This document shows positions 1 through 64,000 of a DNA stretch of 64,000 nt, in pieces; positions within the stretch are counted from its first letter, which is position 1; each line of letters begins with the position of its first letter. A program made the translations under genes and the position numbers. The stretch covers positions 2,382,720 through 2,446,719 of the forward strand of contig NZ_JAJKFT010000010.1 of NCBI RefSeq assembly GCF_020966755.1. Reading direction: 5' to 3'. Origin of the DNA: Blastopirellula sediminis (GTDB lineage: Bacteria > Planctomycetota > Planctomycetia > Pirellulales > Pirellulaceae). The notes under the pieces were generated by a model. The model saw only the letters and a list, made by a program, of their open reading frames with translations, had not been told where the DNA came from and made no database searches.

Positions 1-4
1 CGGC

Positions 5-1405
5 ATGGCGACCAGCGACAGCGAACGCGAGTCGGTCCAAGAGGCGATTACCGAATGGAAGTCGATCAACAAGCAGCCGATCGAATCGCTGCTGCAAGAC
101 GTCATCGTCGCCCAAGGAGACGTGAGCGATTCGATCAGCGATCAATATGAAGAGTTGTATGAGCCGCTGATCAAAGTGGCGGCTGACAAGGAGCAGCCAA
201 ACGAGATCCGGGCGGCGGCGCTGTTGGCGCTGGACTCCGTACAGGAGCGGTTTGACGAAGGACGTTCGGCGAAGATTCAAGAAATCGTCAAGCTCTGCCG
301 CGATTGCCTGGCCGAAAAGCCAGGGCAGCCGCTGTTGGGCGCCGCGGCACATGTGTCTTACAGCCATGGCGCGACCGAAGAAGCCGAACGAGCGATGATT
401 GAAGGGGTGGCGACGCCTGGCTTTTTGAAGCCGCGGCAGGACAACATCCGGGCGATCGGCTACCTGAAGATCGAAGCGGGGCTGCCGACGCTGATCGACC
501 TGATTAACAAGCAGGAGATGGCGGTGATGGAGGACCTGTTGGAAGAGATCGGCGACTTTGGCGAGACGGCGGCCGACGCCGTGCCGGGGATTGTGAAATT
601 GCCGATCGATCCGAGCGATGAAAAGCAGACCGAGTTGTTCAAGAATCAACTCAAGGCGCTGGGCGAAATCGGCGCTCATCCGGAGATTAGCATTCCGTTC
701 TTCAAACAGCGGATGGAAAAGACCGACGAGCGGCTGTGGGAACGGGGCGAAGTATTGGAAGCGTGGGCGGAGGTCGTGGGGAAAAACGACGAGGACCCTA
801 CCGAAGTTCTGCAGATGGCCGACGCGATGTTGAAGCAGATGCTGGTCAATCATATGCGGGTGCTACTGGCGCTGAAGGAACTGGGGCCGAAAGCGGCGCC
901 GATGGTCGACACGATCATTTCGTACCTCGATGATAAGACAGTTAATTGGTATGCGTGCGAAGCGATCGAAGCGATCGGTCCCGCCGCCAAAGCGGCCGAG
1001 CCAAAGCTGATCCAAGCGGCGAACGAATGGGAATACAAAGGACGCCCGATCCTCGCCTTGGCGGCGATCGGCGCATCGAGTCCGGAATTCGGCCAGTTGG
1101 TCGAAGAGAGATTGGCCGACGTCAACAGCCGCACGGCGATGCTGGAAGGGTTATCGAAAATGGGGCCTGCCGCGGCGCCGTATGTTGCGGCAATCGCCAA
1201 GACGCTCGACAGCAAGAACGAATACGAGCGAGAAAAAGCGATCAAAACGCTGGGCGCCATCGGCCCCGCCGCAAAATCGGAAGTCGACCGCTTGAAGAAA
1301 ATGGCCGAGGAAGACGAGAGCTACTCGGTCAAATACGCGGCGAAGGGTGCGGTTGCGGATATTGAAGGAAGAGCGGAGCCGAAGGAAGCGGAAGATGAAG
1401 AGTGA
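5..1405 (+). CDS. HEAT-repeat protein, 5' end possibly outside window
   Basis: About 466 residues, almost entirely helical pairs of HEAT/PBS-lyase type. Repeated units carry the 'AxxALxxIG' pattern, for example LKALGEIG, CEAIEAIGPAAKAA and AIKTLGAIGPAAKSE, and become regular in the second half. Such proteins are protein-protein interaction scaffolds; no catalytic motif is visible. The first ATG lies at the very edge of the window and the frame is open to base 1, so the true start and any signal peptide may lie upstream. The end is acidic (EPKEAEDEE). It converges with the small minus-strand gene at 1409, leaving 3 bases between the stops. The partner and pathway are unknown. Confidence 0.75.
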   Translation: MATSDSERESVQEAITEWKSINKQPIESLLQDVIVAQGDVSDSISDQYEELYEPLIKVAADKEQPNEIRAAALLALDSVQERFDEGRSAKIQEIVKLCRDCLAEKPGQPLLGAAAHVSYSHGATEEAERAMIEGVATPGFLKPRQDNIRAIGYLKIEAGLPTLIDLINKQEMAVMEDLLEEIGDFGETAADAVPGIVKLPIDPSDEKQTELFKNQLKALGEIGAHPEISIPFFKQRMEKTDERLWERGEVLEAWAEVVGKNDEDPTEVLQMADAMLKQMLVNHMRVLLALKELGPKAAPMVDTIISYLDDKTVNWYACEAIEAIGPAAKAAEPKLIQAANEWEYKGRPILALAAIGASSPEFGQLVEERLADVNSRTAMLEGLSKMGPAAAPYVAAIAKTLDSKNEYEREKAIKTLGAIGPAAKSEVDRLKKMAEEDESYSVKYAAKGAVADIEGRAEPKEAEDEE

Positions 1406-1408
1406 ACG

Positions 1409-1711
1409 CTAAGGTTCGACCCGCACGCACTTCCCAAAGATCGACCCGGCCGAGATCCAGCCGTTGATTCGGCCCTTGTTGTTGCCGATCTGGAAACGGG
1501 CGCCGTCGATCGCTTTGATCAGGTGGATGTATTGCGTGCCGTTGACTTTGCAGAGGACGATGTCGCCGACCTTCAGCGTGCTCGGATCGACGGGGGCGAC
1601 GGTGCAGAGTTGGCCGTTTTCGATCTTGCCCGACATTGAATTGCCGCGGGGGCGGAAGGAGACCGTTTCGCCCTGTTTTAGTTTTTCGATGTAGGGGGTC
1701 GCCCAGGCCAT
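1409..1711 (-). CDS. small S24/S26 (LexA/signal-peptidase-like) fold protein
   Basis: 100 residues. The segment RPRGNSMSGKI carries the G-x-S-M signature of the catalytic serine in S24/S26 peptidases. It is followed by VKVGDIVLCKV-type strands and by IHLIKAI, which sits where LexA-like proteins carry their general-base lysine and SEC11-like signal peptidases carry H. There is no DNA-binding domain and no membrane anchor, so it is neither a repressor nor a normal leader peptidase. It looks like a stand-alone S24-fold domain, perhaps a self-processing or degenerate peptidase. Fold family is moderately sure; function is not known. Confidence 0.6.
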   Translation of the reverse strand: MAWATPYIEKLKQGETVSFRPRGNSMSGKIENGQLCTVAPVDPSTLKVGDIVLCKVNGTQYIHLIKAIDGARFQIGNNKGRINGWISAGSIFGKCVRVEP

Positions 1712-2050
1712 GGCGGTTCCTCGTGGGATGGGGATGGGGAGCGTATTCCCTTGCTTGCGCTGCGGGCTAGTGAAGAGGGAGCGGGATGGCGCGTGCGAGG
1801 TTCGCTGGTTGCCGGTGAGGGCGTCGGTCGCGGAGTGGCGTTTCCTGTCGACTTCGTCGACCCCGAAAGCTGGAGCTTTCGCGGCTAACCTTCTTTCTGA
1901 CCGCGCTGTTCGAGTTCAGTGCTATCTTCAATTTGCCAAATACCGCTGATTTTTGGGGCGACTTGACGTCGATAAAGAGCGAACGTATTCTTCAAGGAAT
2001 CAGGGAAACGGTTCGTTTCCTACCATTTTCCGCGTCCGGATCACCCCCCG
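1712..2050. other. intergenic region with one two-hairpin repeat
   Basis: About 340 bases with no convincing gene. Short open frames here (for example 1710-1949) are arginine-rich with no family features. The only clear structure is the two-hairpin repeat at 1842-1891. Confidence 0.5.
1842..1891 (+). repeat. two-hairpin intergenic repeat, copy 1 (single)
   Basis: Fifty bases forming two adjacent hairpins: GTCGA-CTTCG-TCGAC (1847-1861) and CGAAAGCT-GG-AGCTTTCG (1864-1881), ending in CGGCTAACCT. The same layout recurs at 13419-13470 and, inverted, at 13281-13329. Stem bases differ between copies but remain paired. Confidence 0.7.
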
Positions 2051-2413
2051 ATGAATCGTCGTCGGCGATTTGTCTTGTTGGCCTTGGTTTTCTCCGCCGT
2101 TCTAACGGCGCTGGGGGCTTTTTCGACGCTACGTGCGGAAAAGGTTCCCACGGCAGCTCCGGTTTCAGGCGACGTTTCCTCCTCCTCGGATCAAGCGACC
2201 GTCTTACCAGCGGAACTTCCCGGTCAAGGCGCCGCCACCCGGGCGGAGTTTGAGTTTCGACTTGTTTCGCTCATCGAGTTGTCGGTCGCTTTCGCTTCTT
2301 CCCTGGAAGTGCCGATCATCGACGGTTGGAGCGTTGCTTCTCCTGCTGCGATCGTCCCAACTGGCGACGCCGCTTCTAGTTTGCAGGTCCTGAAGGTTCG
2401 CTGGCAGCTCTAA
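2051..2413 (+). CDS. hypothetical small exported protein
   Basis: 120 residues. The N-terminus MNRRRRFVLLALVFSAVLTA is a basic segment plus a hydrophobic stretch, consistent with a Sec signal peptide or anchor and possible cleavage near LRAEK. The rest is low-complexity, Ser/Ala/Pro-rich, with no recognised domain. The ribosome-binding site before the ATG is weak, so the gene is tentative. It precedes the TPR-like/TerC pair on the same strand with a gap of about 96 bases. Confidence 0.4.
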   Translation: MNRRRRFVLLALVFSAVLTALGAFSTLRAEKVPTAAPVSGDVSSSSDQATVLPAELPGQGAATRAEFEFRLVSLIELSVAFASSLEVPIIDGWSVASPAAIVPTGDAASSLQVLKVRWQL

Positions 2414-2509
2414 ACCACGCTGCTGCCTGGCGTTCCTTTCATTTCTTTCCTGACCTGTACCCTAATTGCGTCCGGAGCGTTTTCGTGCGCCGGCGCTGGA
2501 GATGTTCTT

Positions 2510-3067
2510 ATGAATCGCAAAACCGTTGTGCGCCCGCCCGCTTTCGTGGAAAAGCAAACCGAAGATACGCTGCTTGGAAGAGCCAAGCGATACGTCCGCC
2601 AGAAAGACTATGTCGCCGCTCTTCAAATGCTGGGCAACGGCGGGCATGACCCGGAGGTAAAAAACGCCCGCGGCGTTTGCTTGCTGCGTATGGGGCGGTA
2701 TACCGAAGCGCTGCAGTTCTATCGAGGCATGTTGCTGCGCTCGGGATGCATCGTGATGCGGCCTGAACTGCCGACGTATCTGAAGGCGAATTACGCGACG
2801 GCGTTGCTGCTGATCGGCCAGACCGAAGGTTGCGTCCAGACGTTGACCGAGGCGAACGACGACAAGTCCCCGATCGTCATGCGATTGAATCAAAACTTGA
2901 AGAGGTGGGAAAAGGGGCTGACGCTGGGACAATGGCTGCTTTTTAAGTTTGGCGCACTCCATTCGCCGCATGCGCTCGTTCCGATCGACTTTCTCCCCGG
3001 CGTCTTTGAAGACGGCCTGATCGAAGAGCTTCCGGCCGGCGCCGCGTCGCCAGGAGGCGTCCAATGA
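2510..3067 (+). CDS. TPR-like hypothetical protein
   Basis: 185 residues. Residues about 20-110 form helical pairs with TPR character (GRAKRYVRQKDYVAALQML, CLLRMGRYTEALQFYRGML, YLKANYATALLLIGQTEGC). A TGGAGATG ribosome-binding site precedes the ATG. The stop overlaps the start of the TerC gene as ATGA, which indicates translational coupling. A role alongside the membrane protein (scaffold or regulator) is inference only; no catalytic motif is visible. Confidence 0.65.
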   Translation: MNRKTVVRPPAFVEKQTEDTLLGRAKRYVRQKDYVAALQMLGNGGHDPEVKNARGVCLLRMGRYTEALQFYRGMLLRSGCIVMRPELPTYLKANYATALLLIGQTEGCVQTLTEANDDKSPIVMRLNQNLKRWEKGLTLGQWLLFKFGALHSPHALVPIDFLPGVFEDGLIEELPAGAASPGGVQ

Positions 3068-4065
3068 GTCCGCTGATCTGGTCCGGGTTTATCTTGCTGG
3101 TCGTCGTGCTGGTCTTCTTGGATCTGGGAGTATTCCACCGCGAAGCGCATCGGCCGAGCGTCGGCGAAGCGCTCCTCTGGAGCGGCTTTTGGATTGCGCT
3201 GGCGATCGCGTTCGACGGCTTCATCTTTGCGCTGTATGGGGGCCGGCTGGAACCGCTGCTGGCCGATCCCGCTACGGCGATCTCGGGAGGGGACGCCGCG
3301 GTGCAGTTTTTGACGGCGTACGTGCTGGAGAAGTCGCTGTCGATCGACAATATCTTTGTGATCGCGCTGATCTTCGCCTACTTTGCGATTCCGCATGAGC
3401 GGCAACACCGTTTGCTGTTCTGGGGGATCTTGGGCGCCGTCGTCTTGCGGGGCGTGATGATTGGCCTGGGCGCCGTGCTGTTGGCGCAGTTCGCTTGGAT
3501 CATCTACGTCTTTGGAGTCCTGTTGCTCGCTTCGGCCGTCAAGTTGCTGGTCGCTCGAGAAGACAAAGTCGCAATCGACGAAAATATTTTCATTTGCTTG
3601 CTGCGGCGGTTTTTCCCGATTAGCGAATCGACGTCGAGCGGCGACTTCTGGGTGAAAACTTCGGCCGGGTGGGCGGCGACGCCGATGCTGCTCGCGTTGG
3701 TCCTGATTGAGACGAGCGACGTGATGTTTGCGGTCGACTCGATTCCGGCGGTGTTCGCGGTGACGAAGGATCCGTTTCTCGTCTTCACGTCGAACATCTT
3801 CGCGATCCTCGGCTTGCGGTCGTTGTATTTCGTGCTGGCAGGGTGCCTGGTCGAGTTTCGTTACCTGAAGTCGAGCCTGGTCTTCGTGCTGGCGTACGTT
3901 GGGGTCAAGATGCTGCTGGCGCATCATTTTCCGATTCCGAATCTCGTTTCATTGGCGGTGATCGGCGGAATTCTGGCGGTCGGGATCGTCGCTTCGTTGG
4001 TCGATGCGCGGCGCGAAGCGCAATTGGCCGCCGCCGAAGATCGTCGCCGACCGGAGGAGGCGTAG
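3064..4065 (+). CDS. TerC/Alx-family integral membrane protein
   Basis: 333 residues with about eight or nine hydrophobic segments. The TerC/Alx hallmarks are present: acidic residues within membrane helices in LDLGVFHRE near the start, EKSLSIDNIFVIALIF around residue 90, and LVLIETSDVMFAVDSIPAV around residue 215. Family members are linked to Mn2+ export or metalation of secreted proteins (Alx, TerC, MeeY) and to tellurite resistance. Length is typical of Alx-like members. It overlaps the TPR-like gene by 4 bases. The substrate is inferred from the family as a divalent metal, probably manganese. Confidence 0.88.
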   Translation: MSPLIWSGFILLVVVLVFLDLGVFHREAHRPSVGEALLWSGFWIALAIAFDGFIFALYGGRLEPLLADPATAISGGDAAVQFLTAYVLEKSLSIDNIFVIALIFAYFAIPHERQHRLLFWGILGAVVLRGVMIGLGAVLLAQFAWIIYVFGVLLLASAVKLLVAREDKVAIDENIFICLLRRFFPISESTSSGDFWVKTSAGWAATPMLLALVLIETSDVMFAVDSIPAVFAVTKDPFLVFTSNIFAILGLRSLYFVLAGCLVEFRYLKSSLVFVLAYVGVKMLLAHHFPIPNLVSLAVIGGILAVGIVASLVDARREAQLAAAEDRRRPEEA

Positions 4066-4307
4066 CGGATGTCAAATTCAAGTTCGCTGCGACGACGACT
4101 GTCGCACATCCGCCATCTCGTTGCGTTCATGTCGCTTTACTACGCCGACGCATCGCCGGAGTACCGCCGCTTACTGACGCTGTTGCGGCGCGTTAGTCGC
4201 ATGCGATCGCGAATGCGCATGCGGTCGTTAGCGGCGTCGACCAAGGTCTTCCTGTTCGCCTCGGCCCGCTGCTCGGCGGTTCATCACGTTGCGCTATGGA
4301 GAGTCGA

Positions 4308-6782
4308 ATGAAACGGACCATCGCCCAGGCCTTCGCTCGCAGCGCGAAATGGATTGTGCTGCTGTTCGCCGTGGCGGCGCCGCTGGTTTTCTGGGGCGCC
4401 GCTCGGACGATTCGGAGCAACTCGAACAAGGTGGCCGACTGGCTGCCTCCGACCTACGCCGAGACCGGCGATCTGCGCTGGTTTCGCGAGCACTTCGTCG
4501 CCGACCAGTTTGTGATCATCAGTTGGGAAGGGTGCCGGTTGGGAGACGATCCGGCGCTGCCGGACTCGCAAGGCGACGATCCGCGGATTGAACGGCTTGC
4601 CGTTCGTCTCGAGGCGAATGCGGCCGGCGAGGCTAGTTACGTCAAATCCGTAACCACGGGGCGGCGATTGTTGAATCGTCTGACCTCGCCGCCGATGAGC
4701 GTGTCGTACGAGACCGCTGTCGCTCGCCTGCAGGGAGGAGTAATTGGCGAAGACGGTCGGCAAACTTGCGTCATCGTTACGCTGGCCGACGACGCGATTC
4801 AGAACCTGCGCGAAGTGCTGGGACGAAAAGCGGAGGGAAGGCTGCGACTGCAACGGACGGAAGGGACGCTGTTGGTCGCGATGCGCGAATGCGGCATTGA
4901 TCCTGGCGCGGCTCATTTCGGCGGCCCGCCGATCGATAACATCGCGATCGACGAAGAAGGGGAACGGACGATGATCCGGTTGGCCGGGCTGGCGGCGTTG
5001 TTCGGCCTTGGCCTGGCTTGGTTTTCGCTGCGGAGCGTGCGGCTGACGGCCATTGTCTTCGCCTGCGGCATCTTGAGCGCCGCCGGCAGTTTGGCCGCGG
5101 TCAGTTGGACCGGCTCAACCAGCGATGCGATTTTGCTTTCGATGCCGTCGCTCGTCTATGTGCTGGCAATTTCTGGCGCGGTGCATCTGATCAACTACTA
5201 TCATGCGGCGATCGACGAAGAAGGAATCGCGACTGCGGCGCTGGGAGCGATCGCCCGCGGTTGGAAGCCGGCGCTCCTTTGTTCAGTGACGACGGCGCTT
5301 GGTTTGTTATCGCTATATGCGAGCGATCTGACGCCGATTCGCAAGTTTGGGGTCTATTCGGCAGTCGGCGTAATGCAAATGCTGATTGTGCTGTTCCTGT
5401 TTTTGCCGGCGGCGCTGCATGTTTGGCCGAGCCGCAATCGGCGGAAGCGGGACGCCGCGTCGCTCGATCATCACGAACCGGTCGGGCTGAATCGCTTCTG
5501 GCACGCTTTCGGCAGCTTCATGATTCGCCGGCATGGTTGGGTGACGGCCGGCAGCGTGGCGCTGATTTTGTTTCTTTGCCTGGGACTGTCTCGAACGCAA
5601 ACGAACGTCGATTTGATGAAATTGTTCGGCAGTCGGGCCCGTATTCTGCAAGATTATCGCTGGCTGGAAACGCATATCGGGCGCCTGGTGCCGATGGAAA
5701 TCGTCGTCCGCTTCGATCATAGCGCACTGGCGGAAGAAGGTGTGCAGTTCTTCGGTTGCCCCCAGATTTCGCTCTTGGATCGCATGCGGATCATCCAGCA
5801 GGTGCAGCAAACGATTGAGCGTAGGTTTGGCGAGTCTGGCGCCGATATCGTCGGTCCCTCGATCGCCGCCACCACTTTTGTGCCGCCGCTGCCAAGCGAG
5901 CGGAAAGGAACTTTTGCGCTCGTGCGTCGTACTGCGACCAATTCGCAATTCGAGCAAAGCTATCCGCAATTGTTGGAAAGCGGCTATCTGGCGACGGATC
6001 GCAGCACCGGAGACGAATTGTGGCGGATCAGCGTGCGCGTCGCAGCGTTTGAAGACGTCGACTATGGACGGTTCGCCGGCGAGCTGCGCGACGTGGTTGA
6101 TCCGGTGATCATGGAGCACAGCAATAAGATCGCCTACAGTGCGCAGGTCGAGCCGCAGATCGATTCGGTCTATACCGGCGTGATTCCGATCGTCTACAAG
6201 ACGCAGCGAGCGTTGCTCCAGAGTTTGGTCGAGAGCACCTGCTGGTCGTTTCTCACAATCACGCCGCTCTTGATGTTCGTGTCGCGCGGCGTGCGGGCCG
6301 GCATCGTTACGATGCTGCCAAACGTTCTGCCGATCTTGATCGTCTTTGGCGGAATGGGCTGGCTGAGTCTGCCGATCGATATCGGCTCGATGATGTCGGC
6401 TAGCATCGCACTGGGAGTCGCAGTCGACGATACGATTCACTACCTTACCTGGTTCCGTGAGAGTCTCGACCGGACCGGCGATCGTAATGTAGCGATCCTC
6501 GCCGCCTATGAGCACTGCGCCACGCCGACGCTGCAAGCGGCGCTGATCAACGGCCTGGGACTTTCAGTCTTCGCCTTCAGCACGTTCACGCCGACGCGGC
6601 AATTCGGGACGTTGATGCTGACGATCTTGCTCGCCGGCGTCGTCGCCGAGCTGATTTTGTTACCGGCGCTGCTGGCGGGACCGCTGGGAAGCGTGTTTCA
6701 ACCGCGGCCGAAAGTGGAATCGCCTCGCAGGTCGAAACCGCACCGCAAACCGACCCGTCGCCGGCAGAATTCGGCGCGGTAG
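4308..6782 (+). CDS. MMPL/RND-superfamily transporter (HAE3-like)
   Basis: 824 residues from the ATG at 4308. That start is preferred over an in-frame ATG 12 bases upstream because GGAGAG lies just before it. The protein shows the RND duplication: an N-terminal transmembrane helix, a large extracytoplasmic loop, five or six helices (about residues 225-370), a second anchor near residue 415, a second loop and a final helix bundle. Motifs include VYVLAISGAVHLINYYH in the first half and SIALGVAVDDTIHYLTWFRE in the second, the expected place for proton-relay acidic residues. HAE3/MMPL proteins export lipids or hydrophobic molecules. The window holds hopanoid genes, but not beside this one, so the substrate is unknown. 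Confidence 0.85.
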   Translation: MKRTIAQAFARSAKWIVLLFAVAAPLVFWGAARTIRSNSNKVADWLPPTYAETGDLRWFREHFVADQFVIISWEGCRLGDDPALPDSQGDDPRIERLAVRLEANAAGEASYVKSVTTGRRLLNRLTSPPMSVSYETAVARLQGGVIGEDGRQTCVIVTLADDAIQNLREVLGRKAEGRLRLQRTEGTLLVAMRECGIDPGAAHFGGPPIDNIAIDEEGERTMIRLAGLAALFGLGLAWFSLRSVRLTAIVFACGILSAAGSLAAVSWTGSTSDAILLSMPSLVYVLAISGAVHLINYYHAAIDEEGIATAALGAIARGWKPALLCSVTTALGLLSLYASDLTPIRKFGVYSAVGVMQMLIVLFLFLPAALHVWPSRNRRKRDAASLDHHEPVGLNRFWHAFGSFMIRRHGWVTAGSVALILFLCLGLSRTQTNVDLMKLFGSRARILQDYRWLETHIGRLVPMEIVVRFDHSALAEEGVQFFGCPQISLLDRMRIIQQVQQTIERRFGESGADIVGPSIAATTFVPPLPSERKGTFALVRRTATNSQFEQSYPQLLESGYLATDRSTGDELWRISVRVAAFEDVDYGRFAGELRDVVDPVIMEHSNKIAYSAQVEPQIDSVYTGVIPIVYKTQRALLQSLVESTCWSFLTITPLLMFVSRGVRAGIVTMLPNVLPILIVFGGMGWLSLPIDIGSMMSASIALGVAVDDTIHYLTWFRESLDRTGDRNVAILAAYEHCATPTLQAALINGLGLSVFAFSTFTPTRQFGTLMLTILLAGVVAELILLPALLAGPLGSVFQPRPKVESPRRSKPHRKPTRRRQNSAR

Positions 6783-6808
6783 GGATCGGGGAGATCGGCG
6801 CATAAAAA

Positions 6809-6838
6809 AAACGCTCTGAGTGGAAACTCAGAGCGTTT
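6809..6838. terminator. bidirectional rho-independent terminator
   Basis: A perfect 13-bp stem, AAACGCTCTGAGT / ACTCAGAGCGTTT, with a GGAA loop. An A-tract lies on the left and a T-run on the right. It sits between the convergent MMPL gene and the tRNA-Asp gene and can terminate both. Confidence 0.9.
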
Positions 6839-6870
6839 CTATCTGCGTGCATGCGACTTGTCGCAGCAAG

Positions 6871-6944
<74 letters not shown>

Positions 6945-7211
6945 ATTTCTGGGATTCCCGGGGAGGCTGGCGATTCGTCAGTTCTCCTGACGGCATCTGG
7001 CCCTCGCTGGGAAGTTTTCAAATATAGCTCCAATCCGCTGAGGGACAAGGGGGTCCGATCAGCTTTTCTGAAGCTCTCCAGGCAGGGCGATTGCCCCTAC
7101 TGGAGTCCCCTATTTTCTCATTTTGCGGCGGAGAATCAAGGGGATGCAGAGGAAGACGCTCCGATAGCCCCAATGGTTCGCCTGTCGGGCCAGAACGCGG
7201 TGGATCAGCCG

Positions 7212-8054
7212 CTACAACAGTTGCAGATGCCCAGTAATCGGGTCGATTTTCTCGGCCGAGTCGGGGCCGATCGCCAGGCAGGTGTGGGTCGGCTGGCCAT
7301 GAAATTCGGTCCGGCCGCTGTCGGTAATCAGGTGAACTTCAAGCCCCGCCGCTTTGGCGGCGGCGTAAATGTCGAGCAATTCCTGCTCGCTGTTGACCCG
7401 GCAGCAGACTTTCGCGAAATGTCCCGAGAGCCATGACTGCTGGGCGGGGCCGAAATCCCGGATCGAGACCGGGCCCTCAAACAGGCGATAGCACAAGAAT
7501 GCCATCGCAGCGTGGGCGCCTTGGGCGATCTGCTTGCCGCGACGCATCCCCAGGTCGTGCCGCATGACGATCACCTGTTTGACGCGGGTCGTCTCGCCGG
7601 TGGCGCTGACCGACGAGTCGAGCGGATGGACGTCGGCCGCAACGAACTCGCGGCGAGCCTCGCGCGATTTCAGCAGCTCGGCCGAATAGTGGTGGAGCAG
7701 GGCGCCTTTTTTCAGCAGGTCGGGATTGCGCTGGCAGAAATCTTCGCTACTGACGAAGCTGTCGACGGCCAGCCGCTGGCGGATCAGCTGGGTGTAGGCG
7801 ACGGTGATCGTCTCGTGATAGCCGGCGTCCGGCGTATCGTCGACGCCGTTCGCTCGGTTGAGGGCCTGGATGCCGCGGCGGATCTTTTCGAGCGCTTCGT
7901 CGTAGGGACGTTGCGTCAGATAAAGGTAGGCGATTTGAAAATGGCGGCGGTGAGTCCACTCTTCGCGGGAGATCGCCTGGGCTTCGAAGCGCGCCAGCAA
8001 AGCGGCGTCATCTTCGTGACTTCCGCTGGGGGCTGTTTCGTCGCGATCGGTCAT
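7212..8054 (-). CDS. fusion of a conserved bacterial domain with peptidyl-tRNA hydrolase 2 (PTH2)
   Basis: 280 residues in two parts. Residues about 20-140 match a widespread uncharacterised bacterial domain (EEWTHRRHFQIAYLYL, GIQALN, GYHETITVAYTQLI). Residues about 158-280 are a complete PTH2 domain: KQVIVMRHDLGMRRGKQIAQ, then AHAAMAFL, FAKVCCRVNSEQELLDIY, GLEVHLITDSGRTEF and THTCLAIGP. PTH2 hydrolyses peptidyl-tRNA to recycle tRNA and is mainly archaeal and eukaryotic; most bacteria rely on Pth1. Fusion to the N-terminal domain is unusual. The TM2 gene ends 42 bases upstream, so co-transcription is possible. Confidence 0.82.
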   Translation of the reverse strand: MTDRDETAPSGSHEDDAALLARFEAQAISREEWTHRRHFQIAYLYLTQRPYDEALEKIRRGIQALNRANGVDDTPDAGYHETITVAYTQLIRQRLAVDSFVSSEDFCQRNPDLLKKGALLHHYSAELLKSREARREFVAADVHPLDSSVSATGETTRVKQVIVMRHDLGMRRGKQIAQGAHAAMAFLCYRLFEGPVSIRDFGPAQQSWLSGHFAKVCCRVNSEQELLDIYAAAKAAGLEVHLITDSGRTEFHGQPTHTCLAIGPDSAEKIDPITGHLQLL

Positions 8055-8096
8055 GATTCCAAGGCTCCAGGCGTTCCGTTTACGCCTGAAGAGGGA

Positions 8097-8501
8097 TCAA
8101 ACAGGCGTGCGGTTCACTTCGTCGATTTGGCTGTTCAGCGTCCAGAGGTCATACAACCAGCCGACCAAGAACAATCCGCCGGTCAGAAACCAGATGATCG
8201 CGGTAACCCATTTGCCCATGTACAAGCGATGAGCGCCGAGGGTTCCGACCACCGGAATCGCCAACAGGATCCAAGCTACATTGTAGTTCACGCGGCCTGG
8301 GGTATAGCGCAGATCGCACGCCCGGTCCATCGACGGTATTAGAAACAAGTCGACGATCCAGCCGATGAAGAAGAGCCCCAGGGTGAAAAACCAGATCGTG
8401 CCGGTTATGGGGCGTCCATAGTAAAACCGATGTGCGCCGAAGAATCCGAACAGCCAGCAGATGTAGCCGATCGTCATCGAGTGCGTATTGCCTTGATTCA
8501 T
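8097..8501 (-). CDS. double TM2-domain membrane protein
   Basis: 134 residues with two tandem TM2 domains: YICWLFGFFGAHRFYYGR plus GWIVDLFLIP, and AIPVVGTLGAHRLYMGKW plus GWLYDLW. Each is a helical hairpin with the conserved G-AHR-FY-G turn and a D-W/D-L-F element in the second helix. TM2 proteins are small membrane proteins of unclear function. Most bacterial members have one copy, so the internal duplication is notable. It lies just upstream of the PTH2 fusion on the same strand. Confidence 0.85.
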   Translation of the reverse strand: MNQGNTHSMTIGYICWLFGFFGAHRFYYGRPITGTIWFFTLGLFFIGWIVDLFLIPSMDRACDLRYTPGRVNYNVAWILLAIPVVGTLGAHRLYMGKWVTAIIWFLTGGLFLVGWLYDLWTLNSQIDEVNRTPV

Positions 8502-8597
8502 CCAAAGTCCTTGTTCGAAAACGGGAAAGGCCCTTGGCGAGTCATTCGCTCTGGCGAGAGAAATCTTGTAGGCGAAGAGACGTAAAGTCTTTTCGGA

Positions 8598-8840
8598 CTA
8601 GATTTGTTTGTGCGCTTCCAGCAGCTTTTCGGCGGCGTGAGCGAAGCTTTCCGGGACCAGGACGCGGGCCTGGAAGACGCCGGTAAAACCCCCTTGATGG
8701 GCGTTTTCGATCGTGCAGGGGATTCCTTCCTCGGCCAGCGCGATTCGGATCACTTCGGCCTGACTTTCGTCGTACGAAGTCATGACTTCGGTCCAGTTGA
8801 GGTCGTTCATCGCATCTCTCGCATTTGGGGTGAAGTCCAT
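8598..8840 (-). CDS. DUF2007-like small protein
   Basis: 80 residues. WTEVMTSYDESQAEVIRIALAEEGIPCTIEN followed by FQARVLVPESFAHAAEKLLE (two adjacent stretches) fits the DUF2007 fold, a small ferredoxin-like alpha/beta domain called a putative signal-transducing protein. Residue 11 is an alternative start (MNDLNW, 8810), and it begins closer to the conserved core, so the first ten residues are uncertain. A cytosolic location is likely and the function unknown. Confidence 0.7.
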   Translation of the reverse strand: MDFTPNARDAMNDLNWTEVMTSYDESQAEVIRIALAEEGIPCTIENAHQGGFTGVFQARVLVPESFAHAAEKLLEAHKQI

Positions 8841-8962
8841 TCAAGTCCTAATTAAATTATTGTATCCGATTGGCCCCCCTGAGAAGTCGGAACCGGCCGA
8901 GAGGCCAAAATCTGGTAAGAAATATCGGTGAGCCCCGATCTTAACAATCGCTGGAGGACCAA

Positions 8963-9244
8963 ATGACGTTAATCGTGACGCTCATTGTGCTGAACATTCC
9001 GGTCTATTGGGTCTTTGGTTGGGCGTTGTTCCTAAAGAGCGAAGACGAGCCCGCTTCGTTTTGGGAAATAACCTGGAAGATCTTGTGCGGCATGTCGGGA
9101 CCGGTTCGAAAGGAGATCATGACCGAGATTGCGCCGGAGTCTGGGGGCGAATTCATGACGCGAGTTTTGTTTTACGCGGCAAGCATCGCGGCGGTCGGCG
9201 GCGAGTACTATCTGCTGACGAAGTACGTCTGGCCGGTGGAGTAG
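8963..9244 (+). CDS. small two-helix membrane protein, hypothetical
   Basis: 93 residues. One hydrophobic helix lies at residues about 2-22 (LIVTLIVLNIPVYWVFGWAL) and another at about 68-86 (VLFYAASIAAVGGEYYLL), separated by a charged loop. GGAGGACC eight bases before the ATG is a good ribosome-binding site. It converges on the zinc-ribbon cluster, whose last gene ends at 9254. No family is recognised. Confidence 0.6.
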   Translation: MTLIVTLIVLNIPVYWVFGWALFLKSEDEPASFWEITWKILCGMSGPVRKEIMTEIAPESGGEFMTRVLFYAASIAAVGGEYYLLTKYVWPVE

Positions 9245-9253
9245 CGAAGCGGG

Positions 9254-9865
9254 CTAAATCGTCACACGGAGAAAGCCGACGACGACTGGGCCGCGGAAAA
9301 CCAACACGCCCATGTCGTTGACGTTCATCTGTCGGAATAGTTCGTATTCCCAGACGTCCACTTCTTCCTGCTTGCCATCTTCGTGTTCGAAGGTGACGTG
9401 ATAGTACTGGGATCGCCTACCGGAGGTGCGCTTCGAGAGGATGATCGCGGGCATCTTGATCGCAGAGGAGTTGCGGTACGTCCGAATCGTTTGGACGCTC
9501 TTCGCCAACGCATAGGCGAACAGAATTAGGAAACCGCCGAAGAGCGGAAGGCCGATCGCCCAAAACGGCCAGGCCTGAGCCTCCTTCAGCCCAAAATAAA
9601 TCATTACGCCGATGAAGGCGACGCAGAGCGCGGCCTGGGCGACGGCAAGCAGGTAAAGCCCGAACGGCGAGTAGAGAGCCACCTTCTCCTTGCCGCTCAT
9701 CACGTTCCGATATCCGCGTGTATTTTTAATGCGGTTAAAGATCTTCGTCCGTGGCTGACCTGGCGCCGGGGTCGTGGCGGACGCCGGCAAGTTCGCGCCG
9801 CAACTTTGGCAACGGTCAGCATCGGCCGAGACGTCAGCGCTGCACTTGTCGCACTTCATCGCCAT
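9254..9865 (-). CDS. zinc-ribbon membrane protein, paralogue 4 of 4
   Basis: 203 residues. An N-terminal zinc ribbon (CDKCSADVSADADRCQSCG) gives four cysteines in two C-x2-C pairs. A linker carries RTKIFNRIKNTRGY. Two hydrophobic helices follow at about residues 66-120. The C-terminal domain (AIILSKRTSG, YYHVTFEHEDGKQEEVDVWE, GVLVFRGPVVVGF) resembles DUF2500 proteins by pattern, which is an inference. It is last in a run of four paralogues with short gaps, likely one operon. Family function is unknown. Confidence 0.75.
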   Translation of the reverse strand: MAMKCDKCSADVSADADRCQSCGANLPASATTPAPGQPRTKIFNRIKNTRGYRNVMSGKEKVALYSPFGLYLLAVAQAALCVAFIGVMIYFGLKEAQAWPFWAIGLPLFGGFLILFAYALAKSVQTIRTYRNSSAIKMPAIILSKRTSGRRSQYYHVTFEHEDGKQEEVDVWEYELFRQMNVNDMGVLVFRGPVVVGFLRVTI

Positions 9866-9898
9866 GTTGCCGTAGAGGACGTTGTGATTGAGGAATCG

Positions 9899-10501
9899 TT
9901 ACATCGCGACGCGACGAAAGCCGACGGCGACTGGACCGCGGCGAATCAAAACGCCGGCGTCCTCTTCGGCCAGCTTACCGAACAGGCTTTGTTCCCAGAT
10001 CGGGAATTCGTCCCGCTCCCCACTTTCGTACTCGAACGTCGCGAAGTAGTGAGCAAGGGTTCCCCGTTTGCCGCGCATTTCGACCCGCTTGGAAGTGATG
10101 ATCGCCGGGACCGGAGTCGCTTCGGCGGAAGCGTACGAGTAGGTCGTCGTACCTGATTTCATCAGCCCAAAGATGCCGATCGCCAGCATGAACAGAGGAA
10201 AGACGCACATCGGCCCTGCGACTAGGGCGAAGATGAACGTCATGAAGCCTGCAGCGCAGCAAAAGAAAGCCAAGAAGCCTGTTTGGAAGAAGAGGGCCGT
10301 CGGCACGGCAGGCGTATCAAGCCCTTGACCAATCGCCGCCGCTTGGTACTCGGCTGAAGATTTGATCCGCTGGAAGATTTCGCTGCGAGAGGGAACTGGC
10401 GCAGACGCCGGAACCAGCGGCGCACGGGGAACGTGCGAACCGCAGAACTCGCAACGTTCTGATTCGGGAGGAATGTCGGCGCTACAGCTTTCGCATTTCA
10501 T
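9899..10501 (-). CDS. zinc-ribbon membrane protein, paralogue 3 of 4
   Basis: 200 residues with the architecture of its neighbours: zinc ribbon CESCSADIPPESERCEFCG, an EIFQRIKSSAEY linker, two membrane helices (about 72-120), then a beta-rich domain with AIITSKRVEMRG, YFATFEYESGERDEFPIWE and GVLIRRGPVAVGF. The gap to the next paralogue is 33 bases. The ribbon and the C-terminal domain are conserved across the set, while the membrane part has diverged most. Confidence 0.75.
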   Translation of the reverse strand: MKCESCSADIPPESERCEFCGSHVPRAPLVPASAPVPSRSEIFQRIKSSAEYQAAAIGQGLDTPAVPTALFFQTGFLAFFCCAAGFMTFIFALVAGPMCVFPLFMLAIGIFGLMKSGTTTYSYASAEATPVPAIITSKRVEMRGKRGTLAHYFATFEYESGERDEFPIWEQSLFGKLAEEDAGVLIRRGPVAVGFRRVAM

Positions 10502-10525
10502 GACGGCTTAGGATAATTGAATTTG

Positions 10526-11152
10526 TCAGGAGAGAGAACGATAAAGCGTGACGCAACGGAAGTCTGTGGCGACCCGACCGTGGCGAAATAGCACGCCTGC
10601 CTCTTGGTTGGCGAGTTGTCGGAATAAACCGGGATCCCAGACCGATAGCTCTTGGCGGCGGCCATCTTCAAATTCAAAGGTCACGAACTGGCAGGTCACC
10701 TGCTTTTGTCTCCCTCGTACTTCTTGTCGTTTGTTCACGACGATCGCCGGCGACATCTGTGCTAACGACTTTGGAGCGGTTGGAATTGGCGGAAGCTTGG
10801 CGGTCATCGCCAGGCCCAGGATCACCACAATCGCCAGGATCGCAATCGGGATCACGAAGTAAGGTCCGATCGCGAACGCCAAATAGATGAGGAAGGCGAC
10901 GAAATAATAGCAGTACGTCACTGGAGACAACACGCGGCGCCATTCTTCCTGCCGATTCGGCGGACGTTTGCGGCGACGATTCTGCGCGAGATCGCTGAAC
11001 TGGGGTGAGTTTTTGATGCAGGCGAAAATCTGCTCGCGAAGACCAACATTCCGCTGTCCGATCGATGGCGACTCCTGTTCGACGTACGAACCGCAGTACT
11101 CGCATTGAAGCGAGTGGGGAGCGACGTCGGCGCTGCAACTTGCACATTTCAT
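10526..11152 (-). CDS. zinc-ribbon membrane protein, paralogue 2 of 4
   Basis: 208 residues from the ATG at 11152, which places the start exactly at the conserved MKCxSCxAD of the other three copies. An in-frame ATG at 11176 would add eight residues and overlap the preceding gene. Zinc ribbon CASCSADVAPHSLQCEYCG; REQIFACIKNSPQF linker; two hydrophobic helices about residues 88-130; C-terminal domain with AIVVNKRQEVRG, QFVTFEFEDGRRQELSVWD and GVLFRHGRVATDF. Confidence 0.75.
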   Translation of the reverse strand: MKCASCSADVAPHSLQCEYCGSYVEQESPSIGQRNVGLREQIFACIKNSPQFSDLAQNRRRKRPPNRQEEWRRVLSPVTYCYYFVAFLIYLAFAIGPYFVIPIAILAIVVILGLAMTAKLPPIPTAPKSLAQMSPAIVVNKRQEVRGRQKQVTCQFVTFEFEDGRRQELSVWDPGLFRQLANQEAGVLFRHGRVATDFRCVTLYRSLS

Positions 11153-11172
11153 GAGAATCGACCTCCGCCGAT

Positions 11173-11865
11173 TCAAACAGTTACCAGGTCAAAGTCGGCC
11201 GCGTAGTCGGCGCGGGAAAAGAGGACCCCGGCGTCTTGCTCGGCGATGCGTCCGTACATGGTGTCGTACCAGAGAGCGTACTCTTTCCGCTGGCCATCTT
11301 CCAATTCAAACGTGACGAAGTATTGCGTTCGCGCCGATTCGCCCCAGACATGCGTCCGCTTGGCGATCGCGATCGCCGGTTGGACTTCGACCGGGGCTTT
11401 TTCGAGCTCTTCCTGTTTCTTGAAGATGGCGGAGAAAACGTGGTTGCCAAAACTTCGGACGACGATTCCCAGCGTCATGCTGACGAACAGCATGAACAAG
11501 ATCAGCCCGCCGACGAGGAGCAAGCCGATTGGCAGTGCTGACGACGGACTGAGCGACGATCCGGCGAACATGATAAAGCCGAACAAGAGAACGAAGCCAA
11601 TCGGCACGACGATCGCCATCGCGATTTTGCCGACCAAGAGGTAGGAGAAAACGTTGAACAGCGTTTTCGAGGCGGTGCTTGGCTTCGGCACCTTGGCGAT
11701 TCGCTCGGGAGTTTGTCCCTCCAAGAACTGCGGCGAAGCTTTGATGCGCGCAAAGATCTCGGCGCGGCTTTGCCGTTGCGGCATGGGGAGTTCAAACTGG
11801 CCCCCGCAGTAATGGCAAAACCGGGCTTCGGCCGGCGAATCGGCGCCACAGCTCGTGCACTTCAA
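11173..11865 (-). CDS. zinc-ribbon membrane protein, paralogue 1 of 4
   Basis: 230 residues, first and longest of the four. Zinc ribbon CTSCGADSPAEARFCHYCG, linker RAEIFARIKASPQF, two hydrophobic helices (about residues 75-150) and C-terminal domain with AIAIAKRTHVWG, YFVTFELEDGQRKEYALWY and GVLFSRADYAADF. The linker is the best-kept element apart from the ribbon and the last domain. Tandem duplication with divergence is clear; the role is unknown. Confidence 0.75.
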   Translation of the reverse strand: MKCTSCGADSPAEARFCHYCGGQFELPMPQRQSRAEIFARIKASPQFLEGQTPERIAKVPKPSTASKTLFNVFSYLLVGKIAMAIVVPIGFVLLFGFIMFAGSSLSPSSALPIGLLLVGGLILFMLFVSMTLGIVVRSFGNHVFSAIFKKQEELEKAPVEVQPAIAIAKRTHVWGESARTQYFVTFELEDGQRKEYALWYDTMYGRIAEQDAGVLFSRADYAADFDLVTV

Positions 11866-11980
11866 GGAAACTCTTCTCCGTCGTCCCCAGGTGATATTCT
11901 TCGTGAATTCGTCATCGTATTCGCTGGCGGCGGAGAAATCTTGGCCCCTGGGGCGGAATTTGCCAGCTCCAAAGCGGACA

Positions 11981-12006
11981 TTTCGCCCTCTCGATTTCGC
12001 TATAAT
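11981..12006 (+). promoter_or_regulatory. candidate promoter for the fhcB-like gene
   Basis: A perfect TATAAT at 12001-12006 lies 38 bases before the TTG start. The best upstream hexamer, TTTCGC at 11981, is poorly spaced (14 bases), so the -35 is weak or absent. Confidence 0.35.
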
Positions 12007-12044
12007 GGCGGATCAAAACCTACGGAAAGCGGTCAGGAATCCCT

Positions 12045-13286
12045 TTGAACAAGCCCACCACCTTCGCCGACGTCGTCTGTTGCGGTTGCAGCTGTCTGTG
12101 CGACGACCTGCAAGTTGTCGTTGACGCCAATCGCGTCACGCAGCTGACGCCTGTTTGTCCGCATGCGAGCAGCTACTTTGCCGTGACCGGCGCTGCGGCC
12201 GATTGCCGAATCGACGGGAAGGAAGTGTCGCTGGAGCAGGGGATCTCCGCCGCGGGCAAGATGTTGGACGCCGCCAAGGCGCCGCTGTTGTTGGGGTTGG
12301 GAGAGATGACGATCGATGGGCAACGAGCGGCGCTCGACTGGGCCGATCGATTGGGCGCCTATGTCGATGCCGGCAATCCGGCCGAGCCCGACCCGAGCGG
12401 TGTGGTCCTGCAGTCGACCGGGATGATCACCGCGACGCTGGGGGAAATCCGCGATCGGGCCGACGTGATCTTGTTCTGGAACGCCGATCCCCAGACGACG
12501 CAGCCGCGCTATATGGAGCGATTCGCTCTGGATGCGGCCGGACGATTTATAGGCGGTTCACGCACGGCCATGGCGATTGATGAGGCGGCGACGGCGACTT
12601 CTGCGCGAGCGGAACTCTTTTGCGAGTCGCCAGTCTCGGCGAACCTGGAATTCGCCCACGCGCTGCTGGCGCTCGCCCGTGGCAAAACCATCGACCGTGA
12701 GCGTCTCGCTGCGTTTCCGCAGATCGAACAGATTCATGCGCAGCTGGCGGCCGCCAACTACGCCGCGATTATCTGCGGGCCGAAGTTTTACGGCGGCGCC
12801 GATGGGGCGGCGATTCTGGAAACGTTGGCCGATTACGTGCGGGAACTGAACCGGGCCAACCGGGCGATCATCTCGCTGCTGAAGAGCGGGCCCAACTGGA
12901 TCGGCGCGGCGGAGTCGATCGCCTGGCGAACCGGCTATCCGAGCCCTGTCCGTTTCGCTGCCGATGGCCCGGCGTTTGATCCGACCGGATTTCGCGCCGC
13001 GAAGCTTTTGGCGCGCGGTGAAGTCGACACGATCGTTCGCTTTGACGGAGATTGGTTGAAGGCCACGCCGCCGGAGATGTTGGCGGCGCTGGAGAAGTTG
13101 CCGACTATATCGTTTGGCTGGAGCGATTTTGACGTGCCGGCGAAGGTGGCGTTCCGCGTCGCCAAGCCAGGCGTCGAGTGCGGGGGAAGCATGCACCGGA
13201 TGGACGACGTCCCGCTGCCGCTGACGCCGGTGTTGTCGACGAAAAGAAAGACGACGGAAGCGATCATTCGGCAGTTGATCGGTTAG
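12045..13286 (+). CDS. fhcB: formylmethanofuran dehydrogenase subunit B-like protein (C1 transfer)
   Basis: 413 residues starting with TTG; AGGAA lies six bases upstream. The N-terminal cysteine cluster FADVVCCGCSCLCDDLQV plus a later VCPHAS is the iron-sulfur-like signature of FwdB/FhcB proteins. The rest resembles the molybdopterin-dependent oxidoreductase fold of that subunit (ILFWNADPQTTQPRYMERF, ICGPKFYGGADG). In planctomycetes and methylotrophs the Fhc complex works in tetrahydromethanopterin-linked formaldehyde oxidation, releasing formate. Subunits A, C and D are not in this window, so the gene is separated from its partners here. The last glycine codon and the stop lie inside the repeat at 13281. 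Confidence 0.8.
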   Translation: MNKPTTFADVVCCGCSCLCDDLQVVVDANRVTQLTPVCPHASSYFAVTGAAADCRIDGKEVSLEQGISAAGKMLDAAKAPLLLGLGEMTIDGQRAALDWADRLGAYVDAGNPAEPDPSGVVLQSTGMITATLGEIRDRADVILFWNADPQTTQPRYMERFALDAAGRFIGGSRTAMAIDEAATATSARAELFCESPVSANLEFAHALLALARGKTIDRERLAAFPQIEQIHAQLAAANYAAIICGPKFYGGADGAAILETLADYVRELNRANRAIISLLKSGPNWIGAAESIAWRTGYPSPVRFAADGPAFDPTGFRAAKLLARGEVDTIVRFDGDWLKATPPEMLAALEKLPTISFGWSDFDVPAKVAFRVAKPGVECGGSMHRMDDVPLPLTPVLSTKRKTTEAIIRQLIG

Positions 13287-13329
13287 CCGCGATAGCTGAC
13301 GCTATCGGGGCGGCGCAGCCGCTGGAAGC
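13281..13329 (-). repeat. two-hairpin intergenic repeat, copy 2 (inverted)
   Basis: Reading the minus strand, GCTTCC is followed by hairpin GCGGC-TGC-GCCGC, hairpin CGATAGC-GTCA-GCTATCG and CGGCTAACC. It is the inverted mate of 13419-13470, with 89 bases between. It overlaps the end of the fhcB-like gene: GGT-TAG of the CDS is part of the repeat end GGTTAGCC. Confidence 0.65.
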
Positions 13330-13418
13330 ATTAGGTCTCGGTTGGCGCCGAAGGGAGAATGGCTACTTCTTGCGGATTTGAAGTGGCGAACGCCGGAGTG
13401 GGCCAATCTCGGATTGAT

Positions 13419-13470
13419 GCTTCCTGCCGACTTTGTCGGCCCAGATAGCGGGAGCTATCTGGGCTAACCT
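13419..13470 (+). repeat. two-hairpin intergenic repeat, copy 3
   Basis: GCTTCCT then hairpin GCCGAC-TTT-GTCGGC and hairpin AGATAGC-GGGA-GCTATCT, ending in GGGCTAACCT. Against copy 1, paired positions change together: T:A to C:G in stem one, and C:G to A:T plus A:T to T:A in stem two. It lies just past the 3' end of the rlmI-like gene at 13487, so it may also serve as a 3'-end structure. Confidence 0.7.
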
Positions 13471-13486
13471 AATTGCGCGAGAGCTC

Positions 13487-14698
13487 TTACTCCACGCGGC
13501 AGATAAAGCACTTCAGGTACTGCGTTTCGGGGCAGGTGATCAGCGTCGGGTGATCGATCGCGGCGCTGCGCTGTTCCAGGATTTGGATGTCGCGGCCGCT
13601 CTTTTGCGCGACGCCGAGCAGCGTCATCTGGAAATCATCGCGCGAGACGTTGCCGGAGCAGCTGCACGTGACCAGGATGCCGCCGGGGTTGAGCAGGGCG
13701 ACCCCTTGGCGATTGACGTGGTAGTACGCCTTCAGCGCTTCGTTGATGTTGCGGCGGGTCTTGGTGAACTTCGGCGGGTCGAGGATCACCGCGTCGAACT
13801 TTTCGCCGGCGTCGACGAGCGTCTTCAGATGGTCAAACGCATCGACCGATTCGAAGCGGGCGTTGGTGATGCCGTTTCGTTCGGCATTGCGGCGGGCCAG
13901 TTCGATCGCGCGGTCGCTGCCGTCGATCCCGATCACTTCGCTCGCTCCACCCAGCTTTGCCGCGGCGAGGCTAAAGCCGCCGCTGTAGCAGAACATGTCG
14001 AGAACGCGACGTCCCGAAAAGTAGCGAGCCGCAGCGACGCGGTTTTCGCGCTGATCGAGATAGAAGCCAGTCTTCTGTCCGCCGGAGAGATCGAGTTCGA
14101 ACTCAATCCCGTTTTCCGAGATGAAGATCGGTTCGCTCGGAACTTCTCCTTGCAGAACCTGCGGTTCGATGGTGATCCCTTCCGCCTTTTGCACGCCTGC
14201 TTCGCCGCGCATCGAGATGCTCTTTGGTGCGATCAACTCGTTCAGTGCGGCAACGATCACGTCGAGACGCTTCTCCATCGCCAGCGCGTTGACTTGCAGC
14301 ACGACATGTCCGGCGAAGTAATCGACGATCAGCCCACTCAGGCCGTCCGCTTCGCTATAGACCAAGCGGCAGCCGGCGTTTTCGTGGAACAAACCGAGTT
14401 GGCGACGCCCGTCGATCGCAGCGGCGAGCTTCCGTTTCCAGAAGTCGTCGGTCAGCGGCTCGTCGACGTTCCAGCTGTAAAGTCGCGCATTGATACGGCT
14501 CTTGCGATTGACCACGCCATAGGCGACGAAGCGACCATGATCGCCGACCAACTGCACGACGTCGCCGTCGGCGGCCGACGAATCGATCTTGTCGAACGCC
14601 GAGTGGAGAGCCCACGGATGGCGCCCGTACAGGGGCTGCGCCTTGCGCGGGAGCAGGACAGCCTTCGGAATGCCTTCGACGGGAAGTTGTTGCGCCAT
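13487..14698 (-). CDS. rlmI: RlmI-like 23S rRNA m5C methyltransferase
   Basis: 403 residues. An N-terminal PUA-like region (residues about 10-80: LPRKAQPLYGRHPWALHS) precedes a Rossmann methyltransferase. The S-adenosylmethionine loop is VLDMFCYSGGFSLAAAKLGG, the acidic strand VIGIDGSDRAIELARRN, and the catalytic region VILDPPKFTK with TCSCSGNVSRDDF. This is the COG1092/RlmI class, which methylates C1962 of 23S rRNA in E. coli. Length is typical. It follows gltX by 18 bases on the same strand, so co-transcription is likely. The exact target base is inferred from the family. Confidence 0.88.
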   Translation of the reverse strand: MAQQLPVEGIPKAVLLPRKAQPLYGRHPWALHSAFDKIDSSAADGDVVQLVGDHGRFVAYGVVNRKSRINARLYSWNVDEPLTDDFWKRKLAAAIDGRRQLGLFHENAGCRLVYSEADGLSGLIVDYFAGHVVLQVNALAMEKRLDVIVAALNELIAPKSISMRGEAGVQKAEGITIEPQVLQGEVPSEPIFISENGIEFELDLSGGQKTGFYLDQRENRVAAARYFSGRRVLDMFCYSGGFSLAAAKLGGASEVIGIDGSDRAIELARRNAERNGITNARFESVDAFDHLKTLVDAGEKFDAVILDPPKFTKTRRNINEALKAYYHVNRQGVALLNPGGILVTCSCSGNVSRDDFQMTLLGVAQKSGRDIQILEQRSAAIDHPTLITCPETQYLKCFICRVE

Positions 14699-14716
14699 TG
14701 CGGTTGCGTTGCGACG

Positions 14717-16294
14717 TTACGTCGCGTTCCTTTCTGCGGCCAGGGCCAGCGTGCGATCAATGCGGGCCAGGCACGAATCTTTCCCCAGAATGTCGAGACA
14801 GTCGAACAAACCGGGACCGACCCCTTGGCCGGTCGTAGCGATGCGGACAGCGTGAATGATATCTCCGATCTTGATTCCCTCGGCCGCGACGAAGTCTTGC
14901 ATCGTCTTGTCGAGCGTCGGCACGTCCCAAGTTTCGACCGCGGCGAGCGTGTCGCGGAACTTGGTCAATACGTCGAGCGATTGTGCGTCGCCGAGTCGTT
15001 TGGCGAACGCCTTTTCGTCGTACTTCATGTCGGCGTCAGCGACGAAGAAGTAGTCGGCGTAGGCGATGATGTCGCCAAGCACCTTCAAGCGATCGCCGCA
15101 CGCTTCGATGATGCGGGTCAGCTTCGGCCCAACTTCGCACGGCGCCGGATCAGCGACCAGGCCCGCCTTTTGCAGGAAGGGCAAACAAGCGGCGGTCTTC
15201 TGCTTCAGCGGCAGCTTCTGCATGTAGCGATCTTGGAACGCCCACAGCTTCTTGCAGTCGAAGCTGGCCGGCGCCTTGGTGACCCGTTCGAGCGAGAAGT
15301 TGGCGATCATCTCGTCGATCGACAGGTCTTCGGTCTTGTCGTCGAGCGACCAGCCGAGCAGAACCAGGTAATTCAAAATCGCTTCCGGCAGGTAACCGGT
15401 CAGCTCATAGAAGTCGACGATCACCGGATTGAACGTTTCGGCCGACGTGGTCAGGCCGATCTGCTGGGCGATCATTTCGCCATGCTCGTTCAATCGCTTG
15501 AAGTCGGCGTTCTTCAGATACTTGTCGAGCTTACGCTTGCTCAGCTTGTTCTTGCTCCCCGGTTCGGCGACGTAGGGCAAGTGAGCGTACTGCGGCAGTT
15601 CGTAGCCGAGCGATTGCCCGATGAAGATCTGACGCGGCGTGTTCGAGAGGTGCTCCTCCGCGCGAATCACGTGCGTGATCTTCAGATCGTGGTCGTCGAC
15701 GACGCTCGCCAGGTGATACAAGCAGGTGCCGTCGGCCCGCTGGATGACGTGGTCGTTTTCTTTGTTCCATTGGAACTCGACCGGTCCGCGGACGCTGTCG
15801 GTGAAGGCGCAGACCCCTTCGCGCGGCATCTTCAGGCGGACGACGAAGCTGCGACCTTCCGCTTCCCATTTGGCGCGGTCCGCTTCGGTCTCGGCCATGA
15901 AGGCGCGGCTGTATTGGAACGGACGCTTTTCGGCTTCGGCCGCTTTGCGTTCGGCGTCCAGCTCTTCCGGCGTCGCGTAGTCATAGTAGGCGTGACCGCT
16001 GTCGAGTAGCTGCTGGGCGGCCGCCTGATAGCGTTCGAGGCGTTGCGATTGGTAGTACGGCTCGTAGGGGCCGCCGACTTCGGGGCCTTCGTCCCAATCC
16101 ATGCCGAGCCAGCGGAAGCCGTGCAGAATCGGAGCGAGCGCTTCCTCGACGTTCCGCTGTTGGTCGGTATCGTCGATGCGCAAGATGAACTGTCCGCCGT
16201 GACGTTTGGCGAACAACCAGTTGAACAGCGCGGTGCGAACCCCGCCGATGTGGAGATATCCGGTCGGACTGGGAGCGAAGCGTGTGCGTACCAT
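14717..16294 (-). CDS. gltX: glutamyl-tRNA synthetase
   Basis: 525 residues of class I glutamyl-tRNA synthetase. The HIGH-type motif is in [20 protein letters not shown] at the N-terminus, the KMSKS-type motif is KNKLSKRKL near residue 250, and the intervening Glu/ATP-binding elements ([31 protein letters not shown]) are complete. The C-terminal helical anticodon-binding region is present. It charges tRNA-Glu, and in bacteria lacking GlnRS also tRNA-Gln; that cannot be decided from this window. It lies upstream of the rlmI-like gene and downstream of purF. Confidence 0.95.
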
Positions 16295-16396
16295 GGCGAT
16301 CTGCTATTGCGAACGGGAAGTCAAATCGAACCAACCAGCTTAAAGCGCCGGGCGGTCGCTCGCAAAGGGGCTAGCAGTTTGTGGCGGTGATCCACC

Positions 16397-16550
16397 GGGT
16401 GGCACTGCTGGCTTGTCCAGCAGTGTCTAAAGCGGCCGGAATCTAGATGAAAACTTGGCTCAACTTGACTTGGACCGGACGCCTGCCACAAGGTTCGGCC
16501 TCAATCGACTCAGATGCTGAACACTGCTGGGCAAGCCAGCAGTGCCACCC
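16397..16550. repeat. 30-bp inverted repeat pair (palindromic REPIN/MITE-like)
   Basis: Arms at 16397-16426 and 16521-16550 are inverted copies of a unit beginning GGGTGGCACTGCTGG, differing at one base inside the unit. Each arm is itself a hairpin (CACTGCTGG-CTTGT-CCAGCAGTG). Ninety-four bases lie between and no ORF is contained. The right arm ends four bases from the purF stop, so on the minus strand the structure directly follows purF and precedes gltX. No clear target-site duplication was seen. Confidence 0.8.
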
Positions 16551-16553
16551 GCA

Positions 16554-18152
16554 CTAAGTCGTCGAAATCGCTGGGCCGCGTCGTTCGTAGGTGCGGCCTT
16601 CGCTTCCGGCCAGGCTGTTTTCGACCGCCAGTTGGTACAAGCGTTCGCCAGCAGCGGTCGGATAGGCGCCGCTGATGCAGGCCTGGCAAAGTTCGCCGCC
16701 GGGGAGATTGACCGCACGGGCGATCGCTTCTCGCGGCAGGAAGCGAACCGAATCGGCGCCCAGCGCGATCGCCATTTCGGCTTGGGCTTCTTCGGTCAGT
16801 TGGCCGTCCGGTAGGAATTTCGGAGCGAACAGCTCGCCGATCGTCGACATGTCGATCCCGTAGAAGCAGGGAGCGATGATCGGCGGGCAGGCGACTCGGA
16901 CGTGAATTTCCTTCACGCCGCCGCGATCACGCAAGCGATCTAGCAGCACTCGCATCGTGGTGGAGCGAACGATCGAGTCTTCGACCAGGAAGACCCGCTT
17001 TCCTTCGAGCACTTCACGCAGCGGGGTGTATTTGACTTCGGCGGCGCGACGGCGCTGATTGCCGGTTTCGATGAAGGTACGGCCGGAGTAGCGATTGCGG
17101 ATCAAACCTTCGCGTGAAGGAATGCCGAGCTCGAACGCCATCGCGTCGGCGGCCGCTTTGCTGGTATCGGGAACCGGCACGACCAGCGTGTTTTCGTCGA
17201 TCGTCACGCGACCGTCGGCTCGTTCCATCTTCGCCAGTTCGACCCCCAGGTTGGTGCGGGTCACATAGACGCTTCGCTCATCCAGGGTGCTCGCGACGTT
17301 GGCGAAATAGATCCACTCGAAGAAGCAGTGAGCCTTGCGCGGCGACTCGGCAAACTTCTGAATCGCGAATTTGCCGCCAGAAATGGTGATCGCGTGGCCA
17401 GGCTCGAGCGATTTGATGCTTTCGGGCTCAAAGCCAAGGTTCAGCAGCGCGACGCTTTCGCTGGCGGCGGCGAACATCGGCCCTTCGATCGCGTAGCAGA
17501 GCGGCTTAATGCCGAGCGGATCGCGAGCGACCAGCATTTCCCCTTCGGCGTTGAGCATGACCAGGCTATAGGCCCCGTCAAATCGTTTGCTCGCATTGCG
17601 GAGCGCTTCGAAGAGGGACACCTTGCGTTCGCCGTTCATCTCACGGCTCAGCTCGTGCATGATGATTTCGGTGTCGGTCTCGCGGGCCAGGTGATGGTCG
17701 TTATCGGCCAGCAGGCGATCGCGGAGTTCATCGTAGTTGGCCAGCTGTCCATTGAAGGCGAAGCTGAACCATTTGTGTTTGATCAGGTGGTGCCGCTCGA
17801 ACGGCTGAGCGTAGCTCCGATCGTCCTGGCCGCAGGTCGCGTAACGGACGTGGCCGATCGCGGCGCACCCGGCGTATTCACGCATCAGGGCTTCGCTCTT
17901 GCCGCGATGGGACAAGCGGAAGACTTCGCGGACGGTGCCGATGTCGCGGTGGGTGTCGATCAGCTGGTTGCGACCCGGCTGGAACGAGGTCATACCGGCG
18001 GCAAGTTGGCCGCGGTTCTGGATATCGAGCAGCATCCGCGGCAAGAGCCGGGAGACATGGTCCGGTCCTTGGTCCGGGCAGAGCGGGCTGACTTCGTCGC
18101 TCGGGAGGTGATAAACGGCGGCGATCCCGCACTCGTGATAAAGCTCGCTCAT
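16554..18152 (-). CDS. purF: amidophosphoribosyltransferase
   Basis: 532 residues. The N-terminal nucleophile glutaminase begins at Cys8 ([15 protein letters not shown]), implying removal of a seven-residue propeptide. Glutamine-site elements include GHVRYATCG and [13 protein letters not shown]. The C-terminal phosphoribosyltransferase carries the PRPP loop [29 protein letters not shown] near the end matches the Cys-rich tail of B. subtilis-type enzymes that bind an iron-sulfur cluster. It catalyses the first committed step of purine synthesis (PRPP + glutamine to phosphoribosylamine). An inserted stretch after residue 16 ([14 protein letters not shown]) is longer than usual. Confidence 0.95.
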
Positions 18153-18496
18153 GAACGACTCGCGGTGAAAAACCCTTGCCGGACTTAGACTTGCGCCTGC
18201 GCATGCAACGCTGTCTACACAGAAAATCCTACTGAAAGAGGCGGGCTCTTTATTCTAGGATTCGCGCTCCAAAGACTCAACCGTCCTAAGAAGCGGATTT
18301 CCGCTTGTTAGCGAAGGAATTTCTCCCCCCAAATTGTGGCGGCGGCGAGTATGGAATCTCTATTTCACGGAATTAAAATGAATGCCATTGATTTTGCGCA
18401 CTAACTCGCAATAATCGTGGCCTCCCTGCCTTAGCGAAGTGCTGCCCAGCACAAAATATTTATCCCTCCTATTTTATTGCCTCGAAAGCCCCACCT
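18153..18496. other. divergent intergenic region between purF and DUF1559 gene
   Basis: 344 bases containing the 5' regions of both divergent genes. It becomes AT-rich from about 18350 on (for example ACGGAATTAAAATGAATG), a likely promoter zone for the DUF1559 gene. No riboswitch-like fold or ORF was recognised. Confidence 0.45.
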
Positions 18497-19570
18497 ATGA
18501 AACGTTCCGCATTTACTCTCGTTGAGTTGCTGGTCGTGATCGCCATCATCGGCGTCTTGATCGCACTATTGCTGCCGGCGGTGCAGCAAGCTCGCGAAGC
18601 GGCTCGCCGGATGCAATGCACCAACAAGCTGAAGCAAGTTGGTCTGGCGCTCCACAACTACCATGACACCTTCGGCGCGATGCCGGCTCGCCAAGGGGGA
18701 ACCAATGGTGCGTCGGGCGCTTATCTCGAACACAACGCCGAACGTCTGAGCGGCTGGGTCGGCATGTTGCCGTTCCTCGAATATGGGAACTTGTACGACC
18801 AGATCAAATCTTCGCAGACCTTCAACGGCATCAGCTTCAACCCGTATGGCGCGTCGCCGTGGAAGACCGAATACACCCTGTGGAAGACGAAGATCGAAGC
18901 GTTTCGTTGTCCTTCGGACGGCGCGGATAGCAACGAGAACACGGAGAATGGTTTTTCGAACTACGCCTTCTCGATCGGCGACACTCCGCGTCGCTCGCAT
19001 CACACCGTTTCGAGCGGCATGTTCGGCGCCAAGAGCTGGTACAAGTTCAGCGCCGTGACCGACGGGCTCAGCAATACGCTGGCGATCGCCGAGCATACGG
19101 TCGGCATCGACAAAAACAAAATCCTGGGGGGCGGCATCGTCTTGGCGGCCGACGCTTGGCCCGGTTCGGTCTCGGACTCGAACGACAATCAAGTGACCCC
19201 GGCGGTTTGTGCGGCGAAGGCTGGCTCGAATAAGACCTACCTGTCGGGGTTGTCGACCTACAACTGGCCGGGTCGTCGCTGGTCTGACGGCGCCAGCCCG
19301 TATGGCGCGATCACCACGATTCTGGCGCCGAACTCCCCGTCGTGCACCTCGGACGGATCGTGGGACGGTTCGGCCGCGATCATGACCGCCAACAGTTTCC
19401 ATCCCGGCGGCGCGAACGGCCTGCTTGGCGACGGTTCGGTTCACTTCTACACCGAAACGATCGACACCGGAAATCTCTCGAGCATCCCGTCTGGCAATGG
19501 TCCCTCCCCGTACGGCGTGTGGGGCGCGATCGGCACCAAGAGCGGCGGCGAAGCGAGCACCTCGCTGTAG
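18497..19570 (+). CDS. DUF1559 prepilin-like protein
   Basis: 357 residues. A type IV prepilin/pseudopilin N-terminus, [20 protein letters not shown], has the F-T-L-V-E prepilin peptidase site, followed by [18 protein letters not shown]-type conserved sequence. The C-terminus has the planctomycete H-x9-DG motif ([16 protein letters not shown]). DUF1559 proteins are heavily expanded in planctomycetes and are thought to be pseudopilin-like surface or secretion components. It is followed by a stem-loop and then by a small lipoprotein gene, the usual pairing. A second copy lies at 34086-35162. Confidence 0.92.
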
Positions 19571-19602
19571 TTCGTTGCGAGCAAGTTTCCTGCCTGTTCA
19601 AA

Positions 19603-19628
19603 CTGCGGCGACCGCTACGTCGCCGCAG
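19603..19628. promoter_or_regulatory. intercistronic stem-loop
   Basis: A perfect 10-bp stem, CTGCGGCGAC / GTCGCCGCAG, with a CGCTAC loop sits between the DUF1559 gene and its lipoprotein partner. It lacks a T-tract, so it more likely adjusts read-through or mRNA stability than terminates. Confidence 0.55.
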
Positions 19629-19681
19629 TCCTGCCTGCGGTCGGCCAAGCGACTGCAATACGTTTCCAAGGAACATTCTTC

Positions 19682-20137
19682 ATGCGATACGCGATTTACG
19701 CTGCGGCGATGGCCGCGCTGGTGATATCTGGGTGCGGTAGTAAGATGATGCCCGGCGGCGTCGAAGCCAAAGGGGTCGTTCTGCTGGATGGAACTCCGCT
19801 GGAAGGAGCGACCGTCATTTTCTCGCCGATCGGCGATGGACGTTCGGCGAATGGGATGACCGACGCCGAAGGAGCTTTTTCGCTCGGAACCATCGAACCG
19901 TCCGACGGCATTCTGCCGGGCGAGTATCAAGTCGCCATCATCAAGTCGATCGTCGATGAGTCGCGGTCGACAGTCGATCCGATGGCGGTCCAAGAAAAGA
20001 CCGGCCAGTTTCCTCCCTCGCCGCCGAACATCAACATCGTTCCCCGCAAGTTCGCCAATCCGCAGAAGTCGGGCTTGAAGGCGAACGTCTCGGAAGAAGG
20101 GGCGACCGATTTGAAGTTTGAGATTGCGACGAAGTAG
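19682..20137 (+). CDS. small lipoprotein with transthyretin-like (CarboxypepD_reg-type) domain
   Basis: 151 residues. A lipoprotein signal ends in LVISGC with the cleavage Cys at about residue 18. The body is a beta-sandwich of the carboxypeptidase-regulatory type (KGVVLLDGTPLEGATVIFSP, MTDAEGAFSLGTI, LPGEYQVAI). Such proteins commonly accompany DUF1559 genes in planctomycetes, here 111 bases downstream. Likely attached to a membrane facing the periplasm; the precise role is unknown. A terminator follows at 20171. Confidence 0.8.
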   Translation: MRYAIYAAAMAALVISGCGSKMMPGGVEAKGVVLLDGTPLEGATVIFSPIGDGRSANGMTDAEGAFSLGTIEPSDGILPGEYQVAIIKSIVDESRSTVDPMAVQEKTGQFPPSPPNINIVPRKFANPQKSGLKANVSEEGATDLKFEIATK

Positions 20138-20170
20138 CGCCGCGACGCAACGTTTGCGTAGGAAAACAAA

Positions 20171-20202
20171 AAAAAGCCCCGGCAATCGCCGCGGGCTTTT
20201 TT
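20171..20202. terminator. rho-independent terminator, probably bidirectional
   Basis: AAAAAGCCC-CGGC / GCCG-CGGGCTTTTTT with an AATC loop and one bulged C. It lies between the convergent lipoprotein gene and the CsrA-receiver gene and carries an A-tract on one side and a T-tract on the other. Confidence 0.88.
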
Positions 20203-20239
20203 CATGGTCGATGAAATAGGTGGGGAGGGAGTCGCTGTT

Positions 20240-21016
20240 CTAGCGGGCGGCGATCGCCGGGCGAGCCTTTTGGCTGACCGCTTCGACGATTTCGGCCGGA
20301 TCGAGCGGCTTGCGGAACCAGGCGTCAAAGCGATCTTCGGTATCGTCGCCGTCGTCGGCGAACTGTTTCGGGTCGCTGCCGGTTACGGCGAAGACCTTCA
20401 GCTTGCTCATGCGCGGATCGTTGCGGAGCACGCGGAGGGTGGCGGGGCCATCGAACCTGGGCATGCTGAGGTCGAGCAGCACGTAGTCGGGCAAGTCGTT
20501 GAGGGCCAGGTGCTCGAGGGCGGCCTGGCCATCTTTGGCGACCGAAACGTTGAAGCCGTACATCCGCAGCAAACCGGCCAGCAACTCACGTTCGTTGTCG
20601 TCGTCTTCCACCACCAACAGGCTACGCCCGTTTTCGCCTGATTTTTCGCGGCGGAGCGTTTCGCGGTCTTGGCCGACGGCGACGTCCAGTTCTTTTAGTT
20701 CGGCGAGCAAACGCTTGAGCGTGGTGACCGCTTCTTCGGTCATGCCGGCGTCGACCTGTTTGCTGCAAAGGTGCAGGCCAAGGTTGAGCGTATTGAGGCG
20801 ATTGCGGAATTGGTGGCTACCGATCAGGGGCGGCGCCTTCCGTTTCATTTCTTCGAGTTCCCCTTCGCTGCAGGCGTCTGGGCGAATGATCGACACTTCT
20901 TTGGGAGCGTCGATGCCGATCTTCACCATCTTGCCCCGCACTTGGAGGAGCTCGACGGTGATGGCGAGATTGGGGAAGACAATCTTTTCTTTAGCGCGAC
21001 GAGAAAGCACTAACAT
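20240..21016 (-). CDS. CsrA - DHp-like helix - receiver domain fusion
   Basis: 258 residues from the ATG at 21016, chosen because it begins exactly at CsrA residue 1 and has GGAGACC upstream. Residues 1-48 are a CsrA domain (MLVLSRRAKEKIVF, LLQVRGKMVKIGIDAPKEV, then IIRPD) with the RNA-contacting L4, R6, R7 and the C-terminal arginine (R45) retained. Residues 66-112 (SHQFRNRLNTLNLGLHLC onward) resemble a histidine-kinase dimerisation helix pair with H68 as a possible phosphoacceptor. Residues 132-250 are a receiver with acidic pair D138/D139, phosphoacceptor D182 (LLDLSMPRFDG) and K236. It may be a phosphorylation-controlled translational regulator. It diverges from a hybrid histidine kinase. 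Confidence 0.85.
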   Translation of the reverse strand: MLVLSRRAKEKIVFPNLAITVELLQVRGKMVKIGIDAPKEVSIIRPDACSEGELEEMKRKAPPLIGSHQFRNRLNTLNLGLHLCSKQVDAGMTEEAVTTLKRLLAELKELDVAVGQDRETLRREKSGENGRSLLVVEDDDNERELLAGLLRMYGFNVSVAKDGQAALEHLALNDLPDYVLLDLSMPRFDGPATLRVLRNDPRMSKLKVFAVTGSDPKQFADDGDDTEDRFDAWFRKPLDPAEIVEAVSQKARPAIAAR

Positions 21017-21343
21017 AACAGGTCTCCATACCAGGGTCGCAACTGCGACAACCACTATCCTTGAAGGGCCCGCTCAACCTAGAGAGCGATCGCCCCGCGA
21101 CAATCCGGCTCATTCCTTAAGCCTGACTGCGGATCAATCCTGGCGTGGATATCCATTTCGCACGCTTCATTTGAGAATGTTCAATGTAGGACTTGCTGCG
21201 GTTTTCCGGCAATAGGAAAAAGTCCTCATTTCTTTCCATGTTGACGCTTGGCGAAACGACCGCCGCGGGTTTATAACTTGCGATGCCGTTTATGCGTTCG
21301 CATCGGCGGCCTTCTCCGCAGAAAAGCCAAAGGGAGTGCTAGC

Positions 21344-22849
21344 ATGCGAAACGGCTGGATGGAGCAATTTCGCGGTTACATCTTCGCTATTGCCGCTACG
21401 GCGGTCGCCTTGTGGGTGAGGACGATGCTTCACCCCATTTTGCAGGAACGACTGCCGTTCGGCGTCTTCTATCTCTCGGTCATCATGAGCGCCTGGCTCG
21501 GCGGTACTCCTTCCGCGGTCTTGGCGATGGCGCTGGGAATGTTGGCGGCGGCTCACTTCGTCATTCCGCCGGAATCGAGCCTGCTGATCACCGAGCCGGC
21601 CGACTGGGTCTCGCTGTTGATCTATGCGATCGTCGGCGCGGTGACGATCGTGACGTTCGAGAAGACGCGGTGCGATCAGCGCAAAGCGGAGCAGCGGTCG
21701 CTCGAAAATCAGAAACTGACCGAAACGCTAAAGCGTTCCGATTTGCAGAAGGACGAATACCTGGCGCTGCTCGCGCACGAGCTGCGTAATCCGCTCGCGC
21801 CGATTGCGACCAGCGTCGACCTGATGGCGCGCTGCCGCGACGACGCTCGGCGGTTCGATACGCTGCGCCGCGCGGTGCTGCGTCAGCTGTCGCAATTGGT
21901 TCGGATCGTCGACGACTTGCTCGACGTCTCGCGCTATCTGCAAGGGAAGATGCGCCTGCTGCGCGATCCGTTTGATTTCCGCGAAGCGGTCGGCGCCGCG
22001 GTCGAGATGGTGCAGCCGCAAATTGACGAACAGGGGCATGACGTCCGATTGCTGATCCCCGACGTGCCGTTCGGCGTGAACGGAGATCGAGTTCGTTTGG
22101 TGCAGGTCGTCTCGAACCTGTTGAGCAATTCCGCCAAGTACACGCCGCGCGGCGGACGCATTTGCATCGACTTGCGTGCCGAGAACGGCGTCGCCGTGCT
22201 GGCCGTTTCCGACAACGGCATCGGCATTGCCGAAGATGATCGGAAGCGGATTTTTGAAGCGTTCGCTCAGGTCGACTCTTCTCATACCCGCGATCATGGC
22301 GGGCTCGGTCTGGGGCTGGCGCTGGTCAAACAGTTGTGCGAACTGCATGACGGGACGGTCGACGTCGTCAGCCGTGGCCCAGGGAAGGGGAGCCGTTTTG
22401 AGGTTCGTCTACCGATGGTCGAACTGCCGACGCCGACAGTGCGCGTGGTCGAAAGGCAGGAGCCGATCGATCTCGAGTCGATGTCGGTGATGATCGTCGA
22501 CGACAATCGGGACGCCGCCGAGACCCTTTCGATGCTGCTGACCTTTGAAGGGATGAGCACTACCGTCGCCTATGACGGGCCGATGGCGATCGATTTGCTG
22601 CGCAAGCAAAAGCCGGCGTTTATCTTGCTCGATATCGGGCTGCCGGGGATGGATGGGTACGAAGTGGCGCGGCGGATTCGGGCCGATCATGGTCAAGATG
22701 GCGTGAAAATTATTGCGCTAACCGGTTGGGGCGGTCCCGAGGATCGCCGCCGCACAAAAGAGGCTGGCTTCGACGATCACGTCGTCAAGCCGGTCGATCC
22801 AGCCAATCTGGTAGCGCTCTTGCGCGGCGCCCAGCCGCAATCGGCGTAA
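21344..22849 (+). CDS. hybrid histidine kinase (DUF4118-like sensor, HisKA, HATPase, receiver)
   Basis: 501 residues from the ATG at 21344, which has AAGGGAG upstream; an in-frame ATG 96 bases earlier lacks one. The N-terminus has about four transmembrane segments of KdpD/DUF4118 type (VALWVRTMLHPILQERLPFG, SAWLGGTPSAVLAMALG). HisKA follows, with phosphoacceptor in LALLAHELRNPLAP, then HATPase (LLSNSAKYTPRGG, VSDNGIGIAEDD, GLGLGLALV), and a C-terminal receiver (VMIVDDNRDAAETL, FILLDIGLPGMDGYEVA, HVVKPVD). It faces the CsrA-receiver gene across 327 bases and is a plausible partner. The signal sensed is unknown. Confidence 0.9.
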   Translation: MRNGWMEQFRGYIFAIAATAVALWVRTMLHPILQERLPFGVFYLSVIMSAWLGGTPSAVLAMALGMLAAAHFVIPPESSLLITEPADWVSLLIYAIVGAVTIVTFEKTRCDQRKAEQRSLENQKLTETLKRSDLQKDEYLALLAHELRNPLAPIATSVDLMARCRDDARRFDTLRRAVLRQLSQLVRIVDDLLDVSRYLQGKMRLLRDPFDFREAVGAAVEMVQPQIDEQGHDVRLLIPDVPFGVNGDRVRLVQVVSNLLSNSAKYTPRGGRICIDLRAENGVAVLAVSDNGIGIAEDDRKRIFEAFAQVDSSHTRDHGGLGLGLALVKQLCELHDGTVDVVSRGPGKGSRFEVRLPMVELPTPTVRVVERQEPIDLESMSVMIVDDNRDAAETLSMLLTFEGMSTTVAYDGPMAIDLLRKQKPAFILLDIGLPGMDGYEVARRIRADHGQDGVKIIALTGWGGPEDRRRTKEAGFDDHVVKPVDPANLVALLRGAQPQSA

Positions 22850-22941
22850 TTCGTATATCAGCGTCCCCTTGTGGCAAATGCGGCGGGAATCGATAACTAC
22901 GGTTTGTCGTTTCCCGCTACTTTGAGCCTCTCTTTCTTCCT

Positions 22942-24090
22942 ATGACCGATCTTCTGCGCCAGGAAATCGCCGCGACTGCCGATCTGATCGTCGTGAAAGT
23001 GGGAACGCGCGTTCTCACTTCGCCGGACGGCACGCTTAATCGCGAGCGAATCGCCCAATTCGCCGAAGAAATGAGCCGGCTTCTCGACTCCGGCCGGAAG
23101 ATGGTGATGGTCTCCAGCGGAGCGGTCGGCGCCGGGATGGACCGGTTGAAGCTGAAGCAGCGGCCGACCGATTTGGCGCAATTGCAAGCGGTCGCCGCCG
23201 TTGGTCAGGCTCGCCTGATCGAAGCGTACGATCAAACGTTGGCGGTTCACGGACGGCATGGCGCCCAGGTTTTGCTGACGGCCGAAGATCTCGATCATCG
23301 CGTCCGGTACCTGAACATCCGCAACACGCTGGTGTCGCTGCTTGGGTTCGGCGTGCTGCCGATCATCAACGAAAACGACACCGTCGCCGTCGACGAATTG
23401 ATGACCACCTTTGGCGATAACGATCGCCTGGCCGCTCGGGTCACCAATTTGCTGCGAGCGCCGCTGTTGGTGATCTTGTCGGACGTCGCCGGTTTGTACG
23501 ATCGTTCGCCCGACGATCCGGACGCGAAAGTGATTCCGGTCGTGCAGAAGTTCGACGATCAACTGATGTCGTTCGTCCGCGACAAGAAGACGGGGCTCTC
23601 GAAAGGGGGCATGGCCAGCAAGCTGGAAGCGGCCCGGCTGGTGACGACCGCCGGTGAGAACGTGATCATCGCCTCGGGACGCGATCCGCAGGCGATTACC
23701 AAGATCGTCAACGGCGAAACGATCGGTACGCTGTTCTTGCCGCAAGGGAAGACGGTCTCGCCGCGGAAGCGGTGGATCGGATTCTCGGTCGAACCGCGAG
23801 GACGGATCACCGTCGATGATGGCGCCAAGCGAGCGCTGGAAGAGTCAGGGCGAAGTCTGCTGGCGATCGGCGTGATCGGCGTCGAGGGAGACTTTGAAAA
23901 AGGGGACGTCGTCCGAATCTGCGGTTCGGACGGGGGCGAAATTGCCCGCGGTCTGACCAACTATTCGGCGTCCGAAGTGGCCCGCATTCGCGGCACGCAA
24001 AGCGACAAGATCAGCGAAGTCTTGGGACATCGCCCCTACGTCGAATTGATCCACCGCGACAATCTCACGCTGAGCCGAGCCGCGAAGTAG
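22942..24090 (+). CDS. proB: glutamate 5-kinase
   Basis: 382 residues. An amino-acid kinase domain (LIVVKVGTRVLTSPDG, MVSSGAVGAGMDRLKL, LPIINENDTVAVDE, FGDNDRLAARV, GGMASKLEAARL) is followed by a C-terminal PUA domain from about residue 285 (GRITVDDGAKRALEESG, VRICGSDGGEIARGLTNY). It phosphorylates glutamate in the first step of proline synthesis. The length and PUA domain match E. coli-type enzymes, which proline inhibits. proA is not adjacent. It converges on the short gene at 24096. Confidence 0.95.
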   Translation: MTDLLRQEIAATADLIVVKVGTRVLTSPDGTLNRERIAQFAEEMSRLLDSGRKMVMVSSGAVGAGMDRLKLKQRPTDLAQLQAVAAVGQARLIEAYDQTLAVHGRHGAQVLLTAEDLDHRVRYLNIRNTLVSLLGFGVLPIINENDTVAVDELMTTFGDNDRLAARVTNLLRAPLLVILSDVAGLYDRSPDDPDAKVIPVVQKFDDQLMSFVRDKKTGLSKGGMASKLEAARLVTTAGENVIIASGRDPQAITKIVNGETIGTLFLPQGKTVSPRKRWIGFSVEPRGRITVDDGAKRALEESGRSLLAIGVIGVEGDFEKGDVVRICGSDGGEIARGLTNYSASEVARIRGTQSDKISEVLGHRPYVELIHRDNLTLSRAAK

Positions 24091-24095
24091 TTCGC

Positions 24096-24506
24096 TTACG
24101 GCTTCATCTCGAGATCGAACGAGTTGACCCCTTCGCGCACGTCGATGGTCAAGCCGCTCTTGTTCGGATCGCGGTACTTGGCCGGGATCGCTTTGGCGAC
24201 GACGCGCACAACCAACTGCGAAGGATCTTCCGGCGGCAGAATCGTGACGACGTAGGCGCCGGTACGCAGCGGCGTTTGCGTGACGAACTTTCCTTCCGCA
24301 TCGAGCGATTCGGAAATACCGCCTTCCAGTTCGCCGCTGTAGAAAGTGATGTCGCCGCCGGTGACCGGCTGGCCGCCATAGGTGACTTGCCCGTGGATCG
24401 TACCGGTCGACGGTTTGAAGTCGGTCCAGCCGACTGCCGATGCGCAGAGGATGAACCCACCAGGGCGAGAGTATTTCGGGGAAGTGATGGTGCAGTCGAT
24501 TGTCAT
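24096..24506 (-). CDS. transthyretin-like small protein, N-terminus atypical
   Basis: 136 residues. The C-terminal 100 are a carboxypeptidase-regulatory type beta-sandwich (TGTIHGQVTYGGQPVTGGDI, AEGKFVTQTPLRTGAYVV, IPAKYRDPNKSGLTIDV). It is close in type to the lipoprotein at 19682, sharing the 'P-KY-DP-KSGL' element with it (PRKFANPQKSGL there). Unlike that protein it has no recognisable signal peptide or lipobox in the frame, only GGFILCASAVG. Either the start is wrong, or the 5' end is degraded by mutation. Otherwise a periplasmic location would be expected. Confidence 0.6.
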   Translation of the reverse strand: MTIDCTITSPKYSRPGGFILCASAVGWTDFKPSTGTIHGQVTYGGQPVTGGDITFYSGELEGGISESLDAEGKFVTQTPLRTGAYVVTILPPEDPSQLVVRVVAKAIPAKYRDPNKSGLTIDVREGVNSFDLEMKP

Positions 24507-24866
24507 CGTTGCAGGCTGGATCTAACGGTTGGAATCGGGAGGGCTCTTTTCCGTGGGGTTGGATTCGGCCAGGCGAATCGTCTGCCAGAAGGAGTAGCAA
24601 CCTCCGTACCAGGAGGGGGAGAATGAGCCGCCGGCTTCGGGTTTCCGCAGTGAGATGGTGCGCGGGACAGGGGAAGGAGAGAAATTGCCACCTAAATGGT
24701 GGAAATAGTGCGCCATGCCGTCCAAATGCGGGCGCATGGGAATTTCCGGTCAGACGCGACTGCGTCGAAATAGGGAGCAGATGTTTAAAATTGCTGCACG
24801 ATAGTTATGCAGAGGGGGATTGTGGGGCGGCGGGCGACGTCGACTTCACCGTGAGCTGCGCGCCCC
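24507..24866. other. intergenic region, 360 bases
   Basis: No convincing gene. A minor hairpin CCACC-TAAAT-GGTGG lies at 24688-24702. The promoter of the small minus-strand gene and the 3' end of hpnH probably fall here. Nothing else was recognised. Confidence 0.4.
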
Positions 24867-26006
24867 TTACTGATCCTGGATCAGCGGCAGCGGAATGTCG
24901 TTGGGACGCAAGGTCGGCGACGGTTTGGCGCTGCGAGCGTCATGCCGTGAGTTAGAATCAGCGGCCGGCGAAGCGAGCGGCAGCGTGCTTTTCTTCGGCG
25001 GACCCATCAGCGTCAATTTGACGGTGTTCCAGAAGCCGCTCATCGAGCCAAAGGTGGCGTCGACGGCGCTTGGTTCGTAGCCGCTATGGACCATGCAGTC
25101 GGCGCACTTGGGATTGCCGCTGGCGCAGCCGTAGTTTTCCCACTTGGTTGACGACATCAACTCGGCGAACGATTCGCAGTACCCTTCATCCATCAGATAG
25201 CAAGGTTTCTGCCAGCCGAACAAGTTGTAGGTCGGATTCCCCCACGGCGTGCACTCGAGCTGGTAGTTCCCTTTCAGGAACTCGAGGAAGAGCGGGCTTT
25301 GATTGAATCGCCAATTGCGAGCGTTGTCGAGCAGCTTGCGGAAGAGGGACTTCGTTTCGTTCCGCGCCAGGAAGTGATCCTGGTCCGGCGCTTTCTCATA
25401 ACGATAGCCCGGCGAGATCATCATCCCTTCGACGCCGAGCTCCATCATGTCGTCGAAGAAGTCCCGAATCCGCTCGGGATGAACGCCATCGTAGATGGTG
25501 GTGTTGGTCGTGACGCGAAAGCCGCGCGCGACCGCCGCTTGAATCGCTTTGGCGGCGATGTCGTACGTTCCTTCGCGGCAGACGGCGGCGTCATGTTCTT
25601 CGCGGGGACCGTCCATGTGAACCGAGAAGGAGAGATACTTGCTCGGCGTAAAGCTGGGGAGAGCCGCTTCCAGCTTCAGCGCGTTGGTGCAGAGGTAGAT
25701 GTACTTTTTCCGCGCGACCAGGCCGTCGACGATCTCATTGATCTGCGGATGGAGCAGCGGTTCGCCGCCGGGGATCGAAACGATCGGCGCGCCGCATTCG
25801 TCGACCGCACGGAAGCATTGTTCCGGAGTCAGATGCCGACGGAGCGTTTCGACCGGATGTTGGATCTTGCCGCAGCCGGCGCAAGCCAGATTGCAGCGAA
25901 ACAGCGGTTCCAACATCAAGACCAGCGGATAGCGCTTCTGCCCCGAAAGGCGTTTCTTCAGCACATAGCTGGCGACAGTCCACATTTGCGAGACAGGTAC
26001 GCCCAT
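24867..26006 (-). CDS. hpnH: adenosyl-hopene transferase, radical SAM
   Basis: 379 residues from the ATG at 26006, which has TTAGGAACTGAC upstream and begins just past the shc stop. The radical SAM cluster is CNLACAGC (C-x3-C-x2-C) in EPLFRCNLACAGCGKIQHP, then SIPGGEPLLHPQI and SFSVHMDGPREEHD. The C-terminal region has the HpnH-typical CTPWGNPTYNLFGWQKPCYL and CASGNPKCADCMVHSGYEPSA. It joins a 5'-deoxyadenosyl unit to hopene, making adenosylhopane for extended bacteriohopanepolyols. It directly follows squalene-hopene cyclase, its pathway predecessor. Confidence 0.95.
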   Translation of the reverse strand: MGVPVSQMWTVASYVLKKRLSGQKRYPLVLMLEPLFRCNLACAGCGKIQHPVETLRRHLTPEQCFRAVDECGAPIVSIPGGEPLLHPQINEIVDGLVARKKYIYLCTNALKLEAALPSFTPSKYLSFSVHMDGPREEHDAAVCREGTYDIAAKAIQAAVARGFRVTTNTTIYDGVHPERIRDFFDDMMELGVEGMMISPGYRYEKAPDQDHFLARNETKSLFRKLLDNARNWRFNQSPLFLEFLKGNYQLECTPWGNPTYNLFGWQKPCYLMDEGYCESFAELMSSTKWENYGCASGNPKCADCMVHSGYEPSAVDATFGSMSGFWNTVKLTLMGPPKKSTLPLASPAADSNSRHDARSAKPSPTLRPNDIPLPLIQDQ

Positions 26007-26014
26007 GTCAGTTC

Positions 26015-28090
26015 CTAACTTCGCGCCGTCGCGCGGTTCCACTCGGCCAAAGCCAAGAGGGGAAAGTAAATCGGGTAATAGTGATACTTCAGATAGAAGA
26101 CGCGGGGGAAACCGGTTCCGGTGAACTCGACTTCATCCCAGGCTCCATCCTCGCGCTGCGTGTCCATCAGGTAACGGACGCCGTTGGCGACTTCCGGCAG
26201 ATGCGCTCCGCCGGCGGCGATCAAACCAAGCAGCGCCCAAGCCGTTTGCGAAGCGGTCGGGCTTCCCTTGCCGCGGAGCGTCGGATCTTCGTACGTTTCA
26301 CACGATTCTCCCCAACCGCCGCACGCTTGTTGATGAGCGAGCAGCCAGAGTTTGCCTTGTTCGATCATCGGATCGTTGGCCGGCACGCCGACCGCCCGCA
26401 GTCCGACCAGGCATTGCCAGGTTCCATAGATATAGTTGACGCCCCAGCGGCCGAACCACGAGCCGTCGGAGAGTTGGTTCGCCCGGATATAGGCGACCGC
26501 TTTGCGGACGACGTCGCCGACTTTGCCCGGCGAGTCGATCGTGACTCCCAAGCGGCCGAACGATTCGATCACGCGGGCCGAAAGGTCGGGCGTGCTCGGA
26601 TCGATCATCGCGTTGTGATCGGCGAACGGCACATGGCAGAGGAATTCGGCGTCGTTGTTCTTGTCGAAGGCGCCCCAGCCGCCGTCATGGTTTTGCATGG
26701 CGGTCATCCACGCGACGGCGCGACGCGTCGCCGCAGCCGCTCGTTCCATCATCGCGGCGGACGAGCCTGCAAGTTGTTCGGTGATGCCGCGTCCGCCGAC
26801 AACGACGGTGGTGTTGGCCATCGTATCGCCGGGGTGGAGTTCGAGCGTGATGTTGGCGGCCGCCAATTGATCGACCAGCGCCATGATCCCCATCGACGTG
26901 TCGTCGTTGTCAGGATAGAAGGCGTTCTCGTATTCGAAGAACCAGCCGCCCGGTTCGCATGCGACGTTGTTGCTCCAGTCGCCGGGGACGCGAACTTCTT
27001 TCGAGAGGAGCCACTCGACGCCGCGGCAAGTCGGCTCTTGGGAGATGCCCATGCCGGCGGCAGCCATCGCGCGGAGCGAAATCGACGTATCCCAGACCGG
27101 CGACTTGCAAGGTTGCAGGCGAGTCTCGGCGCCTTCATCAATCGCCAGACGCTCGAGGTGATCGAGGAAGTACTGGACCTCTTTGCTCTCTTTCGAGTAG
27201 CCGAGCGTGAGGAGCGCGATCACGCCCCAAAGAATCGGCGGGAAGATCGCGCCGGGACCGTCGCTTTGCTCGCAGCGATCGAGCAGCCACTTTTCGGCCA
27301 GGCGAAGAGCACGCTTGCGCAGGGGACGAACTTTGTACTTTTCGAGCAGCTTCAACCCGCTGTCGGCGGTGCGGAAGAAGCGGTCCCAGCTGAAGAGGCC
27401 GCGCGGCTTGTCGAGTCCGGGGCAGCGGAGCTCGGGCCAATCTTCCGGTTTGTCGACGAACAGCTCGTGGATCGAAACGTCTTGGGCGATGTCGCGAGTC
27501 GGGCGATGGGCCCAGACGATCGCCAGCGGAATGAAAATCGTGCGCGACCAGGAACTCATCCGATAGATGTTGATCGGCGACCAGTTGGGGAGCAGGACCA
27601 TCTCAGGCGGAACGGCCGGGCAAAGCTCGAACGGGATCTGGCCGAGCAGCGCCAGATAGAAGCGGGTGAAGCTGTTGACCTTGTCGGCGCCGCCGGCTTC
27701 GAGGATCGCGTTGCGAGCGCGGATCATGTACTCGGCGGCCGGATCATGACCGGTCAGCTTGAGGGCGAAGTAAGCTTTGACGCTCGAGCCGACGTCGATC
27801 GGCGCGCCGGGGAACTGCGTCCAGGCGCCGTTGGGCTCTTGTTGTTTCAGTAGCTGAGCGGCGCATCGCTTGGCGATGTCGGTTCGTTCCTGGCCGAGCC
27901 ACGCGAGAAGGAGAATGTATTCGCTTTGAAGGATCGAGTCACCTTCCAACTCGGCGCACCAATGACCGTCGGCATGTTGGTGAGCGAGGAGCCAGTCGCG
28001 CGTCGCGGCCGCAGCAGAGCGGGCCTGAGCGCGCAGGTCGACAACGTGTTGCGAGATGCGATTACTCGCAGTGGGGGAGGCGCCTTCCAT
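26015..28090 (-). CDS. shc: squalene-hopene cyclase
   Basis: 691 residues of class II triterpene cyclase. The catalytic DXDD-type motif is DNDDT in YPDNDDTSMGIMALVDQLAA at about residue 390. Multiple QW repeats occur (NHDGGWGAFDKNND, QLSDGSWFGRWGVNYIYGTW, QREDGAWDE). The N-terminal AHQHADGHWCAELEGD begins the first QW-like element. It cyclises squalene to hopene at the membrane. The hpnH start follows its stop by nine bases, so the two form a hopanoid unit. Squalene synthesis genes (hpnCDE) are not in the window. Confidence 0.95.
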   Translation of the reverse strand: MEGASPTASNRISQHVVDLRAQARSAAAATRDWLLAHQHADGHWCAELEGDSILQSEYILLLAWLGQERTDIAKRCAAQLLKQQEPNGAWTQFPGAPIDVGSSVKAYFALKLTGHDPAAEYMIRARNAILEAGGADKVNSFTRFYLALLGQIPFELCPAVPPEMVLLPNWSPINIYRMSSWSRTIFIPLAIVWAHRPTRDIAQDVSIHELFVDKPEDWPELRCPGLDKPRGLFSWDRFFRTADSGLKLLEKYKVRPLRKRALRLAEKWLLDRCEQSDGPGAIFPPILWGVIALLTLGYSKESKEVQYFLDHLERLAIDEGAETRLQPCKSPVWDTSISLRAMAAAGMGISQEPTCRGVEWLLSKEVRVPGDWSNNVACEPGGWFFEYENAFYPDNDDTSMGIMALVDQLAAANITLELHPGDTMANTTVVVGGRGITEQLAGSSAAMMERAAAATRRAVAWMTAMQNHDGGWGAFDKNNDAEFLCHVPFADHNAMIDPSTPDLSARVIESFGRLGVTIDSPGKVGDVVRKAVAYIRANQLSDGSWFGRWGVNYIYGTWQCLVGLRAVGVPANDPMIEQGKLWLLAHQQACGGWGESCETYEDPTLRGKGSPTASQTAWALLGLIAAGGAHLPEVANGVRYLMDTQREDGAWDEVEFTGTGFPRVFYLKYHYYPIYFPLLALAEWNRATARS

Positions 28091-28204
28091 GCAGTCCTTC
28101 CTTACGTCGACGGAAACCGGTCAGAAGCGATCCTACGCGTTCTAACGAATCATCAAGGTAGGCGAGCCAGACCGATCTGGCAAGAGCGACGGATTAGGAG
28201 AACG

Positions 28205-30427
28205 TTAAGGAATGACCTCATAGAACTCGCCCCACGGGGCGATCGGCGGACTTCCGTCCTGGCTGGCCGGTAACTTGGCGGGGCGAAGGACTCCTTGAGC
28301 GACCAGTTCGGCGAAGAAGTCGGGCGTGACGAACTCGGCGAAACCATAGTTGCCAGGGCTGCGAAAACGGGCGATTTCGTTCCAATTTACGTAGACATGG
28401 CTGACTTTGCGGGCCTTCAGGATCTCCTTGCGCTCGGCCGCGGACTTATCGAGCAGCCCAACCAGGGGAGAGGCGTCGAAGCAGGTGTGATAATGAATCG
28501 GAGTCTGCATATAGAAGACGTCCGCTTTCCCTTCGACGATCGCGCTTTTGCCGGCTGGAACCAGTTGAGCGAGGATCCCCGGATCAGGCCCGGCGTTCGC
28601 TTCTTTCAACAGCTGATAGTCGGTGAAGTAGAAGGTGGGCGCCAGGAACGACGTCTGCCAGTTGATCCAGAAGAAGCAAAGGAAGAGTCCAGCGCCGGCC
28701 AGCGAGTTGCAGACGATACGCCAACCAGCGGCCGAGGTCCGTGCGGCGGCGTAACCGGCCAGCAGCGCGACGACCGGCGCGAGCGGGATCAAAAAGCGAT
28801 CATACCGATGCGTGAAGAGCCACCAGACGACGAAGTAGTAGACCGCGTAGAGAGCCAGTCGCCAGGCGACGGCGTCAGCAGGATTGCAATCGTCTTCGCT
28901 CGAAAGGAACTGCGGTTTCCAAACCGCGAGGCCGAATAGCACGATCCCCGCGATCGTCAGCGGCGTGAGAGCCACGTTGGTCCAGTCGCTGGCGTAGGCG
29001 ACCTTCTTCATCGCGCTGATCAACATAGCCGGCGTCACGCTATTGCCACTGGCGTCGGTCGGAACGCGATGGGCCGCTTTCCACTGAGCGACTTGCTCCG
29101 GCGTCCGGATCGAATCGGGGAAGACTGAACCAGCCAGCGGATAAACCGGGTTGCCGGTGTAGACGACGTTCTTGATTAGCCAGGGTGCGAAGAGGAGCGT
29201 CACGCCGATGGTGAACGTGATCGCCGATTTGAAGTTCGGCCGCCAACCTTCGAGCAGAATCCAAGCTGCCAGCGGAAAGACGAGCAGCGGCAGCGCCGGA
29301 TATTTACAAGCCGTCGCCATCCCGGCCATCAGTCCGGATAGCAGAGCCAGTCGCGGCAGCAGTTCCGGCTGATCGCTGTACTTCGTCTGAAACCACAAGA
29401 TCGCTGCGAAGATCGCCGCCACCGTGTAAAAGGCCCAGACGCCGTCGACCAGTCCGTAAACGGCGACGAAGACGATCCAGGGAGTTCCGACCACCACGAT
29501 CGCCGCGATCTGCCCGGCGTAGGAGCCGGTGAAACGTCGCGCCGCGCAGTAAGCGGCGAGTGCGGTTAGCGGAGCGTAGAAGCAGATCAGCGTCTTGCCG
29601 ACCAGCGCGCCATAGAACCAGGCCTGATCGCTGGGCCACAAGGTCATCGGCAATAGGGCCAACATCTCGGCCCCCATCGGCAGACCGCTGTAGGCGTTGT
29701 ACGACTCGACGGCGATGCGCCCGGTGGCGAGCCATTCGGTCGGCAGCCGCAGATGGTACTCCAGTACGTCATATTCATAGGGAGGCATCATCCCACCGAG
29801 CAGCGTGCAAATCACAATCGGCGCCGTAGCGGCGATCCAGATCCAAGGGAAAGGCTCACTCGCTGAAGGGGCTTTATCACGTGAGGCGCACTCACGATAC
29901 CAATCGAAGCCGCCCCAACCGGCAAGTCCCGACAGCGGGAGAACGATCACCACCGGATAATGAAGCAGTCCGGCGAAGCCGATCGCAAACGTCCAGAGCG
30001 AAACGGCGGCCAGGCCGAGCGCGCTGGCGAAGACGAAGTTCTCTAGCCGCGACAACATTGAAGTCAGGCCGATCCGGCTCAAGAGACAACGACCGACGAG
30101 CGTAGCGATCAGCAGAATCAACCCCGCCAGCAGGAAGACCGGGGTCCGCTGCGTGAGGAAGGGAAGGGGATCGATTAGCAGATCGGCCCACGTTCCGAGC
30201 ACCGCGGTGAAGTTGCCGAAGATCGTGAAGAGGACGGTCAGTCGATCGGCCGGCTCGCCCCGATAGACCGGCAGCGGCGACTGAAAGTAAATCAGCAGAT
30301 AGCCGAAGCTGAGCAGGGCTAACAGCGCCGCAGGGGCGTACTTTTTCAGATCGCTTCCCTCAGAGGGCGAATCGTTGGTTGCTGCGGCTGGCGCCCCGGT
30401 TCGCTCGCGGCGAGATTTCTTCGACAT
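28205..30427 (-). CDS. polytopic membrane glycosyltransferase (GT-C/GT39-like)
   Basis: 740 residues with roughly eleven hydrophobic helices, then a soluble C-terminal domain after about residue 600. The first luminal loop carries acidic MMPPYEYDVLEYHLRLP, the catalytic-Asp position of GT-C enzymes that use lipid-linked sugars. GT39/ArnT-like families share this layout. It is encoded four bases after the ASCH-wHTH gene and upstream of shc, so co-transcription with hopanoid genes is possible but not proven. Donor and acceptor are unknown. Confidence 0.75.
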   Translation of the reverse strand: MSKKSRRERTGAPAAATNDSPSEGSDLKKYAPAALLALLSFGYLLIYFQSPLPVYRGEPADRLTVLFTIFGNFTAVLGTWADLLIDPLPFLTQRTPVFLLAGLILLIATLVGRCLLSRIGLTSMLSRLENFVFASALGLAAVSLWTFAIGFAGLLHYPVVIVLPLSGLAGWGGFDWYRECASRDKAPSASEPFPWIWIAATAPIVICTLLGGMMPPYEYDVLEYHLRLPTEWLATGRIAVESYNAYSGLPMGAEMLALLPMTLWPSDQAWFYGALVGKTLICFYAPLTALAAYCAARRFTGSYAGQIAAIVVVGTPWIVFVAVYGLVDGVWAFYTVAAIFAAILWFQTKYSDQPELLPRLALLSGLMAGMATACKYPALPLLVFPLAAWILLEGWRPNFKSAITFTIGVTLLFAPWLIKNVVYTGNPVYPLAGSVFPDSIRTPEQVAQWKAAHRVPTDASGNSVTPAMLISAMKKVAYASDWTNVALTPLTIAGIVLFGLAVWKPQFLSSEDDCNPADAVAWRLALYAVYYFVVWWLFTHRYDRFLIPLAPVVALLAGYAAARTSAAGWRIVCNSLAGAGLFLCFFWINWQTSFLAPTFYFTDYQLLKEANAGPDPGILAQLVPAGKSAIVEGKADVFYMQTPIHYHTCFDASPLVGLLDKSAAERKEILKARKVSHVYVNWNEIARFRSPGNYGFAEFVTPDFFAELVAQGVLRPAKLPASQDGSPPIAPWGEFYEVIP

Positions 30428-30431
30428 GCGA

Positions 30432-31028
30432 TTACGCTTCCTGCTCTTGTCGCTTCAGGTGGTCGAGCAGCGCGGCGCCGCGGGGAGAAATCTGATAGCC
30501 GGGGGAAAGGCTTTCGGTTAGCCCGAGCTGCTTCAGCTTGCGAATGTTCGTCTTGAGCCATTCCTTTTCGACGCGGAGCTGCTCGGCCAGGTCGCCGGCT
30601 TTCGTATTGGGATTTTGGTCGATCATCTCCAGAACGCGCTCGGTCCAGGCGCCATGCTTCGATGCGGCGTCGTACCGCTCCAGCTTTTTCAGGAGGAGAG
30701 TGAGATCGTCGGCTGAGAGGTCGTCTTCGCGGCGGAGTGCGATGCGGGGATCCTCGCCGGCCAAGCGGAAGCGGATCCGGTAGAGCGGGGCGTCTCGCTG
30801 CGTCGCCAGATTCGCTTTCAGCTGGGCGAGCGAATCGAACCCGGCCGCGACGGCGTGTCGACCGCTGATTTGCTCCGGCTCAACCGGCTTAACCTCTTCA
30901 ATCGCCAGCACGCCGATCGAGGTCGTGAGCGTGCCCCCTGCTTTGACGGTAGGGCGTTTCCAGCGGCGAAAAGCGTAGGTGACCCGGCCGTCAGCGATCA
31001 TTTCGAGGATGGATTGTTTAAAAAGCAC
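30432..31028 (-). CDS. ASCH (PUA-like) plus winged-helix protein
   Basis: 198 residues. Residues about 1-105 fit an ASCH domain (ILEMIADGRVTYAFRRWKRP, LAIEEVKPVEPEQI, PLYRIRFRLAGEDPRI), a putative RNA-binding fold. Residues about 125-195 form a winged helix (ERVLEMIDQNPNTKAGDLAE, EWLKTNIRKLKQLGLTESL, GYQISPRGAALLDHL). This suggests a nucleic-acid binding regulator. It precedes the membrane glycosyltransferase by four bases. Domain assignments are by pattern; partner and target are unknown. Confidence 0.65.
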   Translation of the reverse strand: MLFKQSILEMIADGRVTYAFRRWKRPTVKAGGTLTTSIGVLAIEEVKPVEPEQISGRHAVAAGFDSLAQLKANLATQRDAPLYRIRFRLAGEDPRIALRREDDLSADDLTLLLKKLERYDAASKHGAWTERVLEMIDQNPNTKAGDLAEQLRVEKEWLKTNIRKLKQLGLTESLSPGYQISPRGAALLDHLKRQEQEA

Positions 31029-31150
31029 GAAAAATCCGGGGAAAAGCCGCCGCTGACTTCGAGCGGATCATGAACTAAGATATCCAAATCGTATAAAGTT
31101 TTGATTCTAGCTCCGCTGGCCCGCCGCCGTTAGACCAAGCCTCTCCAAAC

Positions 31151-32170
31151 ATGTCAAATCAAGCACGTCTCGCTGGTATCTTTACGCCCAACATCGTTCC
31201 CCTCGACTCGCGGGGGGATATTAACGAGCCGGAACTGCGACGTTACGTCGATTGGCTGATCGAACGGGGCGTCCATGGACTTTACCCGAACGGCTCGACC
31301 GGCGAGTTTCTCCGCTTCACCGCGGAAGAGCGTCGCCGCATCATCGAGATTATGGCCGATCAGACCGCTGGCCGCGTCCCGATCTTGGCCGGCGCCGCCG
31401 AAGCGAACGTCCGTGAGACGATCAAGGCCTGCGAGAACTACTACGAATACGGTTGCCGCGCCGTGGCGATCGTCTCGCCGTTTTACTACAAGCTGACCCC
31501 GGCCGGCGTGTACGCCTACTTCAAAGAGATCGCCGACAACACGCCGATCGACGTCACGCTCTACAACATTCCGATGTTCGCCTCGCCGATCGACGTGCCG
31601 ACGGTGCAGCGTCTGGCGGAAGAGTGCCCGAAGATCGTGGCGATTAAAGACTCGTCCGGCGACTTGCCTCACATGATGCGGATGATCGCGGCGGTCCGTC
31701 CGCTTCGTCCCGACTTCTCCTTCATGACCGGTTGGGACGCGGCGCTGATGCCGATGATGCTGATCGGTTGCGACGGCGGTACGAACGCGACCAGCGGGGT
31801 GGTTCCGGAGATTACCCGCAAGCTGTACGACCTGACCAAAGCGGGGCGGATCGACGAAGCTCGCGATCTGCAATACCGTCTGCTCACGCTGTTTGACGCG
31901 ATGCTCTACAACAGCGAATTTCCGGAAGGGTTCCGCGCGGCGCTGGCGCTGCGCGGCTTCCAGCCGGGCAAAGGACGTCAGCCGCAATCGGAAAGCCAAT
32001 TGCACGCGATCGATCAGCTCAAACGCGAACTGCAATGTTTGCTGGCGGCCGAAGGATTCGTCAACGAGCCGATCGGCGGTTGTGCGATCAAAGAAGAGAT
32101 CGACTCGGACGAAGTCGCCCGGATCGTGCAGAACGTCGTCGGCGAGTTGAAGCGTCGCGGCCTGGCGTAA
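31151..32170 (+). CDS. DHDPS/N-acetylneuraminate-lyase family protein with C-terminal helix tail
   Basis: 339 residues. TIM-barrel class I aldolase of the DapA family: GSTGEF loop (residues about 47-53), Tyr of TLYNIPMF, Schiff-base Lys166 in VAIKDSSGD, and GGTNATSG in the last strands. The barrel ends near residue 300. It is followed by a linker and an amphipathic tail, [20 protein letters not shown], absent from typical dapA products of about 290-300 residues. Substrate is unknown: lysine synthesis, sialic-acid or sugar-acid cleavage are all possible. A terminator follows at 32198. Confidence 0.88.
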
Positions 32171-32197
32171 ACGACTTGCTCGTCAAGAAACAAAAAG

Positions 32198-32232
32198 AAG
32201 CGTGCGGGAGCGTTCTCTCCGGCACGCTTTTT
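32198..32232 (+). terminator. rho-independent terminator after the DHDPS-family gene
   Basis: AAGCGTGC / GCACGCTT outer stem with inner GGAG/CTCC, one G-G mismatch, loop CGTTCT and a T-run after the stem. Confidence 0.8.
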
Positions 32233-32245
32233 CCATTTCGAAACG

Positions 32246-32638
32246 TTACTTCGGCAGCTTGAGCCCCGGGATATCGAGCGCGAGCGGCTGATCCGATCGC
32301 CACTCAACTTCCAACGGCGAAGTGGTTGCGCTTCCATACTTCTTCGGCAGCAGGACCGGCGAACCGATCGACTCGACCGAAAAGCGGTACTTGCCTGGCG
32401 TCAGTACGAGCGGTCCAGCCGCGGCGGGCTGAACCAGCTCAAACGAACCATCCGCGGCGGTCGTGCCGAAGCCGATCGGCATATCCAGCCCATCGGCGCG
32501 AAAGACGTTGACCTGCATTTCGCCAAGCGGATTTCCGCTGGTGGTCAAAACGCCGGTCGTACCGCCGGTCACCGGGGTCGGGCCGCAGCCGACGAGCGTA
32601 ACAAGCGCGAAGCTGGCCAGAATCAGCGAACGAATCAT
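32246..32638 (-). CDS. small lipoprotein, carboxypeptidase-regulatory-like
   Basis: 130 residues from the ATG at 32638. A longer in-frame reading up to 33103 is a shadow of the PepSY gene. The N-terminus is a lipoprotein signal, MIRSLILASFALVTLVGC, with lipobox LVGC (Cys18). The body is beta-sandwich-like (NPLGEMQVNVFRADG, GTTAADGSFELVQP, LTPGKYRFSVES). It overlaps the PepSY gene by four bases (ATGA), so the pair is translationally coupled. Probably a periplasmic partner; its activity is unknown. Confidence 0.8.
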   Translation of the reverse strand: MIRSLILASFALVTLVGCGPTPVTGGTTGVLTTSGNPLGEMQVNVFRADGLDMPIGFGTTAADGSFELVQPAAAGPLVLTPGKYRFSVESIGSPVLLPKKYGSATTSPLEVEWRSDQPLALDIPGLKLPK

Positions 32639-34017
32639 ACGGCGGCGACCTCCGGCGATTGGGGATTGGAGAGGCCAAGCCAACTGCGAACGCCCGGCGA
32701 GCGACGCAGGACGAATCGTTCCGCCAGATAAACGGCGAGCAGGGAGGCCCCGAACAACGGAAGATAAACGGCTAGGCCGGCCACGATGACGATCAAGCCG
32801 AGCGAGAATCGGGGCGCGGCGCCAACAGCCGGCGCGCCAAGAACGCCTCGGTCGCGGCGGCGCCACCAGAGGATGACGCCGCTGGCGCTCAGCAGAATTA
32901 GACCGCTGGTCGTTACGACGCCGAGCAATTGATTCGGCCAGCCGAACAATTGCCCTTCGTGCAGTGCGATCCCGACCCCAACGACTTGATCGATCACGTG
33001 GCGATCGACGAAGTCTTGGCGGCTGGTCAATTCGCCGCTGGCGCCGTCGATCGTCAGGTCGGCCCGATAGGGACGGTTTTGCGTCATCGATTGCACTTTC
33101 CACTCGGTGGAGTTTCCACGCGGCGGCGAGATGATCACCGGCGGCGGCAAGTCAAGCGGCGTCGCCGCAGCGAAGACGCAATCCGCCGCGGTCAGATCGA
33201 GCTGCGCCGATTTGCCCGGCTCCTTTTCGGTGCGCGAGCGGCTGATCTGCCAATCCTGTCGCGCGACCGCCGTGCCGGTCCAATGGCGAACGTTACGGAA
33301 GTAGTTCCCCCAGAAGGTCGACCAGGGGAGACCGGAAAGGATCAGCACGATCGCAAAACCGGAGATCCAGATTCCGGACACGCTATGAATGTCGCGCCAG
33401 AAGATCTTCTGGCCGCCGGTCAGGCGAGGAAACAGCACGCCGCCAAGCCCGGTCCATTTGCGGGGCCACCACAAATAGAGCCCGGTAAAAATCAGGACCA
33501 GCGTCCAGCAGGCGGTCAGCTCGACCAGGTACGAACCTCGATTGCCGAGAAACAACTCGCCATGCAGGCGGCGGATGATCGCGATGAAGCGGTCCTCTTC
33601 CACCTTCTGGTCGAGCAGCTTGCCATCGGCGGGATCGACGTAGCAACGGATTCGTTCTCCTTGCCGGATGACGATGACCCTCGTCGCGGCGGTCGACGAA
33701 GCCGGCAACTCGAACGAGTGGAATCTGGCGCCCGGAATGGCGGCGAGGGTCGCTTCGATCTGCTTTGAAATCGGGAGAGACGCTGCGCCACTTGGCAATT
33801 GGTCGTAGGGCTTGTCGAGCCAAGACTCGATCTGCGGTTTGAACAAGTAGATCGTGCCGCTGATCGACAGCACGACCAAGATTGGTATTGAAAACAGGCC
33901 GGCGTAAAAATGCCACCGCCATACCGCGCGGTAGTCGGGCCAGGGCCGCTTGCGCGGCGCGTCTGGATTGTTCATGGGAGGTATATCAGGGAAGGGGAAT
34001 GTTCGAGGGATGCGCAA
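32635..34017 (-). CDS. PepSY-associated transmembrane protein
   Basis: 460 residues. Four membrane helices: residues about 40-62 (WHFYAGLFSIPILVVLSISG), then three between about 170 and 440 (LTACWTLVLIFTGLYLWWP, SGIWISGFAIVLILSGLPW, LLGVVTTSGLILLSASGVIL). Extracytoplasmic PepSY-type regions lie between (PGARFHSFELPAS, YVDPADGKLL). The family includes iron-regulated or reductase-like membrane proteins such as PiuB. A shorter start at MNNPDAP (33975) is equally plausible; neither has a good ribosome-binding site. It is coupled to the downstream lipoprotein by ATGA overlap. Confidence 0.82.
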   Translation of the reverse strand: MRIPRTFPFPDIPPMNNPDAPRKRPWPDYRAVWRWHFYAGLFSIPILVVLSISGTIYLFKPQIESWLDKPYDQLPSGAASLPISKQIEATLAAIPGARFHSFELPASSTAATRVIVIRQGERIRCYVDPADGKLLDQKVEEDRFIAIIRRLHGELFLGNRGSYLVELTACWTLVLIFTGLYLWWPRKWTGLGGVLFPRLTGGQKIFWRDIHSVSGIWISGFAIVLILSGLPWSTFWGNYFRNVRHWTGTAVARQDWQISRSRTEKEPGKSAQLDLTAADCVFAAATPLDLPPPVIISPPRGNSTEWKVQSMTQNRPYRADLTIDGASGELTSRQDFVDRHVIDQVVGVGIALHEGQLFGWPNQLLGVVTTSGLILLSASGVILWWRRRDRGVLGAPAVGAAPRFSLGLIVIVAGLAVYLPLFGASLLAVYLAERFVLRRSPGVRSWLGLSNPQSPEVAAV

Positions 34018-34026
34018 GAGCGGAGC

Positions 34027-34052
34027 GGCGCGCTTCGTTTCCGAAACGCGCC
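34027..34052. terminator. hairpin downstream of the second DUF1559 gene
   Basis: A stem GGCGCGcTTCG / CGAAaCGCGCC with loop TTTC and one C-A mismatch follows the DUF1559 stop by 33 bases in the minus direction. It lacks a U-tract, so terminator function is uncertain. Confidence 0.4.
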
Positions 34053-34085
34053 GACCGCTGATAGCGAGACGATCGTCAGATCGGT

Positions 34086-35162
34086 CTAGAATTCACCCAG
34101 CACTTCGCCGCCGTTGACGCTATGCAAGGCGCGATGCGTCGTCAGGTCGATTGTGTTGGGGAGCAAACGAACCGAGCCGTCGCCGAAGGTGACGTTGGCG
34201 CCGCCGGGATGGTAACTACGCGGTGCGAAGTAACCGGTCCAATGCGTGACCACATCCGGAATGCGACTGTTGGGGGTGTGATAACCGTTGGTCATCGAAT
34301 TGATGGCCCCGGTAAACGCCCACGACATTCCTCGTCCGCGGATCGCCGAGCTCTCGCCGCCGCGCCACGAGGTGAAGTCGGTCCAGAAGGTGGAGATGTC
34401 GGGATTGAAGATCAATCCGTCGCCGTTGGTGTAGCCGCTCCAACCTCCGCCGCTTCCCGGCAATCCCTGTTTGTTCGGATCCGGATTGCTGGAACTGACG
34501 CCGGACGATCCGTTCAGCGTGAACTGATACGGAAACGAGGGGGTCTGTCCGGCCGGCAAGGTCATGTCAGCGCCGACGCTGCGAACTGTTTCGCTCATCA
34601 CGACGCTGTTGCTGGTCCCGTCGGTCATGTCGCGGAAGCCGGCCTTCGAGTACTGGTAGAAGATCCCGTCGGTCTTCTGCTTGAAATCGTAATTGAGTCC
34701 GGTCCCGCTGCCGAAGCTGACCATGTAGTTGATCGACCCATAGGTGTAGCCGGCCGACGTCGTTTGCGACGGCGCGGGATCACTGGGGCAGAGGAACAGT
34801 TCGAGCGGCGTGGCGAACGCGGTGGCGAAGGCCGGGTTCGGCGCCTTGCCGCTCCAGCCGCCGGTGAACGCCGCTTGAGCATAGTCGAGTTGGTCGTTCA
34901 AGTTTCCTTGCTCGACGAAGGGAAGCAGACGGGCCTGAACCGAAAAGTCGGTGTCGACCGTTCCGGCCATCGGGAAGACCTTGAAGGTCGACTCGTAGTT
35001 ATGCAGGGCGAGTCCCATCTGCTTCAGGTTGTTGGTGCACGACATTCGCCGTGCCGCTTCGCGGGCCTGTTGAACGGCCGGCAACAGCAATGCGATCAAA
35101 ACGCCGATGATGGCGATCACCACCAGCAGTTCGACCAAAGTAAAAGCGTGACGTTGTTTCAT
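34086..35162 (-). CDS. DUF1559 prepilin-like protein, second copy
   Basis: 358 residues. The N-terminus [19 protein letters not shown] has the prepilin peptidase recognition F-T-L-V-E and runs into [19 protein letters not shown], nearly the same as the copy at 18497. The C-terminus holds the H-x9-DG motif (YHPGGANVTFGDGSVRL). The middle has diverged, with a Ser/Gly-rich insertion (NGSSGVSSSNPDPNKQGL). A pseudopilin-like surface component is inferred. There is no lipoprotein partner next to it, unlike the first copy. Confidence 0.92.
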   Translation of the reverse strand: MKQRHAFTLVELLVVIAIIGVLIALLLPAVQQAREAARRMSCTNNLKQMGLALHNYESTFKVFPMAGTVDTDFSVQARLLPFVEQGNLNDQLDYAQAAFTGGWSGKAPNPAFATAFATPLELFLCPSDPAPSQTTSAGYTYGSINYMVSFGSGTGLNYDFKQKTDGIFYQYSKAGFRDMTDGTSNSVVMSETVRSVGADMTLPAGQTPSFPYQFTLNGSSGVSSSNPDPNKQGLPGSGGGWSGYTNGDGLIFNPDISTFWTDFTSWRGGESSAIRGRGMSWAFTGAINSMTNGYHTPNSRIPDVVTHWTGYFAPRSYHPGGANVTFGDGSVRLLPNTIDLTTHRALHSVNGGEVLGEF

Positions 35163-35282
35163 GTGTATGAAAATCGTGTGCGTGGATTGCGAATGGTAAG
35201 AACGCGCACGCGCAACAGTTAGCGCAAGCGCATACGGCGATAGCTTGAGAGCGCAGCTTCGTTGTGGGTAACGAAACGCGTG

Positions 35283-36020
35283 CTAGACCGTGATCGCATC
35301 CGGAGGGGGGCTGGCCGGCGGCAAAGCGAGCGTTGCCGACGTCGTATCGCAAAGGGTGAGATAGCCGCAGAACTCGAGTCGGGGGCTCCAGATGGGAGCG
35401 ACCGGTTCGACGACTGAGCTAGAGAAGATCGCAAACAGTTCCGGCAAGCCGCCGCACTTGGCGATCGTGAAAAACGGGCCTTTATAAGGCGCCGACTCGG
35501 CCGGCGTCGTTTTCTCTTCTTTTGCGTCGCAGCAACTGCTCGACTTGGCCGCACAGCAGCTTTTTGTTTTACCCGCACAGCACGACGCGACTTGTTTGGT
35601 CGCGCAGCAGCTCGATTTTTTCGACGCTTTCACGATCGCCGCTTCCTGCATCAGCCGGGCGACGATGTTCTGGGGAGGGGTGACGTCGTTCGCTTCGGCC
35701 CAGGCCAGCCGCTCTGCGGGCGTGTTGCAGCAGCAGTTGTTCCAGCAGGTATAGGCGTCGCGGCAACCGCAACTTCCTCCCTGGCAGGGGAACGGAATCG
35801 AAACGTCTTGCGGGACGAATCCGTGGAAGCGGACCCCGAACGAGAGAAAGACGATGTTGGCGATCAAGAGGGCCGAAATCAGGCTTCGCCGGCGCAGCAC
35901 GAAACGACTGCCGGCCAATTGCCGCAGACCGCTTCCCCAGCTGGCGAGACGCCCTAACACCTCTAACCCCTCCGATCGGATTAATTGACTGAGCGTAACT
36001 GCTGCCTGCGGTGCTGGCAA
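35283..36020 (-). CDS. Cys-rich single-pass membrane protein, hypothetical
   Basis: 245 residues. A basic N-terminal part precedes one membrane helix (residues about 47-65, ISALLIANIVFLSFGVRF), so most of the protein faces outward. After it come QGGSCGCRDAYTCWNNCCCN and four paired-cysteine motifs (SSCCATK, ASCCAGK, KSCCAAK, SSCCDAK) spaced 7 to 10 residues apart, then a non-Cys tail. The spacing and pairs suggest metal or disulfide clusters. No family is recognised, although the CW-CCC-TPAERLAWAEAN block looks conserved in style. It diverges from the TolC-type gene at 36337. Confidence 0.7.
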   Translation of the reverse strand: MPAPQAAVTLSQLIRSEGLEVLGRLASWGSGLRQLAGSRFVLRRRSLISALLIANIVFLSFGVRFHGFVPQDVSIPFPCQGGSCGCRDAYTCWNNCCCNTPAERLAWAEANDVTPPQNIVARLMQEAAIVKASKKSSCCATKQVASCCAGKTKSCCAAKSSSCCDAKEEKTTPAESAPYKGPFFTIAKCGGLPELFAIFSSSVVEPVAPIWSPRLEFCGYLTLCDTTSATLALPPASPPPDAITV

Positions 36021-36336
36021 CTGCGGCGAATTGTCGCAGGGGGGGCGCCAAAAGCGGAGGCGTTAAAGTCCCCGCAGCTTCTCGCATCATCAAATCAGCG
36101 TCCGGATATGCCAATGGCGCCGGTCGCTAGCAAAGGGAGGATTCGTCTAAAGATGCCGAAATTGCGGGATTGATGGAGCAGGTATGCCACGTTTGCCGAA
36201 AAGACTTCGAGGACAACCGGTTCTGCGGGATGGGTTGTGATTGACAACGACGGGTTCACCCGTGGTCTCGTCATCACGACGCTCCCTGGGGATCGTTGAC
36301 GACCAATAAGTTTGACGACCCGAGGAAAGGACGGCG
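36021..36336. other. divergent intergenic region before the TolC-type gene
   Basis: About 316 bases with no ORF of note. A good ribosome-binding site (GAAAGGA) lies just before 36337. No clear promoter hexamers were identified. Confidence 0.4.
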
Positions 36337-38754
36337 ATGCTGCATCGCTGGACGAAACAGATCGTAGTGACGCTAAGCTGCGTCGCGCTTGCGCTCAACG
36401 GCTGTTCGTTGCGGTGCTGGCGGCTCTATGACTGTCCTGATCCTCCTGCGTACGACGAAGATCTGATCGCGAAGTACGCCGGTCGCGGGTTGACGATCGA
36501 AGACCCGGTTCCGAACGCTTGCGAAGACGACTTTCTGCCGAGCGTTCCGGTCTCGCCCGATGCGGCGGTCAGCGGCGAAGTGAAATACGCCAACATCTCT
36601 TTGCAAGAAGCGGTGGAGACGGCGCTGGCCAACTCGCAGGTCATGAAAGACCTTGGCGGCGTCCTTCGCAGTCCTGAAGCGCTGGAAACGATCTACGATC
36701 CGGGCCGCGTTTACACCGACGGTCGCTTCGGCGAAGAGGCGGCTCTGAGCGCGTTTGACGCCAGCTTCGGCGCTTCGGCCTACTTTGAACAAAACGACTA
36801 CGGCGTGAACAACGTCACGGTCGGTCAGAACGGTCTGTTCAAACAAGACTACAACAACTACGAGATCTCGCTGCAGAAGAAGAGCGTCACCGGCGCCACC
36901 TTTACGTTGCGCAACGTCACGCAGTACGACAATAACAACCAGGAAGCGTCGTTCATCACCAACCCGTTCGTCTTCGGGCAATCATGGACGAACTACGCCG
37001 AAGCTCAGTGGCGCCAACCGTTGATGCAAGGCGCCGGCGTCATGTACAACCGCATCGCCGGTCCGAACGGCGAGCCGGGCTTCGCCAACGGCGTGTTGGT
37101 CGCTCGCACGCGAACCGACATCAGCCTGGCCGAGTTTGAAATCGCGGTGCGTAACCTGGTCAGCGACGTCGAAAACGCCTACTGGGACCTCTACTACGCC
37201 TATCGCGACCTTGACGCCAAGGTCGAGGCTCGCGACAACGCCCTCCGCGTCTGGCAGAACGTTCAGGCCAACGCCGGTCAAGGACGCCGCACCGCCGACC
37301 AGGAAGGTCAGGCCCGCGAACAGTACTATCGCTTTGAGTCGGAAGTGATCAACTCGCTGCATGGCCGTTTGACGCCGCGCACGCAAACCAACTACGGCAG
37401 CTCGGGCGGTACGTTCGTGCAGACCGGCGGCGTTCGCGTGTCGGAACGTCGCTTGCGCGTGATCATGGCGGTCGACATTAACGGTCCGCAACTGCTGCGT
37501 CCGTCGGAGGATCCGCCGGTGGCGAAGGTGAAGTTCGACTGGGATGCGATCGCGCTGGAAGCGGTGGCTCGTCGCCCGGAACTGCGTCGTCAGAAATGGG
37601 TCATCAAGCAGAAAGAGCTGGAACTGCTGGCGAACAAGAACTTCCTGAAGCCGAATTTGGACCTGGTCGCTCGCTATCGTCTCCGCGGCTTCGGCAAAGA
37701 CCTGTGGGGCTACGATCAGCCGCAGTACGACAATGCGATTCAAAGCATGATGGACGGCGACTTCCAAGAGTATCAAATGGGGGTCGAGTTCGACATGCCG
37801 ATCGGCTTCCGCCGCGGTCATGCCGCCGTCCGAAGTTCGGAACTCGCCTTGGCTCGCGAAAAAGCGATCCTCCGCGAGCAAGAAAACTTCATCATGTACG
37901 GCTTGAGCAACACGTACGGCGAAATCGAACGTGCTCACCAGGTGATGGAAGCGCAGTTCAATCGTCGCGAAGCGGCCTACGCCCAGCAGCGTGCGGTCGA
38001 AGCTTCGCACGAAGCCGGTTTCGCACCGCTCGACCTGCTGCTCGAAGCGCAACGCCGCGTGATCGACGCCAACATCCTGTTCTATCAGGCTCGCGTCGAC
38101 TACGCCCAAGCGATCAAGAACGTCCACTACGAAAAAGGGTCGTTGCTTGAGCACAACAACATCTTCATGACCGAAGGGCCGTGGCCGCAAAAGGCGTACT
38201 ACGACGCGCTGCAGCGTGATATGAACAAGCGGCACGCGTTGACCAACTTCGTGATCAACGACGCTTTGATCGGCACGAAGGACCGCCCGTCGTTCCCGCT
38301 GGAACCGGCCAAAGAGCCGTACAAAGGAACGCCGATCTTTGAAGGTCCGGCTTTCCCCGAAACGTCAGACGCGGAACCGGCGATGCCCGAGAACCCGCTC
38401 CGCAAAGAGCAGAGCGAAGCGTCTGCGGTCCAGCCGGCGTCGATGAACGCTCCGATTGGGCAGGACGTCTCGGCCCGCGTGATTGAAGCGTTTGGCGACG
38501 AGAATATTGACTTTGGCGGCGACGAAGAGGTCCACTCTCCCGTTTGGATCCATCGCGAACCAGCTTCCGGTCGTGCGGCGGTTGATCGTCCCGCCGTCGG
38601 CCCTGCTATCGCCGCTCAACCGAAAGCGAATCAGGCGATGATCGCTCCCCCTTCCGTCAAACGCCCGGCGCCGGCGCAGGAAACTGCTCCCGAACAGGAA
38701 GTGAACTTCAGCGGCGAATCGGCGACCGATTCGGCCTTCTGGATCAATCGCTAA
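36337..38754 (+). CDS. TolC-family outer-membrane efflux protein with C-terminal extension
   Basis: 805 residues. A signal with lipobox-like ALNGC (Cys near 23) and Cys-rich start. Residues about 85-610 have the TolC/OEP pattern: YANISLQEAVETALANS, ISLAEFEIAVRNLVSDVENAYWDLYYAYRD, long coiled coils, EEQENFIM-type second half, APLDLLLEAQRRVIDANI. The last 170 residues are Pro/Ala-rich and lack TolC homology. They contain a duplicated motif (FGGDEEVHSPVWIHR, FSGESATDSAFWINR) and end in WINR. TolC proteins form the outer-membrane duct of tripartite exporters. It lies upstream of the adaptor operon at 42490, which is its likely partner. Confidence 0.82.
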   Translation: MLHRWTKQIVVTLSCVALALNGCSLRCWRLYDCPDPPAYDEDLIAKYAGRGLTIEDPVPNACEDDFLPSVPVSPDAAVSGEVKYANISLQEAVETALANSQVMKDLGGVLRSPEALETIYDPGRVYTDGRFGEEAALSAFDASFGASAYFEQNDYGVNNVTVGQNGLFKQDYNNYEISLQKKSVTGATFTLRNVTQYDNNNQEASFITNPFVFGQSWTNYAEAQWRQPLMQGAGVMYNRIAGPNGEPGFANGVLVARTRTDISLAEFEIAVRNLVSDVENAYWDLYYAYRDLDAKVEARDNALRVWQNVQANAGQGRRTADQEGQAREQYYRFESEVINSLHGRLTPRTQTNYGSSGGTFVQTGGVRVSERRLRVIMAVDINGPQLLRPSEDPPVAKVKFDWDAIALEAVARRPELRRQKWVIKQKELELLANKNFLKPNLDLVARYRLRGFGKDLWGYDQPQYDNAIQSMMDGDFQEYQMGVEFDMPIGFRRGHAAVRSSELALAREKAILREQENFIMYGLSNTYGEIERAHQVMEAQFNRREAAYAQQRAVEASHEAGFAPLDLLLEAQRRVIDANILFYQARVDYAQAIKNVHYEKGSLLEHNNIFMTEGPWPQKAYYDALQRDMNKRHALTNFVINDALIGTKDRPSFPLEPAKEPYKGTPIFEGPAFPETSDAEPAMPENPLRKEQSEASAVQPASMNAPIGQDVSARVIEAFGDENIDFGGDEEVHSPVWIHREPASGRAAVDRPAVGPAIAAQPKANQAMIAPPSVKRPAPAQETAPEQEVNFSGESATDSAFWINR

Positions 38755-38764
38755 CCGCGGCTTT

Positions 38765-39163
38765 CTATGCTCCGCGCTGTATCCAGCACGAGGGATGCTG
38801 CGTCATCCCGATGTGCGGATAGTACTCCACCGCCTTTGGCGCCGAAAGCAGGATCAGGGTCGTCTTTAGGCCGCCGGCTTCGTGAGTTCTCCGAATCAAC
38901 TGCTTACCAATTCCTTGCCGCTGGTAGGCGACGTCGACCGCCAGGTCCGACAGGTAAGTGCAGTAGTTGTAGTCGGTCACCGCCCGGGAGATGCCGACCA
39001 GCAGTTCGCCATCGCGGGCCGTGACAATCAAATCGGCGTGGCGGAGCATCCCTTCGATCCGGTCCGGATCATCGACGGGGCGGCGTTCGGCCAAGGTCGA
39101 ACGATGGAGCAGGTCCAAGAATTCGGCGGCGGTGAGATCGGGTTCGAGTTGGTAGGAAAGCAT
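38765..39163 (-). CDS. GNAT-family N-acetyltransferase
   Basis: 132 residues from the ATG at 39163 ([12 protein letters not shown]). Longer readings upstream run through the repeat at 39195-39335 and have no ribosome-binding site there. The acetyl-CoA loop is [20 protein letters not shown], followed by [20 protein letters not shown] typical of small bacterial GNATs. Substrate is unknown. It converges on the TolC-type gene with about 10 bases between the stops. Confidence 0.85.
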
Positions 39164-39194
39164 GATGCGAGACGTCCGGGGAAGGTGGTGAAGC

Positions 39195-39335
39195 CTCATA
39201 GTAGCCCGAAGCGCCAGCGAGGGAAATGCGGTCGCAAGAAGATGTCCAGCGGGGAACTGATCGAAACCCAAGCTTCTCAATTCAACGCGAATGGCCGGCC
39301 GCATTTCCCTCGCTGGCGCTTCGGGCTACTATGAG
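39195..39335. repeat. 37-bp perfect inverted repeat with flanking direct repeat
   Basis: Arms at 39195-39231 and 39299-39335 are exact inverted copies; the left begins CTCATAGTAGCCCGAAGCGC. The 67-base spacer is unrelated. A 14-bp direct repeat, TGCGGTCGCAAGAA, occurs at 39227-39240 and 39346-39359. It lies between the GNAT start and the end of the tssH-like gene. No transposase is present, so it is REPIN- or MITE-like. Confidence 0.85.
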
Positions 39336-39423
39336 AAATACGGCGTGCGGTCGCAAGAAACGAAAAGAGGGCGGCCCTGCTGATGACCGCCCTCGACGTG
39401 CGCTAGTTGGAATGATCGGCGAC

Positions 39424-42105
39424 TTACAAGATCTCGTAAGCGAAGTCTCCCGTTTCGCCGACCGTGACGTTGACGCCGCCGATCTCGCCCCCTTCGGCCA
39501 TCCGGGCGAGGAACTCCGACGAGAGTTCCGGCAGCAGCGTGCGGGTCAGGATCTTGTCGACGTTGCGAGCGCCGGTGTCGACTTCGGTGCAGCGAGCGGC
39601 GATCGCGTCGACCAGTAGATCGGTGTAGTCGAACGAAGCGTTGTAGTTTTCTTTCACCCGCTTGCCGACCTTCTTCAGCTTCAAGCGAACGATCTGCTTC
39701 ATCACGTCGTCGGCCAGCGGGAAGTAAGGGATCACGCTGACGCGGCCGAGGAACGCCGGTTTGAACGTCTTCAGCAGCTCGTCATGCAGCGCTTCGCCCA
39801 ACTGTTCGGGGCTCGGCTGACGCTGAGGATCGCGGCAGAGCTGCATGATCAGGTCGGTGCCTGCGTTCGACGTCATGATGATGACGGTGTTCTTGAAGTC
39901 GATGTCACGTCCTTCGCCATCCTTCATGTGACCTTTGTCGAAGACCTGATAGAAGATGTCCTGGACGCCGGGGTGAGCCTTTTCCATTTCGTCGAGCAAG
40001 ATCACGCTGTACGGCTTGCGACGGACCGCTTCGGTCAGGACGCCACCTTCGCCGTAACCGACGTAGCCGGGAGGGGAGCCCATCAGCAGCGAAACTTTGT
40101 GCTCTTCCTTGAACTCCGACATGTTGATCGTGGTCAGGTTTTGCTCGCCGCCGTAAAGCAAGTTGGCCAGCGTCAGGGCCGTTTCGGTCTTACCGACGCC
40201 GCTTGTTCCGGCCAGCAAAAAGATGCCGATCGGACGGCTCGGATCGTCGAGGTGAGCCCGAGAGGTGCGGATGCTTTCGGCGATCTGGTTCATCGCGTGC
40301 GACTGACCGACGACCGCTTCTTCCATCAGGTTTTGCAAGTTCATCACCGTCTTGATCTCGTTGGAGACCATGCGGCCGACCGGGATGCCGGTCCAAGCGG
40401 CGACCGTTTCGGCCACCGCGGCGGCGTCGCAGCAAACGTGGACCAGCGGGTCTTCCCCTTGGGCTTCTTCCAGTTCGCTGTGGGTCGCTTGGATTTGCGA
40501 GCGGATGTCGGCCCGCTCTTCATCGGTCAACAAGACCGGCGGCTCTTCTCCTTCTTTGACCGGAACGCCGCGGAGAGCGTCGTCGTCGATCAGCTGTTTT
40601 TGCAGGTCGCGAATCTTGAAGACCAACTCTTTTTCGTTCGCCCAGCGTTCGTTCAGTTTTTCAAGCCGTTCGGTTTCGGTCGCGCGAGTCGCTTCCAGGT
40701 CGGCGATCGCGGCGGTGTGATCTTCGGCGCCGGCCGCCATTTCTCGTTCCAGAATCGCAATCTCGGTCGTCAGCTGTTCGATGTGACGATGGGCGTCTTC
40801 GATTTCGGGCGGAGTCGAGTTCTGGCTCAGACCAATGCGGGCACACGTGGTATCGAGCAGGCTGACCGCCTTGTCCGGCAGCTGGCGGCCGCTGATGTAG
40901 CGGTTCGAAAGTTTGACCGCCGCTTCGACCCCTTCATTCAGAATGCGAACGGCATGATGCTTTTCGAGGGTCGCGACCAGACCGCGCATCATGTCCATGC
41001 ACTTCGGCTCGCTCGGCTCTTCGACTTTGACCACTTGGAAGCGGCGAGCCAGAGCGGCGTCACGTTCAAAGTACTTCTTGTATTCAGCCCAGGTCGTCGC
41101 GGCGATGGTGCGGAGTTCGCCGCGAGCGAGCGCCGGCTTCAGCAAGTTGGCGGCGTCCCCTTGTCCGGCTTGTCCGCCGGCGCCGATCATGGTGTGAGCT
41201 TCGTCAATGAACAGGATGATCGGTTTCGGCGAGCTTTTGACTTCTTCGATGACCGACTTCAACCGGTTTTCAAATTCCCCTTTGACCCCGGCGCCCGCTT
41301 GCAACAGCGCTAGGTCCAGCGAGCGGATCGAAACGTTGGCCAGCACTTCCGGCACGTCGCCGGCGGCGATGCGGAGAGCGAAGCCTTCGACGACGGCGGT
41401 TTTGCCGACGCCCGCTTCACCGGTGAGGATCGGGTTGTTCTGGCGACGGCGGCAGAGGATGTCGACGATCTGGCGGATTTCGTCATCGCGGCCGAGGACC
41501 GGATCGATGGCGCCACTCTTGGCGCGTTCGGTCAGGTCGACCGTAAATTGGTCGAGCGACGGTGTCTTCGACGGCTTCTTCGGTTTGCCGTCGGTCGCGG
41601 CGTCGGCCTTTTCGGACTTGGTGGTCGATTCGTCGGTATCGGCGGTGATGCTGAGAAGTTCTCGTTTTAGCGATTCGACCGAGATCTTGCCGAGAGCCGA
41701 CGAGCTGCCGACGATCGCACGATTGGAGTTTTCGTCGCTGAGCAGGGCCAGCATGATGTGCCCGGTGCGGACCGCCGGTTCCCCATATTCGATCGAAGCC
41801 AACAGCCAGGCGTCGCGAGCCAGGTCGACGACGGCCGGAGCGATGCTCGGCGGACGGCCGTTGCCGGTCTTGAAGCGGTCGATGGCGCGGGTCAGCTCGG
41901 TGGTGAACTGAGTCCGGTCAATTTCGTAATGCTTCAGGATCGCTTCCAGGTCGGTAAACGGGGCTTCCAGCATCTTGGTAAGCCAGTGTTCGACCTCAAT
42001 GTTGTAGTTGGTCCGCGACAGGCAAAGCCCGGCAGCTGATTCAAGAGCGCCACGGCAGACCGGGTTCAGTTTGCCGACGAGTGATTTCAGATTGAGTCCG
42101 GACAT
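39424..42105 (-). CDS. ClpV/TssH-type AAA+ ATPase
   Basis: 893 residues from MSGLNLKSLVGKLNPVCRGA (42105). Longer upstream reading frames are not supported. The N-domain is ClpV-like (AGLCLSRTNYNIEVEHWLTK). Two AAA+ domains follow: first Walker A GEAGVGKTAVVEGFAL near residue 226 with ILFIDEAHTMIG, second GTSGVGKTETALTLANLLY near 632 with ILLDEMEKAHPG. ClpV disassembles contracted type VI secretion sheaths. No other tss gene is in the window, so either T6SS genes lie elsewhere or this is a ClpB-like relative. It diverges from the export operon at 42490. Confidence 0.85.
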   Translation of the reverse strand: MSGLNLKSLVGKLNPVCRGALESAAGLCLSRTNYNIEVEHWLTKMLEAPFTDLEAILKHYEIDRTQFTTELTRAIDRFKTGNGRPPSIAPAVVDLARDAWLLASIEYGEPAVRTGHIMLALLSDENSNRAIVGSSSALGKISVESLKRELLSITADTDESTTKSEKADAATDGKPKKPSKTPSLDQFTVDLTERAKSGAIDPVLGRDDEIRQIVDILCRRRQNNPILTGEAGVGKTAVVEGFALRIAAGDVPEVLANVSIRSLDLALLQAGAGVKGEFENRLKSVIEEVKSSPKPIILFIDEAHTMIGAGGQAGQGDAANLLKPALARGELRTIAATTWAEYKKYFERDAALARRFQVVKVEEPSEPKCMDMMRGLVATLEKHHAVRILNEGVEAAVKLSNRYISGRQLPDKAVSLLDTTCARIGLSQNSTPPEIEDAHRHIEQLTTEIAILEREMAAGAEDHTAAIADLEATRATETERLEKLNERWANEKELVFKIRDLQKQLIDDDALRGVPVKEGEEPPVLLTDEERADIRSQIQATHSELEEAQGEDPLVHVCCDAAAVAETVAAWTGIPVGRMVSNEIKTVMNLQNLMEEAVVGQSHAMNQIAESIRTSRAHLDDPSRPIGIFLLAGTSGVGKTETALTLANLLYGGEQNLTTINMSEFKEEHKVSLLMGSPPGYVGYGEGGVLTEAVRRKPYSVILLDEMEKAHPGVQDIFYQVFDKGHMKDGEGRDIDFKNTVIIMTSNAGTDLIMQLCRDPQRQPSPEQLGEALHDELLKTFKPAFLGRVSVIPYFPLADDVMKQIVRLKLKKVGKRVKENYNASFDYTDLLVDAIAARCTEVDTGARNVDKILTRTLLPELSSEFLARMAEGGEIGGVNVTVGETGDFAYEIL

Positions 42106-42489
42106 CAGGCGGCTTTCGCGTCTGGGAGGGAGGTTGGCGTGTCGTCGCGGGGGGCGCAAGATGCGCCTTCGGGAGTGTAGGATCACATCGACGTACGGGG
42201 CGAAATTGCATCCCCGGGCGATTCGCTTCCTACCAGAATGGGCGCCGACTAGGCGGGTTGGGAGGGTTGTGCCGACCAAATGTCGACTGCAGGCAACAGG
42301 TTTTCAGAAAGCGGCGTTTGGCCGAGCGACATGTGAATATATTGGAACCTGTCAGGCGACGTGATTTCCCCTCGTCAGGACTGACCATTATCATGCATGC
42401 TCACGGATGCGCGGCGAGGAACGCCGCCGCACAAAGAGGCTCCGGTCTGGGTAGGACGTCCAGCCGCTACGCCACTTTTTAGTCCGCTT
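42106..42489. other. divergent intergenic region between ClpV-type gene and export operon
   Basis: About 384 bases. Contains the promoters of both divergent units. A 42391-42489 ATG-initiated extension of the GAF gene exists but has no family support. No repeats or hairpins of note. Confidence 0.4.
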
Positions 42490-44511
42490 ATGTCTTCCGA
42501 GTCCCCAATTTCGGTCCGCACGGCTGAGGACGCTCGCCGGCAACTTGATTCGCTGTTGGACGAACTGGCTGATCTGGCCGAAGGTGCGTCCTCACCGGAA
42601 GAGTTTTGGCCAGAGCTGCTATCGCGGCTGATCTTCGCCGCTTCGGCCCAGGGCGCCGCCATCTGGCAACTGGGCGCTTCACGTCGTCTCCAACCCTTAT
42701 ATGAACAAGGGTTCGACAAGGTCTATTCCGCCCCCCAGCGCGACGTCGCGATTGATATCGACGCCTGTTCGCTGGAAGCGGCGCTTCGCAAGCCGAAAGC
42801 CTCGGCGATCGTCAGCGGCGGAGAGTCAGGGGGCCAGACTCGTTTGATGCTGGCCGTGCCACTTGAGACGGTCGCTCGTACGAGCGCCCTCTTGGTGCTG
42901 TATCAACCGGCCGATTTGCCGGCAGTGACTCAAAACGGACAGCTGCGGCTACTCGACGCGTTTGGCGAGATTGCCGTTCATTTTCAAGAGCGGCGGCTAT
43001 TGGCCGATTTCGCCGGCGCCGAACAGAACTGGAAGAATCAACTTTACTTTGCTCGCGACGTCCATCGTGAACTCGACGTCCAGCGGACTTGCTACCGCAT
43101 CGCCAACGACGGCCGCTTGGCGCTCGACGCCGATCGGGTCAGCGTCGCCGAGTGGGATGGCCCCGCCGCCTACATCCAAGCGATCAGCGGCATCGACGTG
43201 ATCAATCGTCGCGCCGCCGTGGTACGCAAACTAGAACGACTGGCGACCGCCGTCGCCAAGCAGAAACAACCGATCATCTTCCGCGGCGATCGCGAAAACC
43301 TGCCGCCGCAAATCGAAGACGCGCTGGTCGACTATCTGGAAGAGTCGCCGGCTCGACTGCTGATCGCGGTACCGTTGGTCCGTGAGGAAGAGCACGAGGA
43401 AGAAGAGGAAGCGACGGCGGAAGGGACGCTGGTCGGCGTGATGATCGTCGAACAGCTGGAAGCGACCGAGGTCGAACGACTGTTGTCGCGAACCCGTAGT
43501 CTGGCCGAAACGGCGAGTATTGCGCTCGATAACGCCCAACGTTACGAAAAGCTGCCGCTGCGAGGCGTGATGCAGTTCGTCGGGATGGTGCTTGCCCAAT
43601 TTGGTTGGCGGAAGCTATCGCGCACGATGCGTTACGTACTGCCGGTCTTGCTCGTCTTGTTGGCGACCTGGCTGATTCCGGCGCGATTTGAAATCGATGT
43701 TCGTGGGCAATTGCAGCCAGAAGTCGAACGCCAGTTGTTCGCGCCGCTCGACGGTTATGTCGATGAGATCTTGGTGAAGCATGGGCAAATGGTTGACGCC
43801 GGCGAGGTGGTCGCCAAGCTTCGTTCGCCCGACTTGGAACTGAAACAAACCGAAACGGCAGGTCTACTCGCCGCCGCACAGTCGGAGCTCGACGCGGTCC
43901 GTGTCGAACGGACGCAGAACACCCGCCGTGACGATGATCGCCGCGACAATCGGAGCGCCGATCGCGATCAGCTGTCAGCCGACGAGATTCGCCTGACGCG
44001 GCGGATCGCCAACTTGCAGGAGCAACTGCTGCTGCTCGACAAGCAACAGCAAAGTCTGACGCTGACCGCGCCGGTCGCCGGGCAGATTCTGAGCTGGGAC
44101 ATTGATGAAACGCTTCAGGCCCGCCCGGTATCGCGGGGCGATTCGCTGCTGAAAGTCGCGGAAGTGGATGGCCCGTGGGTTCTGAAGCTGGAAGCGGCCG
44201 ACCGCCGAACCAAGCATATTCTCGACGCCCAAGCGGCGACGAAACAAGAACTGCCGATCACCTTTCACCTGGTCAGCGAACCAGGCGTCAAACATCAAGC
44301 GAAGCTGACCGAGGTTTCGCAGGTGATTGACGTTGGGAGCGAGACCGACGAACCGGCGGCGCTGCTGACCGCCAGCTTTGACAAGACGGAGATCGATTTC
44401 CTGCGACCCGGCGTTTCGGTTTCGGGCCGCGTCGATTGCGGAACGCGCAGCTTGGCATACGTCTGGACGCACGAACTTTGGGAAGCGGTACGCCGCCGCC
44501 TTTTCTGGTAA
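42490..44511 (+). CDS. GAF-domain membrane protein fused to HlyD-type adaptor
   Basis: 673 residues. It starts at MSSESPISVRTAEDARRQLD. A long N-terminal cytoplasmic part contains a GAF-like region (about residues 60-370; FGEIAVHFQERRLLADFAG, RELDVQRTCYRIANDGRLAL, LIAVPLVREEEHEEEEEATA). One transmembrane helix follows at about 383-400 (YVLPVLLVLLATWLIPARFE). Next is a lipoyl/adaptor domain (RQLFAPLDGYVDEILVKHGQ, DAGEVVAKLRSP), a coiled coil and a beta-barrel. It thus couples a cytoplasmic sensor to a periplasmic adaptor. First gene of a three-gene operon; the next start is eight bases past its stop. Confidence 0.8.
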   Translation: MSSESPISVRTAEDARRQLDSLLDELADLAEGASSPEEFWPELLSRLIFAASAQGAAIWQLGASRRLQPLYEQGFDKVYSAPQRDVAIDIDACSLEAALRKPKASAIVSGGESGGQTRLMLAVPLETVARTSALLVLYQPADLPAVTQNGQLRLLDAFGEIAVHFQERRLLADFAGAEQNWKNQLYFARDVHRELDVQRTCYRIANDGRLALDADRVSVAEWDGPAAYIQAISGIDVINRRAAVVRKLERLATAVAKQKQPIIFRGDRENLPPQIEDALVDYLEESPARLLIAVPLVREEEHEEEEEATAEGTLVGVMIVEQLEATEVERLLSRTRSLAETASIALDNAQRYEKLPLRGVMQFVGMVLAQFGWRKLSRTMRYVLPVLLVLLATWLIPARFEIDVRGQLQPEVERQLFAPLDGYVDEILVKHGQMVDAGEVVAKLRSPDLELKQTETAGLLAAAQSELDAVRVERTQNTRRDDDRRDNRSADRDQLSADEIRLTRRIANLQEQLLLLDKQQQSLTLTAPVAGQILSWDIDETLQARPVSRGDSLLKVAEVDGPWVLKLEAADRRTKHILDAQAATKQELPITFHLVSEPGVKHQAKLTEVSQVIDVGSETDEPAALLTASFDKTEIDFLRPGVSVSGRVDCGTRSLAYVWTHELWEAVRRRLFW

Positions 44512-44519
44512 CTGACGAC

Positions 44520-45440
44520 ATGAAACGAATCCTGACTTGGACCTTGGCGATCGCCGCTCAGATCTCTTCGCCGGTTGCGGCCGCGGATATTTCGGTCAAC
44601 TCGACGCTGCTCAAAATCATTGAGACGGTCGAAGTGCCGGCGCAACAGGCCGGAGCCCTCGATAAGGTCAACGTCCGCGAAGGAACGATCGTCGATCGGG
44701 GCGAGTTGCTCGCGCATATCGCCGACAAAGAGATGGAGTTGGAACTGGTCGCGAAGAAGGCGGAGCACGCGATCGCCCAGCGGGAAGCGGAGAACGACGT
44801 CAATATCCGCTTCTCGAAGAAGTCGCTCGAAGTCTCGCAGGCCGAATTGCAACGAGCCTTGGACGCGATCGCCAACTTTCCGAACGCCGTGACGCAGACC
44901 GAGCTCGATCGTCTCCGTCTATTGGCGGAGAAGAACCGGCTGGAAATTGAACAATCGAGCGAACAGCAAGAGATCGCCAAGCTGACCGCCAATCTGAAAG
45001 AAGCGGAAGCGGCGATCACCGGCGAACGTCTCGCCAAGCACAAGATCGTCGCGCCGATCGAAGGGATGGTCGTCCATGTCTTTCGTCGCGAGGGGGAATG
45101 GGTCGACATCGCCGATCCGGTGGTGAAGATCGTCCGGATTGATCGCCTGCGAGCGGAAGGGTTCGTGCGGAGCGACGAAGCGGCGATCGGATTGCAAGAT
45201 CGCGCGGCGACGGTGCGCGTTTCGCTGCCTGGAAGCGATCCGTTGGTAGTGCCGGGAAAGGTGATCTTCGTCGATCCGGAAGTCGACCCGGTTAACGGCG
45301 ACGTTCGCGTCTGGGTTGAAATTGATAACGCGGATTTGAAACTCCGCCCTGGTTTGCGGGTCGAAATGTCGATCTCGACCGATGAGATGGCTGACGACGC
45401 CAAAACCCCGGCGGCCGCAGAAGTCTCGGTGGAAAAGTAA
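44520..45440 (+). CDS. HlyD/RND-type periplasmic adaptor
   Basis: 306 residues from the ATG at 44520. Signal peptide MKRILTWTLAIAAQISSPVAA, then adaptor elements: lipoyl motif half (VEVPAQQAGALDKVNVREGT, ELLAHIADKEM), a long coiled coil (about 75-165), second lipoyl half (HKIVAPIEGMVVHVFRREGE) and beta-barrel (VRVSLPGSDPLVVPGKVI). Such proteins link an inner-membrane unit to a TolC-like channel. Stop TAA is followed three bases later by the GTG start of the protease fusion, so the two are co-translated. Confidence 0.85.
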   Translation: MKRILTWTLAIAAQISSPVAAADISVNSTLLKIIETVEVPAQQAGALDKVNVREGTIVDRGELLAHIADKEMELELVAKKAEHAIAQREAENDVNIRFSKKSLEVSQAELQRALDAIANFPNAVTQTELDRLRLLAEKNRLEIEQSSEQQEIAKLTANLKEAEAAITGERLAKHKIVAPIEGMVVHVFRREGEWVDIADPVVKIVRIDRLRAEGFVRSDEAAIGLQDRAATVRVSLPGSDPLVVPGKVIFVDPEVDPVNGDVRVWVEIDNADLKLRPGLRVEMSISTDEMADDAKTPAAAEVSVEK

Positions 45441-45443
45441 ACG

Positions 45444-47630
45444 GTGGGCGCTTCGCTGAACGTACGCATTCGTCCCGATCTGAAGATCGTTCGCCAGCAG
45501 GGAACGCTTGAGCCCCGCTTTGTGGTGAAGGATCCGGTGACGCTGCGCTACTTCTATTTCGGCGAGCATGAGATGTTCATCTTGCGGCGGCTCGACGGGC
45601 AAATGTCGGTCGCCGAAATTCAAGACGCGTACCAAGAAGAATACGCTCCGCTGAAGATTCGCCCGGTCGAGATTACGTCGTTCTGTCATTCGCTGCATGC
45701 CCGCGGTCTGGCGATCGCCGGAGTGACGGGACAATCCAAGCAACTGCTGGAACGAGCCGAGCAACAGCGACTGTGGCGATGGTCGACGGCGCCGTTGTCG
45801 GTCCTTTCGATCCGCTTGCCCGGCGTCGATCCTGATCGAGCGCTCGACGCGATCGCTCCCTACTTCGCGTGGCTCTTTCACCGGACGACGGTCATGACCG
45901 TGCTGGTGATCGCCAGCGCCCTGATGCTGATGGGGCTGCTGCATGTCGAAGAGATCTTGCAGCGGATGCCGACGGTGCAGTCGCTATTTCAAGGCGAGAA
46001 TCTCCTTTGGATGGCGCTCGCGCTGGCGATGGTCAAGATTCTGCATGAGCTGGGACACGCGCTGGCCTGTAAACATTTCGGGGGCGAGTGTCATCAGATC
46101 GGCGTGATGCTGTTGGCGTTTGTTCCCTGTATGTACTGCGACGTGTCGGACGCGTGGCTGTTGCCTGACCGGAAGCGGCGGATGTTCGTCTCGGCGGCCG
46201 GGATGTACGTCGAACTGATCGTCGCGTCGTTCTGTGCGGTGCTGTGGTATTTCAGCGAACCGGGGATCGTGCAGTCGATTTGCTTTAGCGTGATGCTGGT
46301 TGCGAGCGTCAGTACGCTGTTGGTAAACGGCAACCCTTTGATGCGGTACGACGGGTATTACATCTTCGCCGACTGGGTCGACGTGCCGAACTTGTCGCAG
46401 CAAGCGAGCGAAGCGATTCAGCGTCCGCTGGTTCGATTCTTCACACGTCAGGAGCTGAATGAGGCGCCGCTCGACGCGAATCCTCGCTTCTTACGCACGT
46501 ATGGGATCGCCGCCCTGGTGTACCGGACGATGGTGATCGGGTTTCTCGTCTGGTTCGTCTATAAAATGTTGAAGGCCAACGATCTGGCGCCGCTGGGCGA
46601 TACGGTCGTGGTCTTGGTGGTCGCCGGCTTGCTGTTTCAGCCGGCGATCGGACTTTTCCGCTGGTGGAACCGACCAATGGCGATGCGTGAGATTCGAGGA
46701 AAACGCCTGGCGATTGCGGCGGTCGTGATCAGCGCTTTGCTTCTAGGTGCATCGCAGATCCGTTGGGCCGCACGCGTACAATCGCCGGTCCTGGCGCAGT
46801 TGGCCGACTCGCAGCGGATCTATGTGCCGGTCGAAGGTCGGATCGAATCGACCGTGGCCGCCGGCGATCATGTCATTGCCGGCGAAACGCTCGCTCAACT
46901 GGTCAACGACGATATCCAACTGCGTCGGGTCGAACTGACCGGCGATTTGAACGAACAGCGACAGCATGTCGAAAACCTTCATCGCCAGGTGAATAACGAT
47001 CGCACCGTCGCCGCCCAGATCCCGGCCGCCGAAGCGGTGCTCGCCGACTTGCAGCGGCAACTCGACGTAGTGAGCCGCGACGCGGAGCGACTGACGATTA
47101 AGGCGCCGAGCGACGGCGTCGTCCTCCCACCGCCGCTTCGCGTAGAAGCGGGGCAATCGCAGCGTCAACTGCCGACCTGGAAAGGGACGCCGCTGGAGGA
47201 GAAGAATCGCGGCGCGTTGATGCAGCGGGGAGACTTGCTCGCGATCGTCGCCGAGTCGGACCGGATCGAAGCGCAGCTGCTGATTCATCAGCGCGACGTC
47301 GACCTGGTGAACGTGGGAGACAACGTCGAGCTCCTCTTCGACGGTTTGACCGGTGCGGCGGTTCGAGGACGGATCGTCGAGATCTCACGCGACGAGATTG
47401 TCGACGCTCCCCGTAACTTGGCGCAAGGAGCGGAACTGCCGGTCGAAGAGGGGGAAGCGGGAGAAATGTCGCTGGTCGAACGATCGTATCAAGCGACGGT
47501 CGAACTCGAGTCGGTACCGACGAAGCTGCTGCCCGGCACACGCGGCAAAGCGGTTGTGCTCGGCCGGTCTCTTTCTTTAGGCCAGCGAATCTCGCGCTGG
47601 ATCAGCGGCAACTTCCGTTTCGAGTTGTAG
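45444..47630 (+). CDS. PqqD-like - M50 site-2-type metalloprotease - HlyD adaptor fusion
   Basis: 728 residues with a GTG start. Residues about 1-95 are PqqD-like (FVVKDPVTLRYFYFGEHEMF, EIQDAYQEEYAP), which could bind a peptide substrate. A membrane M50 protease follows: zinc motif HELGH at residues 201-205 and N295-Y306 (NGNPLMRYDGYY), which supplies the third metal ligand Asp, with several helices between. The last part (about 440-728) is an adaptor domain (RIYVPVEGRIESTVAAGDHV, LTIKAPSDGVVLPPPLRVEA, coiled coil). Related proteins are annotated 'putative peptide zinc metalloprotease'. The catalytic residues look intact. Confidence 0.85.
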   Translation: MGASLNVRIRPDLKIVRQQGTLEPRFVVKDPVTLRYFYFGEHEMFILRRLDGQMSVAEIQDAYQEEYAPLKIRPVEITSFCHSLHARGLAIAGVTGQSKQLLERAEQQRLWRWSTAPLSVLSIRLPGVDPDRALDAIAPYFAWLFHRTTVMTVLVIASALMLMGLLHVEEILQRMPTVQSLFQGENLLWMALALAMVKILHELGHALACKHFGGECHQIGVMLLAFVPCMYCDVSDAWLLPDRKRRMFVSAAGMYVELIVASFCAVLWYFSEPGIVQSICFSVMLVASVSTLLVNGNPLMRYDGYYIFADWVDVPNLSQQASEAIQRPLVRFFTRQELNEAPLDANPRFLRTYGIAALVYRTMVIGFLVWFVYKMLKANDLAPLGDTVVVLVVAGLLFQPAIGLFRWWNRPMAMREIRGKRLAIAAVVISALLLGASQIRWAARVQSPVLAQLADSQRIYVPVEGRIESTVAAGDHVIAGETLAQLVNDDIQLRRVELTGDLNEQRQHVENLHRQVNNDRTVAAQIPAAEAVLADLQRQLDVVSRDAERLTIKAPSDGVVLPPPLRVEAGQSQRQLPTWKGTPLEEKNRGALMQRGDLLAIVAESDRIEAQLLIHQRDVDLVNVGDNVELLFDGLTGAAVRGRIVEISRDEIVDAPRNLAQGAELPVEEGEAGEMSLVERSYQATVELESVPTKLLPGTRGKAVVLGRSLSLGQRISRWISGNFRFEL

Positions 47631-47640
47631 CCAGCGTTCG

Positions 47641-48426
47641 CTACGGCAGGACGAAAGCGGCGCCAGTATAGAACGTTCCCATGTAAACGGCGCCGCGCCA
47701 GCTCCAGGGGAGCCCGTGACGATCATGCGGGTTGTTGTCGCCGGGGCGATAGTGACCCAAGGTGTAGATCCGTTCGCAGGGCGGATTCACGCCAACCTTG
47801 TACGGCAGCATGATCGTGTTGGCGAAGAAGTGAGCCGCCGAGACCGCCGGCTGAATCACGCGATGACGGTTTCCGTAGCGCTCGAGATTGACTTCTTCAA
47901 AGTAGAGCGGCTGGTGATAGAAGGCCGGAGCTTCCCACATCGCGACCGACGGCGCCCACGGACGCTGGACGCCGTAGATGGTGTCGACTTCGGGGTATTC
48001 GGCGAACAGTTCCGCGGCGACGTTGGCCGGCAGTTTCACCTGATGGTTGGGACCGGTTTGGATTTCGGGATCGCGGTAGCCGGTGTTGATCGTGTAGGAG
48101 TCGGCCGGGCGACGTTCGAGCAACGTCTGGAGCTGTTCCGGGGTCATATGTTTGAATGGATCTTTGCCGTCAGCGACCGAGCGGTAGAGTTCGCCGTAAC
48201 GTTCGCCAGGGGGAAGAATATCATCTTCGGTGATCATGGCCCCTTTCGGGATGATCTCATCCGGCGGCGGATCGACCGGTCCCAGCTCTGGCGGAGCGGT
48301 CTGAGTAAACGCAGCGGGACGAATGCGAAACGGAGAGGCCGGAGACTCAGCACGGACTTCCCAAGCGGCGAAGATGGCTCCGCAGAGGGGGAGGAAGATC
48401 AGGCAGATAGTGTTGAAATGACGCAT
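47641..48426 (-). CDS. planctomycete-type conserved hypothetical, exported
   Basis: 261 residues. The N-terminus MRHFNTICLIFLPLCGAIFA is a signal peptide with probable cleavage at VRAES. The conserved-looking C-terminal half reads APAFYHQPLYFEEVNLERYG, IQPAVSAAHFFANTIMLPYK, CERIYTLGHYRPGDNNPHD and LPWSWRGAVYMGTF. No known fold was recognised, but this style of block is met again in planctomycete proteins. It lies on the opposite strand, between the export operon and the giant gene, and converges on the operon 10 bases from its end. Function unknown. Confidence 0.65.
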   Translation of the reverse strand: MRHFNTICLIFLPLCGAIFAAWEVRAESPASPFRIRPAAFTQTAPPELGPVDPPPDEIIPKGAMITEDDILPPGERYGELYRSVADGKDPFKHMTPEQLQTLLERRPADSYTINTGYRDPEIQTGPNHQVKLPANVAAELFAEYPEVDTIYGVQRPWAPSVAMWEAPAFYHQPLYFEEVNLERYGNRHRVIQPAVSAAHFFANTIMLPYKVGVNPPCERIYTLGHYRPGDNNPHDRHGLPWSWRGAVYMGTFYTGAAFVLP

Positions 48427-48806
48427 CCTTCGTCTTCACCATGCTAGTGCGATAGGGGGTCCATGCGACTCCGTCTTCTCTCGATCGGCGTTTCGCTCCT
48501 TCCTAGTTCAGAGAAGTGGCTCCAGCCGGTCCAGCTTCCGCATATTTGGCAAATTCGGCCTGATCGGCGTCAAAAGGAGGGGGGATCGCGTCAACTTGCG
48601 CGATTGTGACGACCTGATGCGGTCCGAATGAGGGAAATGGAGACGGCTTTCGTTGACATTGCCAAAAATCGTAATTTGAATGGGAAAATACGTATCTTTT
48701 GACGGCTAGGGGGGTTAAGTGCGTTTTTCGCATACCTCGCTAGCGATTTTTTCTGCCACGCGCCGCTCACTCCCCTGAAGAGCGATCGACCGAGGGACGC
48801 TACCGA
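48427..48806. other. intergenic region upstream of the giant gene
   Basis: 380 bases, AT-rich around 48650-48720. A candidate promoter is annotated at 48653-48681. Apart from that nothing was recognised; the short minus-strand frame at 48503-48733 lacks support. Confidence 0.4.
48653..48681 (+). promoter_or_regulatory. candidate sigma-70 promoter for the giant gene
   Basis: A perfect TTGACA (48653-48658), 17-base spacer and TTGAAT (48676-48681; 4 of 6 matches to TATAAT), about 125 bases before the ATG. The spacing is ideal; planctomycete promoters are poorly known, so this is only a candidate. Confidence 0.4.
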
Positions 48807-51800
48807 ATGAACCGCAAGCGAATCTTCTCGCGCAAGCAGAAACGAAAATCGCGCGGTAGCGATAGCGGCGCAGCCAATCGCTTTCTTGATCAGTTCGACA
48901 CCAAGCTTCGCTTTCGCGAACTCGAACCTCGCGTCGTGCTGACTGCGACGGCCATCGTAGATGGCGACGGCGTTTTGCAGATCACGACCGATGCGCCGAC
49001 GGACGATGTTGAGGTCCGCTTCTACGACAAGGGAGGCGTGGCGACTTACGAGGTGACGAACGACGGAAAGTTCGTCGATGAGTTCGCCGCTGCGACGGTC
49101 AAAGGGATCGAAGCGAATGACGTCTCAGGATCGCAGGTCGATTCGCAACAGTTGACTCTTCTCGACGACCACGCCACGCTCGATCCGAACCTTAGCTTGG
49201 GGTTGGAAACCAAGGGGATCGAAGAGGTCGTATTCAAGGGCTCCGCCCTGGGGGATTCCTGGACGTTCGACAAAATGGTCACGATCGAAGCCGTCAAGTA
49301 TGACGCCGAAGTGAGCCAGAACGGCGCCGATTTGCTGACTCCGATCGGAACGCCGGTGACGTTCTTTGCGATCGACGGCGCCAAGATCGACGTGAATCTC
49401 CAATCGACGACCAACGAGATTTCCCAACTCGCCGTCGGCCATGGCGGAGAAGTCAAGATCGCGACGTCGCAAGACCTCGCCGTTAACAGTTCCAACGCCG
49501 ATCTCCTGCAGTTGACGGCGCCGAACGTCGAGTTGGGGGCCGATACGTTCTCCTCGCAATTTGGCGCTCTTAAGATCGATCTCACGGGAAGCGGCGACAT
49601 CACGCAGAAAGGGGACGTTACTGTCACCGGGGCGACCGATCTGGACGTGATCGGCGGCAAGGTCCTGCTCAACAATAGTGGGAATGACTTCCAGGGACCT
49701 GTTTCGGTCAACGCGCTGAACGTCGTCGACGCCGATACGGCGACGATCGCCGATACGAACGACTTGCAACTGGGGGACATCCGGTCGGCCAAATTAACCG
49801 CGATTACCGGCGGCAATTTGACGCAAGCTTCCGGGACGACGGTCGAAGTGACCGACCTGGTCGACTTTCAATTCACTAGCGCCGGGAAGACGCTCGATTT
49901 GCAGAACGCCGGCAACTTGCTGCCGTCGGACGACGCGAAGTTTCTGCTTAGCGGCCCGGAGAGTCCGACCAATTTTTACCTGCGAAACGACGCGACCGAC
50001 GCGGCGATTCCATTGGCGATCGCGACGCTCGCCGGTACGGGCAGCTTGAACGATCTGACGCTGATCTACACGCAGAACACCACCGCGATCGCACTGCCGA
50101 ATATCGATATCACCGGCGACCTGGTTTATCAGGCGAAGGGGGTGATCGCGCAGACGGCGTTAACGTCGATCAAGGTCGACGGCAACGCCAGCTTCAAGAC
50201 GCTCGACGATCAGAGCATCTTCGTCGACATGGCCGACAATGAGTTCACCGTCGTCTCGGCGACCGGCGCCACCCAGGCCGATGTGGTCGCGATCAACGAC
50301 AACGACGGCGGCTTGGACTTGGACCAAATTGCGGCGACGACGCTGACCGTTCACACGGTTGGAGCGCTGGGGAACGTCGACAACGCGTCGGTCGTCGTCA
50401 GCGGCAACGCCAAGTTGACCGGCGACAGCGGCATCGCACTCGGGAGCGAAACGAGCGACCTGGTGACGTTTGGCACGTTGACGTTCATTTCTCCCGCTGG
50501 GGTCGCGATCGAAGAAGACGATTCGACGCTGCTGACCGGAAAGAATAGCGCCAGTACGCTCGATCTCGATTCGACCGGCAAGATTGAAAACGTCGCTGGT
50601 ACCGAACTGAAGGTTGCCGGCAATGCGTCGCTGACGGCCGACGACGGCGACGACCTGAACGCCAACAACCAGATCACGCTCGGTCAGGACGTTACCGACG
50701 ATTTTGAATTTCTCTCGCTGACGTTCAACTCGGTCGACGCCGTAAAGATCGCCGAGACCGGTGATACCGATCTGGTCGGCAAAAGCACGGCTGGTTCGCT
50801 GGAATTGAAGTCGAGCGGCTCGATCACCAATCAGGACAATGCGGAGCTGAATGTCGTCGACAACGCCAGCTTCATCGCTTCGACGGCGATCACGCTCGGC
50901 AACAAAACGGACGACAGCTTCAAGTTCGGCACGCTCACCTTCGACGCCAGCGGCGCGGTCTCGATCGCCGAAGACGATTCGACCAAATTGAGCGGCAAGA
51001 GCAAGTCCGATTCGCTCGTGCTCGATTCGACCGGCGCGATTCAGAACGCCGCCAACGCGGAAGTGGTCGTCACCAACAACGCCAAGTTCATTGCCGGGAC
51101 GAGCATTACGCTGGGGAACGAAACCTCGGACGTTCTCCAGTTCGGCTCGTTGACGTTCGATTCCGACTTCGGCGTCTCGATCAAAGAAGACGACAGTACG
51201 GTTCTCAGCGGGACCAGCCAGGCGGCGACGCTGCTGTTGCAATCGACCGGTTCGATCACCAACGAGATGAACGCCAAGCTGTACGTCGATGTTTCGGCTC
51301 AGTTTATTGCGACCGACGGCCTCAATAACGGCAACAACAAGATCACGCTCGGAGACCAGACCGGCGACGTTTTCCAATTCGGGACGCTACGGTTTGATAC
51401 GGTCGACGCCGTTTCGATTGCGGAAGACAACGACACGCTGCTGGAAGGGGCGAGCAAAGCAGGTTCGCTCTATCTCGCTTCGACCGGCAAGATCGAGAAC
51501 AAAGCCAACGCCAGTTTGACCGTCGGCGGAAACGCGGAATTCTCCGCCGGTACTGACGTCAAGTTGGGGAATCAGTCCGGCGACAGCATTTACTTCGGTA
51601 CGTTGACCTTTGCGGGGAATGTCGTCGCTATCGCGGAAGACGATGCGACGGTCCTGACCGGCACGAATACCGCGACGTCGCTTGATCTTAAGTCGACCGA
51701 TACGATCACCGATGAGATGGCGACCTCGGTCATGGGCACCGGCCCGGCGACGTTTACCGCCGCCAACGAAATTACGCTGGCCGACGATGCCGACACGCTG

Positions 51801-54800
51801 CATGTGACCGGCCTGGCGACCTTTGAGTCGACCGCGGATAAAGCGATTTCGATCGGCGACGCAACCAGCAGCACCCAGTTCGGCTCGCTCAACTTCAACG
51901 GGGGCGCCGTCGATATTCAGGAATCGGACGCGACGATCTTGAGCGGCGCCAATACGGCGACGTCCGTCATTCTGACCTCGGGCGGTTCGATCACCGACGC
52001 GTCCAAGACGACGGTCGAGGTGACCGGCGCGGCCACCTTCGCCGCCAAAGATGAAATCACGTTGGCCAACGAGAATGACGACAAGCTCGATATCGGCGGC
52101 CTGGCGAAATTCACGTCGTCCGATAACGATGCGATCGCCGTTGGGGACGCGGGTAGCACGACCTATTTCGGCTCGCTGACGTTCAGCGGCGGAATGGTGG
52201 TGATTCAGGAAGACGACTCGACTCTGCTGGCCGGTACCAACGCGGCTTCGTCGCTCAACTTGGAGTCCGGCGGCGCGATTACCGACGATTCGATGACCAA
52301 GGTCACCGTGACCGGCGCGGCGACGTTTACGGCGAAAGATGAAATTACGCTGGCGAACGAGACCGACGACAAACTCGACGTCGGGGGCTTGGCGACCTTC
52401 AAATCGCTCGATGGAGACGGAATCGCTATCGGGGCGAGCGACAGTCTGACCTACTTCGGCTCGCTCAACTTCAACGGCGGCGTGGTCGTCATTCAGGAAG
52501 ACGACTCGACGTTGCTGACGGGGAACAATAGCGCCAGTTCGCTTGAGCTAAGCTCGCTCGGCAAGATCGAAAATGACCCCGGCACGAAACTGATCGTTAG
52601 CGGGAACGCCAAGTTCACGGCTGACGACGGCAATAATCTGAACGGCAACAACCAGATCACGCTTGGTCAGGATGGGGCGGATGATTTCGAGTTCGGCTCG
52701 CTGACGTTCAATTCGGTCGATACCGTCACGATCGCCGAGACCGGCGGGATGCTGCTGACCGGCAGCAACAGTTCCGGCACGCTCTTCCTCAGCGCGACGG
52801 GGAAGATCGAAAACCTCGCAGGGACGAAGCTGATCGCGGATGGCGTCGCGTCGCTGACGGCGGACGACGGCGATAATCTGAACGCCAACAACCAGATCAC
52901 GCTCGGCCAGAACGGGACCGACGATTTTGAATTTCTCGCGTTGACGTTCAATTCGGCGGATGCGGTGAAGATCGCCGAGACCGGCAACACGCAATTGACC
53001 GGCTCCAGCAGCGCCGGTTCGCTGGCACTTACCTCGACCGGCAAGATTGAAAACGCCGCCGGCACGAAGCTGATCGTCGCAGGTAACGCTTCGCTGACTG
53101 CCGACGATGGAGATGATCTAAACGCCAACAATCAAATCTCGCTCGGTCAGAACGGTACCGATGATTTTGAGTTCGGCTCGCTGACCTTCAATTCGGCGGA
53201 CACGGTGGTCATTGCCGAGATCGGCGACACGCACCTTACCGGCGAGAGCGCCGCCAAGACGTTGAACCTCAGTTCGACCGGCAAGATCGACAACGAGGTC
53301 GGCGCCAAGCTGATCGTCACTAGCGGGGCTACGTTTACCGCCGACGACGCCAATGCGGTGAACGCCAACAACCAGATCCTGCTCGGACAAGACGGCGCCG
53401 ACGATTTTGAGTTCGGCTCGCTGACGTTTAATACGGTCGACGCTGTCAAGATCGCCGAAACCGGCAGTACGTTCTTAGAAAACAAGAGCACGGCCGGTTC
53501 GCTGGAACTGAAGTCGACCGGGTCGATCACTAATCAGTCGAGCGCCAAACTGGATGTGACCGGCAACGCCTACTTCATGGCGTCGGTCGACATTACGCTC
53601 GGGGATCAAGTCGACGACAAATTCACCTTCGGCTCGCTGACGTTCGACGGCGGCGCAGTGGTGATACAGGAAGACGACTCGACCGAATTGAGCGGCTCGA
53701 GCTCGGCCAGTTCGCTCGAGTTGACGTCCGGGGGCGCGATCACCGATGCGTCGACGACGGAAGTCGAAGTTGTCGGCTCAGCGACCTTCACGGCGAAGGA
53801 CGAAATCGTCCTCGCGAACGAAACCGACGACAAGCTGGAAGTCGGCGGCCTGGCGACCTTCAAGTCGCTCGATGGCGACGCGATCACCCTGGGAGCGAGC
53901 GACAGTACGACCAAGTTCGGCTCGCTCAACTTCAATGGCGGCGTGGTCGTCATTCAGGAAGACGACTCGACCTTGCTGACCGGGAGTAACACCGCCAGTT
54001 CGCTCGAACTGAGCTCGCTCGGCAAGATTGAAAATGTCGCCGGGACGAAGTTGATCGTCAGTGGAAACGCCAAGTTCACGGCCGACGACGGCAACGCGGG
54101 TAACGCCAACAACCAGATCACGCTCGGTCAGGACATGACGGACGACTTTGAGTTCGTCTCGCTGACCTTCAATACGGTCGACGCCGTGAAAATCGCTGAG
54201 ACCGGCAGTACCGATCTGGCCGGCATGAGCACGGCCGGTTCGCTCGAATTGAAGTCGACCGGTTCGATCACCAATCAAATGAACGCCAAGTTGGATGTGG
54301 CCGGCAACGTCAGCTTCATGGCGACCGTCGACATCACGCTGGGAGACCAGGCTGGCGACAGCTTCACCTTCCAGTCGCTGACGTTTGACGGACAAACGGT
54401 GGCAATCGAGGAAGACGACTCGACGAAGTTGAGCGGGATGAACTCGGCAGCATCGCTTGAACTCAAGTCCGGCGGTTCGATCACCGACGATACGGCGACT
54501 TCGATCGATATCGGCGGAGCGGCCACGTTCCAGGCACAGGACGCGATCACGCTGGCGGACAACGCGACCGACGTCATCGATATCGGCGGCTTGGCGACGT
54601 TCGTCTCGCTGGGCGCCAGCGCGATCGACGTCGGCGTCGATGTAATGATGGCCGATGGCAGCGACAGCGGGGCGAAGGTCAACTTCGGGCAGCTCACCTT
54701 CGTCAGTGACGACGGGATGATGGGCCGCGGGGCGGTGACGATTCGCGAAGATTCGAGCACCGAAATCACCGGAGACAACAAAGCGTCCGATCTCTTCCTG

Positions 54801-57800
54801 GCCTCGGCCGGGGCGATCACCGACGATGCGATGACGACGGTCGACGCGACCGGCGCTGCGGTCTTCACCGCGAAAGACGCGATTACGCTCGCTGACATGA
54901 TGGGCGACGAATTGACGATCGACGGCATGGCGACCTTCATTTCGCTTGATTCGGCGGCGATCGAGATCGGCGGCGATGGCCTGACGCTGTTGGGGATGCT
55001 CAACTTCAATGGCGGCGCGGTCGTGATTCAGGAAGACGATTCAACGCAATTGAGCGGCGACAATGTCGCCGACTCGCTCGAACTGACGTCGGACGGTTCG
55101 ATTGAGGACAAACCGGCTACGTCGATTGACGTGGAGAACGACGCGACCTTCACCGCTGCGACGTTCATCACGCTGGCCGATAATTCGACCGACGTGATCG
55201 ATATCGGCGGTCTGGCGACGTTCGTCTCGCTGGGGGCTGGAGCGATTGACGTCGGCGTCGATGTGTTGATGGCGGACGGGACCGACAGCGGCGCGAAGGT
55301 CAACTTCGGTCAGCTCACGTTCGTCAGCGATGACGGGATGCTGGGACGCGGCGCGGTGACGATCCGCGAAGATTCCAGCACGGAAATCGCTGGCGAGAAC
55401 AAGGCGTCCGATCTCTTCCTCGCTTCGGCCGGCTCGCTTACCGACGATGCGATGACCAAGATTGATGCGACCGGCGCCGCGGTCTTCACCGCCCAAGATG
55501 CGATCACGCTCGCCGATGTGATGGGCGACGAGTTGACGATCGACGGCATGGCGACCTTTATTTCGCTCAATTCGGGAGCGATCACGATCGGCGGCGATGG
55601 CCTGACCGAGTTGGGGATGCTCAACTTCGACGGCGGCGCGGTCGTCATTCAGGAAGATGATGCGACGCAATTGAGCGGCGACAACTTCGCCGATTCGCTC
55701 GAACTCACCTCCGCCGTTTCGATCGAGGACAAGCCCGATACGTCAATTGACGTAGAAAACGACGCGACCTTTACCGCTGGCACGTTCATTACCCTCTCCG
55801 ACACGTCAGGCGATCAGCTCGACGTCGGCGGTTTGGCGACGTTCGTTTCGCTGGGCGCCAATGCGATTGACGTCGGCGTCGACGTGCTGCTGGCCGACGG
55901 CAGCGATAGCGGCGCGATGGTCAACTTCGGGCAGCTCACCTTCGTCAGTGACGACGGGATGCTGGGCCGCGGCGCGGTGACGATCCGCGAAGATTCCAGC
56001 ACCGAAGTGACCGGCGACAACGCCGCGTCCGATCTCTTCCTGGCCTCGGCCGGGGCGATCACCGACGACGCGATGACGACGATCGACGCCACCGGCGCCG
56101 CGAAGTTCATCGCCCAAGACGAGATTACGCTCGCCGATGTGATGGGCGATGAATTGACGGTCGGCGGTCTGGCGACCTTCATCTCGCTCGATTCGGGGGC
56201 GATCTCGATTGGCGGCGACGGCCTGACGCTGTTGGGAATGCTGAACTTCAACACCGGCGGCGCGTTTTTCCTCCAAGAAGACGACTCCACCGAATTGACC
56301 GGCGACAATGTCGCGGACTCCGTTAATCTGAATTCCGACGGCGCGATCACCGACGCCGAAGGAACGTCGATCGACGTCGAAAACGCTGCGACCTTCACCG
56401 CCGCGACGTTCATCACGCTGGCCGACAAAGCGACCGACGTGATCGACATCGGTAGTCTGGCGACGTTCGTCTCGCTGGGCGCCAGCGCGATTGACGTTGG
56501 CGTCGATGTGGTGATGGCCGACGGCAGCGACAGCGGCGCGAAGGTCAACTTCGTTCAACTCACCTTCGTCAGCGATGACGGGATGCTGGGCCGCGGCGCC
56601 GTGACGATCCGTGAAGATTCGAGCACCGAAATCGCCGGAGACAATAAGGCGTCCGATCTCTTCCTGGCCTCGGCCGGAGCGATCACCGACGCCGATTCGA
56701 CGCAGATCGACGCGACCGGCGCCGCCACCTTCACGGCGCAGGACGAAATCTTGCTCGCCGACGCGTCTGGCGACGTTCTCCATGTCGGCGGCCTGGCGAC
56801 CTTCACGTCGCTCGGCGGCGACTCGATTACGGTCGGCGGCGACCTGAGCGATACGCGGTTCGGCTCGCTGACCTTCAACGGCGGCGACGTCTTCATCCAG
56901 GAAGACGATTCGACCGAACTGACCGGCGTCAACATCGCGGCGTCCCTCAACTTGTTGTCAGATGGCGCCATTACGGACGCGACCGGCACGTCGGTCATGG
57001 TCAACGGCGATGCGACGTTTACCGCCGGCGACAAAATCACCTTGGCCGACGAAGCGACCGACGAGTTGCAGATCGTTGGTCTGGCCAAGTTCGTTTCGGT
57101 TGGCGGCGCGACGATTGACGTTGGAGTCGACGTTCTGGCAGGAGACGGCAGCGATAGCGGCGCGAAGGTCGACTTCGGCCAGCTGACGTTCGTCAGCGAC
57201 GACGGCGCCAATGGCCGCGGAGCGGTGACGATTCGCGAAGATTCGAGCATGGAAGTGACCGGAGTCAACCTGGCGGCGAGCCTGTTCCTGGCGGCCGACG
57301 GTTCGATCATTCAGGTCGAAGATGGCGACGGGATGACTGCCGATCGGATCGATCTGGACGTCAATGGCGACGGCACGGTCGTTGGCGACGCCGTGTTTGA
57401 AGCGGCGGCCGGCGGCGTGATCAACCTGTTCGGCGACACCACGGCCAACCCGCTGGGAGAGCCGGTTTCGACCTTCCTCGCCGACAACAAGATTAAGAAC
57501 GCCGAGTTCCGCGCCGCCGGCGGCGGTAGTCTCTCGGACGTCTACTATCGCAACATCAGCACCGCCGCTCTCTTCCCGACGTTGCCCGACACGATCACCG
57601 GCGACTTGCGGATTCAATTCACCGACGCGGATATGATCGTCAATGATAACGTCAATGTTGGCGATCAGTTGATCCTCGAAGCGCTCGGCTCGATGAATTC
57701 GATCTCTGACGTCGACGGCGTCTCGATCGCGGCGAATGACGCGATCATCGTCGCCGACGGCACGATCTCATTGGCCGACGAGTCGCTCAACAGCCTGAAG

Positions 57801-60800
57801 GTTGTCGAGAACGCCTTCTTCTACTCACGCGGCGGCAACGATATCACGGTCGGCGCCAGCGATACGGATGGAACGGCGAGCGGCGCGACGGTCGAGTTCG
57901 GCTCGCTTACCTTTTATAGCGGCGACGGCGGTTCGACCCGCGGCGATGTGGTCATTCACGAGACCAACGCCACCGAATTGGCGTCGCGACGGTTTGAAGT
58001 CGACGGGACGCCGGTTATTTTCATCAACCAGGCCGATTCGTTGGTCTTGATCAGCGACGGCGCTTTGACCGACGCCGACTCGGACGGTTCGATGGGCGAA
58101 ACGATCCTGCGGGCCAGCGTTGATGTCGCCAACAGCTCGATGATGATCGCCGGCGGTCAGATTCTGTTGGCCGATCAAGCGCTGGTGACGGTCGACGGCG
58201 TTGACCTGGGCGTTTACTCGCTGGGGCTTAGCGACAACGCCGAAGACAATGACATCGCCCTGTTCGCCACCACCGGCGGCGACGACATTCACGTCGGGGT
58301 AGCGGACGCCGTGGCGACCGACAGCGGCGCGACGGTAGAAGTCGACGGTTTGACCTTCTACACCGACGGCGGAACCGGTAACGTCTATCTGCAAACCGAC
58401 AGCGATACCTTGCTGGCGAACCGCGACTTCGCCGGCATGACCTACGAAAACCTGGCCAACGACGTCGTGCTGCGAACGACCGGCATGATCGGTTCAGCCG
58501 GCGGTGAGACGACCCAGATCGTCGGCGACGCTCGATTCATCGCCACCGGCGACATCTCGCTGGTCAATTCCGATCCGGCAGCGTTGCTCGTGGTCGGCGG
58601 CAACGCCTTTTTCCAATCGGGCGGAGCGGTCTCGGTCGGTACGGGAACCAGTGGCGCCAACTTCGGCACGCTCTCGTTCGACGCGATGGGTGACGTCAAG
58701 ATTACGGAGTCGAATGCGGCCGGCAGTCTGGTGATGCCGGCGGCCGGCATGGCGATCACCAACACGAAGTTCAACGGCGGCAGCACGAATCACGCCGGTT
58801 CGCTGACGCTGATTTCGGACAGCTTCATCGAAGATGACGCTTCGACGACGGTCGAAGTCGACGGGAAAGCGACGCTGACGGCCAAGACGACGATCACGCT
58901 TGGCGACAACGCCGGCGACACGTTTGTCGTTGGCGGAGACGCCGCGTTTACCTCGACCGACGGCAAGACGATCGACCTCGGCGTGACGCCGACGACGCAA
59001 CTGGCGACCGATCGCGGTACCGATAGCGGCGCGACGGTCGAGTTCGGTTCGCTGCAAGTGACCAGCGTCGGCGGCGACGTGACGGTCCACGAAGATCTTG
59101 GCACGCTCTTGGCCGGCGACAATCAGGCCGGCACGCTCGTGTTGGTCGCCAATCAAGGAGACATTCGCGATCGTACCGGCACGTCCGTTACCGTTTCTGA
59201 CTTCGCCGAGTTCCACGCTGAAAACAGCGTCGTGCTGGCGGACGAAGCGACCGACGTGCTGACCGTTAGCGGAAACGCTCTCTTCACCTCGGGCAATAGC
59301 ACCTACTTTGCGACCCCCGGCGTCGTTCGCGAGATCAGCGTCGGCGTGGTCGATGTCGATGCGGCCAACAATCCGGACGACTCGTCGCGCGGAACCGACA
59401 GCGGTGCGACCGTTTCGCTCGGCAGCGTTACGTTCAACGGCTTCGCCAACATGGACGCCGGCGCCCATGTGACGATTCGCGAAGATGAATCGATCGTGAT
59501 CACGCATGCCGAACGTCGCGAAGGTGGCGGCTCGACCGAGATCACCAACTTCGCCCAAACGGCGATGCTGATCGCCGACAACGTCGCGAATGACGCGACG
59601 ATTACCGACACGCAAATTGACGGCGTCGGCGGCACGTCGATCGAAACGACCAGCTATGCGGTCTTCCAGGCCGACTCGCACATCGTCTTGGCGAACGAAG
59701 CGGCCGACTCGCTGAAGATCGGCGACAACGCCTACTTCGCTTCGCAGTTGGGCGATATCGATCTCGGCGTAACTGCGAAAGCGATCAACGCCCTTGATCG
59801 TGGCGCCGACAGCGGAGCGAGCGTACAGTTCGGCACGCTCACCTTCGTCGCCGACATTGGCGACGTAACGATCCACGAAGACGACGACACGACCCTGAAC
59901 AATGGCAACCCGCTTCGCGGAACCGGCAGCTCGGCGAACTCGCTGGTGCTGGAAAGCAGCGGCGCCATTGAAGACACGGCGGGTACCAGCCTGATCGTCG
60001 CTCAGCTGACGACCGCGCCAACTGCCGGTTCGGCCGAGGATCAAGTCGACGGACTCGCGGTACTGCGAGCCGGAACTGACGTTCACCTGGGCGATTCGTC
60101 CGGCGACTCCATCGATTTCCGTCGGCTGTCGCTGAGCGTCGGCGGAGACGTCTCGATTACCGAGACCTCCGCGACTGACGGCGGACTGCTCTTGCTCGAT
60201 GGCTCGCAGACCGCCGGGACGATGGCGCTGAAGACGGACGGCCACCTGGTGCAGATCAATGACGAACGAACCGGCGCCGTAGCGACCACAATCTTCGCCG
60301 ATCAGACGCTCTTGGTCGCCGGCGGCGGCATCGTGATGACCAACGTCGACTTCAACACCGCCACGCTGCAGGCTCACGGCACGCTGCAAGTAACGCCCGG
60401 CGCCACGCTGAACGCCGACGACGCTGCGAACGGTGGGCTGCTCGGACGGCGGACGACCGACGCGATTTCGAGCTACTTGCCGGACTCGAACGACGACACG
60501 TTCGCGCCGAAGGGACCGAGCACGACGCCGGAAACGGAAACCAACATGGACGGCGCCTACTCGATCGTGCTGTCGGACGTGAACAGTTTGACGATTGGCC
60601 TGGTGACCGACGCCAAGGGGACGATCGCGGCGGATCCGGTCACGCTCGCCTTTGACGTAGCGAACAGCGACAGCATGGCGACCGCCGATTTCAAACCAGC
60701 TTTGTCGGCCGTCGGCGTATCGGCGGGGCACATGTTCGTACAAACCGGCGGCGATTTGAATTTCTCGGAGAACGCCGCCGATCCGCTCGACAACGTCGTC

Positions 60801-62273
60801 GTCTTCGGCGAAGTGCGGATGACCGGCGGGACCGTGACCAACAACGCGTTCACGGCGTTGGCCGGCGGCAACCTCAACATCAACGGCGACTCGATGCTGG
60901 TGATGCGATCGGCCGCCGACTTCTACATGTTTAACCCCGACAACAACACGCTGACGCCGTACGTCGGCGGCGGTTTGTCCGACTCGGTCGGTTCGCTTGG
61001 CGCCGTTCACTCGTTCGCCACGTTCGTCGACGTCGACACGCAGCCGGGCTTCATCCAAGTCGGCGAGTTTGGTCCGATCTATCAGCGGACCGCGCAGAGC
61101 CCCGATCCAGACGCTTCGACCTCACAAATCGCCAAGGGCCTCGGTAACGGGCAGTTCCAGGTTAACGCAACGATCACTCAACTGGGCGATTCGTCGACGA
61201 TGGACGTCAACGGCCAACCGGTCTACGTCGAACAGAACCAACGGGTCCTGGTCGACTGGGGCGATGGCTCGCAATCGGTTTACTTGTTCAAAGACCCGAT
61301 CGACGGCGCGCAAACGCTGCAGCACACTTACAACTCCGGCTTCGCGCTGACCGAACAACGTGCGACGGTAACGATCACCGTTTACAACGATCCGCAGATC
61401 AATCTGTACGACAACGTCGTCGACGAAACGAACTTCCGCGATTTGAACTCGGTGACCGACACCTTTGAGGTGATCATCCCGGTCGGCGTTCAATTTGCTC
61501 CAGAGCCGCCGCCGTTTGCACAGCCGAGCGCACCCGTTGTGGCGCCGGTCGTCTTCCTGCCGGACGTCGTCTTTGCGGTCACGACCAACAGCAGCTTTGA
61601 GTCGGACGGCGGTTCGCTCAACCAGGTGCAGGAAGTTGTGGTGGTGATCGTCAACGCCCTGGACGAAGAAGTGGGCGAGCGGATCGTGCTGCAAGGCTTC
61701 AGCACGATCGAAGAGGTCAAGCAATACATCCAAGAGAACACGCGGTTCCTGCCGGGACGCTACAAGGTCTCTATCTTGCTCGCTGGTCAGCAAGAGCCGG
61801 ACGTTTACTACTTTGAGAAAGTCGCCGCCGATTCGCCGGAAGGCGCCAGCGGCGCCGCCAATAGCGGCGGGAAGTTTGAAGGCTTTGTGCGAGTCGACGG
61901 TCCGCATGCGGCGACTGAAGCTTCGGCCGAACAGGTCTGGACGGCGCAGTACGAAAAATGGTTCGAGGCGGACGAAGAAGGCGCCGCCGAACAAACTTCG
62001 CCGGTTGGCGAAGAGTGGACGCCCGATCTCTCGGCGGTCTTGCTGCGAGAAGAACGAGCCGAAGCGGAGGAAGAGCAAACTTCGCTGCGAAAGCGCTGGA
62101 TGCTGCCGGGGGGTATCGGCGGAGCGCTCATGATGGCCGCCTACGCGCTTCGTCCGCAAGAGGATCGCGAGCGTTCGGCGGCGGTTGACGAAGCGCTTGA
62201 GAAGTCGCCAGAGGAGTCGACCGACGCGAAGTTCAGCGTATCGCGTCGTCGCTGGCGCCGACGGGTCCGATAG
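48807..62273 (+). CDS. giant LEPR-XLL repeat surface protein (4488 residues)
   Basis: A basic N-terminal 30 residues lead to FRELEPRVVLTA (residues 37-48), the LEPR-XLL motif of planctomycete exported giants. The body is Asp/Thr/Ser/Gly-rich, almost without Cys or Trp, and made of beta-rich modules of 72 or 80 residues (about 590-1900), then five 207-208 residue units (about 1900-2800), then less regular repeats with 'DSGATVEFGSL' and 'EIxVGV' elements. A PKD-like strand pattern occurs near residue 4145 (VDWGDGSQSVYLFKD). The end has a hydrophobic segment (MLPGGIGGALMMAAYAL, about 4433-4449) and a basic tail (RRRWRRRVR), consistent with a cell-envelope anchor. It resembles adhesin or filamentous-haemagglutinin-like stalks by style; function is inferred. 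Confidence 0.85.
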   Translation: MNRKRIFSRKQKRKSRGSDSGAANRFLDQFDTKLRFRELEPRVVLTATAIVDGDGVLQITTDAPTDDVEVRFYDKGGVATYEVTNDGKFVDEFAAATVKGIEANDVSGSQVDSQQLTLLDDHATLDPNLSLGLETKGIEEVVFKGSALGDSWTFDKMVTIEAVKYDAEVSQNGADLLTPIGTPVTFFAIDGAKIDVNLQSTTNEISQLAVGHGGEVKIATSQDLAVNSSNADLLQLTAPNVELGADTFSSQFGALKIDLTGSGDITQKGDVTVTGATDLDVIGGKVLLNNSGNDFQGPVSVNALNVVDADTATIADTNDLQLGDIRSAKLTAITGGNLTQASGTTVEVTDLVDFQFTSAGKTLDLQNAGNLLPSDDAKFLLSGPESPTNFYLRNDATDAAIPLAIATLAGTGSLNDLTLIYTQNTTAIALPNIDITGDLVYQAKGVIAQTALTSIKVDGNASFKTLDDQSIFVDMADNEFTVVSATGATQADVVAINDNDGGLDLDQIAATTLTVHTVGALGNVDNASVVVSGNAKLTGDSGIALGSETSDLVTFGTLTFISPAGVAIEEDDSTLLTGKNSASTLDLDSTGKIENVAGTELKVAGNASLTADDGDDLNANNQITLGQDVTDDFEFLSLTFNSVDAVKIAETGDTDLVGKSTAGSLELKSSGSITNQDNAELNVVDNASFIASTAITLGNKTDDSFKFGTLTFDASGAVSIAEDDSTKLSGKSKSDSLVLDSTGAIQNAANAEVVVTNNAKFIAGTSITLGNETSDVLQFGSLTFDSDFGVSIKEDDSTVLSGTSQAATLLLQSTGSITNEMNAKLYVDVSAQFIATDGLNNGNNKITLGDQTGDVFQFGTLRFDTVDAVSIAEDNDTLLEGASKAGSLYLASTGKIENKANASLTVGGNAEFSAGTDVKLGNQSGDSIYFGTLTFAGNVVAIAEDDATVLTGTNTATSLDLKSTDTITDEMATSVMGTGPATFTAANEITLADDADTLHVTGLATFESTADKAISIGDATSSTQFGSLNFNGGAVDIQESDATILSGANTATSVILTSGGSITDASKTTVEVTGAATFAAKDEITLANENDDKLDIGGLAKFTSSDNDAIAVGDAGSTTYFGSLTFSGGMVVIQEDDSTLLAGTNAASSLNLESGGAITDDSMTKVTVTGAATFTAKDEITLANETDDKLDVGGLATFKSLDGDGIAIGASDSLTYFGSLNFNGGVVVIQEDDSTLLTGNNSASSLELSSLGKIENDPGTKLIVSGNAKFTADDGNNLNGNNQITLGQDGADDFEFGSLTFNSVDTVTIAETGGMLLTGSNSSGTLFLSATGKIENLAGTKLIADGVASLTADDGDNLNANNQITLGQNGTDDFEFLALTFNSADAVKIAETGNTQLTGSSSAGSLALTSTGKIENAAGTKLIVAGNASLTADDGDDLNANNQISLGQNGTDDFEFGSLTFNSADTVVIAEIGDTHLTGESAAKTLNLSSTGKIDNEVGAKLIVTSGATFTADDANAVNANNQILLGQDGADDFEFGSLTFNTVDAVKIAETGSTFLENKSTAGSLELKSTGSITNQSSAKLDVTGNAYFMASVDITLGDQVDDKFTFGSLTFDGGAVVIQEDDSTELSGSSSASSLELTSGGAITDASTTEVEVVGSATFTAKDEIVLANETDDKLEVGGLATFKSLDGDAITLGASDSTTKFGSLNFNGGVVVIQEDDSTLLTGSNTASSLELSSLGKIENVAGTKLIVSGNAKFTADDGNAGNANNQITLGQDMTDDFEFVSLTFNTVDAVKIAETGSTDLAGMSTAGSLELKSTGSITNQMNAKLDVAGNVSFMATVDITLGDQAGDSFTFQSLTFDGQTVAIEEDDSTKLSGMNSAASLELKSGGSITDDTATSIDIGGAATFQAQDAITLADNATDVIDIGGLATFVSLGASAIDVGVDVMMADGSDSGAKVNFGQLTFVSDDGMMGRGAVTIREDSSTEITGDNKASDLFLASAGAITDDAMTTVDATGAAVFTAKDAITLADMMGDELTIDGMATFISLDSAAIEIGGDGLTLLGMLNFNGGAVVIQEDDSTQLSGDNVADSLELTSDGSIEDKPATSIDVENDATFTAATFITLADNSTDVIDIGGLATFVSLGAGAIDVGVDVLMADGTDSGAKVNFGQLTFVSDDGMLGRGAVTIREDSSTEIAGENKASDLFLASAGSLTDDAMTKIDATGAAVFTAQDAITLADVMGDELTIDGMATFISLNSGAITIGGDGLTELGMLNFDGGAVVIQEDDATQLSGDNFADSLELTSAVSIEDKPDTSIDVENDATFTAGTFITLSDTSGDQLDVGGLATFVSLGANAIDVGVDVLLADGSDSGAMVNFGQLTFVSDDGMLGRGAVTIREDSSTEVTGDNAASDLFLASAGAITDDAMTTIDATGAAKFIAQDEITLADVMGDELTVGGLATFISLDSGAISIGGDGLTLLGMLNFNTGGAFFLQEDDSTELTGDNVADSVNLNSDGAITDAEGTSIDVENAATFTAATFITLADKATDVIDIGSLATFVSLGASAIDVGVDVVMADGSDSGAKVNFVQLTFVSDDGMLGRGAVTIREDSSTEIAGDNKASDLFLASAGAITDADSTQIDATGAATFTAQDEILLADASGDVLHVGGLATFTSLGGDSITVGGDLSDTRFGSLTFNGGDVFIQEDDSTELTGVNIAASLNLLSDGAITDATGTSVMVNGDATFTAGDKITLADEATDELQIVGLAKFVSVGGATIDVGVDVLAGDGSDSGAKVDFGQLTFVSDDGANGRGAVTIREDSSMEVTGVNLAASLFLAADGSIIQVEDGDGMTADRIDLDVNGDGTVVGDAVFEAAAGGVINLFGDTTANPLGEPVSTFLADNKIKNAEFRAAGGGSLSDVYYRNISTAALFPTLPDTITGDLRIQFTDADMIVNDNVNVGDQLILEALGSMNSISDVDGVSIAANDAIIVADGTISLADESLNSLKVVENAFFYSRGGNDITVGASDTDGTASGATVEFGSLTFYSGDGGSTRGDVVIHETNATELASRRFEVDGTPVIFINQADSLVLISDGALTDADSDGSMGETILRASVDVANSSMMIAGGQILLADQALVTVDGVDLGVYSLGLSDNAEDNDIALFATTGGDDIHVGVADAVATDSGATVEVDGLTFYTDGGTGNVYLQTDSDTLLANRDFAGMTYENLANDVVLRTTGMIGSAGGETTQIVGDARFIATGDISLVNSDPAALLVVGGNAFFQSGGAVSVGTGTSGANFGTLSFDAMGDVKITESNAAGSLVMPAAGMAITNTKFNGGSTNHAGSLTLISDSFIEDDASTTVEVDGKATLTAKTTITLGDNAGDTFVVGGDAAFTSTDGKTIDLGVTPTTQLATDRGTDSGATVEFGSLQVTSVGGDVTVHEDLGTLLAGDNQAGTLVLVANQGDIRDRTGTSVTVSDFAEFHAENSVVLADEATDVLTVSGNALFTSGNSTYFATPGVVREISVGVVDVDAANNPDDSSRGTDSGATVSLGSVTFNGFANMDAGAHVTIREDESIVITHAERREGGGSTEITNFAQTAMLIADNVANDATITDTQIDGVGGTSIETTSYAVFQADSHIVLANEAADSLKIGDNAYFASQLGDIDLGVTAKAINALDRGADSGASVQFGTLTFVADIGDVTIHEDDDTTLNNGNPLRGTGSSANSLVLESSGAIEDTAGTSLIVAQLTTAPTAGSAEDQVDGLAVLRAGTDVHLGDSSGDSIDFRRLSLSVGGDVSITETSATDGGLLLLDGSQTAGTMALKTDGHLVQINDERTGAVATTIFADQTLLVAGGGIVMTNVDFNTATLQAHGTLQVTPGATLNADDAANGGLLGRRTTDAISSYLPDSNDDTFAPKGPSTTPETETNMDGAYSIVLSDVNSLTIGLVTDAKGTIAADPVTLAFDVANSDSMATADFKPALSAVGVSAGHMFVQTGGDLNFSENAADPLDNVVVFGEVRMTGGTVTNNAFTALAGGNLNINGDSMLVMRSAADFYMFNPDNNTLTPYVGGGLSDSVGSLGAVHSFATFVDVDTQPGFIQVGEFGPIYQRTAQSPDPDASTSQIAKGLGNGQFQVNATITQLGDSSTMDVNGQPVYVEQNQRVLVDWGDGSQSVYLFKDPIDGAQTLQHTYNSGFALTEQRATVTITVYNDPQINLYDNVVDETNFRDLNSVTDTFEVIIPVGVQFAPEPPPFAQPSAPVVAPVVFLPDVVFAVTTNSSFESDGGSLNQVQEVVVVIVNALDEEVGERIVLQGFSTIEEVKQYIQENTRFLPGRYKVSILLAGQQEPDVYYFEKVAADSPEGASGAANSGGKFEGFVRVDGPHAATEASAEQVWTAQYEKWFEADEEGAAEQTSPVGEEWTPDLSAVLLREERAEAEEEQTSLRKRWMLPGGIGGALMMAAYALRPQEDRERSAAVDEALEKSPEESTDAKFSVSRRRWRRRVR
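50577..53760 (+). repeat. in-frame module repeats, exact 216/240-bp period
   Basis: The codon for the first Gly of 'GKIEN/GSITN' recurs at 50577, 50817, 51033, 51249, 51486, 52560, 52800, 53040, 53280 and 53520. Steps are 240, 216, 216, 237 and then (after an altered stretch) four of exactly 240. The 24-base difference corresponds to an eight-residue insert (DDGxxLNxNN type) before QITLGQ. Confidence 0.85.
54480..57330 (+). repeat. five 621-624 bp super-repeats
   Basis: Matching 'GVDV' codons start at 54636, 55257, 55878, 56502 and 57126, giving steps of 621, 621, 624 and 624. Each unit carries FVSLGAxAIDVGVDV, then DSGAKVNFGQLTFVSDDG, RGAVTIREDSSTE, FLASAGAITDD and a second half with GGDGLTxLGMLNF. 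Copies are nearly identical at DNA level, pointing to recent tandem duplication; the fifth is more divergent. Confidence 0.88.
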
Positions 62274-62477
62274 TTCGGGCGCAAAATTGCCGAATTCTTG
62301 CCTCTGACTCGGGGAATTCCGGGTTTTGTTGGTGAATCGGACCCCTTTGATTTATGATCGAATAGTACCTTACCGCCATCCAGTGGAGGCCGTAGGTACG
62401 ATTTGCGCCGTCATTTTCCGGCTCCCATAAGCACCGCTCCCCCCCTCGCTTTTTCCTGATCGCTGGAAAGTTCGTTC

Positions 62478-64000
62478 ATGTTCGCGTGTCCGCAATGTAA
62501 AGCCCAGCTGACTGAAGTTCAGCAATCGGAAGGACGCTGTCCTGAATGCGGCGCCGCTTTGGATGAGCAGCAAGCGATCGACCGCACCATTGATCTGCCT
62601 AGCGGCGGAGAAGTGGGGCAGACGTACGAATTTGAACTCGTTCACGAAGAGCCGACGTCCGGTGAACCTGTTGCGCCGCCGGAAGGAGGCGAAACCCCGG
62701 GTAACTTTGGCGCGACGATCGAACTCGATACGCCGCCGGCCGAGGATGCTGGCGACGTAATGCAGACGATTGATCTGCCCGCAATGGAGGAGCCGCCGAT
62801 TCCTCCGCGCAGCATTCTCTCTCCGCCGCCAGCGGCCGAAGAAGCGACTCCCGCTGCGAAGGGACCGAGCGACGCAGAATTTGAATTCACCTTGTCAGGC
62901 GAAGAGCCGGAAGAGCCGGCCACGCCGCGCGAAGTCAATCGGACGATCGACATCGCCTATCCGGATCCTGGACCAGGCGGCACGATCGATCTGCCGGACG
63001 GCGCGTTCAGCGCCGATCAAACGATCGAGCTTCCTGAGGGGGGCGTCGCGCCAGTTTATGGACAAACAATGGACTTGCCCGGCGGCGAAGGTCCTGGTCG
63101 GACGATTGATCTGCCCGCCGCGTATGGAACCGAACAAACGGTCGATAGCGTCGGAGGAGAAGAATCCGAATTCGACCTGCCGATGGGATCGAAGCCTCTC
63201 TCGGCCGATGGCGTGCGTCGCTATTGGGAAGGCGCCGAACAACCCGGCGACTCGCCGCTGACCTCGTTGAAGACGGCGACGATTGCCCGCGGACGCGAAT
63301 TGGGCGTCGAGATCCGCGAGCGAATTCTGGTCAAAGATTCGCAGCAAGGAATTTCGTCCGACTACGAACTGATCAACATCCTCGGCGAAGGGGGGATGGG
63401 AACGGTTTACGCCGCCGACCAAAAGTCGGTTCGGCGTCGCGTTGCGCTCAAAACGCTTAAGAGCCGTGGCGGAAAGAAAAGGGACGACCGCGCGAAGTTT
63501 CTCAGCGAAGCGGTCCTGACCGGCTATCTCGATCACCCGAACATCGTACCGATTCACGAACTGGGGCAGACCAACGACGGCACCCTTTTCTATTCGATGA
63601 AGTTGGTCAGCGGCACGCCGTGGCACGAAGCGATCCGCAGTAAGACCGAATTGGAAAACCTGGAATACCTCGATCGCGTTTGCGACGCGGTGGCGTTCGC
63701 CCACTCGCGCGGCGTGATTCACCGCGACCTCAAGCCCGAAAACGTCATGCTCGGCGAGTATGGCGAAGTGCTGGTGATGGACTGGGGCCTGGCGGTCGAT
63801 TTGAATCGCGGCGACCATTTCAGCATGGGGGGAACTCCCGCATACATGGCGCCGGAAATGGTCCGCGGCCCGATCGAAGCGATCGGCATCGGCAGCGACA
63901 TCTATTTGCTGGGCGCGATTCTGTACGAGATCGTCACCGGCGCTCCGCCGCATGCCGCCAAGACGGTGACGGAGTGTTTGGTCGCCGCAGCGGAAAATAA
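62478..64000 (+). CDS. Ser/Thr protein kinase with TIDLP-repeat N-terminal region, truncated by window end
   Basis: 507 codons are visible, open at the right edge. Start ATG 62478. Residues 4-24 form a zinc ribbon (C4, C7, C21, C24). Residues about 35-235 are disordered, with about ten 'TIDLP'-type motifs. The kinase domain starts at about 295: glycine loop LGEGGMGTVYAAD, VALKTLK lysine, HRDLKPENVML near 414, MDWG replacing DFG near 434, and GTPAYMAPEM activation segment. The activation loop is unusually short. It is a Pkn1-like/planctomycete eukaryotic-type kinase; the C-terminal part, possibly a sensor or transmembrane segment, lies beyond the window. Confidence 0.93.
   Translation, partial: MFACPQCKAQLTEVQQSEGRCPECGAALDEQQAIDRTIDLPSGGEVGQTYEFELVHEEPTSGEPVAPPEGGETPGNFGATIELDTPPAEDAGDVMQTIDLPAMEEPPIPPRSILSPPPAAEEATPAAKGPSDAEFEFTLSGEEPEEPATPREVNRTIDIAYPDPGPGGTIDLPDGAFSADQTIELPEGGVAPVYGQTMDLPGGEGPGRTIDLPAAYGTEQTVDSVGGEESEFDLPMGSKPLSADGVRRYWEGAEQPGDSPLTSLKTATIARGRELGVEIRERILVKDSQQGISSDYELINILGEGGMGTVYAADQKSVRRRVALKTLKSRGGKKRDDRAKFLSEAVLTGYLDHPNIVPIHELGQTNDGTLFYSMKLVSGTPWHEAIRSKTELENLEYLDRVCDAVAFAHSRGVIHRDLKPENVMLGEYGEVLVMDWGLAVDLNRGDHFSMGGTPAYMAPEMVRGPIEAIGIGSDIYLLGAILYEIVTGAPPHAAKTVTECLVAAAEN

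Follow-up and report, generated by a model that had tools for sequence, protein, structure and literature searches.

A SecA-unlinked M50-HlyD locus of Blastopirellula sediminis as a likely part of an exporter of giant LEPR-XLL proteins

In Type I secretion (HlyB-HlyD-TolC and the LapBCE adhesin exporters) an adaptor and a TolC-type channel serve giant repeat proteins as cargo. The stretch of B. sediminis DNA analysed here (64,000 nucleotides, the window) resembles these systems in encoding HlyD-type adaptors and a TolC-family channel, but differs from them in having no ABC transporter beside the operon and in its proposed N-terminal leader, intramembrane protease and RRE. As to the uncleaved C-terminal signal or RTX repeats of Type I cargo, the giant protein of the window possesses a C-terminal tail and DUF5649 repeats (11 stretches, 3.4e-55), with no RTX repeats detected using Pfam. 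RND tripartite efflux systems have similar adaptor families, but no RND pump was found at 36-64 kb. Accessory SecA2 systems are comparable to a second copy of the operon in the same genome in that a duplicated SecA lies beside surface-type proteins, although here the secondary SecA is a short protein associated with adaptors.

Kamneva, Poudel and Ward (2015; PMC4452313) described a locus around a secondary SecA_DEAD gene with M50-HlyD, HlyD and GAF-HlyD proteins, without an ABC gene and with an occasional OEP, in planctomycetes and Proteobacteria; a B. marina DSM 3645 gene is named in a supporting-figure caption. The M50 protein was proposed as the pore, and secondary SecA genes away from the other locus proteins were also noted. 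The main text of that paper names no cargo, and the words PqqD, LEPR and giant are absent from it. The window contains the same three protein kinds in one neighbourhood, yet lacks the neighbouring secondary SecA_DEAD of the 2015 locus, which the second copy possesses. As far as that main text goes, the machinery has been known since 2015 and its likely cargo is new.

In our view the three genes are likely to represent a copy of this locus without SecA linkage, and to supply an exporter of giant LEPR-XLL proteins with its inner-membrane and periplasmic components. For this explanation gene content, RRE fold, invariant protease site, adaptor fold, synteny with leader-bearing giants in two phyla and SecA association were computed. 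The features concerned are as follows.

36337..38754, + strand: TolC-type outer-membrane channel (OEP; PF02321, 9.7e-18)
39424..42279, - strand: T6SS ATPase TssH/ClpV, outside the exporter (TIGR03345, 1284.6 bits, cut-off 884.95)
42490..44511, + strand: GAF-adaptor (HlyD) protein, ATG start (PF01590, GAF_3 under its cut-off, HlyD_3)
44520..45440, + strand: periplasmic adaptor of RND/HlyD type, ATG start (TIGR01730 over cut-off; PF16576, 2e-17)
45444..47630, + strand: RRE/PqqD-M50-HlyD fusion, GTG start (family profiles and structure model)
45444..45788, + strand: predicted RRE/PqqD-like domain, residues 1-115 (AlphaFold2, Foldseek, profile against PDB)
46044..46058, + strand: M50 HELGH motif, residues 201-205 (alignment, 143 rows)
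46332..46361, + strand: second M50 motif NPLMRYDGYY, residues 297-306 (same alignment)
46761..47576, + strand: adaptor half of the fusion, residues 440-711 (structure model, Foldseek)
47641..48426, - strand: conserved 261-aa protein between fusion and giant, its N-terminal segment hydrophobic
48807..62273, + strand: giant LEPR-XLL-type protein, 4488 aa, proposed cargo (ORF, motif, synteny)
48921..48947, + strand: leader motif LEPRVVLTA, residues 39-47 (sequence reading)
62100..62150, + strand: C-terminal hydrophobic stretch of the giant, residues 4432-4448 (by eye)
62241..62270, + strand: Arg-rich C-terminal tail of the giant (sequence comparison)
62478..63998, + strand: protein kinase, cut by the window end (PF00069, 2.1e-39)

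The three operon genes are separated by only 8 bases (GAF-adaptor to adaptor) and 3 bases (adaptor to fusion), and the packing, coordinates, domains and intact HELGH and NPLMRYDGYY motifs given in the first-pass annotation were all recovered. In the first protein, GAF (PF01590, 1.6e-6) precedes HlyD_3 (1e-8); two GAF-type regions are present (GAF_3 at 2.3e-5, under its cut-off) and a membrane segment is predicted from the sequence. The separate adaptor matched TIGR01730 at 97.2 bits (cut-off 94.9) and begins, on a hydrophobicity scale, with a hydrophobic, signal peptide-like segment, while the fusion matched Peptidase_M50 (1.1e-7) and HlyD_D23 (1.1e-8). ORF list and family scans identified no ABC or RND gene among the nine genes at 36-64 kb, as the annotation had stated, and this gene content supports its proposal of an exporter without a linked pump. 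The window also has an MMPL-family gene (4296-6782), which is separated from the TolC gene by over 29 kb.

The TolC-type gene had been suggested as the partner channel, and this is borne out by close homologues (492-618 bits) that directly adjoin the operon, divergent from the GAF gene, in five loci (L032, L045, L075, L102 and L127), the 40 control loci yielding none at E 1e-5. Between the TolC gene and the operon sits the ClpV gene. That ClpV might be the motor of a SecA-less variant has been largely refuted and is barely credible: it adjoins the operon in the window and in L009, L010, L090 and L096-L098, but it is a TssH equivalog, the only ClpV at E 1e-250 of a genome that has a T6SS (the sheath gene TssC lies elsewhere), and it was rejected as an exporter part on these grounds. 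T6SS genes also lie nearby in relatives, those preceding ClpV in L009 being T6SS-like by reading of gene identity, and ClpV is not by the operon in the remaining loci compared.

The 261-aa protein returned no match in Pfam (E 1) or NCBIfam (E 0.1), and its homologues occur in 10 related loci against 0 of 40 controls. Since this partner accompanies the fusion in 11 planctomycete loci (counting the window), the arrangement of the window is more than chance. A LExR protein follows in nine of these 11 (at the same place in L010, L090, L096-L098, L034, L045 and L102), that of L045 being truncated after 432 aa where the contig ends; none was present in the stretches examined of L075 and L084. The kinase also adjoins the giant in L034, L097 and L098. 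Across planctomycetes overall, LExR proteins occur no more often next to the operon (20/108) than in control stretches (5/40), and clear linkage is confined to the lineage of the window and some SecA-linked loci.

The proteobacterial plasmid records, of which 20 of 84 were examined, gave a further observation. A strict leader motif, [LIFM]E[PAS]Rxx[LFY]x(1-2)[AG], begins the neighbouring giant, or the first piece of one, in 12 of the 14 loci with the N-terminus in view, and is missing from two. It was found in 8 of 375 ORFs of these stretches, each a giant or giant piece, and, in the 40 control stretches from planctomycetes, in one of 618 ORFs, which encodes a protein of 3253 aa. In most proteobacterial loci examined the giant immediately precedes the exporter genes and shares their strand. 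This occurrence of the strict motif beside proteobacterial plasmid operons is new. Set against the refuting condition named in the annotation, homologous operons consistently lacking a LEPR-XLL neighbour, most planctomycete operons examined have none, but these 12 of 14 proteobacterial loci do; the proposal that the giant is the cargo gains support from its retention in the window lineage and from leader-bearing giants across Proteobacteria. These same-strand giants, their recurrence, the absence of a pump beside the operon and the RRE fold make it very unlikely that the adaptors, although of RND-type families, serve small-molecule or metal efflux, in which M50 and GAF would sense stress and the giant would be a chance neighbour.

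In the giant of the window, a giant repeat protein, LEPRxxLxA follows a basic stretch (a pattern defined by eye and recall), 13 Lys and Arg residues preceding LEPRVVLTA. No hydrophobic core was apparent ahead of the motif on a crude scale; stretches starting at the motif reach 1.80, against 1.72 for the control signal segment of the adaptor, in what is a weak test of hydrophobicity. As the giant had no NCBIfam match at E 0.1, its LEPR label rests on motif and synteny. In genome scans with NF012209 a relative's giant (G192:C1:1113715) scored 15.7 bits where the cut-off is 17, and no match in the window's own genome coincided with the giant's gene. Counted genome-wide as a DNA pattern, LEPRxLLxA could not be told apart from its reversed control. 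Analogous C-terminal hydrophobic stretches occur on the giants of L034 and L096-L098, and the tail sequences RLRRRVRQWL and RLRRRMRQWL in L096-L098. No function for the LEPR-XLL motif was found in the literature examined.

Pfam PqqD matched the N-terminus of the fusion at only 0.072, which leaves that assignment unproven by Pfam alone; the fold is established by family profile and structure model together. The AlphaFold2 model (pLDDT 91.1 over residues 4-114) matched 6jx3, 5v1v and 5v1u best in Foldseek (probability 1.00, E 8e-4 to 1e-2), the six top matches being chains from two lasso-peptide B1 proteins with leader bound, and the profile search against PDB returned 6jx3 (6.6e-4) and PqqD 3g2b (0.002). 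The domain is thus modelled as a winged-helix RRE fold as in RiPP-leader binders, a new observation for this fusion. It is predicted to have the fold of lasso B1 proteins (TfuB1, TbiB1) and PqqD, but unlike these it is fused to a membrane protease and an adaptor, and unlike RiPP RREs, which engage a small peptide, it would read a giant protein. The best-matched solved entries contain leader peptides, and by analogy the fusion may bind one also: the RRE probably recognises a short leader common to giant surface proteins. Substrate capture by a PqqD-type domain, as first suggested, is supported by model and profile, the pairing with this leader being by analogy.

H201, E202 and H205 of the protease are kept in all 143 planctomycete rows aligned (142 different), as are N297 and D303, with P298 in 142, and HExxH is retained in 20 of 20 proteobacterial fusions; this conservation is likewise new. 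HExxH and the second-helix Asp motif lie within a helical membrane bundle. The invariant site favours the active protease anticipated by the annotation. The adaptor half has a two-helix hairpin (residues 489-548) and matched Spr0693, MacA and MexA best in Foldseek (E about 1e-12 to 1e-11). The fusion shares its M50 core and active site with the RiPP proteases, its best families being the daptide intramembrane metalloprotease NF041824 (1.3e-51, 175.9 bits, below the 300-bit cut-off) and the epipeptide protease YydH/LiaK, NF058609 (1.3e-14, below cut-off); unlike these, the fusion has an adaptor half. The epipeptide enzyme EpeP is thought both to cut and to export, according to PMC10885120. With RREs typical of RiPP systems, the RRE-M50 protein might cut a small precursor for export by the adaptors, the giant being a mere neighbour. 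We regard this as improbable: on general inspection of the loci compared, neither a gene for a small precursor nor a modification enzyme was recognised beside the operon, and leader-bearing giants recur in two phyla.

The second operon copy, at 3.80 Mb, is accompanied by a 654-aa SecA (SecA_DEAD, 2.9e-105) and by giants with LEVREVFDA and LEIRDLLAL, which fit LExR and lie outside the strict motif. Family scans and the ORF list gave no SecA beside the window operon, and none adjoins the operon at the 26 loci of the window's larger clade. A second SecA occurs in 43 of 57 fusion-positive against one of 28 fusion-negative genomes; with this association, the idea that protease and adaptor alone replace the pump has no clear support. 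The alternative of an unlinked classical ABC exporter is not supported either: no PrtD match passed the cut-off in seven genomes (nor in any of 14 control genomes), ABC exporters below it occurring in two of the seven, and C39 matches fell only on frames of 269-401 aa. This lack of PrtD-type ABC proteins over cut-off and of C39 frames above 401 aa in the seven genomes is new. Since SecA is missing beside the window operon and beside 15 of 20 proteobacterial operons, and four of 20 genomes carrying the operon of the larger clade have a single SecA, the motor is uncertain.

The same three facts, together with the absence of a pump, would suit a two-step route in which the general Sec or another inner-membrane pathway delivers the giant to the periplasm, adaptors and TolC take it across the outer membrane, and M50 only processes it. 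The HlyD half resembles adaptors of pumps that accept periplasmic substrates as well. This route is nevertheless unlikely, as the leaders have no hydrophobic core before the motif (on the crude scale, a segment starting at the motif being possible) and the RRE precedes the membrane helices, where it is expected to be cytoplasmic, a position that fits capture in the cytoplasm.

The best reading is that the exporter serves LEPR-XLL/DUF4347 giants and that the RRE reads the leader. The fusion's RRE/PqqD domain would bind the basic N-terminal leader with LEPRxxLxA in the cytoplasm, and M50 would cut the leader, or admit and trim the chain, in the membrane. Across the periplasm, the chain would reach the TolC-type channel (36337) through a conduit built of three adaptor modules, those of the fusion, the GAF protein and the separate adaptor, while a SecA-type ATPase, either the secondary SecA of the 3.80 Mb copy or the general SecA, would drive the chain; no inner-membrane pore was identified for the proposed exporter. 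The giant (48807) would reach the surface, its C-terminal hydrophobic stretch and Arg-rich tail being a possible last-out anchor. We infer transport direction, leader binding, cleavage, motor and surface location.

We put forward tentatively, at somewhat less than even confidence, that this is a tripartite exporter of a class of its own, in which an intramembrane protease that reads leaders is the inner-membrane unit: an RRE recruited from peptide biosynthesis would select giants by their N-terminal LEPR leader, and leader cutting would be coupled to entry into the adaptor-TolC conduit under a SecA-type drive that is not dedicated in some lineages. On this view, LEPR-XLL and DUF4347 N-termini would act as signals for export over a range that extends from planctomycetes to plasmids of E. 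coli. If the proposed export of giants is true, the locus of 2015, for which no role is known, and the widespread LEPR-XLL motif explain one another, very large bacterial proteins (up to 16,239 aa in this analysis) gain a testable export signal, leader recognition by RREs reaches beyond small peptides, and secretion may have a route that needs no conventional pump.

Re-reading of the sequence confirmed the three closely spaced genes, with gaps of 8 and 3 bases, that the first-pass annotation had described at 42490-47630. The window occupies 2.38-2.45 Mb of contig C10 in a genome of 7.05 Mb, and the features considered are listed below (L-numbers denote compared loci and G-numbers genomes).

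36337: TolC-type gene
39424-42279, minus strand: ClpV/TssH gene
42490-47630, plus strand: operon of three genes
47641-48426, minus strand: 261-aa protein without known domain
48807-62273: giant LEPR-XLL-type protein, the proposed cargo
62100-62270: region of the giant's C-terminal hydrophobic stretch and tail

The first protein of the operon has an adaptor half in addition to two GAF-type regions, the second is an RND/HlyD-type adaptor, and the third is a single chain in which a PqqD-like domain and an M50 intramembrane protease are fused to an adaptor half. The closest relatives of this fusion are those of Blastopirellula marina DSM 3645 (L010, 79% identity) and the same-genus genome G192, which places the window among planctomycetes of the Pirellulaceae. 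The Pfam PqqD model matched the fusion at an E-value of only 0.072. A profile of 43 family members matched the solved structures of TfuB1 (6jx3; 6.6e-4), PqqD (3g2b; 0.002) and TbiB1 (0.024), and an AlphaFold2 model of the domain (mean pLDDT 91.1) had as its first six Foldseek matches chains from two leader-bound lasso-peptide B1 proteins, at probability 1.00 and with E-values from 8e-4 to 1.3e-2, a single one of them below 0.001. On its modelled fold, the PqqD domain of the fusion is an RRE. In the full-length model (pLDDT 82.8, pTM 0.59) the RRE and a helical bundle are accompanied by an adaptor half that contains a hairpin; the best 50 Foldseek rows of this half are adaptors or chains of adaptor size from pump complexes.

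In the sections of PMC4452313 covered here, Kamneva, Poudel and Ward proposed that SecA acts as the motor and M50 as the pore, without naming a cargo; the words PqqD, LEPR and 'giant' were searched for in its main text and gave no matches. The same paper reports the locus in Methylobacterium extorquens AM1. All 143 fusion rows keep residues H201, E202, H205 and D303, and all 20 proteobacterial fusions examined keep HExxH; such an invariant protease site argues, at the level of conservation, for catalysis over a bare pore.

The giant has 4488 residues and carries 11 stretches of the DUF5649 repeat, which PMC8286594 lists among the stalk domains of fibrillar adhesins. By eye, window-type giants have in common a hydrophobic stretch rich in Gly and Ala and a C-terminal tail rich in Arg (RLRRRVRQWL-like), possibly a last-out anchor; both elements were absent, again by eye, from the two giants of a second, paralogous operon.

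A tblastn search of plasmid records returned 84 with a relative, 20 of which, hand-picked for spread, were examined. Two gene orders were common: giant, TolC, adaptor, HlyD protein and M50 fusion (e.g. Burkholderia, Variovorax and E. coli), or giant, DUF3467, larger adaptor, M50 fusion and SecA and/or adaptor plus TolC (e.g. Methylosinus and Thalassospira). The giants reach 8847 aa in Methylosinus, 12,737 aa in Pseudosulfitobacter and 16,239 aa in Variovorax. In six loci the N-terminus of the giant was out of view; 12 of the remaining 14 contain the strict motif [LIFM]E[PAS]Rxx[LFY]x(1-2)[AG], which was absent from Magnetospirillum (492-aa neighbour) and Phyllobacterium.

Strict motif in proteobacterial plasmid loci
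Thalassospira: IEPRILLSA
Burkholderia: LEPRVVYDA
Methylosinus: LEPRVLLNA
Pseudosulfitobacter: FEPRVLLSA
Variovorax: LEARYMFDA
Niveispirillum: LEPRMMFDA
E. coli: LESRQLFDGA
Pontibrevibacter: MEPRVLLSA
A. brasilense: LEPRFMFDA, on a first ORF of its own, close to the large ORF
Kosakonia: LEPRMLFDGA
Tistrella: LEPRMMFDA, on a 1872-aa ORF 4.4 kb after the fusion
A. thermophilum: LEPRMMFDGA, on a first ORF of its own, close to the large ORF

The strict motif occurs in 8 of 375 ORFs of the plasmid stretches, each a giant or the first piece of one, and in one of 618 ORFs of 40 planctomycete control stretches (a 3253-aa protein); a Fisher test of 12/14 against 1/618 serves as a guide only, as it compares chosen proteobacterial neighbours with all planctomycete-stretch ORFs. 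Basic residues (2-13 Lys+Arg) precede the motif in most cases, and no leader has a hydrophobic core before it on a crude scale. Segments beginning at the motif score up to 1.80, more than the likely signal segment of a control adaptor (1.72), so that a weakly hydrophobic segment is possible at that position. Public annotation labels two plasmid records as LEPR-XLL and three as DUF4347; in the proteins of Burkholderia, Kosakonia and E. coli, DUF4347 comes after the motif. We found no literature tying the operon locus to LEPR-XLL/DUF4347 proteins or to an RRE, in a search mostly outside subscription journals and without bioRxiv preprints. In the passage covered, a Vibrio genome paper mentions an 8000-aa LEPR-XLL protein and no exporter (PMC10868602).

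Of 5426 complete E. coli genomes, 24 carry the near-identical E. coli fusion gene, and 22 of these have at least 80% of it; 21 of 25 places of this M50-adaptor gene (L205) are on plasmids, with a 13.4-kb Ig-like giant alongside in the record examined. The A. thermophilum giant (L210 5140-13324) is apparently annotated as three ORFs, the motif falling on a 220-aa 'hypothetical protein', and the 16,239-aa protein of Variovorax paradoxus (L204 114-48833) is a tandem-95 repeat protein directly before the TolC-adaptor-M50 genes.

The first-pass annotation had also named, as a check, the conservation of LEPR-XLL proteins as neighbours of the operon; it holds in the lineage of the window but not across planctomycetes, where operon loci resemble controls. 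Homologues of the 261-aa protein adjoin the operon in 11 loci, the window included, and are encoded on the other strand in every case. In nine of these a protein with the looser N-terminal LExR motif follows the operon (window, L010, L090, L096, L097, L098, L034, L045, where a contig end cuts it at 432 aa, and L102); no LExR protein was found in the stretches examined of L075 and L084, and L009, of the window's own eight-row clade, has neither neighbour. The operon is flanked by close TolC homologues in seven loci, namely L010 and L090 and, with TolC directly divergent from the GAF gene, L032, L045, L075, L102 and L127. In the 40 control stretches no homologue of TolC or of the 261-aa protein was found at E 1e-5. 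In L034, L097 and L098 the giant is followed by a kinase. Similar-looking proteins of 1157-1362 aa follow the operon in L030, L042, L050, L053, L067, L070 and L080; on reading, these have an N-terminal membrane segment and no visible LEPR motif.

General LEPR enrichment beside planctomycete operons was rejected, as 8/80 and 11/60 operon loci stood against 3/40 controls, and another LExR criterion gave 13/82 (Fisher 0.79) and 7/26 (Fisher 0.19) against 5/40. Of 241 relatives 80 were covered, and of 97 places 60, besides the genome's own two; the LExR script demands a Lys/Arg-rich stretch before the motif and missed L102 (LEERIVL), which was added by eye. The strict motif was found in 12 of 1642 ORFs of 140 operon loci, at least two being doubtful (L044, 167 aa, and L139), versus the single control ORF. 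The DNA pattern LEPRxLLxA matched in 67 of 195 genomes, with 48 matches in the 57 fusion-positive genomes versus 45 for a reversed control (hand count), and the NF012209 LEPR model, run over two genomes, was too short for a useful search. As LExR proteins are no commoner beside planctomycete operons than elsewhere, cargo genes are either scattered in these genomes or the cargo differs.

The cluster lacks a pump, for which an unlinked ABC exporter had been offered as the alternative. This found no backing in seven genomes searched with PrtD and C39 models: no PrtD-type match passed the cut-off (nor did any in a control genome), three sub-threshold ABC matches occurred in two genomes, and C39 matches, in four, were confined to frames of 269-401 aa. 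ClpV was likewise rejected as motor of a SecA-less variant; the gene, which separates TolC from the operon, encodes T6SS TssH and on that assignment is excluded from the exporter. It is the genome's only ClpV/TssH at E 1e-250, the T6SS sheath gene being distant (C10:637749); the relatives G124, G184 and G188 have T6SS sheath genes only a few kb away from the exporter operon, on its upstream side.

Among 195 planctomycete genomes, 57 were fusion-positive at E 1e-30 or better, and at least 43 of these have a second, usually short SecA: 37 from the matches listed, two from neighbourhoods (G070 and G022, the latter a weak match of 57.7 bits) and four from a further check. In G027, one of the 37, a short SecA adjoins the fusion and no general SecA was seen among the matches listed. 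A second SecA was present in one of 28 fusion-negative genomes, these 28 of 138 being checked place by place (Fisher 9e-11, a statistic that ignores kinship). That a dedicated SecA is always required was rejected, since 14 of the 57 have no second SecA among the matches listed; best M50 matches in such genomes include those of G164 (E 8.5e-176), G018 (2.0e-160), G180 (5.0e-101) and G160 (9.5e-101).

In a quick-method tree of 143 fusion rows (142 different; rows below 600 aa left out), the window falls in an eight-row clade, one row its own duplicate, nested in a 34-row clade. Among loci with enough flank, SecA is adjacent in 0/26 of the 34-row clade versus 26/78 elsewhere, and of the 20 genomes, the window's own included, that gave operons of this clade, 4 have a single SecA among the matches listed (G018, G160, G164 and G180); a dedicated SecA is therefore usual, not universal. 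A secondary SecA (E 1e-20) adjoins 5 of 20 proteobacterial loci (Methylosinus, Pontibrevibacter, Ensifer, Pseudosulfitobacter and Rhizobium). The stretches examined of the other 15, including Burkholderia, Variovorax, E. coli, Kosakonia, Niveispirillum, Thalassospira and five Azospirillum, contain none, and the SecA-unlinked form thus recurs.

The paralogous operon, at C10:3804612-3809977, has the gene order of the window and 35% (fusion) and 31% (GAF protein) identity to it. A 654-aa SecA (SecA_DEAD 2.9e-105) lies just upstream, so the pump missing beside the window copy may be explained by SecA encoded elsewhere. Downstream come a DUF3467 gene and then two proteins, one of 1177 aa with LEVREVFDA and one of 2912 aa with LEIRDLLAL close to the N-terminus; both sequences conform to LExR and not to the strict motif. 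The 1177-aa protein (L007 15387-18920) has cyclophilin and bacterial Ig domains and weak cohesin-/dockerin-like matches, and at least five proteins with LExR-type N-termini cluster, by eye, round this operon (L007/L008, C10 3788143-3824944).

The simplest account of the operon is that the RRE would capture the leader, M50 would process the captured protein, and passage would proceed via the adaptors and TolC, driven by a SecA-type motor. Leader capture and protease activity are predicted from fold and conservation; the motor, the route through the inner membrane and the direction in which transport runs are inferred. The observation behind the original export proposal was sound and the idea itself is strengthened, but the machinery had already been described, as a locus of uncharacterised role. 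What this study adds is the assignment of cargo through a common leader, the identification of the RRE, the invariant protease and a lineage in which SecA is unlinked.
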